Below, in pieces: positions 1-64,000 of a stretch of DNA of 64,000 nucleotides. The notes under the pieces are model-generated. The model was given only the letters and a program-made list of their open reading frames with translations. It searched no databases and had not been told where the DNA came from. Every line of letters starts with the position of its first letter. Position 1 is the stretch's first letter. The stretch is from Psococerastis gibbosa (taxonomy: Eukaryota > Arthropoda > Insecta > Psocodea > Psocidae): NCBI GenBank assembly GCA_963971405.1, contig OZ020486.1:8889419-8953418 (forward strand). The letters are read 5' to 3'. Made by a program: the position numbers and the translations under genes.

Positions 1-2086
1 GTTCTATCTTCTTACGTAAGGCGAGGTACCATGGATCCGTAATGGTACTAAAGTCGGGTAAAGGCGCAGTAATTCCCGTCAAGGCGGAAATGACGGTGGA
101 AGGCTGCATTCGTGACAAGCAGTCAGGAACAACATGAGTGGAACCCTTCTTATGGAGGATCTCCATGTCGAACTGGTTTAGAGTAACTAACCAACGGGCC
201 AGACGTCCGCTCGGGTTAGGAATGTTTCGGATCCATTTCAAAGCCAGGTGATCCGTCACACAGGTGAATCGCGTTCCCCAGATGTAGAAAGACCAGGTAG
301 TGACCGCATGTAGTACCGCCAACAACTCCTTTTCTGTCGTACTGTAATTACGCTGGCTACTGGATAACGTTTTCGATGTGTATGCGACGGCGTAGGGCAC
401 TCCGTCTTCTTCTTGGATCAGCACAGCTCCAACTGCAATGTCCGAAGAATCACAGTGAATCTGAAATGGCTTAGAGAAGTCAGGACAGCGCAAGACAGGA
501 TAAGACGTAAGGCAATCCTTCAACTTCTGAAAGGCAGATTCCCGTTGCTCAGTCCATTCAAAACGGGTATCTTTATGTAGCAGCTGGTTCAACGGGGCGG
601 CAGTCTCGGAAAAACTCGGAATGAAACGCCTAAACCATCCCACCATTCCTAGGTAGGCGCGGACGGCCTTTACAGACGTTGGTCTTGGATAATTTCTGAT
701 CGCGACGACCTTGTCTTCGGAGACTTGTAGTATGCCTCCTCCCACACGATATCCGAGGTAGATGAGCTCAGATCGGACGAACGTGGACTTTGTCCAATTT
801 ACCTTTAAGTTGGCTTGACGGAGGAGTCGGAAAACTATTTCTAAATGTTTCTTATGTAGTTCCGCGGTACGGGAAAATATTAAAACATCATCTAGGTATA
901 CGATTGTAAACTCTTGAGCTTCGCGAAGTACTCGCTGCATCAGACTCTGGAATGTCGCGGGCATCGTACTAAGCCCGAAAGGTGCATAGGCATGTTCAAA
1001 AAGACCCATATTGGGTACTATAAAAGCTGTTAAAGGTCTGGTGTCATCCGCTACGCGGATTTGATGATAGCCCGACAGGAGGTCAAGCGAAGATACAAAA
1101 TACGCATCTTTCAGACGGTCCAGAGACTCATGAATCCGGGGTAAAGAAAAAGCATTAGATTTACACAAGGCGTTTACACGTTTGTAGTCGACGCAGACTC
1201 TTATCTCGCCGTTTTTCTTGCGGACCGGAACTACAGGCGACGCCCATTCAGACTCTGACGGAACAATGACGCCGTCTGCTAGTAATTTCTTAATCTGCTG
1301 ATGCACAATCTCCAGGACCGGTGGTGACATCGGGTAGTAGCGCTGTTTGACCGGCACCGTATTCAACTCCTTCAGGTACATTCGATGCTCTACGAGGTCA
1401 CACTTGCCACTCGAAGTGAGGAACTGCTGTTTCCATTTGCGAAGTAAGTCATTGAAGTCGGCTCTGTCAACGGGTGTTAAGTCCTGGTGGCAGAATTCCT
1501 CCATCTCATTAATATTTGGGTCTTCAATGGTCACATCCTTGACGTCCACCTCATCCACACAGTGTAGAGAAAAAGCGTCAGCACGAATGATAGTAGGGGC
1601 TGCACCATCTTGAAGAGTTACTCGATGTTGTCCGAAGTCAATGACGGTTCGGAGGGCTTGCAGTGTGTTCATCCCCACAATTAGAGGATGAGAGAGACGC
1701 TTCACAAGGTAACAATCTCCTGCCCAATTTGCGGGTCCCGCGTCCGTTTCTACAATGAGGTTGATCTTGACACACCCGACTACTTCGGCTTCTTCCCCAT
1801 TGGCAACAGTCGCGCTTGCCGACACCGCGCGGATGTGATGTCCCCTTTTTTGTAATTCATGCCAATACTCACTTAAGATGACAGAGTGAGTCGATCCGGG
1901 GTCAATAAGTCCAATAACTGGAATCCCACCCATGTCTACTTTAATGTAGTACCGTTTCTGGGGGTCCGGCGCGTTCGCACAAGAAGACAAATCAATCTGC
2001 ACCGATGGCTGATTGTTCACTGTTGTTGGTGAGGTTGTTCGGTTGCGGGGGTCGTGGTCACCTGCCTCGCCACGCCCCCTTGGCTG
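1..2086 (-). CDS. pol: Pol polyprotein (protease-RT-RNase H), partial
   Basis: The frame is -1 relative to gag and is open from the frameshift site to the window edge (about 695 codons). The aspartyl protease motif lies at 1895-1903 within GLIDPGSTHSVI. The active-site triad normally reads D-S/T-G but here is D-P-G, one base change from D-S-G. Reverse transcriptase follows, with the SEWASPVVPVRKKNG and CVDYKRVN blocks, the SSLDLLSGYHQI block holding the first catalytic Asp, and YLDDVLIFS at about 880-898. RNase H starts near FQIHCDSS (about 430-465) and includes TTEKELLAV and VTDHLALKW. The sequence continues with a tether-like segment and leaves the window before integrase. No in-frame stop or frameshift was found. 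The protease change may make this copy non-autonomous. Confidence 0.93.
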
Positions 2087-3405
2087 TTTAACTTCGGTGG
2101 CCGGCATGTACAAAGGCTGGATAGGACTCCCGTCTTGCCACAGTGATAACAAAATGGACGAGAAGTGGTTTGGCAGTCTCGTTCCCGATGTCCAAACAGG
2201 CGGCAACCCCTACACTTGTAAGTGGTCATATTGGCAGGAGAAACCAGCGCCAGGAGTTGTGGTCTTGAAGCTCCAAAGTCACCGTAGAGAGGGTTGCATA
2301 GCATAGCGTTGGTCGGTGGAACGTAGGACGCTTGTTGTTCCAGTTGGTGCTCCGCCGCGACGCAAGTTATTTCAAAGGATTTTATTGAGGTATATACCGT
2401 AAGTTGGGAACCTACAAGACTAGCCAGTCGAGGGGGTAGGTGAGCCATGAGTAACGGTACAAGTTCGACTTCTTTGAGTGGAGTTGCGAGGTCGTCGTTC
2501 AGTGCCTTCATGGCCGCGATGTAGTGGGCCACCTTTTCGTGTTCTCCCATCGTTCTAGTATATAGTAAGACCTTCAACTTGAGTTGATGGTCTGCCGGCA
2601 GGTAAACGTTCTTCAGCGCCATTTCCAGTTCGGTCCATAGTGCATACTTATTTCCGGCGTACCACCGAGCGGCTGGCCCGTCAAATAGCGTAGGTATGGC
2701 GCGGAGTTTTTCGTCTTCTGTTAGTGGGTGAAGGGCAAGGCAATCTTTCAATTTGTTAAAAAAAAGTGGTAGACTCCCGTCGGCACCGGTGAACGTGATG
2801 TTGCGGCGTCGTGCCTCTTTTAAAAACATTTCTAGTTGTGGCCTAGAGCTTCTCCCTGGAAGAACCTGTCGCAGGAAATCGCGTTGCAACTCTAAATTGA
2901 CCTTGAAGATTCGATTCAGTACTCTCTCCATCCGTATCTCCTCTCCTTGATCGTGGGAAAGCTCTTCCTCAGGCTCCAAGTCTGTTGGTCGAGTCTCGGG
3001 TAATGGTGAACTTACCAATTGCAAATTTGCAAATTTATCAATGTCGCCTAGGCAAGCTGGATGATCATTCACGTAGCTTTTCATATATTGTCGTTGCTCT
3101 TCCAGATCAGCCGCCGGTAACTCACATCCGACTTCCGTGGCTAATGACTCGAGCTTCTCTCCATCACAGTTGGTTAGATACTGTGTTAATGTTAATGGTA
3201 CCACTAAGTAAGGAGGCCGTACAATGGTAACGTCTGCCATATCCTCAAACTGGTTTGCCGACTCCGGTGTCGCTAAGAAGTGGCTTTTTAATTCCTTTTT
3301 CAGGGTCTCCTTCGTGCCTTCTATCGGTAATCCTAACTGTTCAGCGATCTCTTCTAGCCGGGCCTTACTGGTGGCACTCAAAAACTGTATTAGGGTTCGC
3401 GGCAT
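2017..3405 (-). CDS. gag: Gag polyprotein of the gypsy element
   Basis: This encodes the capsid/nucleocapsid precursor of the retrotransposon. The first ATG is at 3405, giving MPRTLIQFLS and about 462 residues; an in-frame GTG lies 12 nt upstream. The central part (WYAGNKYALWTELEMALKNVY, then a region around LLMAHLPPRLA) resembles retrotransposon capsid domains. Near residues 403-437 are two nucleocapsid zinc knuckles. The first is a proper CX2CX4HX4C (CRGC...H...C). In the second (CYHCGKTG...C) the histidine position holds valine, so it probably binds zinc poorly or not at all. The frame ends in a glutamine-rich tail. The -1 frameshift heptamer lies 24 codons before the stop. Pol then continues in the overlapping frame. 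Confidence 0.93.
   Translation of the reverse strand: MPRTLIQFLSATSKARLEEIAEQLGLPIEGTKETLKKELKSHFLATPESANQFEDMADVTIVRPPYLVVPLTLTQYLTNCDGEKLESLATEVGCELPAADLEEQRQYMKSYVNDHPACLGDIDKFANLQLVSSPLPETRPTDLEPEEELSHDQGEEIRMERVLNRIFKVNLELQRDFLRQVLPGRSSRPQLEMFLKEARRRNITFTGADGSLPLFFNKLKDCLALHPLTEDEKLRAIPTLFDGPAARWYAGNKYALWTELEMALKNVYLPADHQLKLKVLLYTRTMGEHEKVAHYIAAMKALNDDLATPLKEVELVPLLMAHLPPRLASLVGSQLTVYTSIKSFEITCVAAEHQLEQQASYVPPTNAMLCNPLYGDFGASRPQLLALVSPANMTTYKCRGCRLFGHRERDCQTTSRPFCYHCGKTGVLSSLCTCRPPKLNSQGGVARQVTTTPATEQPHQQQ
2028..2092 (-). promoter_or_regulatory. Programmed -1 ribosomal frameshift signal (slippery heptamer plus predicted pseudoknot)
   Basis: On the minus strand the gag frame reads AAG TTA AAC, giving the heptamer G TTA AAC at 2092-2086. 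This is the slippery sequence known from the arterivirus EAV. A 6-nt spacer (AGCCAA) follows. Then GGGGGCGTGG (2079-2070) can pair with CCACG-A-CCCCC (2057-2047), a 10-bp stem with one bulged A and a 12-nt loop. The loop end GGTGA (2062-2058) can pair with TCACC (2032-2028), making an H-type pseudoknot. After slipping, the pol frame is open through the gag stop. Pairing was done by eye; no folding energy was computed. Confidence 0.75.
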
Positions 3406-3420
3406 TATCTTTCGCACTTT

Positions 3421-5540
3421 TCACTATATATATTTATATAAATATATATATTTTTTTTTTCCCACAACAATGTCTATCGTAATATTAAATAGTCTTACGT
3501 GAAGTAATTCACACGATAATTGTTATTAATACACTTATTATTTATAATTATCATAAAAAGGGAAGTAGGTGTTCCTAAACACCCCCTCCTCAAACCCAAG
3601 ACGAATGCGACTAAAGAAAACTAACTGGTATATATTATACCACTTTTGGTAACCAATATAGGCCTACCTGCTTATTATTAATATAATGAATTAATACTTC
3701 CTTATCATTCATTCCATACATACAATACTACGACCAAGAGTGTGTGAACTACCCCAATGCTGATAACTGAGCCAATTTGCACAAAACAAGTCAAATATAT
3801 TCCGTGTCAAACAGAAAGGACAAACTCCTATCAATGGTTTACCATAATTAAAGTAAAATGACGATAATTTTTATATAGGCCCAATATTAAATAAATAGTT
3901 ATAGATTGAATTACATAAAACCGATGTTGACTCCTCTGGATCCGTCCGTCCTCAACCCTGACGAATTGACGAAACTGTAATTATAACCACAACAGCACAA
4001 AGATTATCCGTAACCTAAGCCCTGTTGACAATCAAAACATTTTATTATCACTATTTTTTTCTTAGCGAACATCTTTCAAAAATATAAATGCCATGATTAA
4101 GAATTTTAAAAAGTATCATTTACTGTTTGTTATTATCTTTTCGAAAACTATCATTTCCAAAATTATTAATATCACTTGTCAACAACTAATTCAAAACTAC
4201 TGTTGTTTATATCTTTTCAAAACTATTGTTCTAGCCTAGAAATATCACTTTTGTCAACAATCCATTTAAAAATAAGATTATCATGTTCGTAACAATTTCA
4301 CAACAATCATTCCAACCATTCTACAACCTCGGGCCCCAACGTTGGTGTGAGCCACTTTGTTGCGTTTTCTCCCCGGCTTAGGGTTCTTTAGGAGAGGCTG
4401 TAGGATCGAGGAATGAATGTTGTGAAATAATTACAACAAGATTTAATTAACAGAAATTATATTCTTGATAGAATTATGAAACCCTAAGATATAGAAAAAT
4501 AGAGCACCTGTAGTAGCGTGGCCAATAAGCGTCTCCAATAAATAAAAAGTAAGCGATCACCTCATGGCTCAATCCTAAATCGTCACATTGTCTGGGCTGA
4601 GGAGGGAGCGGAGTCCGAACACCCCCTTCCGGGTGGGGTTTAGCCCATCATCGTCGAAATCAAATCCATGCCACCACAACTCCTGCCAGCCATCATCCTT
4701 ATGACTTCTTCCTTCTTTAAAATCTCATTTCTTTTTTTTCTTTTTTTAAAATCCAAATCGGGTTATAAGAAATTCTCGGCCATCCTTTCTCGTAACATTT
4801 TCTAACAAGCCACCGCAAATTCAACCGGCCGCCAACCTCTCGTCAAAAACTTTTTTAAAGTAATAATAATAATAATAATAATAAAAGTATTTTTATTAAT
4901 AAATAGAAATAAATAATAATAGATACTTTATGATTTTGTGATTTTAAAAGATCTGGCGATAATTAAATTGTGAATAATAATAAAAGATAGAAAAATTAAT
5001 TTATTTTAAACCGAATGTGATATTTGGAGGTTGGTTAATTGAACAAAACAAATATGGCGGATTTACAAATAAATAAATAAATTGAAAAAATTTAATAAAT
5101 AATAATAAGATATGTAATCGTAATATTAAGATTTAGTATATCCAGTAAACTGGATACACATATAAAAAGGTAGGGTTGCACGCTACAGAATTCGTAAAAT
5201 TTCATTTTAATGAACAAATAAATTAGAAAACAAATAAATAAACAAATTTTGCAAAAACTAAGTACGGTACTTAGTATAATGTCAGCTTTGGAAATGAGGC
5301 GATGAGAGAACACCCGGACTGTGGATGGAATGACCGTCGAAAATTTCAATTGTCAGCAGCTTCGTCTACCTAGGAACACTAGGTAGACAACACCAATAAA
5401 ATTAGCGACAACTTAGGTCTTAGATAGAAGAGTAATAGCAACCAACAGAGCATGCACTCTTCGTGAACATGAGATTATTCAACTCAAGACTTACCACTTA
5501 TTACCACTTACCACTTACCACTAAGTTAACGACATATACA
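3421..5540. other. AT-rich leader upstream of gypsy gag; possible 5' LTR zone
   Basis: No gene is seen. On the minus strand this lies upstream of gag and should hold the untranslated leader, primer binding site and 5' LTR. It contains diverged short repeats (caaaactatcatt-like, 4090-4320), a (TAA)n microsatellite at 4861-4884, poly-T runs and scattered short ORFs with no recognisable content. LTR borders cannot be fixed, since the partner LTR is outside the window. Confidence 0.5.
4331..4354 (-). other. Candidate primer-binding site of the gypsy element
   Basis: Minus strand TGGCTCACACCAACG followed by TTGGGGCCC resembles, with small insertions, a tRNA-Lys type primer-binding site (TGGCGCCCAACGTGGGGC). 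It follows a CA three bases upstream, as an LTR end would. It is 926 bp from the gag ATG, which is long. Weak, based on resemblance only. Confidence 0.3.
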
Positions 5541-6396
5541 AAGAACCGGTCCGAGTTCACTCGAACATGCTTTCCAATTTATCAAAATTATTAGATAGAG
5601 AAAATTAGTAATTTTATGGCAAATATTTTTCCTATGGTTAAATTTCCGATATCTCGGGGGGGGGGGGGCGGTTGTCCACCTGACGTCACTGGAAGTGAGG
5701 TAAATTGGTAAATTCTCGATAGGTCAAACAAACACATTAATTACCACACAGCAATAATGGCAGGGCATGCAATGCATTTGAGCGCGAATTTTCTATCATT
5801 TTTTTCAAAAAATAATTTTTTGGGCAAAACCAAATATTTTTTTGGGAAAGCAACCTATCCGGTTTCGTTACTCAATTTAACACCTAAAACATGCTTGAAG
5901 GTAGAAATCATCGATAGAAAGGTTTCGCATTTTTTAGTCATTTTTTCATTAAAATTTAGTTATTTTTATTTTTTTACCCCCAGAAGCAAACTATCAAGGG
6001 GCAAGCGACCCCCCGCATTTTGTCAACATTAATAACGACTACAATCTACGAGAATTTAAAAGAAATCGTTGGAGCCGTTTTTGAGAAATAATTTTTTTAG
6101 ACGTTTTTTTGGAGTTTTTTGAAAATAAAACCCCCCCAAATTGAGTTAGCCCAAAAAAAAAAAAATGGTCCCGAGGTATGATTTTTGTGAACCTACATGC
6201 CAAATTTCACTCAAATCCACTGAGTATTTTGCCCGGAAATCGACGAACAGACAGACAGACCGACAGACAGATATTTTGTAAAAACCACTTTTTTGGGTTC
6301 CTGGGACCTCAAAACGTGTAAATCCGTTGAAATCTCGGAATCGAAAATTTCGACCATCACAGAGCTTTCCTTATACTACGTATAAATTGGAAAGCA
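5541..6396 (-). mobile_element. Interspersed repeat family A, full copy 1
   Basis: An 856-bp repeat that reappears in opposite orientation at 42261-43056 and in shorter form at 35326-36053, 49766-50035, 59277-59340 and 22453-22485. One end is marked by GAACCGGTCCGAGTTCACTC, the other by CTTTCCTTATACTACG. A 15-bp inverted repeat (TGCTTTCCAATTTAT, and its complement at 6382-6396) lies near both ends. Inside are a GACAGACAGAC tract and a line of AT-rich sequence. There is no conserved coding frame; the 91-codon ORF at 5757-6032 is a by-product. Probably a non-autonomous transposon, class not determined. Confidence 0.75.
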
Positions 6397-6429
6397 ATAT
6401 ATACACATAAAGAAAGATGATAAGGAGGA

Positions 6430-6772
6430 TCTATGGAGCCCTATCTGAAGACGGAGAGTGGCGCATAAGAAACAATTCTGAAATAGACGCAATACTCAAC
6501 ATAGTCTGGTTTATAAAAGCACTGCGCCTAAGATCGTAAGAATGTCAAACGACCACATACCAAACAAGACGTACGAAGCAAGCATGACAGGAAGACGACT
6601 GGCGGGACGTCCTCGAAAACGCTGGAAGGATGATTTAAAAACAGACCTTCGCGAGTTGGGCGTCCGTAAATCGTGGAGTGTCGTACAAAACCAAGGCGAC
6701 GCGACGGGAGGAGTGTTGCTGAGCAGGGCAAAGCTCTTCAAGGGCTGTAGAGCCAGACGAAGAAGAAAAAGA
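6430..6772 (+). pseudogene. 3' tail of a non-LTR retrotransposon (C-terminal HVxRM / GRPRKRW motif)
   Basis: The frame from 6542 reads RMSNDHIPNKTYEA, then GRRLAGRPRKRWKDDLKTDL and RELGVR. This basic, proline/arginine-rich tail is typical of the very C-terminus of several non-LTR retrotransposon ORF2 proteins. It ends in GGGCTGTAGAGCCAGACGAAG and an (AAG)n-like 3' tail. The same tail is found on the minus strand at 62031-62305 and 23765-23850. The fragment lacks RT motifs and is 5' truncated. It directly abuts repeat A. Confidence 0.7.
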
Positions 6773-6779
6773 TATTTAA

Positions 6780-7662
6780 GTTATACTCGTGAATTCGTGC
6801 GGTATTTCATTTTAATAAACAAAAAACAAAAACTTAGTGTTTTATAAAAACTTGTTGTAACTATAATATTACTTAATATTCTATGCTAAGCATACGCGGA
6901 CATATGGAAACACAGCCACTACAAGTATACCTCACGAGACTGACAAACATGCGAAGACAGGCCAAGTACGTAGGACTAACGCATTACAACAGACTCCCAA
7001 GATACCATACGTAAAAACTTGTAAAACAAATGATAATATGAACGTACGTATTTCATATTTCGATAATATCTAAAAACAAATCTCAACGAGTTACAACTTT
7101 CTTACTGACTTACTTACTGAACGTAGATTAGGCCTATATTCAAATTAAACTGCATAAGGGCTGAGCCCTGCAGCATATTATAATTTTTGTAACTTAACAT
7201 TTAATGGAAATATAAATTTATTGTAGTGTATTAATTGTAATGCATCTATTATTATTTATTTCAGAAAATTTATCAGAGGACTACAGGCCTCCCATTAGTT
7301 ATTAATCGCAAAAAGGCGCAATATGCATTTTGGATTTTTATTGATTTATTTGTTTCCGATTTCATCAATAACTTTAATTGACTACGAAATTCACTAGCAC
7401 TGCTTGGTTCCTTGAAAATGACTCATGTCATTGGCAACAGCAGTGAACATATACCATAGTGTTTTGGGAGCAGTCTTCCGATTGGTCGGACTATAAGTCT
7501 TTATTAACAATGAGATTCTTCGAGCTTCCACAACGGCTTGGTTTATTTATTTTATCTATTATTATTTATTTCAGAGTATTTATCAAAAGACTACAGGCCG
7601 TTCATTAGTTTTTAATCTTAAAAAGGCACAATATGCATTTTTTTTCGTCACATCATTAAAAG
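6780..7662. other. AT-rich non-coding stretch with a direct repeat
   Basis: No gene is seen. Two related blocks of about 80 bp occur at 7245-7335 and 7558-7640. Both read ATTATTTATTTCAGA, then a GACTACAGGCC core, then AATATGCATTTT. They are 313 bp apart and precede the candidate exon at 7663. Confidence 0.5.
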
Positions 7663-7904
7663 GTATTCACATTTGCTATTACGGATATCAACTCGCGGAG
7701 GCATTTTCCCAAGCTGGCAACGGAGAGAAATACAAATCACCGAAGACATGTTTACTAACAACGATGCATCAAAGCGCCTTACTCGACGTATTGGTGGGCC
7801 TGTCCTTGTTTCTATTGAAAAGCATCAGAGATGCGGGCGAACAGCTCGAATCAGCATTCAAGGTAAAAGGCTCCAAATATGAAGCACAGGACGATTCGTA
7901 TTAA
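7663..7904 (+). CDS. Candidate terminal exon of an unrecognised host gene
   Basis: A 3' splice site (pyrimidine-rich stretch, then CATCATTAAAAG) is followed by an open frame of 79 codons and TAA at 7902-7904. It starts in phase 2 (two leftover bases). The protein begins GIHICYYGYQLAEAFSQAG. Its middle (SALLDVLVGLSLFLLKSIRD) looks amphipathic-to-hydrophobic, and it ends KGSKYEAQDDSY. This is protein-like rather than low-complexity and is not part of any repeat I can see. I do not recognise the family. Upstream exons are not identified. A different frame over the same bases is also open for 69 codons, so chance cannot be excluded. The Harbinger-like MITE starts 31 bp after the stop. Confidence 0.4.
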
Positions 7905-7934
7905 GTAAAACGAAGGGTAAGGATTGTGTCTTAA

Positions 7935-9050
7935 GGCGCCCATTCCACCGACCGGCTAGGGCTATTTACAAAAACAGTGACGTGGTAGCAGACATTCAAG
8001 ACTTAGGCGGGGTTTCCACCGACCTCGCAATGGAGAATTGACGGAAATGTTTATTTTCCTCTATGCCATAGTTAAAATTGATCAATGATCATACAGTAAA
8101 ATCACAAACAAACAAACTAAAATTAAAAAATGGCGTCATGGGATATGTTAAGTACTAACATTTTAATAGATTTCTATAGGCTATAAAGATCACATCAAAA
8201 ATGGTGTGGCACTGCATCAACCTCCTAATAAATGTGTGTCGGGAAAACTCAGTCTCGCTGATTTGGGTCCCGGCGCACTCGAACTTTGATGGGAATGAAA
8301 GAGCCGACGAGCTGGCTCGAAAAGGTGCAGAAACGCCATTCATTGGTGCAGAACCTAAGTACGGGATGGCTTATTGCCAGGCCCGTACTTCTGTACAAAA
8401 ATGGGTGCAGAGAAAAACTGCAGAGGAATGGAAGAAAGTCCCGGAAAGCAGATTTGCTAAGAAGGTTATTCCGGGTCCTAGTAAAAAGCTCACCGATCAG
8501 CTTCTCTCTTTAAGTAGAGAGCAAGCTAGAAGGGTGGTTGGCACGCTTACGGGCCACGGCCACTTCAACAAACACATGCATAGGGTTGGCGTGAAAAACG
8601 ACAGTAGATGCAGACTGTGTGAAGTTGAAGAAGAAACAGCTGAACACATTCTCTTTGAATGTGAAGCGCTGGGACAAACTCGATACCAAACTCTTGGCCA
8701 CCCTAGGTCTGAAGAGGAAACCATCCGATCTAATCCCATCACAAAAACACTAGAATTTATCAAAAAGACTGGTGTTATGAGATGGGCGTAGACGGCAAAC
8801 GTGGAAGCAAAAGACCTTCTAGGTCGACGCTTATAGGAACTCAAACGAGTAGGCCCTACGAAGGAAAAAAAAAAAAAAAAAAAAAAAAAACATTTTAATA
8901 GATTTCTATAAAAAGAAAAATTCTAATTTCCGTCAATGTCATTTGCATTCTGCAATGCGAGGTCGGTGGAAACCCCGCCTAAGTCTTGAATGTCTGCTAC
9001 CACGTCACCGTTTTTGTAAATAGCCCTAGCCGGTCGGTGAAATGGGCGCC
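7935..9050. mobile_element. PIF/Harbinger-like MITE, copy 1, interrupted by a LINE
   Basis: Terminal inverted repeats of about 100 bp start GGCGCCCATTCCACCGACCG and end with the complement. A 3-bp TAA duplication flanks the element (7932-7934 and 9051-9053). TTA/TAA duplications of 3 bp and G-rich TIR ends are typical of PIF/Harbinger. Removing the LINE and one target-site copy leaves 384 bp, exactly the length of the uninterrupted copy at 34142-34525. No transposase is encoded. Confidence 0.88.
8179..8890 (+). mobile_element. 5'-truncated LINE copy (same family as 43057-48540) with poly-A and target-site duplication
   Basis: The sequence matches 47830-48540 of the long LINE almost base for base. 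It retains the last part of RNase H and the C-terminal CX2CX8HX4C knuckle (CRLCEVEEE...H...C) in an open frame ending at 8791. A poly-A of about 26 nt follows. The flanks carry a direct repeat of at least 20 bp (CATTTTAATAGATTTCTATA at 8159-8178 and 8891-8910). The amino acid differences seen are few (for example K to N and R to K substitutions), so the copy is young. Confidence 0.95.
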
Positions 9051-9266
9051 TAAACAATAAAAGAACATGGTAGGGCAATATTGGTAGTTACTTAACGTCT
9101 GATCTTGATTCATAATAGAATGATGTGACAGTATAGCCAATGAGTTTCTGTTGGTAATGTACATTATGATTGATTACAAGTAGAATTAATACAATTTAAT
9201 TATTTAGTTCGAGAGTTAGATCGTTAATCGATAGAAAATCCGTGTATTAACAAAATAAGTACCTAC

Positions 9267-9472
9267 CAGGCGCGGATCTAGAATGTGACCAAGGAGGGGG
9301 CTAAGATATGAAAGGGGGCCCGGGGGGCACCCCCGGGGGAAATATTTGAAGAATAGGGGTGAAATATTAGGGTTTTACGAATTTTCAGAGCAGTAAGGGT
9401 TCTATATTATAGGTAATTAATACAACTGAGCACAAGGGGGCCCGGGGGTGTTCCCCGTGAGATCCGCGCCTG
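9267..9472. mobile_element. hAT-type MITE with perfect 8-bp target-site duplication
   Basis: A 206-bp element with TIR CAGGCGCGGATC and its complement GATCCGCGCCTG. It is flanked by identical 8-bp GTACCTAC at 9259-9266 and 9473-9480. An 8-bp duplication with CAG...CTG ends is the hAT signature. The interior has GGGGGCCCGGGGG blocks and no ORF. Confidence 0.88.
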
Positions 9473-9480
9473 GTACCTAC

Positions 9481-10319
9481 AACGTGTATTACACAACTGA
9501 AGCGGAAGCGTGTGAGCTAGGGTGGCACATCAACCTAACAGTAACAGTAATTATTTAAAATTCAAACATGAACTAAATTTTAAAATAAGAAGACTATTGC
9601 TCTTGTTATTAAATAAAACAGTGTTCAGGTACAGGTTATAGGTTCACTAATCTTTAAAAAAAATTATATACAAGTAGTCAAGTACCGTACTGTATTAAGT
9701 AGATCAAAAGTAATTGTAGACCGAAGACGCATACCTATACAGCGGCTAGCCAGTGCTATGGACATTTTGCTATTGAGTAGTGTGATTGTGTATATTTTTG
9801 TTAATGTAATTATCTAATAGAGCTGGGGGGGGGGGGGGGGTCGAAGGATGATAAAAATCTTAATCAGATTCCTTGTACGCAGAGTACTTCCTGACTACTG
9901 CTTTGCTTTAAAAATTTCTCACAAAATAAAAATAAAAATGTTAGCATAAAATTTAAAAAAATATTTATTCATCGTAGGCTAATTATTTGTCACTTTTCCA
10001 AAAACTTTACAAACATTTCATATTAAATATGAAGCCTTTTTTTCGGCAAACTGATTTATTAAATGATTTATAGCTGCTGATGACATTAGTTTTTCGAATG
10101 TTTCTGCCTCTATGGACAATAGTGATAGGTCTGACAGGCGTCAGAAAAATTTGGGAAATTGTACTAATTTTTGCTTACACACGTCGGGGACCGTCGTATA
10201 ATTGACACGGCTGATACGATGGTAGCTGAACAATACTTTGCTTATGGATATCGAAGTTTCCATGTTGCCTATATCCTAAACGATACATAACGTAAAGCTT
10301 TCCTGCATCTCCATTGCAG
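9481..10319. other. Non-coding stretch upstream of the gustatory-receptor-like exons
   Basis: No exon was recognised here, although the N-terminal exon(s) of the receptor would be expected upstream. The stretch holds a G-run of about 14 at 9827-9840 and AT-rich sequence. It ends in the splice acceptor CTGCATCTCCATTGCAG at 10303-10319. Confidence 0.4.
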
Positions 10320-12907
10320 GAGTGCGTGAATCCCAGCCCTCAGCAGATTTACGACTACTTTAGAACCTGGAGAGAGCTAGCCAACCTCACTTCAGCAATA
10401 AGCGACGTATTCGGAAAATCGTTCATGTTCTTCACAATCTTTGGCTACTCTCTAAGCATGTCTTGTTGGTATCTACTAGCTCTGGATGTAGGAGAATTCA
10501 AGTCGAATTTGATCTTGAGCATATTAGTAACATATTATTACACTCGACTGCCAGAAACATGTCATGTAACTACCGAAAAGGTAAGCTAACGGTCTACGAT
10601 CAGGCTATCGGAAAATTCAAAAGTACGCGAAACCGTTTAGGAGTAAACACGTGAAACTCAATATTCGAACAGGGAGATTCAGAACTGACCATTCAGCGTC
10701 TGGCCCGGTAATATTGCCGTACAATAATACCTTAATCAGCGGTGAAGTAAGGTTCGTGAAATTAAGCACTCGATATTAACATTTCCATGATCTCTGTATT
10801 GTACACACACTCCTACTCCTATCATAACAGTCCGCTCGTACCACGCAGGGTACCAACTTATATCCATTCAGCACTGACCTACTTTAAGTTCATACAAACT
10901 ACATACCACACCCATACCAAACCACACAGGGAGTAAAAAACGAAAACGAAACAATTTTAATTAGCATTTTCGATTCTAAATAGGCCTAATCTTCTTTTAC
11001 AATTTTAATCCCAGGATAAGTTAATAATTAATTGCATAGTTGGCCAGCAGGCTTTTAGCTTGGAGGCAACCTTAGATGTGAATGGTGTAGTCCGCACTTC
11101 TCCCTGTAGTAAAACATCGCGACCAGTTGGGAATTGTGTGTTTGTTGTACCTCACTTTGAAGTTCCTAGAGTTCTATATAGGAGAGATCATGGCCGTAGC
11201 TGGGGTCCCCCCCCCCCCCAAATGAAATGGCTTGACACTAAATAGAATCGGATTTTGGGAGGAAAACTAAAAACTAAAATGTAATATCCATTGCAATTTT
11301 GTATTTTTGCAACCCCCCCCCCCCCCCCGAAAGAAAATACTAGTTGGGAGAGATGGCGCCCCAAAATCTATCTTTCGAATTCAGATACATTTTTCAATGT
11401 CTGGTCATAGGAGACGTGTAAATTAATGAAGTGGTCCCTGGGTTCAAAAAATATTTTTACCAACCCCAGCTGCTGATATAAATATTAGTGTACAACCCCC
11501 AGGAAAAAAGAGTGCCTTTGATATACAATAATGTTTAAAGGAAATATCACTGAAGATGAAGACCACAGCTGTTGACGAAACTTTTGGAAGTAGGCATTCA
11601 GAATCACCACGACCTTATTCGCCTGTTCCATTATCTTCAGCTGTTAAATGTTTGCGTTAGCTAACTACTTACTTACATGCAATATAGGGACAGACATCCG
11701 TTTTCTAGCAAACCGAAAATGGCAATTCTCTCGTATATTTCGAAAGATATTTATGTTCGTAGGCATACTTACGTGATGAAGCCCATTGCCTCTTGCCCTG
11801 CCAACGACCCCTTGAATTTTCGGACATTATTGGTATCGTTTTCCCAAGAATGTTTTATCACCGGCAAACTGATGCATGTCCTTGATGTCAACCTACACTG
11901 GTTACAAGTGATTACGGGCAAGCTGAGACATGCTTACAATTTACACATTTTCAGTTCCCTTTCTATCCCTTGTTCTGAAAAAGGGTCTTGTACCTTAAAA
12001 ATGGCTCGTTTCCACATAAATGCCGCTCACCATTAACTATGATTTTTTTTTTCCCCATGCTACTTTTTCTGGCCATGCTTCGGTGGGCATGTATTGCAGG
12101 CAGTCAAGGGCCTTCTTAGTTGAGTGTACGAGAGGGCTTTATAGCCCTAACACGCTAGGTTGGCTTAGAAATAAAACAAAAAGCCATTATTTATTTATTT
12201 ATATCTTATTTCACATACCAAAATCACCAATTCTTAAGACAGGTCCCACCATAGTTTGGAAAGAATGGGCATATAAGCAGTGCATGGCAGTATTCCACAG
12301 TGAGACTTTTCAACCGATGATGGGAACTGCCCTTCGTCTAACTAAGTTTAAGGTGTATCGTCCCGTTTACAACGCCCCTGTTCTCAAAGAGAGGCTTGTT
12401 ACACTAAAGATGACTCGTTTTTGGCACAGCCGCTCATCTAAACCATGATTATTCTCATTTACACCATCATACCTTATTTCTGTTCTAGGTTGCTTCATTG
12501 ATGATAAAGGGGATTGCGTCTCATTTGGATACACCTGATGTGACTGCTGATCAGCGAAAAGAACTCATTTGATTTCAGATATCCCACAAAAAAGTTCCTC
12601 CAAAGATAAAGGGTACCGTCCCGTTTACAATGCCCCTGTTCTGAAAGAATACACTAATAATGACTTGTTTTCGGCACAAAGCCGCGCTCCTTTAAACCAT
12701 GATTATTCTCAAATACACCATCATGTCCTATTTCTGTTTTAGATTGCTTCATTGATGATAAAGGGAATTGCGACCCATTTGAATACACCTGATTTGACTC
12801 CTGATCAGCGAATAGAACTCAATAGATTTCAAATATCCCACAAACATTTTCCTCCAAAGATAGAGTTCTTAAGCTTCTTTCCAATGACCCGTTTGTCGTA
12901 CTTAATG
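10320..12907 (+). CDS. Gustatory-receptor-like gene, two internal exons (10320-10580 and 12743-12907), incomplete
   Basis: Insect gustatory receptors are multi-pass ligand-gated cation channels in taste-neuron membranes. Exon 1 (87 codons) has acceptor CATTGCAG and donor AAG|GTAAGC. It encodes QIYDYFRTWRELANLTSAIS, then a hydrophobic membrane segment (FFTIFGYSLSMSCWYLLAL) and ends ETCHVTTEK. Exon 2 (55 codons) has acceptor TGTTTTAG and donor ATG|GTAAGT. It encodes LTPDQRIELNRFQISHK and IEFLSFFPMTRLSYLM. Both exons begin and end in phase 0. The pattern (C..T.E just before an intron, then an L..ELxxFxxQxxH block, then FF......L..M before the last intron) is that of the receptor C-terminal half, where phase-0 introns are conserved. 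The terminal exon with the TYhhhhhQF motif was not found in the next 4 kb, nor were N-terminal exons. The gene may be incomplete or a pseudogene. The family call rests on pattern, not a database match. Confidence 0.55.
11785..11960 (+). repeat. Interspersed repeat family H (copy 1 of 6)
   Basis: Recognised by the shared blocks TTTCGGACATTATT, CCGGCAAACTG or a variant, GATGTCAACCTACAC and ACAAGCTGAGACA. Further copies lie at 22985-23110 (+), 41080-41300 (+), 49445-49610 (-), 55725-55933 (-) and 56455-56560 (+). No coding content. Class unknown. Confidence 0.6.
12058..12206 (+). mobile_element. SINE, 3' part (copy 1)
   Basis: Carries TTCTGGCCATGCTTCGG, GGGCTTTATAGCCCTAA, CGCTAGGTTGGCTTAG and a TTATTTATTTAT tail, as in the fuller copy at 15517-15743. 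The tRNA-derived head is missing. It sits within the receptor intron. Confidence 0.8.
12348..12866 (+). repeat. Tandem duplication of intron plus exon, about 258-bp unit, two copies
   Basis: Unit 1 (12348-12609) and unit 2 (12610-12866) both run from a GTACCGTCCCGTTTACAA-like start through a CCATGATTATTCTCA block into the receptor exon. A third, shorter match to the intronic part (TTGTTCTGAAAAAGG, then ATGGCTCG) is at about 11970-12045, just before a SINE fragment. Confidence 0.75.
12489..12609 (+). pseudogene. Tandem duplicate of receptor exon 2, inactivated
   Basis: Acceptor TGTTCTAG is followed by VASLMIKGIASHLDTPD, which is nearly identical to the intact exon 254 bp downstream. The reading frame stops at TGA (12570-12572), where the intact exon has AGA. 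The copy also loses its 3' part at AAGATA, where the next duplicate unit begins. It could act as a poison exon if spliced in, but is more simply a dead duplicate. Confidence 0.6.
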
Positions 12908-14216
12908 GTAAGTCCAAATAAAATCCATTCAAATTACTTCTTGCCAATTTTATTTTGCGCGTGTTGGCCTGTTCTTACCTACCCTATTATTTATTCATTC
13001 ATAATTAATTTGCTGACATAAGTCATATTATTAATTACTCTATACTAAATGCTGGGCGGGGAGAATCCGGTAGTGTTTAATCGCCTAATCTTCTCTTCTT
13101 AAGATTGTACAGCCCGCAGGAAATTGGTAGCCTTAATTTATTACTTTTAATTTGTTATTTAATTAACTGTTAAGGCCAACTTCCAGCAGGAATTGGCCTA
13201 ACATACAAAGTCATATAATATGAACCAAATTAGTGAATGTGGTGGGCCTTAATCCGCCACTGCCTTCTCCACTGACGTAGTGGTTGGGGTTGCACTGGAG
13301 TGGGGGACCAATCGGCTCACAGTACTTTAATTGGGGAGTCTGCCCATGTAATTGTAAAATATATGAGACGAGTTTTTGAATCCAACCTGTGTGGTTCCTT
13401 CTCTCCATCACCAAGAGCACAACCCTTCCCCGTACGCCGAGTACGAGCGGAAACATTAAATATATTATATATATATATATATATTATTATATATATTAAA
13501 GATTTGGCTCATCAAAGTTGTAGAAGACTACTTCATGCATCATTTTATAAGATATTTTTAATTTTCGAATTTATAGTTTTTAAATATTTTATAAACAATA
13601 ACTTTCCACGTACAATAGATTTTATAAAAAAACTACAATTTCGAAAACTAAAAACACCTTATTATATTATGCATGAAGTAGTCTTCTGCAACTTTGATTA
13701 GCCAAATCTTTAATAACATGCTTAGTTAATTAAATAAAAAATAAAAAGTATTAAATTTTGAGTAACCACATTCCTACGGGCTCTTTAATTATATTACTTA
13801 GATTACATGGATAAATCATATTTTATCCCTTTCAGCACTGACTTTTTTCAGGTTAGTTTTTTTTGTAATACCACGGACCTACACGATCGTGTGCTTGTAA
13901 AATATGGTGCTTCTTTCTTTTGGAGAGCGCCTAGAAGCTATTGTAACAGATTTCTGCCGCTCAGTACGTGTGTGTCCGGTCCTCTCGTGTTTGCAATCAG
14001 TTTCCATCTTTCTTACCACCGCGTGAGATTATTAAGCCTTACAAAATGAATGGGGAGTGACGAACGCCGCCGTGTGGATTGCTACCTGAGGGCTGTACAC
14101 TCTTAAATTAAATTACTTAGATTACTTGGATAAATCGCATTTTATCCAGAGGTCCAAGGGCGGATCCAGTTGAGCAACCAACATTCTTAAGACATTATAT
14201 CCGAAAAATATAAGGC
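12908..14216. other. Non-coding stretch after the receptor exons (outside the MITE at 13495-13714)
   Basis: No terminal receptor exon recognised. It contains a TA-rich run at 13463-13498. The 80- to 133-codon ORFs here have no recognisable content. Confidence 0.35.
13495..13714. mobile_element. 220-bp palindromic MITE
   Basis: Long inverted repeats begin ATTAAAGATTTGGCT and share GTAGAAGACTACTTCATGCA with their complement on the right side. A diverged relative with the same GTTGTAGAAGAC core lies within 51476-51737. No ORF of note. Confidence 0.7.
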
Positions 14217-14400
14217 TGAAAATTGGTCTAGCTAAATGAGAACACTACGCCCGGAAAAGTATGTGGGTTCGAGTCCCCCATTGTCAGAATTTTTGGATCT
14301 GGCAATTTAATACTGTATATTGTATTTGCCGAATACAAGCACTGACCATCAGAAGTAAGGACCTGAATATAGTCTACCTGAATATGCCACAATAAAATAT
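14217..14400 (+). mobile_element. tRNA-like SINE head with tail, single copy
   Basis: TAGCTAAATGAG resembles an A box and GGTTCGAGTCC is a perfect B box of the internal RNA polymerase III promoter, spaced as in a tRNA. The cloverleaf is not convincing and the sequence runs on into an unrelated tail ending in a TA run, so this is a SINE relic rather than a tRNA gene. Confidence 0.45.
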
Positions 14401-15516
14401 ATATATATATTTTTTTTTTGGCATTGTGGGCTCACATACAGCCATGGTGGGAAAATAAATTTTACTGTAAGCCTCAGTCGGATGGAGCTTAGTCGCGAGT
14501 GCTCTTGCTCTTTATACCTCACATTTAACGTGGTAGTTAGAAATTTTAATAAATAGATAAATAGAAAATAAATAGATATCGTTTTATTTGTAATTAATAA
14601 TAATAATACTGTTATGTGCTGAACTTAGGGAGATACCTTATCTCCCCATACACTTTTTTGACACTTTGAATATATCCAGAAAGGTACTTTTTTTTTCTTT
14701 GTATACCAACGTTACACAAATATTTATTATATTTATTATATTATTTATATATTATTAATAATGTTGATGGAGATATCTCGTTTATTTAGCAGGTAGATAG
14801 TGAATTTATTTAAACCGCTAAATTATCTATAGCGTAAATATTTGCCATAATTAATAAATATGCATGATGTTTTCAGGTGTTTTTTGAGTACTTTCAAGTT
14901 TTAAACTCGTTGCGACTGTTGAAAGAAATACCCGAAGAGAATGAGATTTTCTCAAATTCTACAATTTTCTCAAATTCTACAATTTGCTCTAATTCGACTA
15001 TCTGGACTTAGTTCGTTGAATTTTTGCCATATTCTGTCTACAATTATATCTGCAATTGCATTTACAATATCTACAATTATACAAATATCACTTATTACCC
15101 GCACTTTCGCACTTTTGAAGGATTATCTTGCACAGAAAATTGAACAGTACAGTCCAAGCACAGCCTTGCAATAATTTTGATCACGAATACATATCGCTAT
15201 AACAATACTATAGAATAATTATTGGATAATAAATAAATAAAATGTAAAAGGATAATATGTAACTAAAGTAAAACCATAAGTTATACAATACTAAGCAGAC
15301 CCATACGTCCGAAGACTCCATACAGTCCGGTCAAGGTGCATATATAACAATCGCAAAAATTCCGATATAGCTGACTTTTGGTAGAGACACCATTAAAAAT
15401 AATACACCAAAATTCCCCAAAGTTCACATGTCTGATAAAAAAAAAGATATTCAAAGTCAAATGCCATAATTGCCATTTTTTTTTTCTCGTAAACAGTAAG
15501 TTATATCAACAAAAAC
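14401..15516. other. AT-rich non-coding stretch
   Basis: No gene or repeat family recognised. TA- and AATA-rich tracts dominate; a CTCAAATTCTACAAT direct repeat sits at about 14951-14984. Confidence 0.35.
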
Positions 15517-15743
15517 GTAGCTCAGTAATAAAATGATACGGACTCCGACTTTCACCCGAAAGGTTGTTGGTTCGAGTCCCACACTGGCTACATTTTCTGG
15601 CCATGCTTCGGAGGGCATGTAAAGCAGGCGGTCCCGAGCCTACCTAGTTGAGTGCAAGATAGGGCTTTATAGCCCTAACTCCGCTAGGTTGGCTTAGTAA
15701 TTGAAACAATAAAAAGCCCATTTATTTATTTATTTATAAAATG
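15517..15743 (+). mobile_element. tRNA-derived SINE, fullest copy (copy 2)
   Basis: Starts GTAGCTCAGTAATAAA (A-box-like), then TTTCACCCGAAAGGTTG, the B box GGTTCGAGTCCC, a body with GGCCATGCTTCGGAGGGCAT and GGGCTTTATAGCCCTAACTC, and ends in an AAAAGCC(ATTT)n-like tail. Related copies: 26184-26400, 12058-12206, 55600-55712. Transcribed, when active, by RNA polymerase III and mobilised by LINE machinery. Confidence 0.88.
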
Positions 15744-16344
15744 AAGACCATAAAAGTGGCTATTTACAAAATGTGCCTTATTTTTTTTTTCTACAATAGT
15801 CCTAGAAATAGTTGTAAACACCTGCCTTTATTGTTCTCAAGGGATGTACATTAAGTTGGGCCGAAAAATATTTTTTTTTTTAAGTTTTAATAGAGCGAAA
15901 AAATTTACGAATTATATATAAGCCTAAAAAATAAATATATTTTTAAAATCGGTTGACTCTTGACTTCTTTCAGTCACGCTTAAAGGTTCAAAGGTTTGAC
16001 AAAAATTGAAAAAAATTCCATTTTTGCGATAATCTCCTTAATGTACGTATGAATTTGATATTCTCGTAGCATAATAACTTATAACGTCTTGAAATAGAGC
16101 CTAAAAACATTGTGTTTTAATTTTTCTTATTTATTAGTAGATATCTTCCGGTCGGTCGTGAGAATGGAATGTCAAATTCAAAACCCAGTGTTCCTTTTTC
16201 TCAAGGATGTTTATTGTTAAAAACGCTTTTTCAAATGTAGAGCCAGTCTCTAAAATTTGTAAATCTAAATAATCATGTAATTTTTGAAAATCATAATTTG
16301 TCCATAATTCCACCAGAAGACTTTCAAATTAATAACAAAATAAA
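15744..16344. other. Non-coding stretch
   Basis: AT-rich with poly-T runs. Nothing recognised. Confidence 0.3.
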
Positions 16345-16574
16345 AACAGGGAGACTCAGATGGTCATGTTGAAAGAATGGATGGGTCTAGAGTGCCTAAG
16401 AAGGTATAGAACATTGATTTAGAAGTCAGAGAGTATTGGGAGGGTGACGTTAGTGATGACCCACGGAAGTACAACGTTCCTAAGTGTAGGAAAAAGGTAG
16501 CGTCAAGAGACAAGTGGCGGAATGAGGTGGTTGCAGTGGCCAAGGTTATAAATGATCTGAGCCAAGTAAAATAA
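16345..16574 (+). pseudogene. Non-LTR retrotransposon C-terminal tail remnant
   Basis: A frame reads GHVERMDGSRVPKKV then a stop, then EYWEGDVSDDPRK and SRDKWRNEVVAVAK. HVERM...RVPKK followed by a DKWR block is the standard end of many non-LTR ORF2 proteins. A stop interrupts it. Confidence 0.55.
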
Positions 16575-18483
16575 CTGGTCAGCAACATGACTGCCAGCCC
16601 CATTCTCCTCCTTCCGATGAAGGCAAGGTGCCCGCACTAGGGTGGGGTGGACCCCTTTCGGTGTTATGATTTTTATTTGTGTAATGCGAGTGTGAATGAA
16701 AACAAGCAGCTCAGCTTTGCCGTTTACAGATTAACTTAACAGCTAACATCTGAAATAGGATTAAATTGTTTGTAATAAACCCCCGAGGTGTCTCTTGGCT
16801 CAATTAAAAGCATGTAACTTATCAGCTATTAACGCGCATTTGATTCAATAGTTTTAAACAAGAGTGCAAAAGTGCGGGAAATTCAAATTAATAAATTGAT
16901 CCTCGGCTATATTTTAGGTGAGTTTCTTTATTATTTTCCCATTAACTTTAGACAAATTATTCTTAATATATTAAAAAATTAAAATCTGTGCACTTTAATG
17001 TTTATTTGTATTTCCTTCCATTATAAAACTATGCTACTGTACCAAATCGACAATAATTTATTAATTTGAATTTACGCGCATTCTGCACACTTTTTTTTTT
17101 TAAATTGAATCAATGCGTATAAGTTGATAACTTTTAATACTGTCCTGTCACGCGACACATCGGGGTTTACTGAGAAAAAGTTTATCTTATTTCCAGTATT
17201 CAGTTAATTTGTAAGCGGTATAGTGGGACTGCAGATTATGTTGGGGGTTTGGCTCTGAAATTTTCTGAGTTGTTGAATGTTGACCGTAGGCGTCACACAC
17301 ATAAACAAAAAAAATATCACATTCCGCTCTAAAAAAAAACATCACAGCGTTGACTTTGTACACTATGGCGAACAACTGTCACTGCCATAAAAACAACCCA
17401 GTCACATTCCATGTAAAAACAAAAAAAAAAAAAAAAAAACAATCTCCACAAAGCAATATTTACGATGACATCATAAACGAAATGAAAATAATGGAAACAT
17501 TTTTTCCAAAGTATCAATGTACATAATTCCTTACGCGGAAAGGGATGGAATAAAATGTCTCCAACCCCCAATCAAGTCGTTGCCCCCCACCTGTCTTGGC
17601 TTAACGAGCAAAGGATCCGGATTCTTGAAATACAATCCTTTGGGATTGGAGGGGGTGAGCTGACTTGGAAAATCCTCGACGATGAAAAATGTTACACAGG
17701 CTATAACTACACTCTACTTATCTCTACCCTTATTATTTTTCTTTCTATAAGTTTTTGCCGGGGAGGGAGAAATCCTTGCAGTCACAGTTTCCCATAATGG
17801 CGGATAGGCTATCTATGTATCTATGGGAGAGATCCTCATTCAGGCCAAGAAATTTTTGAACTTCTCGTGTCGCCTGCCACGCCTTTTCCGGCCAATCAGA
17901 GTATGTCTTGGTCGCTTCTAAATAGCAAAAAGGATAACGTAGCTCCAAGGCGATTGGTCAAAAGAAGCTATGCCACTGGCCGAATGCTCTAATTGGTTGA
18001 AGAAGGCGTCGCAGACGGCAACAGAAAGTCAACCCTTGGCGAGAAGGAATGTTCCATCTCTCCTTTATAGAACTCCAGTGAGAGACACCCCACATAGAGA
18101 CATAGAGAACTCAAGTCATGCCAAATGCCCAAATGGAACCAGACTGTCGTGTCAATAGATGAAAAGCAGATGAAATAGTGAGTGCGCTAAAATGGCGGAA
18201 TCTCCGGGACCTCCCAACAAAAGGCTCGGGTAGGGAAGAATTCTATTTATTTTATATATGGTATGGAAGCTGTATTCTCCAATATTACGTGAAAGCTTAA
18301 GGATGGCGCTTTCTACCGGGTTGGGGATAAATTCAATGATTGTTCATTCTCACTACACGGTTTTTTTTAAAACTTTATAGGTGTCTGCGGACACTTTAAG
18401 GGGAAAATATTGGAAGAAAACAGATAGGGACAAAATACAGAGGCTTTGAACTCAAATTTCAGCCTTTTTGTGATTACTCACTA
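16575..18483. other. Non-coding stretch
   Basis: No gene recognised. The overlapping 60-80 codon ORFs around 17200-18160 show no motif. A poly-A tract lies at 17420-17440. Confidence 0.35.
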
Positions 18484-18917
18484 GGCCGCTATTCCATCTG
18501 TCATTAATCCGTCATTTGTGCATCAACAATTGTTGAGATTTTTGTTTTAAGGAGACTATTATGTAGATACTTAACTTATCTATTATAAATTAAGCTATGA
18601 TATGGGAGAGACTTATTATTGAATGACTGAATGAATGAATGTTATAATGTTAAAAATTGTTGAGACAATTATACATTCGTCAAGTACAATACAAAATAAA
18701 AATACATATCATTTTAAAGCACACAGTATACCTAAACTACCTATCCTGATAAAAGTAGACCTTCATTTCATGACATACCTAAAGATCTGTTAAAGGTCAG
18801 AGAGAGAGGTATAAGCTTTCCTTATAAGGATTTCCTTAACCTTCTGCCTAAATGCGTTTGGCAATGCACTGGTTATTGATGCACAAATGACGGATTATTG
18901 ACAGATGGAATGGCCCC
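18484..18917. mobile_element. Harbinger-like MITE, 434 bp
   Basis: The left end has ATTCCATCTGTCATTAATCC and GTCATTTGTGCATCAA; the right end has the complement (TTGATGCACAAATGAC). Flanks are CTA and TTA, a 3-bp duplication with one mismatch. A GAATGAATGAATG microsatellite sits in the middle. It ends GGCC...GGCC like the other MITEs here. Confidence 0.65.
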
Positions 18918-18932
18918 TTATATTATATACAG

Positions 18933-18938
<6 letters not shown>

Positions 18939-18966
<28 letters not shown>
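18939..18966. repeat. (TA)n microsatellite
   Basis: Perfect TA dinucleotide run, followed by TAGCTATATATAGCT. Confidence 0.9.
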
Positions 18967-18967
<1 letters not shown>

Positions 18968-20764
18968 CTATATATAGCTTCAGCGCGCGGGCCCATAGAG
19001 TTATCCCCCCCCCCCACATGCACCCACACTATAATATGTGACGCTACTCAATTTGGGCAATGTACTGTCATATGAGTTATAACTATTAATTTTACTTACT
19101 TACTTACTGGGCCCCCGGCCAATGGCCCTATCTACGCTCCTACACTTGCAGCGGATACATTATTACCGCGTATGAAAACCAGTATGAAAATTTGTAGGGG
19201 GCAACCGGGGGGTTGGAAGGGAAAACAAACATGGGGGGCACGAATTTATTGGGGGTCCCTGTTTTACCCCATGGGGACGACTGACAAACCGTCCATCATT
19301 GGACTCTTGGGGCACTGCCAGTTCCCCCCCCCCCTCCACCAATTCTCTTCCTACATTCAAAACTTGGGCCGGAACCTTGCGGCTAAGTATCTTAGAACCC
19401 CGTTCCAAGTTCTAGCCGCAATTTGCTCGAGCCCGCCATGGTTCTCATTGTGTGCAATCTTGGAAACCATACCTGCATATGTTGCAGTACTGCTGCGCTA
19501 TAGCTGACTTAAGTTATGCTCAATTGTGAAATTTTATAATAATAACGGGGTTATGTAATTGTTGTAAATTAATCTTCGGTTAGTATAGTAGTTGTTAGTA
19601 GATAACAAAACCACGATTCGCCCAACTTGTTGTCACGAGTATTATGGTAAATACATACCGTACTAGTATATTTATTTTTTATTAATTTAAATAATGTTAT
19701 TATTACTGTAGGCCTATTTCCTATTTATACACATCAGTACGTATAAGACAGTTCACAGTAGTGTAACGAAGAGGGCGATGGGCCCGTCTCGTGCGCCACA
19801 TAGCCTAGGGGCACCAAATTGGACAAAAAATAGTTAACATGTATAAAACTTAACAAAAAAAAATTAAAACTACTATAATTAAACATTTACAAATACCACA
19901 ACATAGACCTACCGTAATTGTTTGAATTTCATTGTAGGGGGTTTATTAAAGCAGCAGCCAACCTGCAATAGTGTTGGTATATAAACTTTCTGACACTTTC
20001 TCTGTCAACACGCCACATGTGAGAGGTCTTCTTTTGAATGGAAATTAATTTATAAAAAACTATTTATGAATGGCAATGTCTTAAGAGAGGCTGTGCTCTC
20101 TTTTGTCCAGCCCCGCCCCGTCCATTAAGTATATATTATATTATTATTTAGTGGGTTAAGCTGACATAGTTCTGGCAATACTTCGGAGGACAGGCCCGGG
20201 CAAAACTATAATAAAATGCATGAAAACCGGTTTTTCATGTAGATTTCAGCGCGCACGTTGACTTATTAAAATTGTATCTCGAATGCTCAGTTAATCCAGT
20301 TAATTCACGTAGAACTGAAGATGTCGTTCGGATGTACACGCACACGGCCCACAGCCCATCCACAGCATCATCAACAGCATCATCAACATCATCATCATCA
20401 TCATCATCATCTGACTCTCAAGCAGAGTTATAGAGAGTTCAGCTCAAATAAATGATTAAAATAATATAATTTTCATTCTTTAATCCGAGTTCAAGACACC
20501 CCAAAGTTTCAATAACGGAAACCATCAACGATCTTGTTAAGTCGCATTGGTAGTTGGTGCGCGCTCATATAAAGTTGGCCATAGAATTGCCAGAGTTATA
20601 CAATAGCAAAGGTCTTAATCAGAACTCGGAGTGCCCTTGCCATTAATCACCAAAGGATTCAAACTTGGACAATTACTTAGCAACTCTCTGCGCCAAGTCT
20701 AAGCTGGCTCAGCAAAGTGTCACCAAAGAAGGCCATCATAAGGTCCTTAGCCCAGGCATGATCC
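18967..20764. other. Non-coding stretch with C-runs and a (CAT)n microsatellite
   Basis: No gene recognised. (CAT)n at about 20367-20411. C-run near 19006-19015. The ORFs at 19163-19507 lie in G/C-homopolymer-rich sequence and look spurious. Confidence 0.35.
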
Positions 20765-21407
20765 CATTGGCGTAAGTAGGGGGTCCTGGGGGGCTTAGCC
20801 CTCCCCCCCCCAGCGGCACCCATAGCCCCCCCCCCCCAGGATTTGAAGTCATTATGGATGCGAAAGGCATAGGACGTCATGAACAAAAATCAGCATGTTG
20901 ACCAAGTACTTTCATAAAAATATATTACTCATAATGCTTAAAATTCCAATATTTCAGACCTATTTTTTCAAACATTTTCTTCGGGGGAGACCCCCGGGGC
21001 CCCCTCAGTGGAAGGTTTGCTCGTCGGTAAAATCTCAACTTTATTGCTTGCAAAATACGCAAAACCTCACAAATGTGGGCCCATTTATCAATTTTTTTCC
21101 TCCGGGGGATACCGCAGGGCCCCCCTTTCCCCAGGGTATAATATGCGTAAAACCTCACTAATTTGGGCCTATTTATCAATTGTTTTTCTTCGGGGGAGAC
21201 CCCCGGGTCTCCCTTTCTCCACGGTATAATATTCGCAAAACCTCAATAATTAGTCCATTATGTCCATTTTTTCTCCCCCGGGCCCCCCGTTGTCCTGGGT
21301 ATAATTTGCGTAAGCCCTCACTAATTTGGGCCTATTTATCAATTTTTTTCCTCCATGGATCAAAGTCTTGGGGTCCTAAAGCCCCTTCAAGTGAATTTAC
21401 GCCAATG
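20765..21407. mobile_element. hAT-like element containing a minisatellite
   Basis: Ends CATTGGCGTAAG and TTACGCCAATG. Flanks CATGATCC (20757-20764) and TATGATCC (21408-21415) match at 7 of 8 bases, consistent with an 8-bp duplication. Inside, about four tandem units of 76-90 bp begin CGTAAAACCTCACTAATTTG or a close variant (near 21054, 21143, 21233, 21309), each with a G/C-rich CCCCCGGGG block. A related unit occurs at 50876-51020. Confidence 0.65.
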
Positions 21408-21415
21408 TATGATCC

Positions 21416-22984
21416 ATGTAACTTAGGGTGAAAACTAATAAGTATGCTCCCTTTTTAAACGTTATAATAAATAAATAAATAAATAATGACTTTATTTTGG
21501 GCGGAGACCCGTACTAGCGAAATTATAGGGTCCTCTCTTGCACTCAACTAGGAGTCAACAACAAATGCAGTAGGCTACCTACCTAGCATTATTTACACTT
21601 TATCGAATTACTACTACCTTAAAACTAAATAAGCACTCACTCACACACACAAGCATGGAGCGGTTCGAATAAATCCTAGCCTATATTACCTGTATATTTG
21701 AAATTAGATGCTCCTTGAGTCGAATATGAAGATAATAGTTTAGTGAATATACGAGTAGTTAAAGTCAATATTACCTATAGTGAATATTATTGTTTACTTT
21801 ATAAACATTATAAACACAGTATACTCCACTATAACATACAGTATGTATTCAAATAGACAAACTGTCCTGTAAACTCCAAGGCGTGTCCCATAACTTAATT
21901 CGGGGTATTTCTGATGAAGAGTATAATAGCGGCATTTTTAACTATATTGACCATTTGTGTCATAAGGCTTACTAAAAACTCTTCTGCATTACTTTTCGAC
22001 GATATTAAAGGGGTTTCATTTGTGTCCTTATTTTTTAAACTTTTTAAATAAACATGGGCTTCCGTTAAATGGTTAAAATTGTGACTGGTAAGTGTTTACT
22101 GCAGTTGAAATGACATATTCCACAAGATAAAGATAACGTTGCTGCTGAGTCTGTGACCATTGTAGAGAGATTTATAGAAATACAGAATATCTTAGCTTGT
22201 ATTCGTTGACTTTACTTATTGTGTTAATCTATTTTTGCTGTGTCCATTTTTACGGTGAATCAATTTTCCACGTGTATATGTGCCATTTTGTTTAATGTGG
22301 AGTTGCATTCTGTGGTGGTGATCTTTGCAGAATTGCTCAATCTCGATTATTGTGGATTAGTTGCTTGCGCAGTGACGATAATTCCCGTGTATACCACCAC
22401 GGTGTGTAGGTCTACTGAAGATATAATGTATAAAATCTATAATAATCAGAAAAAAGCTTTCCATATACTACGTATAAATTGGAAAGCAAAAAACAACATC
22501 GTAATGATCAACATTGCAGAAAACAACTCCGCAGTAAACAATACTAGAAATATATATAACGTACCAAGTTACCAACCGTAATCAACACCGTAAAGACACC
22601 GCCCCTATTGCTACCTTATTGGTCTGGATTATTATTGTTATGCCCCTGCCCCAATTCGATTTCCATTAATATTACCAATATAAGAGTTCATATCAATCTG
22701 CAGCCATATACGTGTTAAAAATTCAATCAACCCATAAAATGACCAGTTCAAATGTTTGATTTTAAAATTGTACCGTATGTACTTGGGGAAAACTCGATTG
22801 GAAAATCGCAATTAAGGAACCTGACAGCAATGTTAATTTCCCTGATCTAATGTGCTGAAAAAAAGTGTAGAGAAATGTGTCTAGGTAATGGTTTCACGAG
22901 GACTTCTGCACGGTACTGGGAACTGGGAGAAATTATTGGAGATTTTTCACTTTACTGTCCCTTCAACTCGGGCGTATTATTATT
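21416..22984. other. Non-coding stretch
   Basis: AT-rich; a fragment of repeat A is at 22453-22485 (CTTTCCATATACTACG). The 113-codon ORF at 22240-22581 starts at GTG, runs into that repeat, and shows no known motif. Confidence 0.35.
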
Positions 22985-23110
22985 TGAAGTTCCTTTCATG
23001 GACGTATTGGCCCATTGAATCTTGCCCGCAGTGTCAACGAATCCATGGATATTTAGGACATTACTGGTAACAACAGGTACATCGGTACATAACCTCGATA
23101 CCAACCAACA
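22985..23110 (+). repeat. Family H repeat fragment
   Basis: Shares GGACATTACTGGTA, CCTCGATACCAACC and ACACCGGCTAC with the other family H copies. Confidence 0.5.
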
Positions 23111-23424
23111 CCGGCTACTACTATTTTAAAGTTAAGTTACGTTTAGGCTAAGCCATCTTAAAGCCCGTGAAACTGCAAATCAGCATTACTTTGTACCATT
23201 CGCAGAACATGATAGCTTACCTGGTGAAGGAGGAACATATGCAGCTATGATAAAATTCTTACCTGAAAGAAAAAAAATTATTGAAATAACATTTTAATTA
23301 CCATTTTGAATTAAACAGGACGAAATTGGTGTAAGGGTTGGATAAACACCCAAATGAGGTTTGGTATCAGTCTGATTGATCACAATTGAATTGATACTTA
23401 TCGTCCCTCACCACTTGGCTGAAG

Positions 23425-23560
23425 TAAGTTAGTTTCCGTTTCTTAACCGTCAGCAGCAACTCGGCTGATGTATCCATTCACCTCAATACCTCAGCATTAA
23501 GTACACTATCTCTTCAGGTTATGCGCAGCATTCATTTGTATACATACATTTCTAATGCAC
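23425..23560 (-). pseudogene. RTE-like ORF2 remnant
   Basis: On the minus strand the sequence parallels 42230-41885: RRMLRIS-like region lost, then an AELLLTVKKR-type stretch. Frames are broken. Confidence 0.4.
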
Positions 23561-23619
23561 TAATTCTGTTTCCCATAACTTGTGTCAAAATCCGCATGCT
23601 TCCATACCATATACCTGCA

Positions 23620-23762
23620 GCCTGATCGAGGCGATTATAATACCGGGTTTAAATAAATACCCTAGGATTATAACTGTAAACAAACAAATTTTGAATAGCA
23701 CTTTCCATTATAAAATTATCTTGTTTACATTTTTAATACCAGGGGATTAAATAATTACCGGT
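23620..23762. mobile_element. Palindromic MITE family E, truncated copy
   Basis: Starts GCAGCCTGATCGAGGCG and continues CCTAGGATTATAACTG, TAGCACTTTCCATTAT. The right terminal repeat is lost where an antisense LINE tail with a CTT-rich end begins. Full copies are at 26443-26602 and 28836-28989. Confidence 0.65.
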
Positions 23763-23764
23763 AT

Positions 23765-23850
23765 TCTTCTTTTTCTTCCGTCATCTTCTTCTTCTTCTTC
23801 TTGTTATACAGCTCTTGATAAGCTTTGGCCTGCTCTTCCTGTCATGCCTG
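23765..23850 (-). pseudogene. Non-LTR 3' tail fragment, antisense
   Basis: CTTCTTCTTCTTC followed by ACAGCTCTTGATAAGCTTTG is the reverse complement of the tail seen at 6720-6772. Confidence 0.5.
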
Positions 23851-24589
23851 TTTCGTACATCTTTTTCCCCAATACTAGACCTACCTATAAATCCGTCGAA
23901 AAGCCTTTTGTTGCAATTTGTAACATCTCCAACCCCACATAAGCAATAGAATATTAAGGGAAAATTCAACCACATTTTAATATTAGCGCGTATATGCTAT
24001 CCTACCCTCCTCATTTATTTAAACTTAGCGACGCTATCACCCACATAATAGCGTTTTTAGAGTGAAAAAACATTTGGAGACGTAAAGAGCTGTTGAAAGA
24101 GAAAGGCTTTGAAGGTTGAAGCACGTTCAGGAATATTCTCCCCATGGACTCTTATATGCGGAGGCTTCAAGTGGCTCTTAACATACAGTATATGAGCCGC
24201 AATCATCCCTCTCTCTTGTTTTTATACCTACCATGTCTGTGGCTTGCCTGCTTCCGCGGTTTGACACATTTGAAAGCTGCGGTGCAGAGGCGGTCCCAGA
24301 AGTTTCGTCGCAGTAAGGGTGCAAAGCAGTAAAGTTAGACCCAGAAATGGGGAAATGTTATTTTGGCATTGTGGCAGAATTTAGTACTATATAACTATTA
24401 ATATAGCTTCTTTTTTATGTTTTTAGTTGTTATTGTTGTAATCGAAATTCGAAAGCGTAAAAACAAATCCTTTCTTAGGCTACATTACACCACATTAGTA
24501 ATATTGGGCCTCAACTGAATGTTCCAGAAATAAAATCTTTTGTCGAAATTACTTCACTCCCCTTATAACTTCAACCATGCTCATATTCT

Positions 24590-24835
24590 GGAGAGGTCCT
24601 GAGGAAAATGGATACAGAAGCCGAGTTGCTGATGACCGTTAAGAAACAGAAACTAACCTACTTCGGCCATGTGATGAGGAACGAAAAGTATCGCCTTCTG
24701 CTTGTGATAATCCTAAAGAAGATAGAAGGACAGAGTGCTCCCAGTAGAAGATGAACAGCCTGGTTGAAAGCGCGACTTCCCTTTTCAAAGCAGCAGTGTC
24801 CAACTCCAAATTGTCATGATAATCGCCAATCATCG
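24590..24835 (+). pseudogene. RTE-like ORF2 C-terminal remnant
   Basis: The frame reads TEAELLMTVKKQKLTYFGHV and MRNEKYRLLLVIILKKIEGQ before a stop. The KKRKLxYxGHVMRxxKYRLL block is characteristic of RTE/related non-LTR elements downstream of the RT core. Same family on the minus strand at 41885-42230. Confidence 0.65.
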
Positions 24836-24839
24836 TTTA

Positions 24840-26183
24840 ATAAAATAGGAGGGACACTTAAAGAAGATCAAGATCAAGATTTCCTGTGAAATCGGATATC
24901 AATAAAAACACAGACTGTGTACGCGACTGTCTCGCAGCGTCATAATGCTAGAATGATGAAAACTCAGTTGACCTTAAAAGAGAGCATCTCGTCTAACGTG
25001 AGAAAAATTCATTACTGACAAGGTTTGACGTCTCTGAGATAAAAAGTAATAAAACTGTTCCATTCGGCATGTCAAATCTCACTTTCTTTGCATATTAAAT
25101 CGCTGCGCTATGGAACCCCTCTCTAGGCCCCCCCCCCCCAGGCAGGTTAATTTAATAATGTAACACCGTTGCCAGAAGCACCTTTGCTCCGGAGGAAATA
25201 TCTTTGAATCAAAAACTTTTCACAAAAGTGTTTAGAAATTTCCCATTTCAGGTATTTCATCATTACACTTATACAAGAACAGCGATGAGTGAGAAAAATT
25301 GGAAAAATTGGGACGCCATGCCACAGTTGATACAGAAATGAATGATAAATAAGTTAAATGTGTTTGTGTTTGGTTATTTTTCTTACTTCTATTTCTTGAA
25401 TGTGTGGTATTACTTAGGCTGTACTATTTATAGAAGAAAATGCCTCATATCAATACTAAAGTAGTTTTTATTCAGTTTTAAGCTGTTAACTACCGTAAAA
25501 CCGCCTTAATTTTCAGTGAATTTTTCAACTCTTGAAATTGTTTATTGTAATATTTCACAGTTATTGACGTTAATACATAGCAGCACGCACACGAGATTTA
25601 GCAGGAGTCTAGTTTTCCGAATAGAATGGTCCCACTAAGAATAAAAAATTAAAAAGACTGACCCAATTTGGACTCTAAGGGTGGGTCATTTGGGACACTG
25701 AAAGAACCCATTCTTAACTAGTGCCCTCCCTCTTGTCCCACAGTTAAGCGCTATACGCGTCTTATTTAGGTTACTCTTAAAACTATTGAGAATGTCCAAA
25801 TAAACATTATTCAATAATATTAGCGGCAAAACTGGATAACTTTTCTCAGTAATTGCCTATAACTGCAGTTTTTTCAGGGTTTTTAGAATTCAAATATTTC
25901 AAATTTAACTAGGAATTAAAATAAACTAACTCGCCATTATAGGAGCCTCCCTTTTGCCTAAATTATTTACTTTAGTTATTGTACTGTGTTTACAGACGTC
26001 AACATCGCCATGATGCTTGTCGGTGGTTCTAGAATAAATTTTTTTAAACATTTTAGCGCGCTGTCCCATAATACACTCTCTGACCCAATATAGGCGGTTT
26101 GACGGTACTCATTTACTTTTACTATTGTTTATTTATATATTGCAGTTGAATATTATTATTATAATATACGAGTACAATAAGAC
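24840..26183. other. Non-coding stretch
   Basis: No gene or clear repeat seen. A C-run of about 9 is at 25131. Confidence 0.3.
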
Positions 26184-26400
26184 ATGTAGAGTGGTGGTAC
26201 GGACTCTGACTGTCACCCGAAAGGTTGTTGGTTAGAGTTCTACACTTCCTACATTTTCAGGCCATGCTTCGGAGGGCATGTAAAGCAGGCGGTCCCGGGT
26301 CTTCCAAGTTGAGTGTATGAGAGGGTTTTATAGCCCAAACTCCGCTAGGTTGGCTTAGTAATGGAACAAAAAGTCCTTATTTATTTTATTATTTTATTAT
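26184..26400 (+). mobile_element. tRNA-derived SINE (copy 3)
   Basis: Same structure as 15517-15743. The B box is mutated (GGTTAGAGTTC). TATTTTATTATTTTA-like tail. A family E MITE follows 42 bp further on. Confidence 0.82.
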
Positions 26401-26442
26401 TTTACTTAACTGTTAAATTACAATTTTTTGTACAGTGTAACT

Positions 26443-26602
26443 GCAGTCTGATCGAGGCGTTTATAATACCGGGGTTAAATCAATACCCTAGGATTATAAC
26501 TGTAAACAAACAAATTTTGAATAGCACTTTCCATTACAAAATTAACTTGTTTACCAGTGGATTAAATAAATACCGGTATTATAAACGCCCCGATCAGGCT
26601 GC
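26443..26602. mobile_element. Palindromic MITE family E, full copy
   Basis: TIRs GCAGTCTGATCGAGGCG and CGCCCCGATCAGGCTGC. The interior reads CCTAGGATTATAACTG and TAGCACTTTCCATTAC. Length 160 bp. No convincing target-site duplication. Confidence 0.75.
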
Positions 26603-28067
26603 TCGTGGAGAACTGTATAGTACATCAAATAGGCCACATTGTAAATAAGAAATAAAAATAAATATAAAAAATAATAATAATCATTCTGCAGATACTTGTT
26701 TCAAACTGGTCATATGCAGGATAAATGCCACAAATTGATAAAGAAATAATGAATGATAAATAAGTTAAATGCGTTTGTGATTGCTTATTTTTCTTACTTC
26801 TATTCCTTGTATGTGTGGTATTAGTCAGGGATAATAAAAATAATTTAAAAAATACTAATGATTCTGTACAATGTTTAAAACTTGTAATATGGATGATAAA
26901 TAAAGAGATATTTATCCTGTTCTTGCAATCTGTTAGCCTAAGTAGGAAAGCCACTCTTAACTCAGAGAAAAACCACAAAATACGAAAAAAGATATGAGAA
27001 GAAACAAGTAAACGCGAATAAAATATTTAACAACAGACGACAGAATAGAGCGTTCATTCCAAATTCAAAAAATTCCTCGCTGAAACGCGCGGTAGATGGT
27101 TTCAATATTACAAAAAGGCGGCTCAAATGCCACACATCCCCTGAAAGGGGGAAACAACAATTTGCGAGTTTGAGAGTGTTCTTTTTAGCAACTAAAAAAC
27201 TAGCTTTTCATCCTTGTCTGCGAAAAGGTAGATTTGCCTGCAGCATATATTAATTATTATATTAATATACATTTATTTATGATGCCCTTGCGTTGACAGT
27301 ATTGCAGAATACCAGCACGTGGGAACACAGTTGGGCTGGTTAATTCTCCATACATTTTGAATTTAATTTCATTAATTTAAATTTAATTTTGTATTTAGTG
27401 ATACATTTTATGTAAACCTGTATGGTCTTGAGGAATGGAATAAAATGTATTTGATAATATTTGATTCGAATCTGCGAGAATAGGCCCTATTCATTAAACA
27501 ACGGCGTATTGATCACTACACTAGTTTATAACTTAAGAAAGGCTGAACCAATTTTGAATTGTATTTTGTATTTTTTGCATTCCTGGCCACCCTGAATAGC
27601 TGAAGTTCTATTAAAATATCAGAAACAAAATACAATTAAAGAAATAAATAATAATAAAATAAAAATAAAAATTATTGGTGAGAGCGGGTGGAAGCAACGA
27701 TCATAACGGGACAAAACATACGTGGAACGGGAAATTAGAAATTAACTGTTGTTTTTGTATGAATTTTATTAAGTTAATAAAATCTCAATAAGGTCGATCG
27801 GGTCGATGTAGGCAGCCCCAAAATAGTCTAACCAGGCCCGCCACAGTGCTGGACAATGCACTTTCACCAGCAACTCAATAACCGTCTTACACAACTACCA
27901 AATTAACATTTGCAGCATGCAAAAAATCTGTTTCTAGCCTTTAGTCCTTTCATTAGTAATTAAGGCCATACTTCAAGGAAAAAGACGGACACAACTATAG
28001 GCCTAAATCTATTAATTTACGGGTTTTTTTAAATATAAAGAAGGGTTAGAGGGTTGATCGCATACAA
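26603..28067. other. Non-coding stretch
   Basis: AT-rich. ORFs of 60-117 codons show no motif. A GAATGATAAATAAGTTAAATG phrase near 26750 recurs near 25342. Confidence 0.3.
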
Positions 28068-28225
28068 ACAATTTAATGAATGTATCCGATTGATCTCGTC
28101 AGTCGCATGTGTAGGTTAGTACCTGTGTTGAGTTAGGAAACGTCTCCGATCACATGGCTTGTAGAAACTCGCACAAGTACAAGCACGCTACCAACTTGCC
28201 ATTGAAGTCGATGGAAGATTTTTTA
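28068..28225 (-). repeat. Interspersed repeat family D (copy 1 of 3)
   Basis: Shares ACTCGCACAAGTACAAGCAC and ATGTATCCGATTGA (reverse complements) with 30780-30985 and 57345-57515. The GGCCAGGTGGTAACGTGCTTG phrase resembles a polymerase III A box, but no B box is evident. Confidence 0.6.
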
Positions 28226-28835
28226 GGGAGATTCATCTGCCTATTGAGATGGCGAGCAATGTTCGACTTTCGGAAAATTTCTTCACAACTTTTCATTTCA
28301 TGACCCCCTGAGCTTAAAACCACCCTCCGTTCAAAATGTTATATATATATACTGTATATGTATATCGATTTTAGGAAACACTCTGACTTCCGTAAATATT
28401 ATCTGATTTTGATGAAACTTGGCACAAACATTGATCATACCAATGTCTTGATCGAGTTCGTTAACCAGCTAGATCCACTATTTAGTTACAAGATGGCGGC
28501 CGATTGAAACCTTGTATAATTCATACCTCAGTTAATATTGGACGCAGAGGAATGAATTAAAATCTGACTGAAAGTCCGTACTATTATCTACGATAATGGT
28601 AATCAACACTTTTTACGACAAATCAACCATTTTAAGATGGCATCCAGTCAAAGTGAAGATAATTTGATAAATAAAAGTTCATAGTCGGCATTGCGGTTTG
28701 AAATTTGGAACACAAGAGTGTTTTGTGTGTTGATGTTGTGGTCGGGAAAATAATGAAATATTTTTTATTTGTTATTACATACATTGCGTAGGTAGCGTAG
28801 AGGAAAAGCAGGGTCTGCGAAATCTCCCTACTCCT

Positions 28836-28989
28836 GCAGCCTGATCGAGGCGATTATAATACCGGTATTTATTTAATCCCCTGGTATTAAAAATGTAAAC
28901 AAGATAATTTTATAATGGAAAGTGCTATTCAAAATTTGTTTGTTTACAGTTATAATCCTAGGGTATTATAAACGCCTCGATCAGACTGC
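28836..28989. mobile_element. Palindromic MITE family E, full copy
   Basis: TIRs GCAGCCTGATCGAGGCG and CGCCTCGATCAGACTGC. The middle is inverted relative to the copies at 23620 and 26443, as expected for a near-palindrome that flips. Confidence 0.75.
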
Positions 28990-29699
28990 TGATCGGCCAG
29001 AGCCAAAAGGGATTTTTAAAATGGATTACGTGACAGTTCCCGCCAAATACAACTGCCCTCGTGCGGAAAATATACACATCCTTTTTCTGGCAAAATACAT
29101 AATGGTTTTAAAGTACTATTATATAATAATATTATATTATTATATTTATTTTTATATAATAATAATATTATATATAGCCTAGCGTTATTAAGTGAAAATC
29201 AACAATTTTTGAGTTGTGTCTCTTTTCTTCCGAAGTAGCGATTACTTTAATTGTCATCTTAGCAGTACAGATGCCATGTTACGAGAACCATTCAGAACAC
29301 ATATAGTATATAGAAATCAACACCTCTACTCAGAACAGCAGCCCCATTTAATTTGAAAATGCTCACGTCAAATTTTCAGCTGTCTTGAAATTTCGACTGA
29401 GACACATTAACGCCAACAATGTATGAAGCCTTTACATGAAAATGACTTTGGAGAGAAGATTTTGGAGCCGGGATGAACAAAAGACCCCTGAGAAATCAAT
29501 GGGCCCTACATCACGGGGGATGGTGAGGGGGGGGGGGGAGGGCGGCGGCGATACCCCGGGGGAAGAAAGCACTCAACTGATACATATAAAAGTTGCCCAT
29601 TTTCAGTAGATCATTGCAGTATTATCACTTTCACTTTTACACGATGTAAAATGTAAAGTAGGGGATACAGTGAAGTGGTAAATGCAACGACTCCCAACT
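28990..29699. other. Non-coding stretch
   Basis: AT-rich, then a G-run at about 29529-29540. Near 29655 a tRNA-like phrase (GTGGTAAATGCAACGACTCC) leads into the tandem array. Confidence 0.35.
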
Positions 29700-30660
29700 T
29701 GGAGGTTGTAAGTTCCATTGGCGTATATTAATAATTCATTGTCAGTTAGGCACTAGATAGGGAACAACTACGACTTCGACTTCAGCTTCGACTCACAACC
29801 GGGAGCATATAAGTTCCACTGGCGATTATTAATAATTATTCATTGTTAGGTAGACACCAGATAGGTAACAACTTCAACTTCGGCTTCGACTTCGGCTACG
29901 ACTCACAACCGGAAGCATGTATACCTGTAAGTTCCACTGGCGTATATTAATAATTCATTGTCAGGTAGGTACTAGATAGGTAACAACTTCAACTTCGGCT
30001 TCGACTTTGGCTACGACTCACAACCGGAAGCATGTATACCTGTAAGTTCCACTGGCGTATATTAATAATTCATTGTCAAGCAGGCACTAGATAGGTAACA
30101 ACTTCAACTCCGACGTCGGCTTCGACTTCAGCTACGACTCACAACCGGAAGCATGCATAAGTTCCACTGGCGTATATTAATAATTCATTGTCAGGTAGGT
30201 ACTAGATAGGTAACAACTTCAACTTCGACTTCGGCTTCGACTTTGGCTACGACTCACAACCGGAAGCATGTATACCTGTAAGTTCCACTGTCGTATATTA
30301 ATAATTCATTGTCAAGCAGGCACTAGATAGGTAACAACTTCAACTCCGACGTCGGCTTCGACTTCGGCTACGACTCACAACCGGAAGCATGCATAAGTTC
30401 CACTGGCGTATATTAATAATTCATAGTCAGGTAGGTACTAGATAGGTAACAACTTCAACTTCGACTTTGGCTACGACTCACAACCGGAAGCATGTATGCC
30501 TGTAAGTTCCACTGGCGTATATTAATAATTCATTGTGAAGCAGGCACTACGTAGGGAACAACTTCGACTTCGACTTCAGCTTCGACTCACAACCGGAAGC
30601 ATGCATAAGTTCCACTGGCGTATATTAATAATTCACTGTCAGGTAGGTACTAGATAGGTA
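29700..30660. repeat. Tandem array of about 8.5 units (101-121 bp) with dimeric higher-order structure
   Basis: Units start AGTTCCACTGGCGTATATTA at 29711, 29812, 29930, 30045, 30160, 30281, 30396, 30505 and 30608. Each contains ACTAGATAGGTAACAACTTC, then a variable number of 6-bp TTCGAC/TTCGGC steps, then CTACGACTCACAACCGGAAG. From 29930 on, two variants alternate: one with GTCAGGTAGGTAC, the other with AAGCAGGCAC. This makes a dimer of about 212-236 bp. Confidence 0.9.
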
Positions 30661-30779
30661 GCACACGAACCAACGTTAAACCACAGTTACTTTCAGTACG
30701 ATAGATGATTTAAATAGCTGTAAACTGTGCTTTTGTGTGTTGGTAATAGATAATTAAATTGATTTGAATATATAGAATA

Positions 30780-30985
30780 TTATCGGGGGAGGGGGTCACG
30801 ACGAGATAACCTGTAGCTTTCGGTGGCAAGGTGGTAGCGTGCTTGTACTTGTGCGAGTAACTGCACACCTTGCGGTCGGAGACGTGTCGCAACTCGACAA
30901 GAGTACCTAATAGGTGACTTAGAGAGGTGATTGAAGAGGTTAATCGGATACATTCATGAAATTGTTTGTACACGATTTAACCTTT
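30780..30985 (+). repeat. Interspersed repeat family D (copy 2)
   Basis: Contains GGCAAGGTGGTAGCGTGCTT, GGAGACGTGTCG and AATCGGATACATTCAT. The minus-strand 87-codon ORF here is a by-product of the repeat. Confidence 0.6.
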
Positions 30986-32339
30986 TTCTTTTTTAAATAG
31001 AAAAACAACAAAAAAACTGTCAACTTCATGCCACGGGTAGAAGTGACAAGTGATTCTGAATACTCAGGCACTGTACCTTTTTTAATCGAATACATTTTCA
31101 AACACCATCATGTGTCGTCACACCATTTATCACCTCGAATATGACATGAATTAATTAATGCTGCGCTTACCTCAACGCGCGTATATATACCGTAAGCACA
31201 GAGAAAAAAAGCATTAAAAAAACAAAGCACAAATCACAAGAATAATGCATGCCACGCTTAATGATTTACAGGGAAATGAGCGAGCATTTACGCAATCGGC
31301 CGCACAGCCCCTGAATTTTATATGGCTGCCCCCCCCCCCTCCAAATTCAACCCCCCTCCCCTACTCGCGAAGCAAACAGCTATAACCGCACTGTACACAC
31401 CCGATTCCGCAATACACGCCCCCTAATCTGCCATTGCCTTTATATAAATGGGTGGTTTAAGTAGGCCTGCAAATATTTCATACAATTAGTAAGCTATTAT
31501 GAAAGGGTATAAGTGTTGGAGATGCAAAAAGCGCTTCCATCATAAGCAGGTAAGCCACAATTTTAAAAGACGTCGATCGACAAAACGTTAGAAGAGGGAT
31601 TAGGCTATTTACAGAACACCTGCACGGGTCAAATTCAATCATTGCGGCCAATCTGTGTTGAAAAGAGGTAAATACTCGTATTATGAATCAAAATGCCCAA
31701 GAAATCTTTTCTGTTTGACCTGTTATTTTTTATGCCTCTACGATCGATAGTTCTTGAGATATTTGATACTTATAACTAAAAGGCTTTTCTCTTAAGTAAA
31801 CGTTTTACTTTCAGTTATTAGGGTTCATATTAGTCCGGATTTTCCTATTGCGTCATCTCATACCGGTCACGTCGAACATACTTACAGGTATGTAGGTTTT
31901 AAACTGTATTTCTAATTATGACTTCACTTCGGTGTTATATCCGTCAAAGACTTTAAAAGAAATGGGCTAAAAAAATACAATATTGATGATAGGTCACATA
32001 ATATTTTAGAAAAACAGCATTGGTGAAAAAAGGTACAAAAAAGCTTTGAATGGTGATAACATCACAAATTGTTATATATATAAACTATACGTAGAAAGAG
32101 GTGGAACATTTTTTTAATTGGAAATTTCATACGTCTTTTGATGATAAAACCAAAAGGATCAGCGAAAAGTCATTAAAATGAAAAACATTGATGCTTTCTC
32201 CAAATTAGGAGCCCTACCCAATAGAATTTTCATTGAATTACTCAGGCCTACATTAATAACAACAGGCTACTTGTCTATTTTTGAAACCTTATTTTTATAC
32301 ATTAGTAGTGTTATTTTATGCCTCAAAAATTATTTTTCC
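30986..32339. other. Non-coding stretch with a possible micro-gene at 31440-31590
   Basis: A TATA-like box (TTATATAAATGGG) at about 31441 precedes ATG at 31499. It opens a 30-codon basic ORF (CWRCKKRFHHK, then RRRSTKR) with a donor-like CAG|GTAAGC inside it. Too short to call a gene. Otherwise nothing is recognised. Confidence 0.25.
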
Positions 32340-32420
32340 CATACATTTAAGTTTGATGGTTAAAAGTGGATCACGTGAGATTGGAGTGTGACGTCATATT
32401 TATGTTATCCATGTCTGTTA

Positions 32421-32604
32421 AGCGGCCCCTACGCGGTCAGTAATAATGACGTTACCTTATCAAGATGACAGTAATAATGATCGTGTACGGTGGAAAAAGT
32501 TGGAATGACGAAAAATAATGATAAATGTGGATCCGGATTTTCTGATCACAGCTCCATCATTACTGAATAGTAATGTCATTATTATTGACCGTGTAAGGGC
32601 CGCT
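32421..32604. mobile_element. 184-bp MITE with TTA target-site duplication
   Basis: TIRs AGCGGCCCCTACGCGGTCAG and its complement (GACCGTGTAAGGGCCGCT). TTA flanks at 32418-32420 and 32605-32607. The paralogous site near 38405 lacks it. PIF/Harbinger-like by its 3-bp duplication. Confidence 0.8.
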
Positions 32605-32632
32605 TTAGGGTTTTGGCTCATGTAATCAACAG

Positions 32633-32863
32633 CAAGCAACAACAAGCAAGGAGTATGGGTGGCATGTCCCAACAAAAGAAGACCTTTGGGCCGTCCGAGA
32701 CGACGCTATGGCGACCAGCTAAAGGAAGATGTGCAGGAAGTTGGCCTTCGGGCCGATGAGTGGCGTGGTCTGGCGAAGGACAGGATCCGTTGGCGTGGTG
32801 TTGTGAATGCGGCCAAAAGTCCCCCAGGGCTGACAGCGCCAACTTAAGTCAAGTCAAAGTCAA
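32633..32863 (+). pseudogene. 5'-truncated non-LTR retrotransposon tail with target-site duplication
   Basis: The frame reads KRRPLGRPRRRYGDQLKEDV, then VGLRADEWRGLAKDR and RWRGVVNAAK. This is the same kind of C-terminal tail as at 6430. The 3' end is AAGTCAAGTCAAAGTC. Direct repeats GTAATCAACAG flank it at 32622-32632 and 32864-32874. The paralogous region at about 38420 lacks it. Confidence 0.85.
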
Positions 32864-33060
32864 GTAATCAACAGCTAAAAACACTCACTTTTATTTATTT
32901 GCTTTCAATATTTTTAATATGCAAAGTACATATAGGCATCATTAATGTTAACCATATCTAGCATATTTTATATTTTATTGTTACTACTGTTAAGTAGCCT
33001 ATTTCCTTTGTGTCGGTGACTATACAACCAAGATGTTAAAATCACAGCACCAGCCTGTGT

Positions 33061-33186
33061 AATTTCATGGGTCAAGTAAAAGAAGACGCAGGAGCAATAT
33101 CATATCAAGAACTGAAGAGGAAGATCGAGGACCGAGTAAACTGGAGGACGATATGCAGGGAGTTGCTGCCAACCAATCGCTAAGAT
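33061..33186 (+). pseudogene. Non-LTR retrotransposon C-terminal tail remnant
   Basis: The frame reads QVKEDAGAISYQELKRKIED and RVNWRTICRELLPTNR then a stop, typical of an RTE-like ORF2 end. Confidence 0.55.
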
Positions 33187-33514
33187 TGTAACCTTAAGAA
33201 GAAGCCTGTGTAATAAGGTTAGGGCAAAACTACCAGCCTATGTGTTTAATTATTTAATCATATTGTAGTTTCCACCTGGTTTATCATACTGTAAGATAGA
33301 GATATAATTATAAACAAGGGAGTAGCTATAGGAGGATGAGGGGGGAGCCTCCCCCCCCCCCAAAAAAAAGTCATGCCTTAGCTACTCCCCTGATTATAAA
33401 TCATCTTTACTCGGGAACTCTTCTATTTTGGGCTAAAATAATTTGGAGGATTTGTTATCAAATGAGAAAAACAGGCAATGTACAATGGCCAATGTACAAC
33501 TAACCCCTTGCTAA

Positions 33515-33715
33515 CTAAATGGTAAGTCTTGGCACTGAACTATAAAATCTGACAGATATCAGTTTTTAACATTTATTTTAATTAAATGTTAGCACGTCAT
33601 TGTACGTACTTGGCCCAGAATTTAACGTTTTTTCACACCCACAGTGGTCCACGGAAAATCATAAATTAATCTAATTTAATTATGGTATGCAAAAAACGCA
33701 GGCCAAAGAGTTTGT
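33515..33715 (+). mobile_element. Fragment of the hAT-like element seen at 40492-40824
   Basis: Shares ATAAAATCTGAC, TGTTAGCACGT, AGAATTTAACG and GGTCCACGGAAAATCA-like blocks with 40610-40800. Both termini are missing. It lies in the same relative place in tandem unit 1 as 40492-40824 does in unit 2. Confidence 0.6.
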
Positions 33716-33811
33716 AGGCTATAATTATTTTGTGGCTCGAAAAATGTAGAAATGAGCCCTAAGTTGTGGACTGCTGTCACTATCGAATCACAGATCTTAA
33801 ACTTACAAGCT

Positions 33812-34726
33812 TTGGGTGGGCCACAACCATTTTAACAGATGAATTCAATATAATCCAAAGGGAAACCAAAAATGCCTGGCAGGCTGCATGGCGAGACACC
33901 ATTAACAATAAGTTAAGAAGCATCAAACCAGTTATTGGGGATTGGCAAACCTCATATCGCCTAAATCGAACAGAAGAGACTGCTCTTGCCAGATTGCCCA
34001 TAGGGCACACCCGCCTTACCCATCGACATTGGTCTGGTGTCTGGTGACCAGCCCCCTACATGCAGCAGGTGCGGAGTCCCACAATCAGTGGAACACATAA
34101 TTACCGAATGCCCTATTTACGCAGCGGGCAGATTTTCGTTAGGTGCCCATTCCATTGACCGGCTAGGGCTATTTCCAAAAACGGTGACTTGGTAGCAGAC
34201 ATTCAAGACTTAGGTGGCGTTTCCACCGACCTCGCATTGCAGAATTGACGAAAATGTTTATTTTCCTCTATGCCATAGTTAAAATTGATCAATGATCATA
34301 CAGTAAAATCACAAACAAACAAACTAAAATTATAAAATGGCGTCATGGGATATGTTAAGTACAAACATTTTAATAGATTTCTATAAAAAGAAAAATTCTA
34401 ATTTCCGTCAATGTCATTTGCATTCTGCAATGCGAGATCGGTGGAAACGCAACCTAAGTCTTGAATGTCTGCTACCAAGTCACTGTTTTTGGAAATAGCC
34501 CTAGCCGGTCAATGGAATGGGCGCCTTACCGAAACCACACACCCTGCCAAACTTAATAGGGGACAAGCATAGGCCGGTCACGGCAACATTAAGCTTTCTA
34601 AGCAAGACCGGAGTCATACCCCACCTGTAGACTGTAGACAAAACCATTCTAAACCACCCATGACTTCCGCACACACACACACACACACACACACACCGAC
34701 CGAGAGAGTCCCGCGCCTAAAAAAAA
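33812..34726 (+). pseudogene. 5'-truncated LINE (RNase H end and C-terminal knuckle), split by a MITE
   Basis: The first frame has KNAWQAAWRDTINNKLRSIK and ETALARLPIGHTRLTH. After a frameshift near 34040 comes CSRCGVPQSVEHIITECPIY (CX2C...H...C). This is the jockey-superclade ORF2 C-terminus. At codon TTA the frame is cut by the MITE at 34142-34525. It resumes afterwards as LPKPHTLPNLIGDKH through to a stop. An (AC)n run and a short poly-A end it. Flanking ACAAGCT at 33805-33811 and 34727-34733 may be the target duplication. Gene B's downstream region (about 48650) lacks this insertion. Confidence 0.8.
34142..34525. mobile_element. PIF/Harbinger-like MITE, copy 2, uninterrupted
   Basis: 384 bp with TIRs of about 100 bp (left GGTGCCCATTCCATTGACC, right GGGCGCC). 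TTA duplication at 34139-34141 and 34526-34528. Copy 1 at 7935-9050 is the same length once its LINE is removed. Confidence 0.92.
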
Positions 34727-34862
34727 ACAAGCTCGAGCAAGGGCTTCAATTTGTCGTACAATTTAATGTAATAAATTACCCCCAACCCCAAAATATGTAA
34801 GTGGTTCGTATTTAGCCTCGCAGAGACTAAATAAGGAAAGAAAATAAATAATGTAAGTAGTT

Positions 34863-34868
34863 TTTATT
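34863..34868 (-). promoter_or_regulatory. Polyadenylation signal of gene A
   Basis: AATAAA on the minus strand, 37 nt after the stop codon. Gene B has the variant ATTAAA at the matching position (48759-48754). Confidence 0.7.
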
Positions 34869-34905
34869 ATTTTTACAATTCAGGTGCGATTATACATTTT
34901 TTAAA

Positions 34906-37810
34906 TCACCCCACAAATGGAATAAAACTCAAAATCACATCCACCACCGTTGCTGGTGCATCGAAGGCACCTTCAACACCCTCTTGTATATCCGAAGACG
35001 CGCCTGATACTCCTTCTGATGCGATTCCTGCAGCGGATTGACCGATACCCAATGCTGTAGTTCCGATTCTTTCCGCAACCTTAATAGGAGTATTAAAAAC
35101 TTTCGCACCAGCTGATGCCACGTCTCTAAAGCCTTGTCTTTTAATACGAGGTCTGTACGAAGCGGTTTCTTTAACCGGATCGAGCGCGTTTTCCACTTCC
35201 CTTTTGAAGCGGACTTCAACAGAGTTTAGACCAATTCGCGCTGCCGTCGCATCTGCCGGATAAGGTTACAATTTTTAAGCAACATTTAATAAAATATAAC
35301 GTATTGTGCTTTTATATTTAAACGAGAGTATAAGGAAAGCTTTGTGATGGTCAAAATTTTCCTGTTGGAGATTTCAGTGGATTTACCCGTTTTGAGATCC
35401 CGGGAAACCATTAAATGTTTTTTTTTTTTTTTAACGAAATGTCTGTCGGTCTGTGGATCTGTTTGTTCATCTATTTGCGGACAAACACTCGGTGGATTTG
35501 GATGAAATTTGGCTTGTATGTGCACAATAATAATATCTCGGGACAATTTGTTTCATATTTTGGGCTATGGTAAGTTCATTTCGGGGGTTCATCCCTCCAA
35601 ATACTAAAAAAACTGTTAAAAACTTTTTTTTCTCTAAAACGCCTCCAACGATTTTATTTAAATTCACATGCAGTATGTAATAGTCATTATTAATGTAAAC
35701 AAAACCCAATAGGTCGCTCGCCTCCTTATTGTTTGGTTCCGAGGGCGAAAAGGTGCTTTCTTACTTCAGGTATGTTTTAGGTGACAAATAGATCAACAAA
35801 AGCGAACAGGTTGCTTTCCCAAGCAAATTTTTTGTTTTTATTTAAAAAAATAATTTTTTTGTAGAAATTTTGTGAAATTCATGCCCCATTGCATACACTG
35901 CCATTATTACTGTGTTGTATTGTAAAATCTTACACTGCTCTGCCCGTTCAGGACTATGCAATCGTCCCATCGATCAATTCAGTGCTTTAGTGGTATAGGA
36001 AAAGTTAAAATATGAAAAGCATGTACGGGTTCACTTGTACCGGTTCTTAGCTACAGTAGCCCATGGGAATCAGGCAGGCAGGGAAGTTTAAGCAAAAGAA
36101 TTACCTGGCTCTTCATGGATCTCTGCCCCAATCCTGTTTGTCGGTGGCTAAAATGAATAAATATTGACTTATTAACAGGCTGACCAGCCTCTTAGACCAA
36201 CTATCATTAATATGTTATAAGTCGTTTGGTTATAAATGTTAACACTATTACTCCTACTGTGGTCAATTGGTGTTAGTGAAGGCCATAATATGTCAGAGGA
36301 GCATTTCTGCTAAGGCGGCAATTTCACTGGTGAATTTACTTCATTGAGATTTTTGTTTGTTTTGTTTAATGGATACTATTATGTATTATTATTTTGTATA
36401 AATTACGTTATAATATGGTAGAGACTTAATAATGATGTCTGCTACCACATTATAACTTAATTTATAATAGATAAATTAGCCGTTAGGTAAGTATCTATAT
36501 AATAGTTTCCTTAAAACAAAACATACAAAAAATCTCAAATCACAAATGAAGTAAATTCGCCGGTGGAATGGCCACCTAATGCAATGGATATTGTCAACGG
36601 CTCCATGCTTTTCCGTGTAAATGTTAAAAAGAAGTAGAAATAGAAAAATTGTGTCCAATTTCCTTGTGTCTGGAAATTTTTCATGCTTTGGTACAGTCCA
36701 GGCTTACATATGCTCTCATTGCCTTTGGTGGAACTTATATTACGAGTACAAAGATCAAGCCTCTGGTCACTTTACAGAAGCACTTCATTCGCATAATTTT
36801 AAATAAGCGTCGTACCGAGCCATCTTTTCCTCTTTTTCGTGAAATTAATGTTTTACCTCTTAGGTCACTTTACGTGTATAAAGTGCTGGGTGTTTTTTAC
36901 CAATCCTCCGGGAACAGACCTATTGTACCCGCAAACGATAGTAGAACCCGACGTGTAGAGTCGTTTGTGCCACCTAGGCCCAAAATGGAATTTTTCAAAA
37001 AAACGTTTTTATATATAGGGCCACTTGAATGCAATAAACTTTCTCTAGAACTTCGTAGCGCACCTACACGCAAAATATTTCAAAACAAGGTGAAACATGC
37101 AATACTACAAAAAGACCCAGCACTTTGGAACTTCTAATAACATGCCTCTCAACTTACCTCATACCATCTGTATACCAAATGGATCTGTATTACTACTTTA
37201 AATTTTTAGTTCTTATATTGTTATCGGCACCTTGCCTCCACGTGCAAATTGGCTGCACAATGGCAAGGGACCCAAAGATGAAAAATGTATTATCTAAATT
37301 TATGTAACTGAATTTATTTTGGGAATTACACTATTATTATTATATATTTATTGTACAAATACAGGGTTGCCCCCAATCACAAAGTACAAAATAGAAGTGT
37401 GAATTGATCATATAGATACAGTGATTACTTGATCAGAAATGTAGGTACAGAGAAGAAAATTAATCAAAAAAATTTTCCTTACATGGATTTCAGAGTGTGC
37501 AAAGAAGTCAATGCTTGGGCAGCTATTGGCTTCTCTGCACACCCTGTTAATAGTCGCAAATAACGAAATATTTACTCTACTCTAGTGTGGGTAGCCTACT
37601 CCCGATTTGATCTTAAGAGGAAGCACACTGTTGACAGTGGCTTATATTTTTTTATTTTGGGTAATACTTACTCGTTATAAAAATTTGTCTATTCAATAGG
37701 TAGAACTGGTAAGGCTAAGAAATGCTTACCCGGAGAGCTGGCGTAGTATTTACTTCAAGCACGGCTAGGGCAATAGCTGCCAGAATTAATTGTACTCCGA
37801 ATCGGTTCAT
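34906..37810 (-). CDS. Gene A: small secreted pro-protein, three exons, unrecognised family
   Basis: Exons on the minus strand: 37810-37730 (27 codons), 36147-36105 (43 nt), 35252-34906 (347 nt), giving 156 residues. All introns are GT-AG (donors GTAAGC and GTAATT). Exon 1 is a signal peptide (MNRFGVQLILAAIALAVLEV then NTTPA). Exon 2 is a short acidic spacer. Exon 3 carries two furin-type R-X-K-R sites (VRFKR|E and RIKR|Q). They release a predicted 75-residue Ala/Gly/Ser-rich chain. It starts QGFRDVASAGAK, has VAERIGTTALGIGQSAAGIA in the middle and a hydrophobic end (VVDVILSFIPFVG). Its first residue, Gln, could cyclise. The exon 3 acceptor has a second AG 12 nt downstream in frame. An AATAAA signal is at 34868-34863. 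Paralogous to gene B. Function unknown: a secreted peptide, antimicrobial or other effector, is conceivable but unproven. Confidence 0.85.
35326..36053 (+). mobile_element. Repeat family A copy in intron 2 of gene A
   Basis: Begins AGAGTATAAGGAAAGCTTTG and ends CTTGTACCGGTTCTTA, diverged from copies 1 and 2. Gene B intron 2 has the same insertion with a large internal deletion (49766-50035), so it predates the gene duplication. Confidence 0.75.
36314..36576. mobile_element. Harbinger-like MITE in intron 1 of gene A, TAA duplication
   Basis: 263 bp, TIRs around GGCGGCAATTTCACTGGTG and CACCGGTGGAATTGCC-like complement (CGCCGGTGGAATGGCCACC). TAA at 36311-36313 and 36577-36579. The gene B intron has a single TAA in the same flanking words (TTTCTGTTAATGCAATGG, 51283-51300). 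Confidence 0.92.
36640..37137 (+). pseudogene. Non-LTR RT C-terminal remnant (CR1/L2/Daphne-like) in intron 1 of gene A, antisense
   Basis: 162 open codons include SRLTYALIAFGGTYI, KPLVTLQKHFIRIILNKRR, then PLFREINVLPLRSLYVYK. This is the thumb region after the RT core in CR1/L2-type ORF2 proteins. No catalytic motif remains. The matching part of gene B's intron lacks it. Confidence 0.75.
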
Positions 37811-37862
37811 AATTTACTAACTTTCACAAGTTTTGTAACGAAATGACTGAAACTGATTTGGG

Positions 37863-37898
37863 AAGTGACTTCAGTATGCGCGGTTTTTAACTTATATA
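37863..37898 (-). promoter_or_regulatory. Core promoter of gene A (TATA box plus Inr-like TCACTT)
   Basis: TATATAA at 37898-37892 and TCACTT at 37868-37863. The T of TATA is 32 nt from the A of TCACTT, the usual insect spacing. The predicted 5' UTR is 57 nt. The same boxes with the same 32-nt spacing occur in front of gene B. Confidence 0.7.
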
Positions 37899-38650
37899 TT
37901 TCATAAACAATAGCCTACCAAATTTTATCCTTGCAGCCCGGACATTATTGTCACTTAAATTAAACGATCTACATGTAGATCAAGGACGATGAATACATGC
38001 GAACGTATCAGTGTTGCCATTTTCAGGCAGTCTCTATTGTTTGCGAAGCTTACAATTAAACATTTTGCTTGATTTTACTGTACATCAATTGTTATTTGAA
38101 GCTTTCGTGACTTATTAGTATGAGATCGCTTATAAAATATATAGGATATTATCGTGCAAGCAATATCCCTCCAGTCGAATCATATGAAAACAATCTTCTT
38201 GAGTTGCAATCTAGGGATTGGTTTGCCGCGAATGTTGTATTTTCCCCTCTGTACAATATTTCTAATATTAAACTAGTGTCACGACGACATATTATGCTAC
38301 ATTGGCATTAAAAAATTATAACTAGCCTTCACTTTTAGGGTATACTGCTAGGGTGATGACGACAATTGGAGTTTGACATCATTTCCATGTTACCCATGTC
38401 TGTTGGCGTTGTGGCTCATGTAATTTACCGTAAAAAGCACTTTCAAGTTTTTGTTTGGTTAATATTTATAATATTTTGCCATGCTAGAACATATTGTACT
38501 CGTATTATTAATGGTAACGTATAAGTTATCTTATCTATCGTAGCATATTTTATATTATATTGTTTCTACCGCCAAATAGCCTATATCCTTTGTGCAGGTC
38601 ACTATCCAACCAAAATGTTAAAATGGCAATTAGTTTCTGTTAGGCTTTTA
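37899..38650 (-). repeat. Duplicated upstream region of gene A and flank D, copy 2
   Basis: 37811-38330 aligns with 51910-52350 upstream of gene B (for example CATCAATTGTTATTTGAAGC beside CATCAATTGTTTTTTCAAGC). 38330-38650 aligns with 32340-33060. Together they show the order D, gene A, D, gene B. Confidence 0.75.
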
Positions 38651-39500
38651 CTGGACTGTATAATCTGTTAGTACAATAATAATTGTTGCTGGACTTACCA
38701 CACTCTGGTGTACTTAGAAGAGAAGTCTGGAAGTGGTGAAGGGCCCTTCTCTTCTTTTTTGATAACCGGGGATGGGTGCACCAGAGGGGAATCACGTTTA
38801 TAAAATAAATTAATAATAATAATCAATTAAATAGATATTTTATAAGAAACAATGGAATGGAATGATAACTGTGACAGTGTTTGATCTCGACTCTAGACTA
38901 ATTCAAACATGGGGCTCTTATCAAAGGCCCATTTGGATGCAATTCTGAACATTTTCCATATAGAAGAATAGCTATTAGATACTGCAATAATATTGGCAGA
39001 TGACAATCCTAGTACGGGGTTACTCGTACCGTTTCTGTTATATTTACACGTACTGCAGTAGGTACCATTTATCATACAAAATACTTCATATCTATTTGTG
39101 TGATAAGATGATACATACAAGTACTATACAATGTTTGGGAAGTTGTCCGTATATTTAACTTTTTAATACGTTGCCAAATTAGTTTGTATAATATTATAAT
39201 ACGCTTAGCCTATTTAATATTATTATTTCGGGAAGTAGGTAGAGTCCATATCCATATACCATAATATGATACAATATTGTTGGAGAGGCTGTGGCAGCCT
39301 GGCCTAATGAGGAGGCTACCGCTGTCAAGGAAAATACGTGTGTATGCAGTTCGACAACTCACGATATAATAACAATTAAACAATTCAAGACACTGACACT
39401 ACCTACCTGGGTTCAAAACAGGAAAACACAATTCACAAAAACACAATAAAACTATACTATCCCATAAGCTAAACATCTCGTATAGACCCTGGGTTGCTGG
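38651..39500. other. Non-coding stretch in tandem unit 2
   Basis: Apart from the short frame at 38893-39120, nothing is recognised. Confidence 0.3.
38893..39120 (-). other. Short open frame of 75 codons, unrecognised
   Basis: The frame includes YCSTCKYNRNGTSNPVLG and FRIASKWAFDKSPMFELV then a stop. It contains no ATG near its start, so it could only be an exon. No splice sites were fixed. Could be chance. Confidence 0.2.
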
Positions 39501-39690
39501 CAGGGACGGTTTCAGAAGTTTTCGGGGGGGGGGGGGGGGCGGTGACCTGAAAAATATCGCGTTTCCCTTACTTGAGTAACAATTTCTCTTCATTTCCTTC
39601 AAAAGTCCATTCTATCTAGTATAAAGCTATTTTTCTCGGGGGGGGGGGGGGGCGGTGGGGGCAGTCGCCCCCCCCAAGGATCCGTCCCTG
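39501..39690. mobile_element. hAT-type MITE with perfect 8-bp target-site duplication
   Basis: Starts CAGGGACGG and ends CCGTCCCTG, with GTTGCTGG at 39493-39500 and 39691-39698. It contains two G-runs of about 14-16. 190 bp, no ORF. Confidence 0.88.
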
Positions 39691-39698
39691 GTTGCTGG

Positions 39699-40491
39699 TG
39701 TCTCACCCTAGCTACTACCCAGGGTCGCTCTTAGGTTCACTACTATATTCCAATCTTACTTCTATGTAAGGCTATATGGCCGTAACAAATGTGATACATG
39801 TTAAATTTATCAGAATCACTATTATTGGATAGCATGTGGTGACTATAACGAAAGCAACTGAAGGTAAATCTTATATTTTATGAGAACCGCATTGCAAAAT
39901 AATTTAATCCTTCCCAGCTACAACTGAATGACGGGAATAGGACATTTCACACTATCTAACCATATAAACCTACCGCGATAGAATATACCAGGAAACCCCC
40001 ATAAACTATGCGATACTGTTGACGAACAGAAAATATCAATTTTCAATGCAAAATAGCCCCTTTTGTTACCGCAACACTGACTGACGTAACCTTTCTGCAA
40101 ATGTGAAATTCGAATCCGAGTGGCTTACTACGGACAAAGCATTGGATTGTTCCGTGCGGGTTTGACGTGGCTTCCTTTAACGAATTGCTTTATATATTCA
40201 GAATCCGCTTCTAATGAAATGTCAGAGTTCAGCTTGATATTTAATAATAGGAAATCGCGCGATTGGCTTAATGGCTAGCTTCGACTCCCTAGTTGCCTTT
40301 GATTATAATAGAATCGACCTATTGTAGCTATGTTATCAGATTTTCCACATTTTCAAATTACCCGACTTTCACGTTTTGTTTTCCTTCTGCTTCACGTGCG
40401 ACAGTTTTAGACATTCGCATGGTGTCAAAAATTGACAAGACCCCGTTTCATTGCCCCATGTTTTTAAAATTTAACGTCCTCTTCTGACTCG
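39699..40491. other. Non-coding stretch
   Basis: Nothing recognised. Confidence 0.3.
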
Positions 40492-40824
40492 CAGGGGTTC
40501 CCAACCAGTGGTTCATGAACCACTGGTGGTCCACGAACATATATCAGGTGGTCCACGAGCCAAAGTAAGAAATAAGAAGAAAAAACAGCTGAGTTATTGG
40601 AACTTTAAATAACATACATTAAGTATTGGCAACTACAGCAATATAAAATCTGACCGATACAAGTCCTAAACATTACCTATCTAATATTAGCACGTAATTG
40701 CAGGCACAAATTACTTGACCTTGGTCCTAGAATTTAACGATTTTTTTGTCGCAACCATGGTGATCCACGAAAAATCACAAAATAATCTACTCTAGAGTTG
40801 GGCAAAAAAGTTTGGGAACCCTTG
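40492..40824. mobile_element. hAT-like non-autonomous element
   Basis: Ends CAGGGGTTCCCAACC and GTTTGGGAACCCTTG. An internal palindrome AGTGGTTCATGAACCACTG follows the left end. No clear 8-bp duplication (CTGACTCG against GTTAAGAG). A fragment of the same element lies at 33515-33715. Confidence 0.7.
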
Positions 40825-41079
40825 GTTAAGAGCATATTGGCATCTCTCACCACTACGCGTTCTTCTGTACAAAGTCAAATTTTATTTCTCATGAAATACC
40901 CAACATTCAATACAATGGAACCATAAATGAGAAATGCCCATACATTTAGTACATAACTTACAGTACATAGCCGGCACTTATGTCGTTAATATCGTCTTTT
41001 GTTTTTGAAGGCGTGAAAACATGCCAGCTTAGGTTTGCAATTTCCGAAGGACTTCTTATGGACCCAATCCTACTTGTAG

Positions 41080-41300
41080 TATCCCATAGGTCCCTTGTTC
41101 AATGCCAATGAGCCCATGGATTTCGGACATTATTTATATTGTTTCCGTAAGAATTTTTGGCCATTGGCAAAACTGGTATACGACCTCGATGTCAACCTAC
41201 ACCGGCTACAAGCGATAATGGACAAGCTGAGACAAGGTTATCATTAACGCAATAAAACAGGCGAAAGCATGACTTACCCAAATACAGATACGAGTCCAGC
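41080..41300 (+). repeat. Family H repeat
   Basis: Carries CCATGGATTTCGGACATTAT, GATGTCAACCTACACCGG and GGACAAGCTGAGACAAGG. Confidence 0.6.
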
Positions 41301-41411
41301 TTAGGTTTAGTCCCCGCTATTACGTGTGTGGCCTAACGGTGTTAGCGCAATCTGCATGCAATGTATCAAAATGTCGAAGAGCATTTCATCTTCTTCTTCT
41401 TCCACTCCCAT

Positions 41412-41846
41412 TTATGGGTCTATGATCAATATTTCATAGATATTAGACTTCGTAGAGAAAAAGAATCTTACTGTCCCATTTTTATACAATTTAACATTCT
41501 CTTCTGTTAAATCAAAACGGTATGGTGCGGTTAGCGCACATTTCCCGTAACGTGCAACTAGCGCATGTGCTGAACCACATATGCAACGTAACAAATAATA
41601 AGAAAGAAGACGTTGATAGATATTGACAAGAGAATTAGCATGCCTACCGACAGCAGCCCATGACACTTCCTTTTGAAACTTGGCTAGATGACGAAAAAGG
41701 CAGAATTCGATCTGATGGGTCAGAAAGCATGCTTCCTTGTCATAGTCCCTTAGATTCCACTGTTTCATTATCTCATTATCGAGTTTAATTTGTTGACTTC
41801 GTGGACTGGTCAAGCGAAAGCCTTTACACAAAGCCTTAAACACCAT
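41412..41846 (-). CDS. Unrecognised 144-codon open frame
   Basis: Starts at a true ATG (41846) and runs MVFKALCKGFRLTSPRSQQI ... KEVSWAAVGRHANSLVNIYQ ... SYYLLRCICGSAHALVARYG ... to a stop at 41412. The composition is not low-complexity and holds paired C and H residues, but no family is recognised. A frame of this length is close to what chance gives in 64 kb at this GC content. An RTE-like remnant on the same strand lies just upstream, so it could also be TE-derived. Confidence 0.25.
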   Translation of the reverse strand: MVFKALCKGFRLTSPRSQQIKLDNEIMKQWNLRDYDKEACFLTHQIEFCLFRHLAKFQKEVSWAAVGRHANSLVNIYQRLLSYYLLRCICGSAHALVARYGKCALTAPYRFDLTEENVKLYKNGTVRFFFSTKSNIYEILIIDP

Positions 41847-41884
41847 ATTTTGTTCTTTATCGGACTAGTTTTTTTACTATCAGG

Positions 41885-42230
41885 CAACCATGCAACTGAT
41901 GCACTGAAGAAGGAAGTCCAACTCTCGCCAAACCACTACCTCAGGTTTTTCAACCGGGACGTTCTTCTTCTGCCGGGTGCCCTCTGTCCTTCCATAGGAT
42001 TTTTATATGCAGAAGGCGATACTTTTCGTTCCTCATCACATGGTCGCAGCATGATAGTTTCCTATTCGTCAGCAGCAACTCGGCTTCTATTTCCATTGGC
42101 CTCAGGGCCTCAGCATTAGGGTCACAATCCCTCCAGGATATGCGCAGCATTTGCCTGTATATCCACATTTCAAATGCACTGATTCTGCTCTTAATAGCTC
42201 AATAGCTCTCATACATACCTTACAGAACGA
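41885..42230 (-). pseudogene. RTE-like ORF2 C-terminal remnant
   Basis: The frame reads MWIYRQMLRISWRDC, EIEAELLLTNRKLSCCDHV and MRNEKYRLLHIKILWKDRG. This is the same conserved block as at 24590-24835, in better condition. Confidence 0.7.
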
Positions 42231-43676
42231 TTGTCTTATAATACGATAATACAATATTATTGCTTTCCAATCTGTACGTAGTATAAGGAAAGCTTTGTGG
42301 TGGTCCAAATTTTCGATTCCGAGTTTTCAACGGACTTGCACGTTTTGAGGTCCCAGGAACCCAAAAAAGTGTATTTTACGGAAAGTATGTCTGTCTGTCA
42401 CTCTGTCTGTCTGCCTGTTCATCAATTTCCGCACAAACTACTCGCTCGATTTTGATGAAATTTGACATGTAGGTTCACAAAAATCATACCTCGAGACAGT
42501 TTTTTTTATTTTCACTCAATTTTCTCAAAAAAACTCCAAAAAAAACGTCTAAAAAAATATTACTCAAACACGGCTCCAACGATTTCTTTTAAATTCACAT
42601 ATATTGTAGGCGTTATTAATGTTAACAAAATGGGGGGGGGGGGTCGCTTGCCCCTTGATAGTTTGCTTCTGGGGGTAAAAAAATTGAAATAACTAAATTT
42701 TAATGAAAAATGACTAAAAAATTATTTTTCAGCGAAACCTTTCTATCGATGATTTCTACCTCCAGGCACGTTTTAGGTGTTAAATTGAGTAACAAAACCG
42801 GAAACTATTTGGTTTTGTGCAAAAAAAATGTTTTTTGAAAAAATGAAAATTCACGCTCAATTGCATTGCGTGCCCTGCCATTATTGCTGGGTGGTAATGT
42901 GCTGGTCTGACCTATCCAGAATTTACCTCACCTCCAGTGACGTCAGGTGGACACCCCCCCACCCCTGAGATATCCGACATTATTTACCATGAAATTACTC
43001 ATTTTCTCTATCTACTAATTGATAAATTGGAAAGCATGTTCGAGTAAACTCGGACCCTCCCATTATTTGCATCCTTGAAGCTTATGTTTGTCTTACGTTT
43101 CAGCTGCTTGCATGTGATGGCTTTGCTTTTGCTTGATAGTGGTTGGGGCGTGATGCAGGCTGAGACTGAGACCTTGCCGTGGTATGGGGGCTTAGCCTGT
43201 ATGAGGGGCTGACTTCATTAGGAGGCAGTTGCTTGTCCAGGTGACTAACGAGATGCAACGCCTACGTCTGCCCCGCGTAGGTGAAACGGGGACTGAGGAG
43301 GAAGACAAGGCTGGTGATTGAGGTGAAGGCCTACCTGCGGGAGGTTGGAACCAACACATCTCTTTGCATGTCGGAGTCCGAGGTGAACCGCGGTTTGAAA
43401 GTGGCCGACTCAAACTAGGGGTCTTCATCCCCTAGTTCTGCTGGGGGGTGGAGTGGCAAGTTCGGCTGCTGCGAGTAGGTCTACAGAAGGTGGAATAACC
43501 CAGAATTGGTTCGATTCTGGGAAGGTCCGCTGGATGGACGGCTGAGGAGCAGCAGCCGGGCTACGGAGTGCTCGGGATGCGGGAAGACAAGTTTATGAGG
43601 CTTTATGCCTCATCAAGGCTGGTGGGAACGCGGAACGAGACCCTAGAAGGGGCAAAAACCCTCAACTACATGAAAT

Positions 43677-44831
43677 ATGGATCAAACAAAAGAACCTATA
43701 TGTTTCAGGGATGCTCCTATGGAGCAGGGCCCTTCAAATAGAGTGGAAGACGTGGAAGCTTCTCTGGAGCAGGCCTCGTCTTCTTTGTCTTATTCTTTTC
43801 CCCAGGTCATGCTGACGGAGGGGGCACCGGAAGCTCCGACAGAGCAGGCCGGTATTTCCACCCAGGCCGACATGGCGGAGGGAGGAACTACCCTGGAGGG
43901 GAACAAGGAGATAGAAGAGGACCTGAGTAAGGCCGCCTCTGGACTCCGACTAAAAGGGAAGCCCAGGAGAGACTCTGCGTGGCATAAGGCTAATTTCGAG
44001 AGAAGAAAACAAGCCAAAATTGCAGCAGGGACCTGGACTTCCGGGAATCCAAAAAAGGCAGCTGGAGCTGAAAAGGTAGCCAATTCGGTGGCGGGACCTA
44101 CAGCGAAAGCAGAGCCTATGGAAACGCCTCTGAAAAGGCAAAGGTCGGAAGGCAGTACGCCAAGTTCCGGAACCAAGGCACAGGTGAAGAGGCGGAAAAA
44201 CATAGATGACGTGAGACCGGGAAACCCAGGACTTAGTAAGGTCGGAGGGCTATTCTCGGAGAAGCTCACGACTGTTAAAATGGCAGTAACATTTGCTGAG
44301 TTCCCCGACAGACGTCTGACAGGAGACGAGAGCGAGGAACTCATAATGTTGCTGACAGCAAAACTGCAGCTAATGAGCAATGGCTTAATGCCGTGCTTCA
44401 GTGAGCAGTACCGAGTTGACGGGGGGGCGCTGGTTCTATACTGTGCGAATAAGGAAACCAAAGCTTGGCTTGAGCAGGTGGTTTCCGAATCCAGCCCCTG
44501 GAATGGCAACTCCCTACAAGTGGGAGAAGCGAACAAAGTCCTTAATAGGACAAGAGCCATCACCAGGCTAGCAATGCCTTATAGCAAGATGCGTATGGTA
44601 GATGTGCTTAAACAGCTGCATGCTCACAACCCGAAGGTCCAATGCAAGGAATGGCGGGTAGTAAATCATCAGCTTGAAGACGACGGGAAGACTGCGACGG
44701 TGGTGCTTTCCCTCAGTGAGACTGAGATGAATGAGCTCAGGGGGCATAACTTGCGCTTAAGTTTGGGCCTTGGAGTCATTTGTTTCAGGGTCGTCGATAA
44801 GAAGCAGCCTGGAGATGGAAGGAAAGATTAA
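43677..44831 (+). CDS. LINE ORF1 protein
   Basis: 384 residues, presumed nucleic-acid-binding chaperone of the retrotransposon particle. The first half is acidic, then lysine/arginine-rich and disordered-looking (KGKPRRDSAWHKANFERRKQ, LKRQRSEGS, VKRRKN). From about residue 195 a folded domain begins (KMAVTFAEFPDRRLTGDESE). It continues through ALVLYCANKETKAWLEQVV and TRAITRLAMPYSKMRMVDVL and resembles the DUF4780-type RRM-like domain of other insect LINE ORF1 proteins. No CCHC knuckle is present in ORF1, unlike jockey and I elements. Its last 17 nt overlap the ORF2 start, suggesting termination-reinitiation. The 257-codon antisense frame is a shadow. Confidence 0.85.
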   Translation: MDQTKEPICFRDAPMEQGPSNRVEDVEASLEQASSSLSYSFPQVMLTEGAPEAPTEQAGISTQADMAEGGTTLEGNKEIEEDLSKAASGLRLKGKPRRDSAWHKANFERRKQAKIAAGTWTSGNPKKAAGAEKVANSVAGPTAKAEPMETPLKRQRSEGSTPSSGTKAQVKRRKNIDDVRPGNPGLSKVGGLFSEKLTTVKMAVTFAEFPDRRLTGDESEELIMLLTAKLQLMSNGLMPCFSEQYRVDGGALVLYCANKETKAWLEQVVSESSPWNGNSLQVGEANKVLNRTRAITRLAMPYSKMRMVDVLKQLHAHNPKVQCKEWRVVNHQLEDDGKTATVVLSLSETEMNELRGHNLRLSLGLGVICFRVVDKKQPGDGRKD

Positions 44832-47800
44832 GATCATCCAAGCCAATCTCCAGCATAAGAAAACCGCCTCGGCGAACCTAGCCAGGATGCTAAGGGAAGG
44901 TCAATACGACGTAGCCCTTATTCAAGAACCCTGGGTGGTACAGGGGAAGGTGTCCGGACTGGCTGAATCCAATGGTAAGTTGTTATATGACACTACAAAT
45001 AAAAGACCCAGAGCGGGCATTATTGTAAGCAAGAAACTAAACTTTCTCTTGTTGCAGGAATTTTGCTCGAGGGACCTTATTTGTGTCAGACTCGTAGTAA
45101 AGATACAGGGTGGTCCAAAAGAAATACTCTTGGCATCTGCGTATCTTCCATATGATTCGCCCCCTCTACCTCCAACGGAAGAAGTGGAAAAACTCATTGG
45201 TGAAGTTAACAAGAATGGTGAACACCTGATCTTGGGTACAGACGCCAATGCACATCACACAATATGGGGGAGCACAAACTGCAATGACAGAGGTGAGTCC
45301 CTATTTGACCATATACTGCAGGCTGATCTCAATATTTTAAATAAGGGGAATAGGCCTACATTTATAACAAAGACTAGAAGGGAAGTGTTGGATATCACTG
45401 TGTGTACACAACACACTTCTAGGTACATCTCAGGGTGGCAAGTGCTGCTGGAGCCATCACTGGCAGACCATCAGCACATAGCCTTTACCCTTGAGGAACC
45501 TGACATTGAAAGGCAAGTATTCAGAAATCCCAGGAAAACCGACTGGTCAGGATACCGGGAAGATCTGAGAAATGCAGTGAGAGATATTAACTGTCAAACG
45601 AGGGGTACAGTGGAATTGGACGAGGCGGTGGAGCTCATCGAGCAGACCATCTTATCCTCGTACAACAGAAACTGCCCCGTAATCGAAAAAAACATCAAAA
45701 AAAGTACGAAGTGGTGGAATAACGAATTAGCAAAAATGAAGACTGAGGTACGTAAGTTATTCAAGACCTCAGCAAAAGTTGGTAAGTGGGAAGCTTATCA
45801 TAGCAGACTCACAGAGTACAACAAAGCTATTCGGAAAGCAAAACGGAAAACATGGAGAAGCTTCTGCGAAAAAGTTGAAAATACAGCAGAAACAGCTAGA
45901 CTCCATAAAATACTGAAATCCACCCACACTAACCCCGTGGGAACTCTGGAAAATTCTAATGGCAAGTTTACTCGGACAGGGGAGGAGACACTGGAAAAAC
46001 TTTTAGGGTGTCACTTCCCCGGTTCGGTGAAATGCGACAACAGCAGCACATCAGAAGACAATAAAGCCCGAAGGGCTGATTGGAACTGTGCCAAAAGGCT
46101 GATAAAACCGGGACAGGTGGGCTGGTCCATCAGCACTTTTGAGCCATGCAAGGCTCCAGGTCCGGATGGGATTTTTCCCCTCCTTCTTCAGGAGGGGAAA
46201 GAGATCCTCACCCCGGCATTGACAACCATCTATCAGGCCAGTGTAGCGCTTGGACATGTTCCTAAGTCGTGGGCAATGGCTAAGGTAGTATTTATACCTA
46301 AACCTGGAAAGGCGAACTACGCCCAGGCCAGGTCATACAGGCCGATATGTCTCAGTTCTTTTCTATTAAAAGCTCTAGAGAAAATCCTGGATAAACATAT
46401 CCGGGAAAAAATACGCACTAACGCTGGTTTACATAGTTCTCAGTATGCGTACCGCCCTGGCAGATCCTCTGAGACTGCATTGCATCAACTGGTGAGCAGA
46501 CTGGAGGAAAGCCTGGACAATGGGGAGATTGCACTGGCAGCGTTTTTGGACATTGAGGCGGCTTTCTCCAACGCGGGACATGACTCCATGGTAAGGGCGT
46601 TGGAGAGAGTTGGCGTAAATGCAACTGTGTGTAGATGGATCAGATCCATGCTTAGCAATAGGAAGATTCTAGCATCCCTATCTGATGAGAAGGTGATGGT
46701 AAGGGCCACCAGGGGTACGGCACAGGGGGGGGGGGGTTATATCGCCCCTGTTGTGGAACCTTGTGGTGGACAAAATCATCACCAGACTCAATGAGGTGGG
46801 AGTGTACGCACAAGGATATGCGGATGATTTGGCCATTGTGATTAGGGGTAAGTCCATGACGGTCATAACCGAGCTAATGCAAATGGCTTTTTCTGAAGTA
46901 GAAAAATGGTGCAAGGCTGAAAATCTGAGCATCAACCCATCCAAAATCTCGATGGTACCATTTACTCGAAAGAAGAATCTTGATGGGGGAAAGCTGCCTA
47001 AGCTTTTCAATCAAGTTGTAAAACTGGGGACGGAGGTTAAGTATCTAGGGGTTAACCTAGACAAAGGACTTACCTGGAATCCCCATATTACAAAAACTAT
47101 TAACCGAGCTAAACAATTAATTTATGTTTGCAGACGGGCAATAGGCACAACGTGGGGAATCAGGCCCAAAATGGCAATGTGGATTTACACAATGGTCATT
47201 AGGCCGGTGATTACCTATGGAAGTGTAGTTTGGTGGACCAAGACTACACAGGTCACAGTGACAACCAAGTTGAATGGGCTCCAGGGGCTGGCCTGCCTCT
47301 GTATCACAGGAGCAATGTCAACTTCACCAGGGGATGTCCTGAATACTTTATTGAACCTGCCAACCCTGGGAGTCTTCATTGAAGCACAGGCCAGGATGGG
47401 CGCCTATAGATTGGAGCTGGAAGGCTGCTGGAGAAGCAAAAGGTCAGGCCACTCCAATATTACCAAAAGCATATCGGAAGACACGCTTTTAATGCCGTCA
47501 GACCGAATGACACCCCTGCTCTCATTCAGCAAACCATTTAACACTAGAATTCCAGCTAGAAAAGAATGGAATGCTGAAGAACATCAAACAGGGGACAATG
47601 ACCTAGTCTGGTATACAGATGGGTCGAAAATGGAAAATGGGGCTGGAGGAGGAGTCTATGGGGAAACTGTAGACAAATCCATAGTCCTAAGCCTCGGCAA
47701 ATATGCTACAGTCTTTCAGGCTGAGGTAGGGGCCATTATAAAATGCCTAGAGGAGTGTATGGAAATGGAAAGCAAGGGCAAAACCATTATTATCTATACA

Positions 47801-48442
47801 GACTCGCAGGCAGCGATTAAGGCTGTGGAGGCTATAAAGATCACATCAAAAATGGTGTGGCACTGCATCAACCTCCTAATAAAGGTGTGTCGGGAAAACT
47901 CAGTCTCGCTGATTTGGGTCCCGGCTCACTCGAACTTTGATGGGAATGAAAGAGCCGACGAGCTGGCTCGAAAAGGTGCAGAAACGCCATTCATTGGTGC
48001 AGAACCTAAGTATGGGATGGCTTATTGCCAGGCCCGTACTTCTGTACAAAAATGGGTGCAGAGAAAAACTGCAGAGGAATGGAAGAAAGTCCCGGAAAGC
48101 AGATTTGCTAAGAAGGTTATTCCGGGTCCTAGTAAAAGGCTCACCGATCAGCTTCTCTCTTTAAGTAGAGAGCAAGCTAGAAGGGTGGTTGGCACGCTTA
48201 CGGGCCACGGCCACTTCAACAAACACATGCATAGGGTTGGCGTGAAAAACGACAGTAGATGCAGACTGTGTGAAGTTGAAGAAGAAACAGCTGAACACAT
48301 TCTCTTTGAATGTGAAGCGCTGGGAAAAACTCGATACCAAACTCTTGGCCACCCTAGGTCTGAAGAGGAAACCATCCGATCTAATCCCATCACAAAAACA
48401 CTAGAATTTATCAAAAAGACTGGTGTTATAAGATGGGCGTAG
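44815..48442 (+). pseudogene. LINE ORF2: endonuclease-RT-RNase H-CCHC, one frameshift
   Basis: The likely start is ATG 44815 (MEGKIKIIQANLQHKKTAS). Endonuclease motifs: QANLQH, LIQEPWV, GTDANAHH, LADHQHI. RT: CKAPGPDG, FIPKPGK, YRPICLSSFLLKALEKI, YAYRPGRSSETAL, AFLDIEAAFSN, GTAQGG. The frame breaks at a run of 12 G (46725-46736); a run of 8 or 11 would keep frame. The first frame then stops at 46794. The second frame (visible to 48442) resumes with WNLVVDKI, GYADDLAIV, GVNLDKGLTWNPH. RNase H: WYTDGSK, FQAEVGAI, IYTDSQAA, VPAHSNFDGNERADELAR. The C-terminus has CX2CX8HX4C (CRLCEVEEE...HILFEC). All catalytic residues are retained. The single homopolymer break could be real or a sequencing slip. 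Confidence 0.92.
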
Positions 48443-48556
48443 ACGGCAAACGTGGAAGCAAAAGACCTTCTAGGTCGACGCTTATAGGAACTCAAACGAG
48501 TAGGCCCCACGAAGGTAAAAAAAAAAAAAAAAAAAAAAAAACTCGGACCGGTTCTT

Positions 48557-48796
48557 ATGTTATGCTTGCAGGCTATTATAATTATGAGGCTCGGAAAATC
48601 CAATTGGTGGACTGTGGTCACTATTTAAATTACAGATCTTCAACTAAAAACCTCAAGCATTGGCTTTCAATTAGTTGTACAATACAATATAATAAATGGC
48701 CCTCAAAAGATGTAAGTGGTTCGTGGGAAAGAAAATAAATAATGTAAGTAGTTTTTAATATTTTTAAAACTCCGGCGCGATTATACACTTTTGAAA
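48557..48796 (-). other. Downstream flank of gene B
   Basis: Aligns with 33709-33805 plus 34735-34905 downstream of gene A, that is, the gene A flank minus the LINE/MITE insertion. It holds ATTAAA at 48759-48754 as the probable polyadenylation signal. Confidence 0.65.
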
Positions 48797-51700
48797 TCAG
48801 CCCGTAATCACATCCGCCGCTGTTCCTACTGCCTCGAAGCCACCTTCAACACCCCCTTGAATATCCGAAGACGCGCCTGATACTCCATCTGATGCAATTT
48901 CTGCAGTGGATTGAGCGATATCCAATGCTGTAGTTCCGATTCTTTCCGCAACTTTAATAGGAGCATTAAAAACTGTCGCACCAGCTGACGCCACGTCTCT
49001 AAAGTCTTGTCTTTTGATACGAGGTCTATATGAAGCGGTTTCCATAACTGAATCTAAAGCGTCTTCTACATCCCTTTTGGAGCGGACTTCAACAAAGTTT
49101 TGACCTGCAGGATAAAGTTACAATTTATGTGCAAAATAAAAAGGCCAATAATGGTGGAACATAAGGGGAAATGCGGGGAAGTGTCAAAGGAAACGTCAAG
49201 GGTTGGCAACGGTAAACTGATGAGGCAAATGAAGAACAACTGTACCATCCAGCAGGCAGTCTTACCAACCGAAACCGGCGCAGTAAGTTACTGTACACTG
49301 AACTTGCACGTAAAAAGCTTTATTATGAAAGTGATTAGCTTGTGGTGGGAACCTTCAAGCATAATCTCAGTCACAACATTTGCCGCTTCACTGTTTACGC
49401 TGCGGATACTCATCTTACCCGCCTGGTACATACAAGGTGACTAGTACCCAAACTTGGTTAAGTCAACCTCTTACATTTTGTCATTGGCACCATTAGCAAA
49501 CCAGTTTGCCAATAATGGCTTGAAATTCATGCGGAAGCAATACTAATAGTCTGAAATATTGAAAACTCCATGGAATCGTTGGCATTGGGCAATGTTCTAT
49601 TGGTCTTAAGGAGCCCTTCAAATAGTTAATATTAATCAGCATCTTCACCGGAGGAACATTTTGTAGAACAATTGAATGAAAGAGGCTTCTCTATTTCGGG
49701 CGGCTATGACCATTGCTAGGAATTCTCATGAGCAAATTATTGCTTACCTTTTATACGTTAGTAGTACATGAAGAAAGCTTTGTGATTTTCGATTAGGAGA
49801 TTTCTGTGGATTTACTAATTTTGAGGTCCCAGGAACCCAAAAAAGTGTTTTTAACGGAATGTCGGGCAATCGTCCCATCGATCAATTCAGTACTTTGGGA
49901 TAGGGAAAGTCGGGGCTACCGGAATTGAGCCCTAGGACAATTATTTACTATTGAACTACTTATATTATCTAGCTCGGTGCCCATTCAATTAAAAAATAGA
50001 AAAGCATACGGGTTCACTTGTACCGGTTCTTAGCTACAGTAGCCCATGGGAGTCAGGCAGGCCGGCAAGTTTAAGCAAAACAATTACCTGGCTCTTCACC
50101 GCTCTCTTCCTCAATCCAGTTTATCAGTGGCTGCAATGAAGTAATTTTGGCTTATTAACAGGCTGGACCAACCTATCAGGCCTATTTTCTTTAATATTTG
50201 GTTATCATTTTTTTTTTTGCACTATATGACCCCTACTGTATTATCAGCGCATGTAGCGCCTACAACGGCGTTATGAATGAAACTTGCGGAATTTTAAGTA
50301 TTTTAAGAATTTAATAGAAGTGAGCTTCTTCTTCTTTTAATGCATTTTCTATCTATGATTAAGTACCATAGCTAATCTAGCCTAATATTATTAATTTATT
50401 AATTATTAATTATACTAGTTTAACAAAAATTATAATACTAATTCTAGAAATTTAAAAGAAAATCGGAGGGGTAAAAGCTTTACAAGTGTAAACTTCCATT
50501 ATCTCATGCATAGGCGTAGCCAGACGGGGGGGGGGGTGCAGGGGGGTCCGGACCCCTCCCGATATATTTGCAGTGCACACTAGATAGAATGGAGTCTTAA
50601 ATATATTGAGGTTACCTCACCTCCGGTGACGTCAGATGTGCCCCTCCCGAAAATATTCCTGGCTACGGCCTTGATTTCATGCAAAATCAATGTTAGGGTT
50701 GTCAAAACTATCACGACACACAGAACTGAACATTTTGATATAATTATGGTAGGTGCCTCATTCTAACACAGATTGGTCACAATTATTGAATTTGACTTGT
50801 ACAAAAAACGATTGGTGTTGTAGTCAGAGGCGTAAAGTTTTAGAATGATGGCGGGGGCAAAACTAAGCCGACCTTATCAATATAATATGTATAATCAGTA
50901 TAATATGCGTAAAACCTCACTAATTTGGGCCCATTTATCGATTTCTTTTCTCCGTAGGATCAAAGTCTTGGGGTCCTAAAGCCTCCCTCCCCCCCCCCCC
51001 AGAAATCTTGGGAATTTACGCCAATGGGTTTTACGCATTTTAATAGTTGTTAAGTATGGCTGTAGATTTTATCAAGCTAAAAAAGGAATTGCCTATATTC
51101 ATATTGCTGCAAAGGGGACCATGAAGTATATGAACTACGTCTTGCATTGCTCGAACCAAGTTGGACCGTGCCCCCCCCCCCACTTTACGCCCCTGGTTGC
51201 AGTGTAAAGAAAGGAGTTCAAAAATTCTGGCCAATTGGTGTTTCTAAAGGCCACATGTCATATATCGAAATGTAGAGGAGCATTTCTGTTAATGCAATGG
51301 ATATTTTATGTATATTTTCCTATATGTAAATTGACTTTGTATAAAACAACAGGTAGTGCTGGCACTCCGATTTGCTCTTAAGAGAACGCATACTGATGAC
51401 ATTAGACCACCCTGGATCACTCCCAAATAGGTTGGCTTAATTTTTCTACTTTATTTAAGAGGTTATGTCAAAATTGGCACCCCAAAATTAAATACTTTAC
51501 ATTTTTTCTTTAATTAACTCAGCAAGTTATTAAAAATTTGGCCCATCTAAGTTGTAGAAGACTAGGTACTTCGAGCATCATACAATAGGGTATTTTTACT
51601 GTTCGGTTTTGTAGTTCTTCCAAAAATCCCAGAATACGCGTAATTATAGTCCTTTCTGGGTTTTATGAAAGAACTAAGGTACCAAAAATTTAATATTTCT

Positions 51701-51909
51701 TATTAAATCAACAAAAACTACAAATTTTGGGGTGCTCATTTTCTTCCTCTTAATACATACTCGTTATTAAAATTAAATATTATAATGAAATTAAATAGGT
51801 AGAACTGGTAAACTTAAAAAGTGCTTACCCGGTAGGTTGGCGTAGTATTTACTTCAAACACGGCTAGGGCAATAGCTGCCAGAATTAATGGTACTCCAAA
51901 TCGGTTCAT
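48797..51909 (-). CDS. Gene B: small secreted pro-protein, paralog of gene A
   Basis: Exons on the minus strand: 51909-51829 (27 codons), 50130-50088 (43 nt), 49104-48797 (308 nt), giving 143 residues. Intron phases and exon 1 and 2 lengths are identical to gene A. The signal peptide differs at only 4 of 27 positions (MNRFGVPLILAAIALAVFEV). Exon 2 is much more diverged (about 7 of 14 residues shared). Exon 3 again has two furin-type sites (VRSKR|D, RIKR|Q). The mature chain begins QDFRDVASAGATVFNAPIKV, continues ERIGTTALDIAQSTAEIASD and ends AADVITG. It therefore lacks the hydrophobic FIPFVG end of gene A. Both copies are free of stops and keep GT-AG sites, which argues that both are functional. 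Confidence 0.85.
49445..49610 (-). repeat. Family H repeat in intron 2 of gene B
   Basis: Contains TTGGTTAAGTCA, GTTTGCCAATAATGG and CCATGGAATCGTTGGCATTG, antisense to other copies. Not present in gene A. Confidence 0.5.
49766..50035 (+). mobile_element. Repeat family A, internally deleted copy in intron 2 of gene B
   Basis: Left end AAGAAAGCTTTGTGAT, then directly GCAATCGTCCCATCGATCAA and the right end CTTGTACCGGTTCTTAGC, as in gene A's intron but without the roughly 450-bp middle. Confidence 0.75.
50503..50675. mobile_element. Possible small TIR element in intron 1 of gene B
   Basis: GGCGTAGCCAGACGGGG on the left and CCTGGCTACGGCC on the right form an inverted pair enclosing a G-run. Short and without a clear duplication. 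Confidence 0.4.
50826..51195. mobile_element. TIR element related to 20765-21407, in intron 1 of gene B
   Basis: Ends AGAGGCGTAAAGT and ACTTTACGCCCCTGG. Inside is the unit AATATGCGTAAAACCTCAC, CTTGGGGTCCTAAAGCC and TTTACGCCAATGG known from the minisatellite-bearing element. Absent from gene A. Confidence 0.6.
51476..51737. mobile_element. TIR element in intron 1 of gene B
   Basis: Ends GGCACCCCAAAATT and AATTTTGGGGTGCTC. The interior AGTTGTAGAAGACTAGG links it to the MITE at 13495-13714. Confidence 0.6.
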
Positions 51910-51961
51910 AATTTACTAACTTTCACAAGTTTTGTAACGAAATAACTGAAGCTGATTTGGG

Positions 51962-51997
51962 AAGTGACTCCAGTATGCCCTGGTTTCAATTTATATA
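51962..51997 (-). promoter_or_regulatory. Core promoter of gene B
   Basis: TATATAA at 51997-51991, TCACTT at 51967-51962, 32 nt apart as in gene A. Predicted 5' UTR 57 nt. Confidence 0.7.
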
Positions 51998-52349
51998 TTT
52001 CATAAACAATAGCCTACCAAATATTATCCTTGCAGCCCGGACAATATTGCCACTTAATTAAACGATATCAACATGTAGATCAAGGACGATGTGGTCTTGA
52101 ATACATGCGAACGTATTAGTGTCGTTATTTTCAGGCAGTATCCATTGTTCGAGAAGCTTCCAATTAAATATTTTGCTTTATTTTACTCTACATCAATTGT
52201 TTTTTCAAGCTCTCGTGACTTATTAGTAGGCTATATGTCCCTCCAGTCTAATTGCTTGAAATAATTTTGCTAATTAAAAAAATTGCACGAGAACAGACTA
52301 AAGTGGCATTTAAAACTCATATCTGGCCTACACTGTTAGTGTACCTATG

Positions 52350-52622
52350 ATATTGGATTTTTTTTAAATTGTTTTTTTTATTTATTGTTATGTCTAAACT
52401 CGTCGGGTTTTTGGTGGCCTTTGGGATATTGCAACCAGATTCACCTCCAATTGTAACCTGATATTTAACATTGTGCCTCTCTGGTTACACATTTCCATAA
52501 CTCAGTTAGCTGTGTCAGCCCCTGAACTAATAAATAAATAAATAGCCTATGTGTATCTGTTAAATAATACCATCGTTAAAATATCATCAAAATCAGATAG
52601 TTCTGTCATTGTCATTGTGTAG
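52350..52622. other. Non-coding stretch
   Basis: End of the gene B duplication at about 52350, then AT-rich sequence ending in TAATAAATAAATAAATAG. Confidence 0.35.
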
Positions 52623-52624
52623 TA

Positions 52625-54112
52625 GCCCAGGGTAGATCCCCTGAAAAATGGTGAAAAAAACAACATTAAATTATAGTAGAATGAAACCCATTGGAAATGG
52701 AAGGTAATATGACAGACATTAAAGGAAAAATAAATTACGGGTGATCTGAGTTCGGGAGGCAGGTAGGGGTGGTTTTCAAGGGTGAAATACGGTACAACTT
52801 CATTTCCGACAAAACCACAAGTCCGATGGAAAAACGTCAAATAGCAAAAAGTTAGATAATAAGAATATGTCCAACTTTAGTGTTTACACTTTTTTCACAT
52901 AACTTCAAATTTTATGAGGAAATTGCCAAAATCCAGGGTTTTGGTTTTTTATTTTTAACTTTCAAAAAAAAAAAAAAAAATTGTGAAAATTGGAGAAAAC
53001 CTACTTTTGTATGTTCTAAATTCACTGTAATTTCTTTATTTTAAAATATTAATTTTTCCAACTAATTTTGACTATATTTGGAAAAAGCACCCTAATATTC
53101 AATCGAAAAATCTCACGTCAAAATGTCGATTTTTTTAAAAAATTAGGTGAGGTTTTTGTTCGTTGAAATCTCTACTTTCCGACGGTATAAAGAACAATAT
53201 AGCCTACACTGCTGTGCGAAATTTTCTTTAAAAAAAAAAAACAAGAAACCAAATCGAAAAATGACGTCCTTAATATTTTAAATATAGCCCGGTCAATTTA
53301 GTCATCCAAAATTACAATAACTCGCATCTAATATTGTACTAAAATATCATTCGGTTTTATTTTTTAGGTTATGTAACGTTAAACATGATATTTAAGAACG
53401 AAAATATTATGATTTTTATTTTAGAACTGATTGACGCAGACATAAATAGAGTGCTAAGATAAACTCAATTGACCGGATTATGTTATAAATATTAGAGACA
53501 TCATTTTTCGATTAGGTTTTTTGCATTTTTAAAGAAAATTTTGCATAGTAGTGTATATTGTTCTTTATACCTTCAAAAAGTAGAGAATTCAACGAACAGA
53601 CACCTCACCTATTTTTTTAAAAAATTGACATTTTGACGTGAGATTTATCGATTGAAAATTAAGGTGCTTTTTCCATATATAGTCAAAATTAGTTGGAAAA
53701 AATTAATATTTAAAATCAAAAAAATACAGTGTATTTATAACATACAAAAGTAAGTTTTCTCCAATTTTCACGTAACATTTTTTTTGTGAAAGTTAAAATA
53801 AAAAACCAAGACCTTGGTTTTTGGCATTTTTCTCGTAATATTTGAGGTTATGTGAAAAAAGTGTAATTACTAAAGTTGTACATCTTCTTATTATCTACCT
53901 TTTTACAATTTGACGTTTTTCCATCGGACTTGTAGTTTTGCCGGAAATGATGATGTACCGTATTTTACCCTTAAAAAAACCCCTTCCTGCCTCCCGAACT
54001 CAGATCGCCCGTAATTTGTTTTTCCTTTAATGTCTGCCATATTATCTTCCATTTCCAATGGGTTTCATTCTACTATAATTTAATGTCTTAAAAAAAATTA
54101 TCTACCCTGGGC
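52625..54112. mobile_element. Fold-back element with arms of about 650 bp
   Basis: Left arm about 52625-53310, right arm about 53465-54112, reverse complements with scattered differences; the unpaired centre is about 155 bp. Ends GCCCAGGGTAGAT and ATCTACCCTGGGC, flanked by TA (or TAG) on both sides. No ORF. A TA duplication would fit a Tc1/mariner-type non-autonomous element. Confidence 0.88.
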
Positions 54113-54155
54113 TATAGTGCCCCAGTGACAGTGGAGAAAACTCTTTATCTTAGAG

Positions 54156-54810
54156 ATGGTCCCTAATCAATACAGGAAAGTCAGTAGCATTTTCTAAATC
54201 CTCCAATTTCTCACAGCAAAGAGGTAGCAAAAATTTCTAAATTGTCGTCATATCTTTGTGGCTGTGTAACGAAGAATTTTATTAATTAATTGCGTAAACA
54301 ATTAGGGCTTCATTTGTTTACAAGACATTTGAAGTCTCTCGTTTAAAACTTCATAAAACACTAGTTACAGTATTCGGCGTATTGTATCCACATGGTTAAA
54401 CCACACTCGCCCACATTTTTCGACGAAGCTTGCCTCAACTGCTCCCATGAAGAGGGCTATTAATGCTATTATATAACTCTGTGTGCCATTCAAGTTCCCA
54501 GTTACTTCCTCACAGCAAAGAGGTAGCGAAAATTTCGAAAATTTTGTCACATCTTTGTGACTGTGTAACGAAGAATTAATTAATCGTGTAAAAAATTCGG
54601 GAGTCATTTGTTTACAAGACATTACAATTCTCTCGTTTAAGACTTCATTATAACACTATAGTTACCGTATTGAATCCACATCGTTAAACCACCCTCGCCC
54701 TCATTTGCCGGCGAAGTTTGCCACAACTACTTCCATGAAGAGAGCTATTATATAACTCCGTGTACCATTCAAGTTCCGGGTTACTTCCTCACAGCAAAGA
54801 GGTAGCGAAA
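54156..54810. repeat. Tandem repeat, about 290-bp unit, 2.1 copies
   Basis: The word CTCACAGCAAAGAGGTAGC recurs at 54210, 54508 and 54788. Units also share TGTGTAACGAAGAATT, TTTGTTTACAAGACATT and CTCCCATGAAGAG or a variant. Minus-strand frames across it repeat FSLPLCCEEVT and NLNGTxSYIIAL, which reflects the duplication and is not evidence of coding. Confidence 0.8.
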
Positions 54811-55599
54811 ATGTCGAGACCGCAGGGCTGCCGCTGAAACCTTTGCTCTTTGGGTCGGACACCAAAAGGTAATCCTGTCTCAAACAGCTGACATGTACTA
54901 CCCCCCTCTCATTTCCATATTCTTCTAGCCCCCATTCTCTTGAATGGATATGTGACTCTGCTTTCGTATTTAAATTAATGTCCACATTTCAGTGTACATG
55001 CTGGTATACCGGTTGAACCGTCTTGAAGCCACCCGTCTCTCGTCGTCCTTCAACTTTGTTACATTTGACAGTCATGAGTCATATGCAAATTTATTGAAAA
55101 ACCGTTTTTGCGTTCCTTTGACCTCAAAATGTAAATCCTTTGAAATCTCGAAATTGATAATTAGTCGCGAAGCTTTCCTCGTAGTAAACTAACGTGCAAT
55201 ATAAATAAATAGGAAAGTTATAATATTCAAATCTAGTAGTAGCAGTAGGAGGAATGAAGAAGAAGAACTTCACTAAAGAACATTCCTAATGGCCTACCAA
55301 TAAATCTAGCATACCTGATGATAATATATGGCCTAGTGGTATAAAAAAAATCTAGACAAGAAAGCATTTTTGAAGTCATTAATGGCTGACATTGGCGCCG
55401 GAGAAAGTAAACTGCATACAAATTGAATAAAAATGCAGTCGAGTGAAGCAGTCCCTGAACTAGTTTGAAACAAAGACTTTTTTAATCTTATATTATGCTG
55501 AAATGTTATAAAGTTAGGATGAGTGAAGCTAAGTTTCGACGCCAAGTAGACTGGGTGTCGTAGTCAAGGCTCTAGAACTAAGTATTATCTGCAATAAAA
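54811..55599. other. Non-coding stretch
   Basis: A repeat A scrap is at about 55103-55190 (TTGACCTCAAAATGTAAATC). Otherwise nothing recognised. Confidence 0.35.
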
Positions 55600-55712
55600 T
55601 TGAGTAGTAGAGACTCTGAGTTTCACCCGAAAGGTTGTTGGTTCGAGTCCCACACTTGCTACATTTTCTGGCCATGCATGGGAGGGTCAATAGTCAATAT
55701 TTATTTATTTTG
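55600..55712 (+). mobile_element. tRNA-derived SINE (copy 4, internally deleted)
   Basis: TTTCACCCGAAAGGTTG, GGTTCGAGTCCCACAC and TTTTCTGGCCATGC are kept; most of the body is missing before the ATTTATTTATT tail. Confidence 0.75.
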
Positions 55713-55724
55713 TACTCGTATCTG

Positions 55725-55933
55725 TACTTGGTTAAGTCAGGTTTCGCATGTTTCATTGCGTCAATGGTAAGCTTGTCTCAGCTTGTCCATTATGTCTTGG
55801 GGCCGGTGTAGGTAGGTTGACATCGAGAACGTATACCTGTTTGCCAATGGTCAAAAATTCAAACGGCAACAGTACAAATAATGTCCGAAATCCATGGGGT
55901 CATTGGCATTGGACAAGGGACCTATGGGCCACT
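55725..55933 (-). repeat. Family H repeat
   Basis: GGTTGACATCGAGAACGTAT, AATGTCCGAAATCCATGG. It is cut by a mariner end at 55935. Confidence 0.6.
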
Positions 55934-55934
55934 A

Positions 55935-56460
55935 TACGAGGTCTGTAAATAAAGTAATGAGACTGATGCTATAGCTCTTGACAGGTTTAAGCGTGCGCTT
56001 TGAAATTTTCAGACATTCACGATCAAGGTGTAATGAGCATTCACTGCAAGTTTGGAGTTCGTAGCTTTACTACCTCAAATGTTGTGTTTACTTTAGAAAA
56101 ACTTGTTTTAAGAGTGTGTCACGAAACTGAGCGGGCAGAATTTAGCTTTGTGTGAAACTTCGGTATAGTGCGAGTGAAAATTTTGCAAAAATTCAACAGG
56201 CTTATGGGGGGGGGGCTTATTTATGAAGGGCACAGGTTTATCTATGGTTTCAGGCATTTACAGAGGGTCGGGTGATGTTTGAAGACGAATCCCGCAGCGA
56301 AAGACCTTCAACAGCAAAGTTGGATGAAAATGGACAAAGTGCGCACTCGTGTGCGTTCCGATCGACGTTTGACACATTGGCAGTCAGAATGATAGCAGAT
56401 AAATTAAATTTAAATCACATAACTGTTAAACTTCGAAAAAGGGTCATGCGAGCGCGACCA
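55935..56460 (+). pseudogene. Mariner transposase remnant with 5' TIR
   Basis: TACGAGGTCTGTAAATAAAG following a TA is a typical mariner 5' end. Downstream, broken frames read KLRYSASENFAKIQQAYG, FQAFTEGRVMFEDESRSER and PSTAKLDENG, then a frame-shifted RTRVRSDRRLTHWQSE. These are the first helix-turn-helix and linker of mariner transposase. The DDE part is missing. A G-run of 8 interrupts the frame near 56211. Confidence 0.75.
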
Positions 56461-56560
56461 AACATCAAGAACAATTGGGATGGACAAACTGAGACAAGCT
56501 TAATATTGAAGTGTAACAGGTGAAAACATGACTTAACCAAGTACAGATACGAGTCTACCG
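56455..56560 (+). repeat. Family H repeat fragment
   Basis: GGACAAACTGAGACAAGC, GTGAAAACATGACTTAACCA and AGTACAGATACGAGTC. Confidence 0.55.
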
Positions 56561-57344
56561 CGTACTGTTAAGTACCACATTATCTTCACGGGAATTTCAG
56601 ACGCCATCTCGCTCGGATTGGTGTGCAAGTTGACAGTCTGTGCCGGTATAGTTTGATGGAGGCCGAATGTGGATGGCACATTCTTGCTGAAAGCCATGTG
56701 ATCTGGAAACCCAGACTTGAGCATCTACGGGTGCACTGTTACTAATGATAGCTGGACTCCAGTAGTCACGCCTGCTGCCATAGCGAGTTTCGCAGAAGCA
56801 ATAGAACTCCACCAGTACGCCTGGGGAACCTATGGGCCCCAATTGTGGCCAAGGTCCCGACACCAAGATCATACATACATACATACAACTACCATACTAT
56901 CGTAATTTCATGTAACTTGAAATACATAGAAAAAATGAAAACGCAAGCATTTCCATATGCTAGAATACTACTGGATTTAGCGTTGACATCAACCCCCCCC
57001 CCCCCTTCCACTCTCCAAGAGGGCTTCGCTAGTTTTCGTGGGAAATAGCCCATTAAGTCCTATTAACAGGAACCCTTTATAAATGAACATATCCAGCTCA
57101 ATGTATAAACCCTTCTCAGATCACCCCTTTATCCAATATTCACTAGCATAGAAGCTTCAAACACCCTTTGAATTCTATATATACTACACATACCCTTACG
57201 TCAATGTGAAAATAGTACAAGGTGTATTGAAATTTAGAGCATTATAAAGTATCGTTGTAATTCACTATTACCCGAACATGTTACGAAGACAATGTAGAAA
57301 ATGCATTTTCATATTCAGGGTAGGAATCATTATATTAGTGGTAT
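56561..57344. other. Non-coding stretch
   Basis: (ATAC)n at 56873-56886, a C-run at 56995-57004, nothing coding recognised. Confidence 0.3.
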
Positions 57345-57515
57345 AATTGCACATCGACTTCGATGGCCAGGTGGTAACGTGCTTGCACTTGTGCGAGTCT
57401 TTACACGCCATGCAATCGGAGACGTGTCGTACTCATCACGGGTAATAACCTACAGAGGCGACTGAAAAGGTCAATCGGATACATTCATTAAATGGTTTGT
57501 ATGAGATTTATCTTT
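57345..57515 (+). repeat. Interspersed repeat family D (copy 3)
   Basis: GATGGCCAGGTGGTAACGTG, CTTGCACTTGTGCGAGTC, GGAGACGTGTCG, AATCGGATACATTCAT. Confidence 0.6.
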
Positions 57516-57595
57516 TTCTAAAAAAAATAATAATATTAATAATAATGATTATAATAATAATGACAATGAATTTCATAACATAGTTGGGTATATTA

Positions 57596-59170
57596 CTGTT
57601 CGCCCAGAATAGTTTGCTAATGCACATGAAAATATCCCGTAATGCTTTACCAAGTCCCGCCTCTCCATGTAAATTCCATATGCTGCATTTTCAAATCAGA
57701 TAGAACTACTTTTCATGTGTTTGTATACACAAAACTAATGGGGGTTCCATTCCAAATTTAATGCATTAAGGTCACAAGTGGACATTGCTTATTTTTTTAG
57801 CTAAAATTGTCGATCTGTTGCACTTTTTTACAAATTCACGACTCCAATGTCAACATTAAAATTAAAATTTTCTGAATGTTAGTTAATAGTCTTCAACTAC
57901 TGTAGCAACGTTAGTGGAACGGTTTTAGGATATCATCATAGAGCAAAATCAAAGCAATATTTATTGTTCTAAATATTATTGGTGCGTTTCTTGAATTTGA
58001 GAAATTTATAAAATTTTCATCTTACCATACTGTGTTATAAAGTGGATCAACTTGAAAGTAGAAAGTGAACTTAAGAGCGTTCATGCCACAGAGTCTCGGT
58101 GTATCACACCAATAAGGGTCTCGTCAAGGTATACAATGCGATTTCCTTCCGACCTGGCGTTCCGGATTCCTTGTAAATACCTATAACGCCAAGAAAGCGT
58201 GCGTGGCGACTCGACCAAGACGTTGTATTTTGTCAAACATCTTAAATCTGCACAGCATTTAAGTTGTGACTTATTTGTTTCTGCTGCACTCCTGATGCGT
58301 GTATTCATAATAGTCTCCTTAACCGAGAGGTTGTGTTTTTTTATTTTATTACGTAAAACTTAACCAAGAAAAACATTTTCACAATGAGTTCTGATGCGAG
58401 TACTAATTGATTACATTGATCTCCTTGTATTATGGAAAAGTCTTTAGAAATATTTTATCTATCAGACCAAAATACTAATACTAGCAAATTGAAATTCATT
58501 TCTCTCGGAACTACTTTTCATGTATGGTCACTACAGAGTACAGATTGTTAATTTCTAATGATAAATACGCGGAGGCTCTCCTTGGGCATTTGGTAACGAC
58601 CATCAAGCTCTAATATTTCTTGTCGCAGGGTGTCCAAGCTTAACAGTCAGCAATCATTCTAGGATGAATATAAATAATTATGGGGTTCCTTATCATACTT
58701 TCAACACATTCGTCGAGATCACGTAGTATTATTGACGTCTTTTTTAAAAAAATTTATTAATTTCTCAAATTCAAGAAACGTACTAATAATATTTATAACA
58801 ATAAATATTGCTTTGATTCTGTTCTATGATGACCCTAAGACCGTTCCTCTAACGGTGCTACAGTAGTTGAAGACAATGAACTAACATTCTATCAAAAAAC
58901 TTTAATTTTAATTTTGACATTGGAGTCGTGAATTCGTAAAAAGTGCAACAGATCGACAATTTTAGTTAGAAAAATAAGCAATGTCCACTTGTGACCTTAA
59001 TGCATTAAATTTGGAATGGAACCCCCATAAGTTTTGTGTATACAAACACATGCAAAGTAGTTCTATCTGATTTGAAAATGCAGCATAGGGAATTTACATG
59101 GAGAGGCGGGGCTTGGTAAAGCATTACGGGATATTTTCATGTGCATTTGCAAACTTTTCTGGGCGAACAG
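57596..59170. mobile_element. Tc1/mariner-like element with TIRs of about 430 bp
   Basis: Ends CTGTTCGCCCAGAA and its complement (TTCTGGGCGAACAG), each next to TA (57594-57595, 59171-59172). Arms run to about 58015 and from about 58745. The centre holds a transposase fragment on the minus strand. Confidence 0.82.
58081..58308 (-). pseudogene. DDE transposase fragment inside the 1.6-kb element
   Basis: The frame includes TLSWRYRYLQGIRNARSEGN and RIVYLDETLIGVIH. The hydrophobic-YLDET motif is the second catalytic Asp block of IS630/Tc1/mariner-type transposases (usually YLDETWV). The frame has no ATG where shown and lacks the N-terminal DNA-binding domain and the last catalytic residue, so the element is non-autonomous. 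Confidence 0.6.
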
Positions 59171-59172
59171 TA

Positions 59173-62030
59173 CAATATATGGTTGAGAGTAGCTCGTCCT
59201 ACACTGAACGTAGAGCAGAGTTTGCGTCTGGACCTGTTATGCTGGTTCTTAACTTTTTGATTTCATTTGTACGTTAGTATAAGGAAAGCTTTGTGGTGGT
59301 CGAAATTATCGATTTCAAGATTTAAACAAATTTACACTGAGCACCCCTAATTGGCCAACAGCAAAAACAAGTTTGCCAACTAAAAAAAAAAGGTTTACAA
59401 CTATCCGTGTTAAATATCTATTGTACGTAAAATTGGAGGGAGGGGGTGCAACAGCCTTAGCCATTTCTACATTTTTAAAGTTCTTATCATTTTTATAGCC
59501 ACCTCGGACAATTGGGAAAGTTCAGGTATAATAGACATTGCCTTTACCCCAAGCAGGGGGGGGGGAGTCCGTGGGTCTCCTCAGAGGGAAACTAATTGAA
59601 AAATAGTATTAGGGCACCATATCAATATTTTCAGGACTGCTTGCCAGTGGTTAGGAATCACTTCTCCAACCTATCGGGCAGTTAAGAAAATTTAATTTAT
59701 CATACAGGCATCTAGGCATGCAATATATTTTTTTTTTATAGACGATGGAAAAAATATAATTAGATCAATTCAAAACCGAGAGGTTTGTCTGAACACATGT
59801 TCATCGCTCAACAATATTAAAATTAATTAATGTAATATTTAACAAACAATATTTAACTGTTTAAGGAAACGACATGATTTTTTATTTTTTTTTTATATTT
59901 TTATAGTTTTAGGTCTATATGCTGTGTATAGGTAAAAGAACCGTTCGTAGAGAACTTAAATTTAAAACGGAAGGTGCAGGTAAGCGGGTCGAGACTGAAA
60001 ACAATAGGAATGGCCAGCTGGCCTGGGCCCTGGGTCCACCCAACCTCATCTTCATTGGTAGGGAAAAATCACTGTTGCCAGGAGTATTCCTGGCCACAAA
60101 ATCACAAATATAGCAGTAGTAAAGAGCGAGAATCTTCTACCAGACCTCAGGCATAGACTCCAATTGGGTTGTCGAACTACGCGTTGGCGCCCACTACGGG
60201 GGGCATGGAACTTTCCCCCCCCCCCTGGAAAAGTGGCCTAACGCCTACCAATTCCCTTCACTTTTCCTGGGCATTTCCATTTTTCATTGAAAATGTTTAA
60301 TTTCTGTGTGACTTAAAACATTGGAGGAAGAAATGTTTAACTAGTAGATTACTAATACTAACTTAGAATGGTAAACATTCACCGTGATGTGGTGGGAAAC
60401 TTAAACTTAAAAAGCTTTGTGAATTCAAACACGCTTTTTGTTTTAGTTTTTTAACGGTAGCAACTTAGTAAGGACAAGGGGCATAAGAGTCTAAAGTTAA
60501 AAATGCTAAAACAAAATTTCCTCAGGAGGTAAATCCAAAACAGTACAATTTCCTTGGTAGTTGGGGGCCGGGTCTTCTCTCTCGTTCCCCCGCCCCCCCC
60601 CCCCCAGACTTTTCACCACGTTTTTTTTTTTTTTTTTTAATTGCAAAACATTTATATGGCTTAACCAGGACTCCACTATTATTGTATTATGTTTCGAATT
60701 GATTATCAAACCTGATACAAGGTTCTACGTATGACTGTTAGTCATAATAAATTATTACATTCAATTTCTTTAGTTCAAACTCTTTCTTTTTGTATTGGAG
60801 AATGAAAATTTCTCCTGGGAATAAAACGTGAAATTATATGTTGAGCGGATTACTTCAAAGATGACGAAGTTGACTTATTGAGTTTATTTAATCCATAAGC
60901 CTCTTCCTTCTCAAAACAGAAGCACAAAAAATATATATATATATAACGTGGAAAAAAGATATCTTCAAGAAAAACATTCAAAGTTAATATTATCGGAAAT
61001 GAAAGTATCGAAAGACTGGGGGTTAATGCTCCTTATAAAAAATGAGCAATAATGATTCTTTTTATAGCTGATAAGGAGGAAGAAAAGGAAACAAAACAAA
61101 TTTTATAGGCTCTAGAAGCAAAATGGCCGCCATGATTGCTTGAAAAAATTGGAAAAAGTTGCACGTGAAATATACTGTATTTCTATACCAATATGATACT
61201 TTATTGTTGATCTGATGGAGAATCCCTAATGCATGAACAGTACCGTACCTACAACAGCAGCCAAGCTGCCAGAAAATTAATAATATCTTATTTGGCAAAT
61301 TATTTTACTATTTTAATATGGTATTCACATTAAACCGCTCGTTTAAAAACAGACGATTTATTTTAAGAAAATGTCCCACCTACGGATGAATAATAAACAT
61401 TAATAATTTTATTATTCTTAATTTTATTGAGAAACAATTTTCTAATGCAATATAATTTTCTTGCAATTCAATTGACGTTCTTGGGGTTTTTTTAGGATAG
61501 TTTACATTTTGTTCCCGGGCAAGTTATTCTTTTTTGTCGATGCTATATAGGTGTGGAAAAATAAGTGTTCTGTTCTTGTTTATAACGCATCAGAATCATT
61601 GGATATTAAATAAACTTGTATACTTCTAAACATATTTATTTAAAACAAAAATATAATGGTGTTAAAAGAATACAAAATGGCAGCCAATAATTAAACAGCT
61701 ACCTAAGCCTGCAGATGATTTGAAAAAAAAATACATATTCACATAATTATTATAATACACTCAACACAAGGATGGCCCGAGACCGCCAGTTCTGTACACT
61801 AATACAGCTTTTCTGTTTTGTGGGTGGACAAACTTCTGGACCCATGCATGAGTTTCGATTAAATTCGGCATGTAGATTCAAAAAAATCAGATCTCAGGAT
61901 CTTTTTTTCCATTTTGGGCTAACTTAACTTTGAGGGGTTTTAATTGATTGGCGAATTGTCACTATGGCCTACTATCATGTGGTGACAAGTAACACCCATT
62001 TTTAACAGTCAATATTACACGTGTAAGATC
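59173..62030. other. Long non-coding stretch
   Basis: A repeat A scrap is at 59277-59340 (TATAAGGAAAGCTTTGTGGT) and a weak one at about 61800-61945. G/C runs at 59557, 60217 and 60594; poly-T at 60621. ORFs of 60-78 codons near 59919-60156 and 61062 show no motif. Confidence 0.35.
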
Positions 62031-62305
62031 TGCTTCTTCTTCTTCTTCTGGCTCTACAGCCCTTGATGAGCTTTGGCCTGTTTGACAACACTCCTCCAGT
62101 CATCTCGGTCTATGGACTCCCAACTCCCAACAATTTCAAACTCATCCTTCCACGAGGACATTCCACCAGTCGTCTTCCTGCCATTCTTACTTTGTACATA
62201 TTGTTCGGCATGCGGTGTAAAATTCTCCATGATATGATAAAGGAAACTCAGGACCAATGCCAAACCGTTTTTTAAGCAAGTTCTGACAAACCGACAAACC
62301 GCCAT
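62031..62305 (-). pseudogene. Non-LTR retrotransposon C-terminal tail
   Basis: The minus-strand frame reads NGRKTTGGMSSWKDEFEIV, then WRSVVKQAKAHQGL and stop, followed by the CTGTAGAGCCAGAAGAAGAA tail. Same family as 6430-6772. Confidence 0.65.
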
Positions 62306-62743
62306 GGATACATTCGGTGGTATTTTACCGCAGTCGCCAGATAAATCGCCGACGTATTACACCGCATTACGACGACAAAGTGCCTACGTAGAGTAAATTA
62401 CCGTTGCAAGAACTAGAATTGAAGCCACACGAAGGAAATGAAGAATAAAGAAAATTGGCAACTGAAAACACAAGCATTCCTATACGCAATATTTTAGAGA
62501 AAAGTCACATAACGCCCAGTTAGGGCACGGCTCCAACTTTGAAATAAAACGGGAGTGTTTCCCACTCGAAATATTATTAAGCAACTTTCCATCCATAAAT
62601 GGGAAATCAATATCCACTTGTAAATGGGCAATATATATGATTCGATAAAAATCGAAAATGGAATATCGGAATTGAGATGACTCTCTCTGAAGCTATTACG
62701 GAATGTGTTGTCGAGGTGTATCAAATTGAAATGTATGTACGGT
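62306..62743. other. Non-coding stretch
   Basis: Nothing recognised. Confidence 0.3.
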
Positions 62744-63243
62744 AGGGTTGCCTAACGTCCCGTAATTCAAAGGACAGTCCCGTATTTGAAGGGTTTGTCC
62801 TGTGTCCCTTACGCTTCTCGTAAGGGACGGAAAATGTCTCGTATTTAAAGGCTTATGTTAAAATGACATGAATTACAAATGGTCCAACAGACGAAATAGA
62901 TGTTCGTCAAATTTCATTCAAGCAGAGTTGATTGTGCCCATCAATTCTGATAATATTCAATGCTCTGAATTCATTGATTATGTAAAAAAAAAAATAACTT
63001 AACAATTCGAAAAAAATAACTGATTTGGTAAAATCCAGTCAAAAATATGATTTTGTTAAAATATAAAAATATAAAACAGTATTTTAAACAGTGTGATGGA
63101 GAATCATCTTACTTTTAACATAGGTAGGTGCCTATCTAAATAGGTGTCCACTTTCTCTTTGGTTTTGACGAGTAAAAGTGACGAATAAAAGTGTATATGC
63201 AACGGGGCGTCCCGTAAATGGGAAAAATTTATTTGGCAACCCT
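62744..63243. mobile_element. 500-bp TIR element, possibly hAT-like
   Basis: Starts AGGGTTGCCTAACGTCCCGT and ends with an imperfect complement (GGGCGTCCCGTAAATGG ... GGCAACCCT). No clear duplication. Confidence 0.6.
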
Positions 63244-64000
63244 GGGCATAAAGGTATGGGCTAGTGAAGTGAGCACAATCATATTGTAGCAATAAGTTAG
63301 ACAACATTCAGTCTACCTACCTGTGGGCCTGCTATACCGTTTAGTATTAACTTGTAACTTATTCTTGGAGTAAAAAATGTATAGGCTACAGAACAATTTT
63401 GAATAACACTTTTCCTTCTAAAAATATTATCTTGTTTCTATTTTTTAAATAGATAAATGCTTAGACAATATTACAAGTATAATACTATATTATATATTTT
63501 ATTGTCTAAGGATAAATGGGATTAAAATTGCAAACAAAATAATTTTAGGGTGGAAAGTGCTATTCATTTTGTTTGCATTTCATGTCCAGGTTTAGACGAG
63601 TTTGGCCCCAGATAGAAAATCTAATTTAATCTAATTAAGTCCAGTTTAAAGCTTAGAGAAAGATTTCTACATTGGCACTAGCACAATGACAATTGACAAT
63701 GACAGAAAATTACCTGATTTTGACGATATTTTTACGATTTTACTTTTTACTTTCTTGTCAATTACTTGTTGATTACTTGATTGTATAATTTAATAGAAAT
63801 ATTTATTTACTTATTTATTTATTTAGAACGAAAATCCATGTTGTATTTTCTCGGTATTAAGAGAAAATATGATATGGAAAAGCCTAATGAGTGCAAAAAT
63901 TAAATAAAACTATCTCATGAAATATCAATGGCGCAGCTCTAAAACTTATCATGACAAACAGAAGAAATTTCTGTGCATTTTGATATTCATGAGTATTATA
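63244..64000. other. Non-coding right end
   Basis: 63360-63590 is a strongly diverged relative of MITE family E (ATTATCTTGTTT, GGAAAGTGCTATTCA). The rest is AT-rich without recognisable content. Confidence 0.4.

Follow-up and report, generated by a model that had tools for sequence, protein, structure and literature searches.

A three-gene family of predicted secreted pro-proteins with an amphipathic helical pattern in a barklouse

The window, i.e., the whole stretch of 64,000 nucleotides that was analysed, carries two genes, A and B, on its minus strand, each consisting of three exons of which the first two are equal in length (81 and 43 nt) and the third is longer. All four introns are of the GT-AG type with phases 0 and 1, and both reading frames are open, encoding 156 aa in A and 143 aa in B. 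The stop codon of A occupies positions 34906-34908, the ATG of B starts at 51909, and, compared with that of A, the third exon of B is short of 7 codons at the 5' end and of 6 near the 3' end. An earlier sequence-only reading had described intact genes with common exon lengths and intron phases; the coordinates proved exact, and the phases are repeated in a third gene. The search of Rfam at gathering scores returned nothing in the window. The positions of the features are presented in Table 1.

Table 1. Features of genes A and B and of the element between them (positions in the window)
Feature	Position	Strand	Basis or remark
A, TATA box TATATAA, 88 nt 5' of ATG	37892..37898	-	core TATATA aligned in B and C
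A, exon 1 of 81 nt (27 codons) with the ATG and the signal-peptide-like leader; donor GTAAGC, phase 0	37730..37810	-	sequence; hydropathy
A, exon 2, 43 nt: start of pro-region, phase-1 donor GTAATT	36105..36147	-	equal 43-nt exon in B and C
A, exon 3, 347 nt including stop: remaining pro-region and mature chain	34906..35252	-	splice/frame reading
A, first furin-type site RFKR, residues 56-59	35200..35211	-	position by hand from exon coordinates
A, second furin-type site RIKR within ASYRPRIKR	35137..35148	-	position by hand from exon coordinates
A, mature chain as predicted: 76 aa, Cys-free, net charge -4	34909..35136	-	starts after RIKR; peak at 99 degrees
B, TATA box TATATAA, 88 nt 5' of ATG	51991..51997	-	aligned upstream block
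B, exon 1 of 81 nt with the ATG and the signal-peptide-like leader	51829..51909	-	splice/frame reading
B, exon 2, 43 nt	50088..50130	-	splice/frame reading
B, exon 3, 308 nt including stop	48797..49104	-	splice/frame reading
B, first furin-type site RSKR	49073..49084	-	position by hand from exon coordinates
B, second furin-type site RIKR	49010..49021	-	position by hand from exon coordinates
B, mature chain as predicted: 70 aa, Cys-free, net charge -7	48800..49009	-	starts after RIKR; helical pattern as in A
Non-LTR retrotransposon: DUF4780 ORF1, endonuclease-RT-RNase H in two overlapping frames, 3' A-tract	43674..48541, ends approximate	+	

The third gene, C, was found in the 409-Mb genome outside the window, about 100 kb away and in inverted orientation. 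A and B were borne out as real, but the earlier description of two tandem genes did not hold, the family comprising three. Gene C repeats the 81- and 43-nt exons together with their phases, and because another gene shares them, these lengths are beyond chance. Its frame is open across 192 codons, and its mature region is 37% identical to that of A. The second exon of C was located within the 7.7 kb separating exons 1 and 3, where one 43-nt AG...GT window scored 34 against exon 2 of A and B and the next best 43-nt window scored -8; windows of other lengths in the same 7.7 kb were scored on another scale, with a best value of 15. The upstream regions align across 312-341 positions, with identities of 85% (A-B), 68% (A-C) and 69% (B-C), and TATATA stands in the aligned place upstream of all three genes. 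Searches of the genome returned A, B, C and a single match with an E value of 6. Further genes sharing the leader were rejected, as leader DNA matched only A, B and C in the genome.

The absence of a named family, as the sequence-only reading had claimed, agreed with searches of Pfam, NCBIfam, PDB and protein collections, which gave no credible relative. The Pfam analysis of A, B, C and their mature chains gave nothing above the cut-off; the matches below it were Rv1893 (E 0.14 with B and 0.011 with the mature chain of B), phasin (0.13), DUF6742 (0.067-0.14), DUF2654 (0.18), DUF4494 (0.13) and Calici_PP_N (0.2). There was no NCBIfam match to A or C at E values up to 1, and a collection of 5.8 billion proteins yielded 174 word-sharing candidates for A and 1541 for the A+B alignment, none at E <= 1. 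The PDB search with A gave no match, while the 14 matches listed for the mature chain of C at E values up to 10 were all alpha-synuclein and non-significant (E 1.8-9.4). The A+B+C profile, built from three sequences of biased composition, matched CFA/I fimbrial subunit B in an engineered trimeric fusion of 463 aa (E 0.00018) and in a 312-aa construct (E 0.0052). These low values probably arise because copies add up, since the single-subunit entries of 146 and 153 aa gave E values of 0.83 and 0.92. CFA/I fimbrial subunit B is a beta-sandwich, and kinship with this bacterial pilin was treated as a probable composition artefact. Prokaryote and viral contigs contained no relatives, as expected of an insect gene, none of six peptide words of the family was found in published papers, and the literature search by topic returned nothing on the family among the matches listed. 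A, B and C form a three-gene family of pro-proteins without detected relatives in the collections searched. The source is most likely a psocomorph barklouse, as the order of the mitochondrial genes suggests. The whole reading of the three as secreted helices is given about an even chance.

A hydrophobic segment spanning residues 4-18 is present in all three genes, with a Kyte-Doolittle mean of 2.48-2.64 (2.58 in A). The signal peptide previously assigned to A and B stands as a signal-peptide-like leader, its identity being judged by eye and from hydropathy. The two furin-type sites reported for A and B are present as pairs of RX[KR]R motifs, and at least two such sites are rare when the chain past residue 23 is shuffled (P 0.0032 for A and 0.0004 for B). 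Both RIKR and R[FSL]KR are kept in three of three genes, and C has an extra RSRR. The segment ASYRPRIKR is identical at nine of nine residues in the three genes, the 3, 2 and 1 pairwise nucleotide differences within it being all synonymous. The Gln after RIKR, formerly taken as the start of the mature chain, applies to A and B only, whereas C has Leu there.

The predicted mature chains have 76 (A), 70 (B) and 94 residues (C) instead of the 75 given before, and the chain of C is likewise devoid of Cys by its translation. Ala, Gly and Ser account for 39% of the chain in A and 41% in B, in line with the earlier description of a Gly/Ala/Ser-rich mature part. Prolines occur within the mature chain. 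The claim that the mature core is conserved did not hold, as between A and C the amino acid sequence diverges most in the core (dN 0.56 vs 0.18-0.38 elsewhere). What persists in the predicted mature region is the periodicity of an amphipathic helix, joined in A and C by the C-terminal tail. The tail reads ILSFIPFVG in A and ILSYIPFVG in C, with one F/Y change and three synonymous codons, while B is without its LSFIPF part.

The hydrophobic moment of the whole predicted mature chain peaked at 99.0 degrees in A and at 99.5 degrees in both B and C, and on a 0.5-degree grid a moment as high was reached by none of 5000 shuffles for A, none of 5000 for B and 11 of 5000 for C. Over the aligned part, the moment was about 0.40 at 99 degrees in all three genes and in phase, the vector phase being -142 in A and -143 in C when 73 aligned residues are taken, and -141 (A), -144 (B) and -144 (C) when 64 are taken. 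For C, it amounted to 0.29 over the whole 94 residues and to 0.41 over the 73 aligned with A. The period of about 3.64 residues per turn is near the 11/3 of lipid-surface helices, and no 11-residue sequence repeat was seen by eye in the 11-residue register. The pro-region, used as a control, had its best angle at 165.5 degrees in A (P 0.25-0.26) and at 87-88 degrees in B (P 0.03-0.14). A moment of 0.40 was reached by 7 of 7474 overlapping 73-residue windows from 111 retrotransposon proteins and by 1 of 2005 ORF windows. When neutral drift was simulated to the observed 46 amino acid differences in 73 (500 runs each), the moment averaged 0.23, a value that A and C exceeded (P 0.004 and 0.01); over the short A-B distance, preservation of the moment was not significant (P 0.16 and 0.07).

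Helical wheels were drawn for A and B and read manually; an arc of 160 degrees holds all but one of the 12 charged residues in A and all but two of the 13 in B, and the nonpolar face is about 200 degrees wide. AlphaFold placed a helix across mature residues 1-57 of A and B, without strands (pLDDT 52 for A), and modelled the mature part of C as four shorter helices (pLDDT 43). One continuous helix is unconfirmed, because the model of C is broken and the confidence is low. Packing of the helices against each other in a soluble bundle, or in a right-handed coiled coil of hendecads, e.g., in a silk-like or structural secretion, would also be compatible with the share of Ala, Gly and Ser. Hendecads suit an 11/3-like periodicity, and a long amphipathic helix could equally pack in this manner. 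However, at the heptad angle of 102.9 degrees the moment was only 0.088 (A), 0.141 (B) and 0.093 (C) over the aligned 67-73 residues, compared with about 0.40 at 99 degrees, and ordinary heptad coiled-coil silk is therefore unlikely. Moreover, the nonpolar face of A and B is wide for a coiled-coil core and the chains are short and, by eye, non-repetitive, and we consider such packing rather improbable.

The sequence-only reading had held that dN/dS near 1 together with stops would count against it; dN/dS for A-B was indeed near 1, at 0.86 (bootstrap 0.46-1.73), but no stop or frameshift goes with it. This ratio could mean that A and B are recent duplicates shedding constraint, with frames open by chance, as could the probability of no stop under random substitution (0.28 and 0.23) and the coding differences of 55 in 429 compared with 37 in 320 in the 5' flank. 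Such decay is nevertheless highly unlikely, given that C, with the same exons, is open at a much greater distance, that changes in the cleavage motif are synonymous only and that the A-C helix moment lies beyond neutral expectation, though that of A-B does not demonstrably do so. In addition, at the two places where the coding sequences of A and B differ in length, the protein alignment shows whole codons and both frames stay open, compared with only two multiples of 3 among nine length differences in the aligned noncoding blocks. The leader and pro-region as a whole had an omega of about 0.99 in the three-gene codon model and, with A-B near 1 as well, purifying selection is visible only locally. 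The places where constraint is apparent are the cleavage motif, the helical pattern and the C-terminal tail shared by A and C.

The mature chain changes about as quickly as the upstream DNA, with an omega of about 1 or more. Omega for B-C was 1.83 (1.22-2.95), and 2.21 by counting for the mature part, as might be expected of seminal, egg-coat or salivary anti-defence proteins in which a protein partner, and not a lipid surface, drives rapid change. Yet in the one-rate codon model the mature-chain omega of 1.54 did not differ significantly from 1 (lnL -643.29 vs -644.41), and it is amphipathicity that stays, which leaves these other secreted roles with a small share of our confidence. Positive selection is not claimed, as counting exceeded 1 for B-C but the likelihood comparison was not significant.

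Insect antimicrobial pro-peptides possess a signal peptide, a pro-region cleaved at RX[KR]R, a short mature chain and duplicated genes. The family resembles them in its signal-peptide-like leader, pro-region, chain length and duplication. An immune effector, in which an antimicrobial or membrane-lytic helix is kept as a pro-protein until furin-type cleavage sets it free in the haemolymph, would also fit the amphipathic pattern and the omega of the mature chain. It differs from them in that A, B and C are acidic, with net charges of -4, -7 and -10 and not the positive charge expected of such peptides, lack Cys and match no antimicrobial family in Pfam. Neither the three NF-kB-like patterns nor the GATA pattern was found within 320 bp upstream of A or 331 bp upstream of B, and we regard an immune effector as an unlikely explanation.

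We propose instead, with confidence about evenly divided, a furin-matured, cysteine-free chain that would settle at a lipid or air-water interface as an amphipathic helix of the 11/3 type. The leader would take the protein into the secretory pathway, where a furin-type convertase may cleave after R[FSL]KR and RIKR. The freed acidic chain of 70-94 aa would be disordered in solution and become a long helix upon adsorbing to the interface by its wide Ala/Gly/Val/Ile/Phe face, and the adsorbed helix could then coat or loosen the surface. Judged from sequence, the chain would most likely serve as a surface-active secretion of a gland or the haemolymph and not as a classical cationic antimicrobial peptide. 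The fast sequence change combined with a kept one-sided helix pattern suggests a secretion that coats surfaces or membranes and belongs to no named family.

According to PMC8064757, perilipins, synuclein and apolipoproteins have a 3-11 helix, with folding on a lipid surface. The family is like perilipin 4, alpha-synuclein and exchangeable apolipoproteins in its predicted amphipathic helix, which is long, weakly hydrophobic and close to 11/3 in period. It differs in its leader and pro-region of the furin type, in the acidity of the chain and in the lack of a clean 11-mer repeat. Homology is not shown, the alpha-synuclein matches in PDB having E values of at least 1.8. More tentatively, and at clearly less than even confidence, the three genes may represent a new class that arose within barklice, namely a secreted, furin-activated surface-coating protein as an extracellular counterpart of perilipin- and synuclein-type helices, its sequence nearly free, or pushed, to change while the 11/3 pattern and, in two of three genes, the short C-terminal tail stay.

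The three paralogues allow the retained features (the patterns of leader and helix, the cleavage motif and, in two genes out of three, the tail) to be told apart from the bulk of the mature sequence, which is not retained. This makes it testable how a secreted protein sheds its identity yet keeps a biophysical pattern. Loss of identity under a kept biophysical pattern is a way in which such families would evade homology searches. To our knowledge, barklice have been little studied at the molecular level, so the family would give a handle on barklouse secretions. The non-LTR retrotransposon between A and B lies outside the gene family.

The two minus-strand, three-exon genes A and B proposed in the sequence-only reading were borne out when their exons, GT-AG introns and intron phases (0 and 1) were re-read on that strand. 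The encoded proteins are 156 (A) and 143 (B) residues long; relative to A, gene B misses seven codons where exon 3 begins and six near its end. In the alignment of the noncoding parts of A and B (the flanks on the 5' and 3' sides plus four pieces of intron), two of nine gaps are multiples of three. No further copy was detected within the window by tblastn (best other match E 0.31). A search of the host genome (409 Mb, 68 contigs, the window lying on contig C3) with the mature chain of A, i.e., the part after the furin-type site RIKR, detected a third locus at C3:9048103-9048321, and 233 kb around the cluster was read to complete this gene, named C, which encodes 192 residues. Its exon 2 was sought among in-frame, stop-free 43-nt AG...GT windows in the 7.7 kb that separate exon 1 from exon 3; the selected window scored 34 against exon 2 of A and B, the runner-up -8. 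Genome queries with exon 3 of C, full A and the leader DNA of A recovered A, B and C, and no fourth member was found in the 409 Mb by these searches, which score best candidates only (the only other match, on contig C1, had E 6.05).

Coordinates of the three genes and of the retrotransposon between A and B (C3: contig positions; others: window positions)
Feature	Position	Strand	Remarks
Gene A exon 1	37730-37810	-	read from minus strand
Gene A exon 2	36105-36147	-	read from minus strand
Gene A exon 3	34906-35252	-	read from minus strand
Gene B exon 1	51829-51909	-	read from minus strand
Gene B exon 2	50088-50130	-	read from minus strand
Gene B exon 3	48797-49104	-	read from minus strand
Gene C exon 1 (81 nt)	C3:9040087-9040167	+	read from sequence around cluster
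Gene C exon 2 (43 nt)	C3:9047523-9047565	+	scan between exons 1 and 3
Gene C exon 3	C3:9047870-9048324	+	read from sequence around cluster
Non-LTR retrotransposon	43674-48541		DUF4780 ORF1 + endonuclease-RT-RNase H region

No credible relative of the family was found in Pfam, PDB or NCBIfam (the last with A and C only), or among 5.8 billion proteins searched with queries from A and B. As the latter searches depend on shared 5-residue words and gene C was not a query, distant relatives may exist, above all in unannotated barklouse genomes. Among the papers listed by the literature searches, none described the family.

Upstream, A, B and C can be aligned across 312-341 positions, with identities of 85% (A-B), 68% (A-C) and 69% (B-C), and TATATA occupies the same aligned place in all of them. 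Exon 1 of A and C differs at 13 of 81 nt. The cleavage motif ASYRPRIKR is identical in the three genes, all its codon differences being synonymous, and the C-terminal ILS[FY]IPFVG is common to A and C and mostly missing from B. Between the mature chains of A and C, 79 of 219 nt and 46 of 73 amino acids differ, a divergence roughly equal to that of the upstream DNA. When counted across the full codon alignment, omega was 0.86 (0.46-1.73) for A-B, 1.07 (0.73-1.68) for A-C and 1.83 (1.22-2.95) for B-C, and 1.08, 1.40 and 2.21, respectively, in the mature part. The codon model (one-rate, GY, F1X4, three genes) gave 1.24 overall; the leader plus pro-region had 0.99 and the mature part 1.54, a value that fits no better than omega 1 (lnL -643.29 vs. 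-644.41, three genes). Omega is thus near or above 1 across the whole coding sequence; purifying selection is visible in short motifs only, and the values suggest positive selection on the mature part.

Taken over the entire predicted mature chain, the helical hydrophobic moment is highest at 99.0 degrees in A and at 99.5 degrees in both B and C. On the Eisenberg scale, with observed and shuffled chains on the same angle grid, the observed moment was reached by 0/5000 shuffles for A, 0/5000 for B and 11/5000 for C. The Kyte-Doolittle scale was applied to A and B: no more than 1 in 1000 shuffles of the whole or 64-residue chain was as high, and for the C-terminal half 8/1000 (A) and 2/1000 (B), compared with 8 and 3 on the Eisenberg scale; in the Kyte-Doolittle and C-terminal-half tests the observed values were taken on a finer grid than the shuffles. 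In C, the first 20 or so residues of the mature chain are acidic and do not follow the helical pattern; the moment of this chain is 0.29 over 94 residues and 0.41 when taken over the 73 residues that align to A. At aligned positions the phase of the moment vector agrees among the genes within 3 degrees. When neutral drift was simulated from A to C's degree of divergence, and in the reverse direction, the mean moment was 0.23, whereas the real chains have 0.41 and 0.40 (P 0.004 and 0.01 from 500 runs per direction); neutral drift over this distance loses the pattern. Between A and B, a shorter distance, a test of this type was not significant (P 0.16 and 0.07). As background, moments of at least 0.40 occurred in 7 of 7474 windows (overlapping, taken from 111 retrotransposon proteins) and, for ORFs of the region, in 1 of 2005 windows. 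The moment at the heptad angle is just 0.09-0.14, which makes a common coiled coil unlikely. AlphaFold models with two or three sequences were weak (pLDDT 52 and 43), with helix and no strand.

The most likely account is one of secretion, furin-type cleavage and a surface helix: the leader would direct the protein to the secretory pathway, and predicted cuts after R[FSL]KR and RIKR would free a cysteine-free acidic chain, which could fold into a long amphipathic helix where it meets a lipid or air-water surface. The comparison is drawn to perilipin 4, alpha-synuclein and apolipoproteins with their 3-11 helices (PMC8064757). With the mature chain of C as query, the 14 PDB matches listed were alpha-synuclein throughout and none was significant, so the resemblance to these helices is one of physics rather than kinship. 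For the mature chain, a cationic antimicrobial role is less likely, since the charges of the predicted chains speak against it and none of the NF-kB-like patterns tried occurred close to where A or B starts.

In the non-LTR element between A and B, the endonuclease-RT-RNase H region spans two overlapping frames. Its reverse transcriptase had 111 protein matches, the best 55% identical, the close ones with a named source being insects. The 3' part recurs at 8178-8891 with 98-99% identity, hence the copies are recent. Within intron 1 of gene A, a 169-codon open frame (36628-37137, plus strand) looks by eye like the C-terminal portion of a further LINE reverse transcriptase and had no Pfam match. 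A dispersed repeat family (35327-35704, 42280-42630, 5971-6396, 49773-49852 and 59265-59327; pairs 69-84% alike) occurs in introns of both genes and elsewhere in the window. The copy spacing of a tandem array at 30001-30663 falls by steps of 6 (121, 115, 109, 103); the search opened at 30001, and the array may begin earlier. A Gag-like open frame at 2017-3420 (minus strand; Retrotrans_gag E 0.0019, below the cut-off) adjoins a 1129-codon open frame at C3:8888241-8891627, extending beyond the window, and together they are probably an LTR-type element.

The mitochondrial contig (C68) was located via COX1. With tRNAs from ARAGORN and protein genes named by eye, its order is M, C, I, Q, nad2, W, Y, cox1 and, further on, cox3, G, A, R, F, nad5, nad3, N, S1, E, H, nad4. 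The nad3, trnN-S1-E, trnM and trnC genes lie in psocomorph-type places, which makes the insect probably a barklouse (Psocodea: Psocomorpha), and repeat-rich DNA lies between trnM and trnV. Among the COX1 matches listed, 42 of 43 fall outside this contig (C1, C2, C3, C12-C15, C19 and C20), one on C14 being nearly whole in two pieces; they probably reflect numerous insertions of mitochondrial DNA into the nuclear genome. TTAGG telomere-type repeats were also found in the genome.
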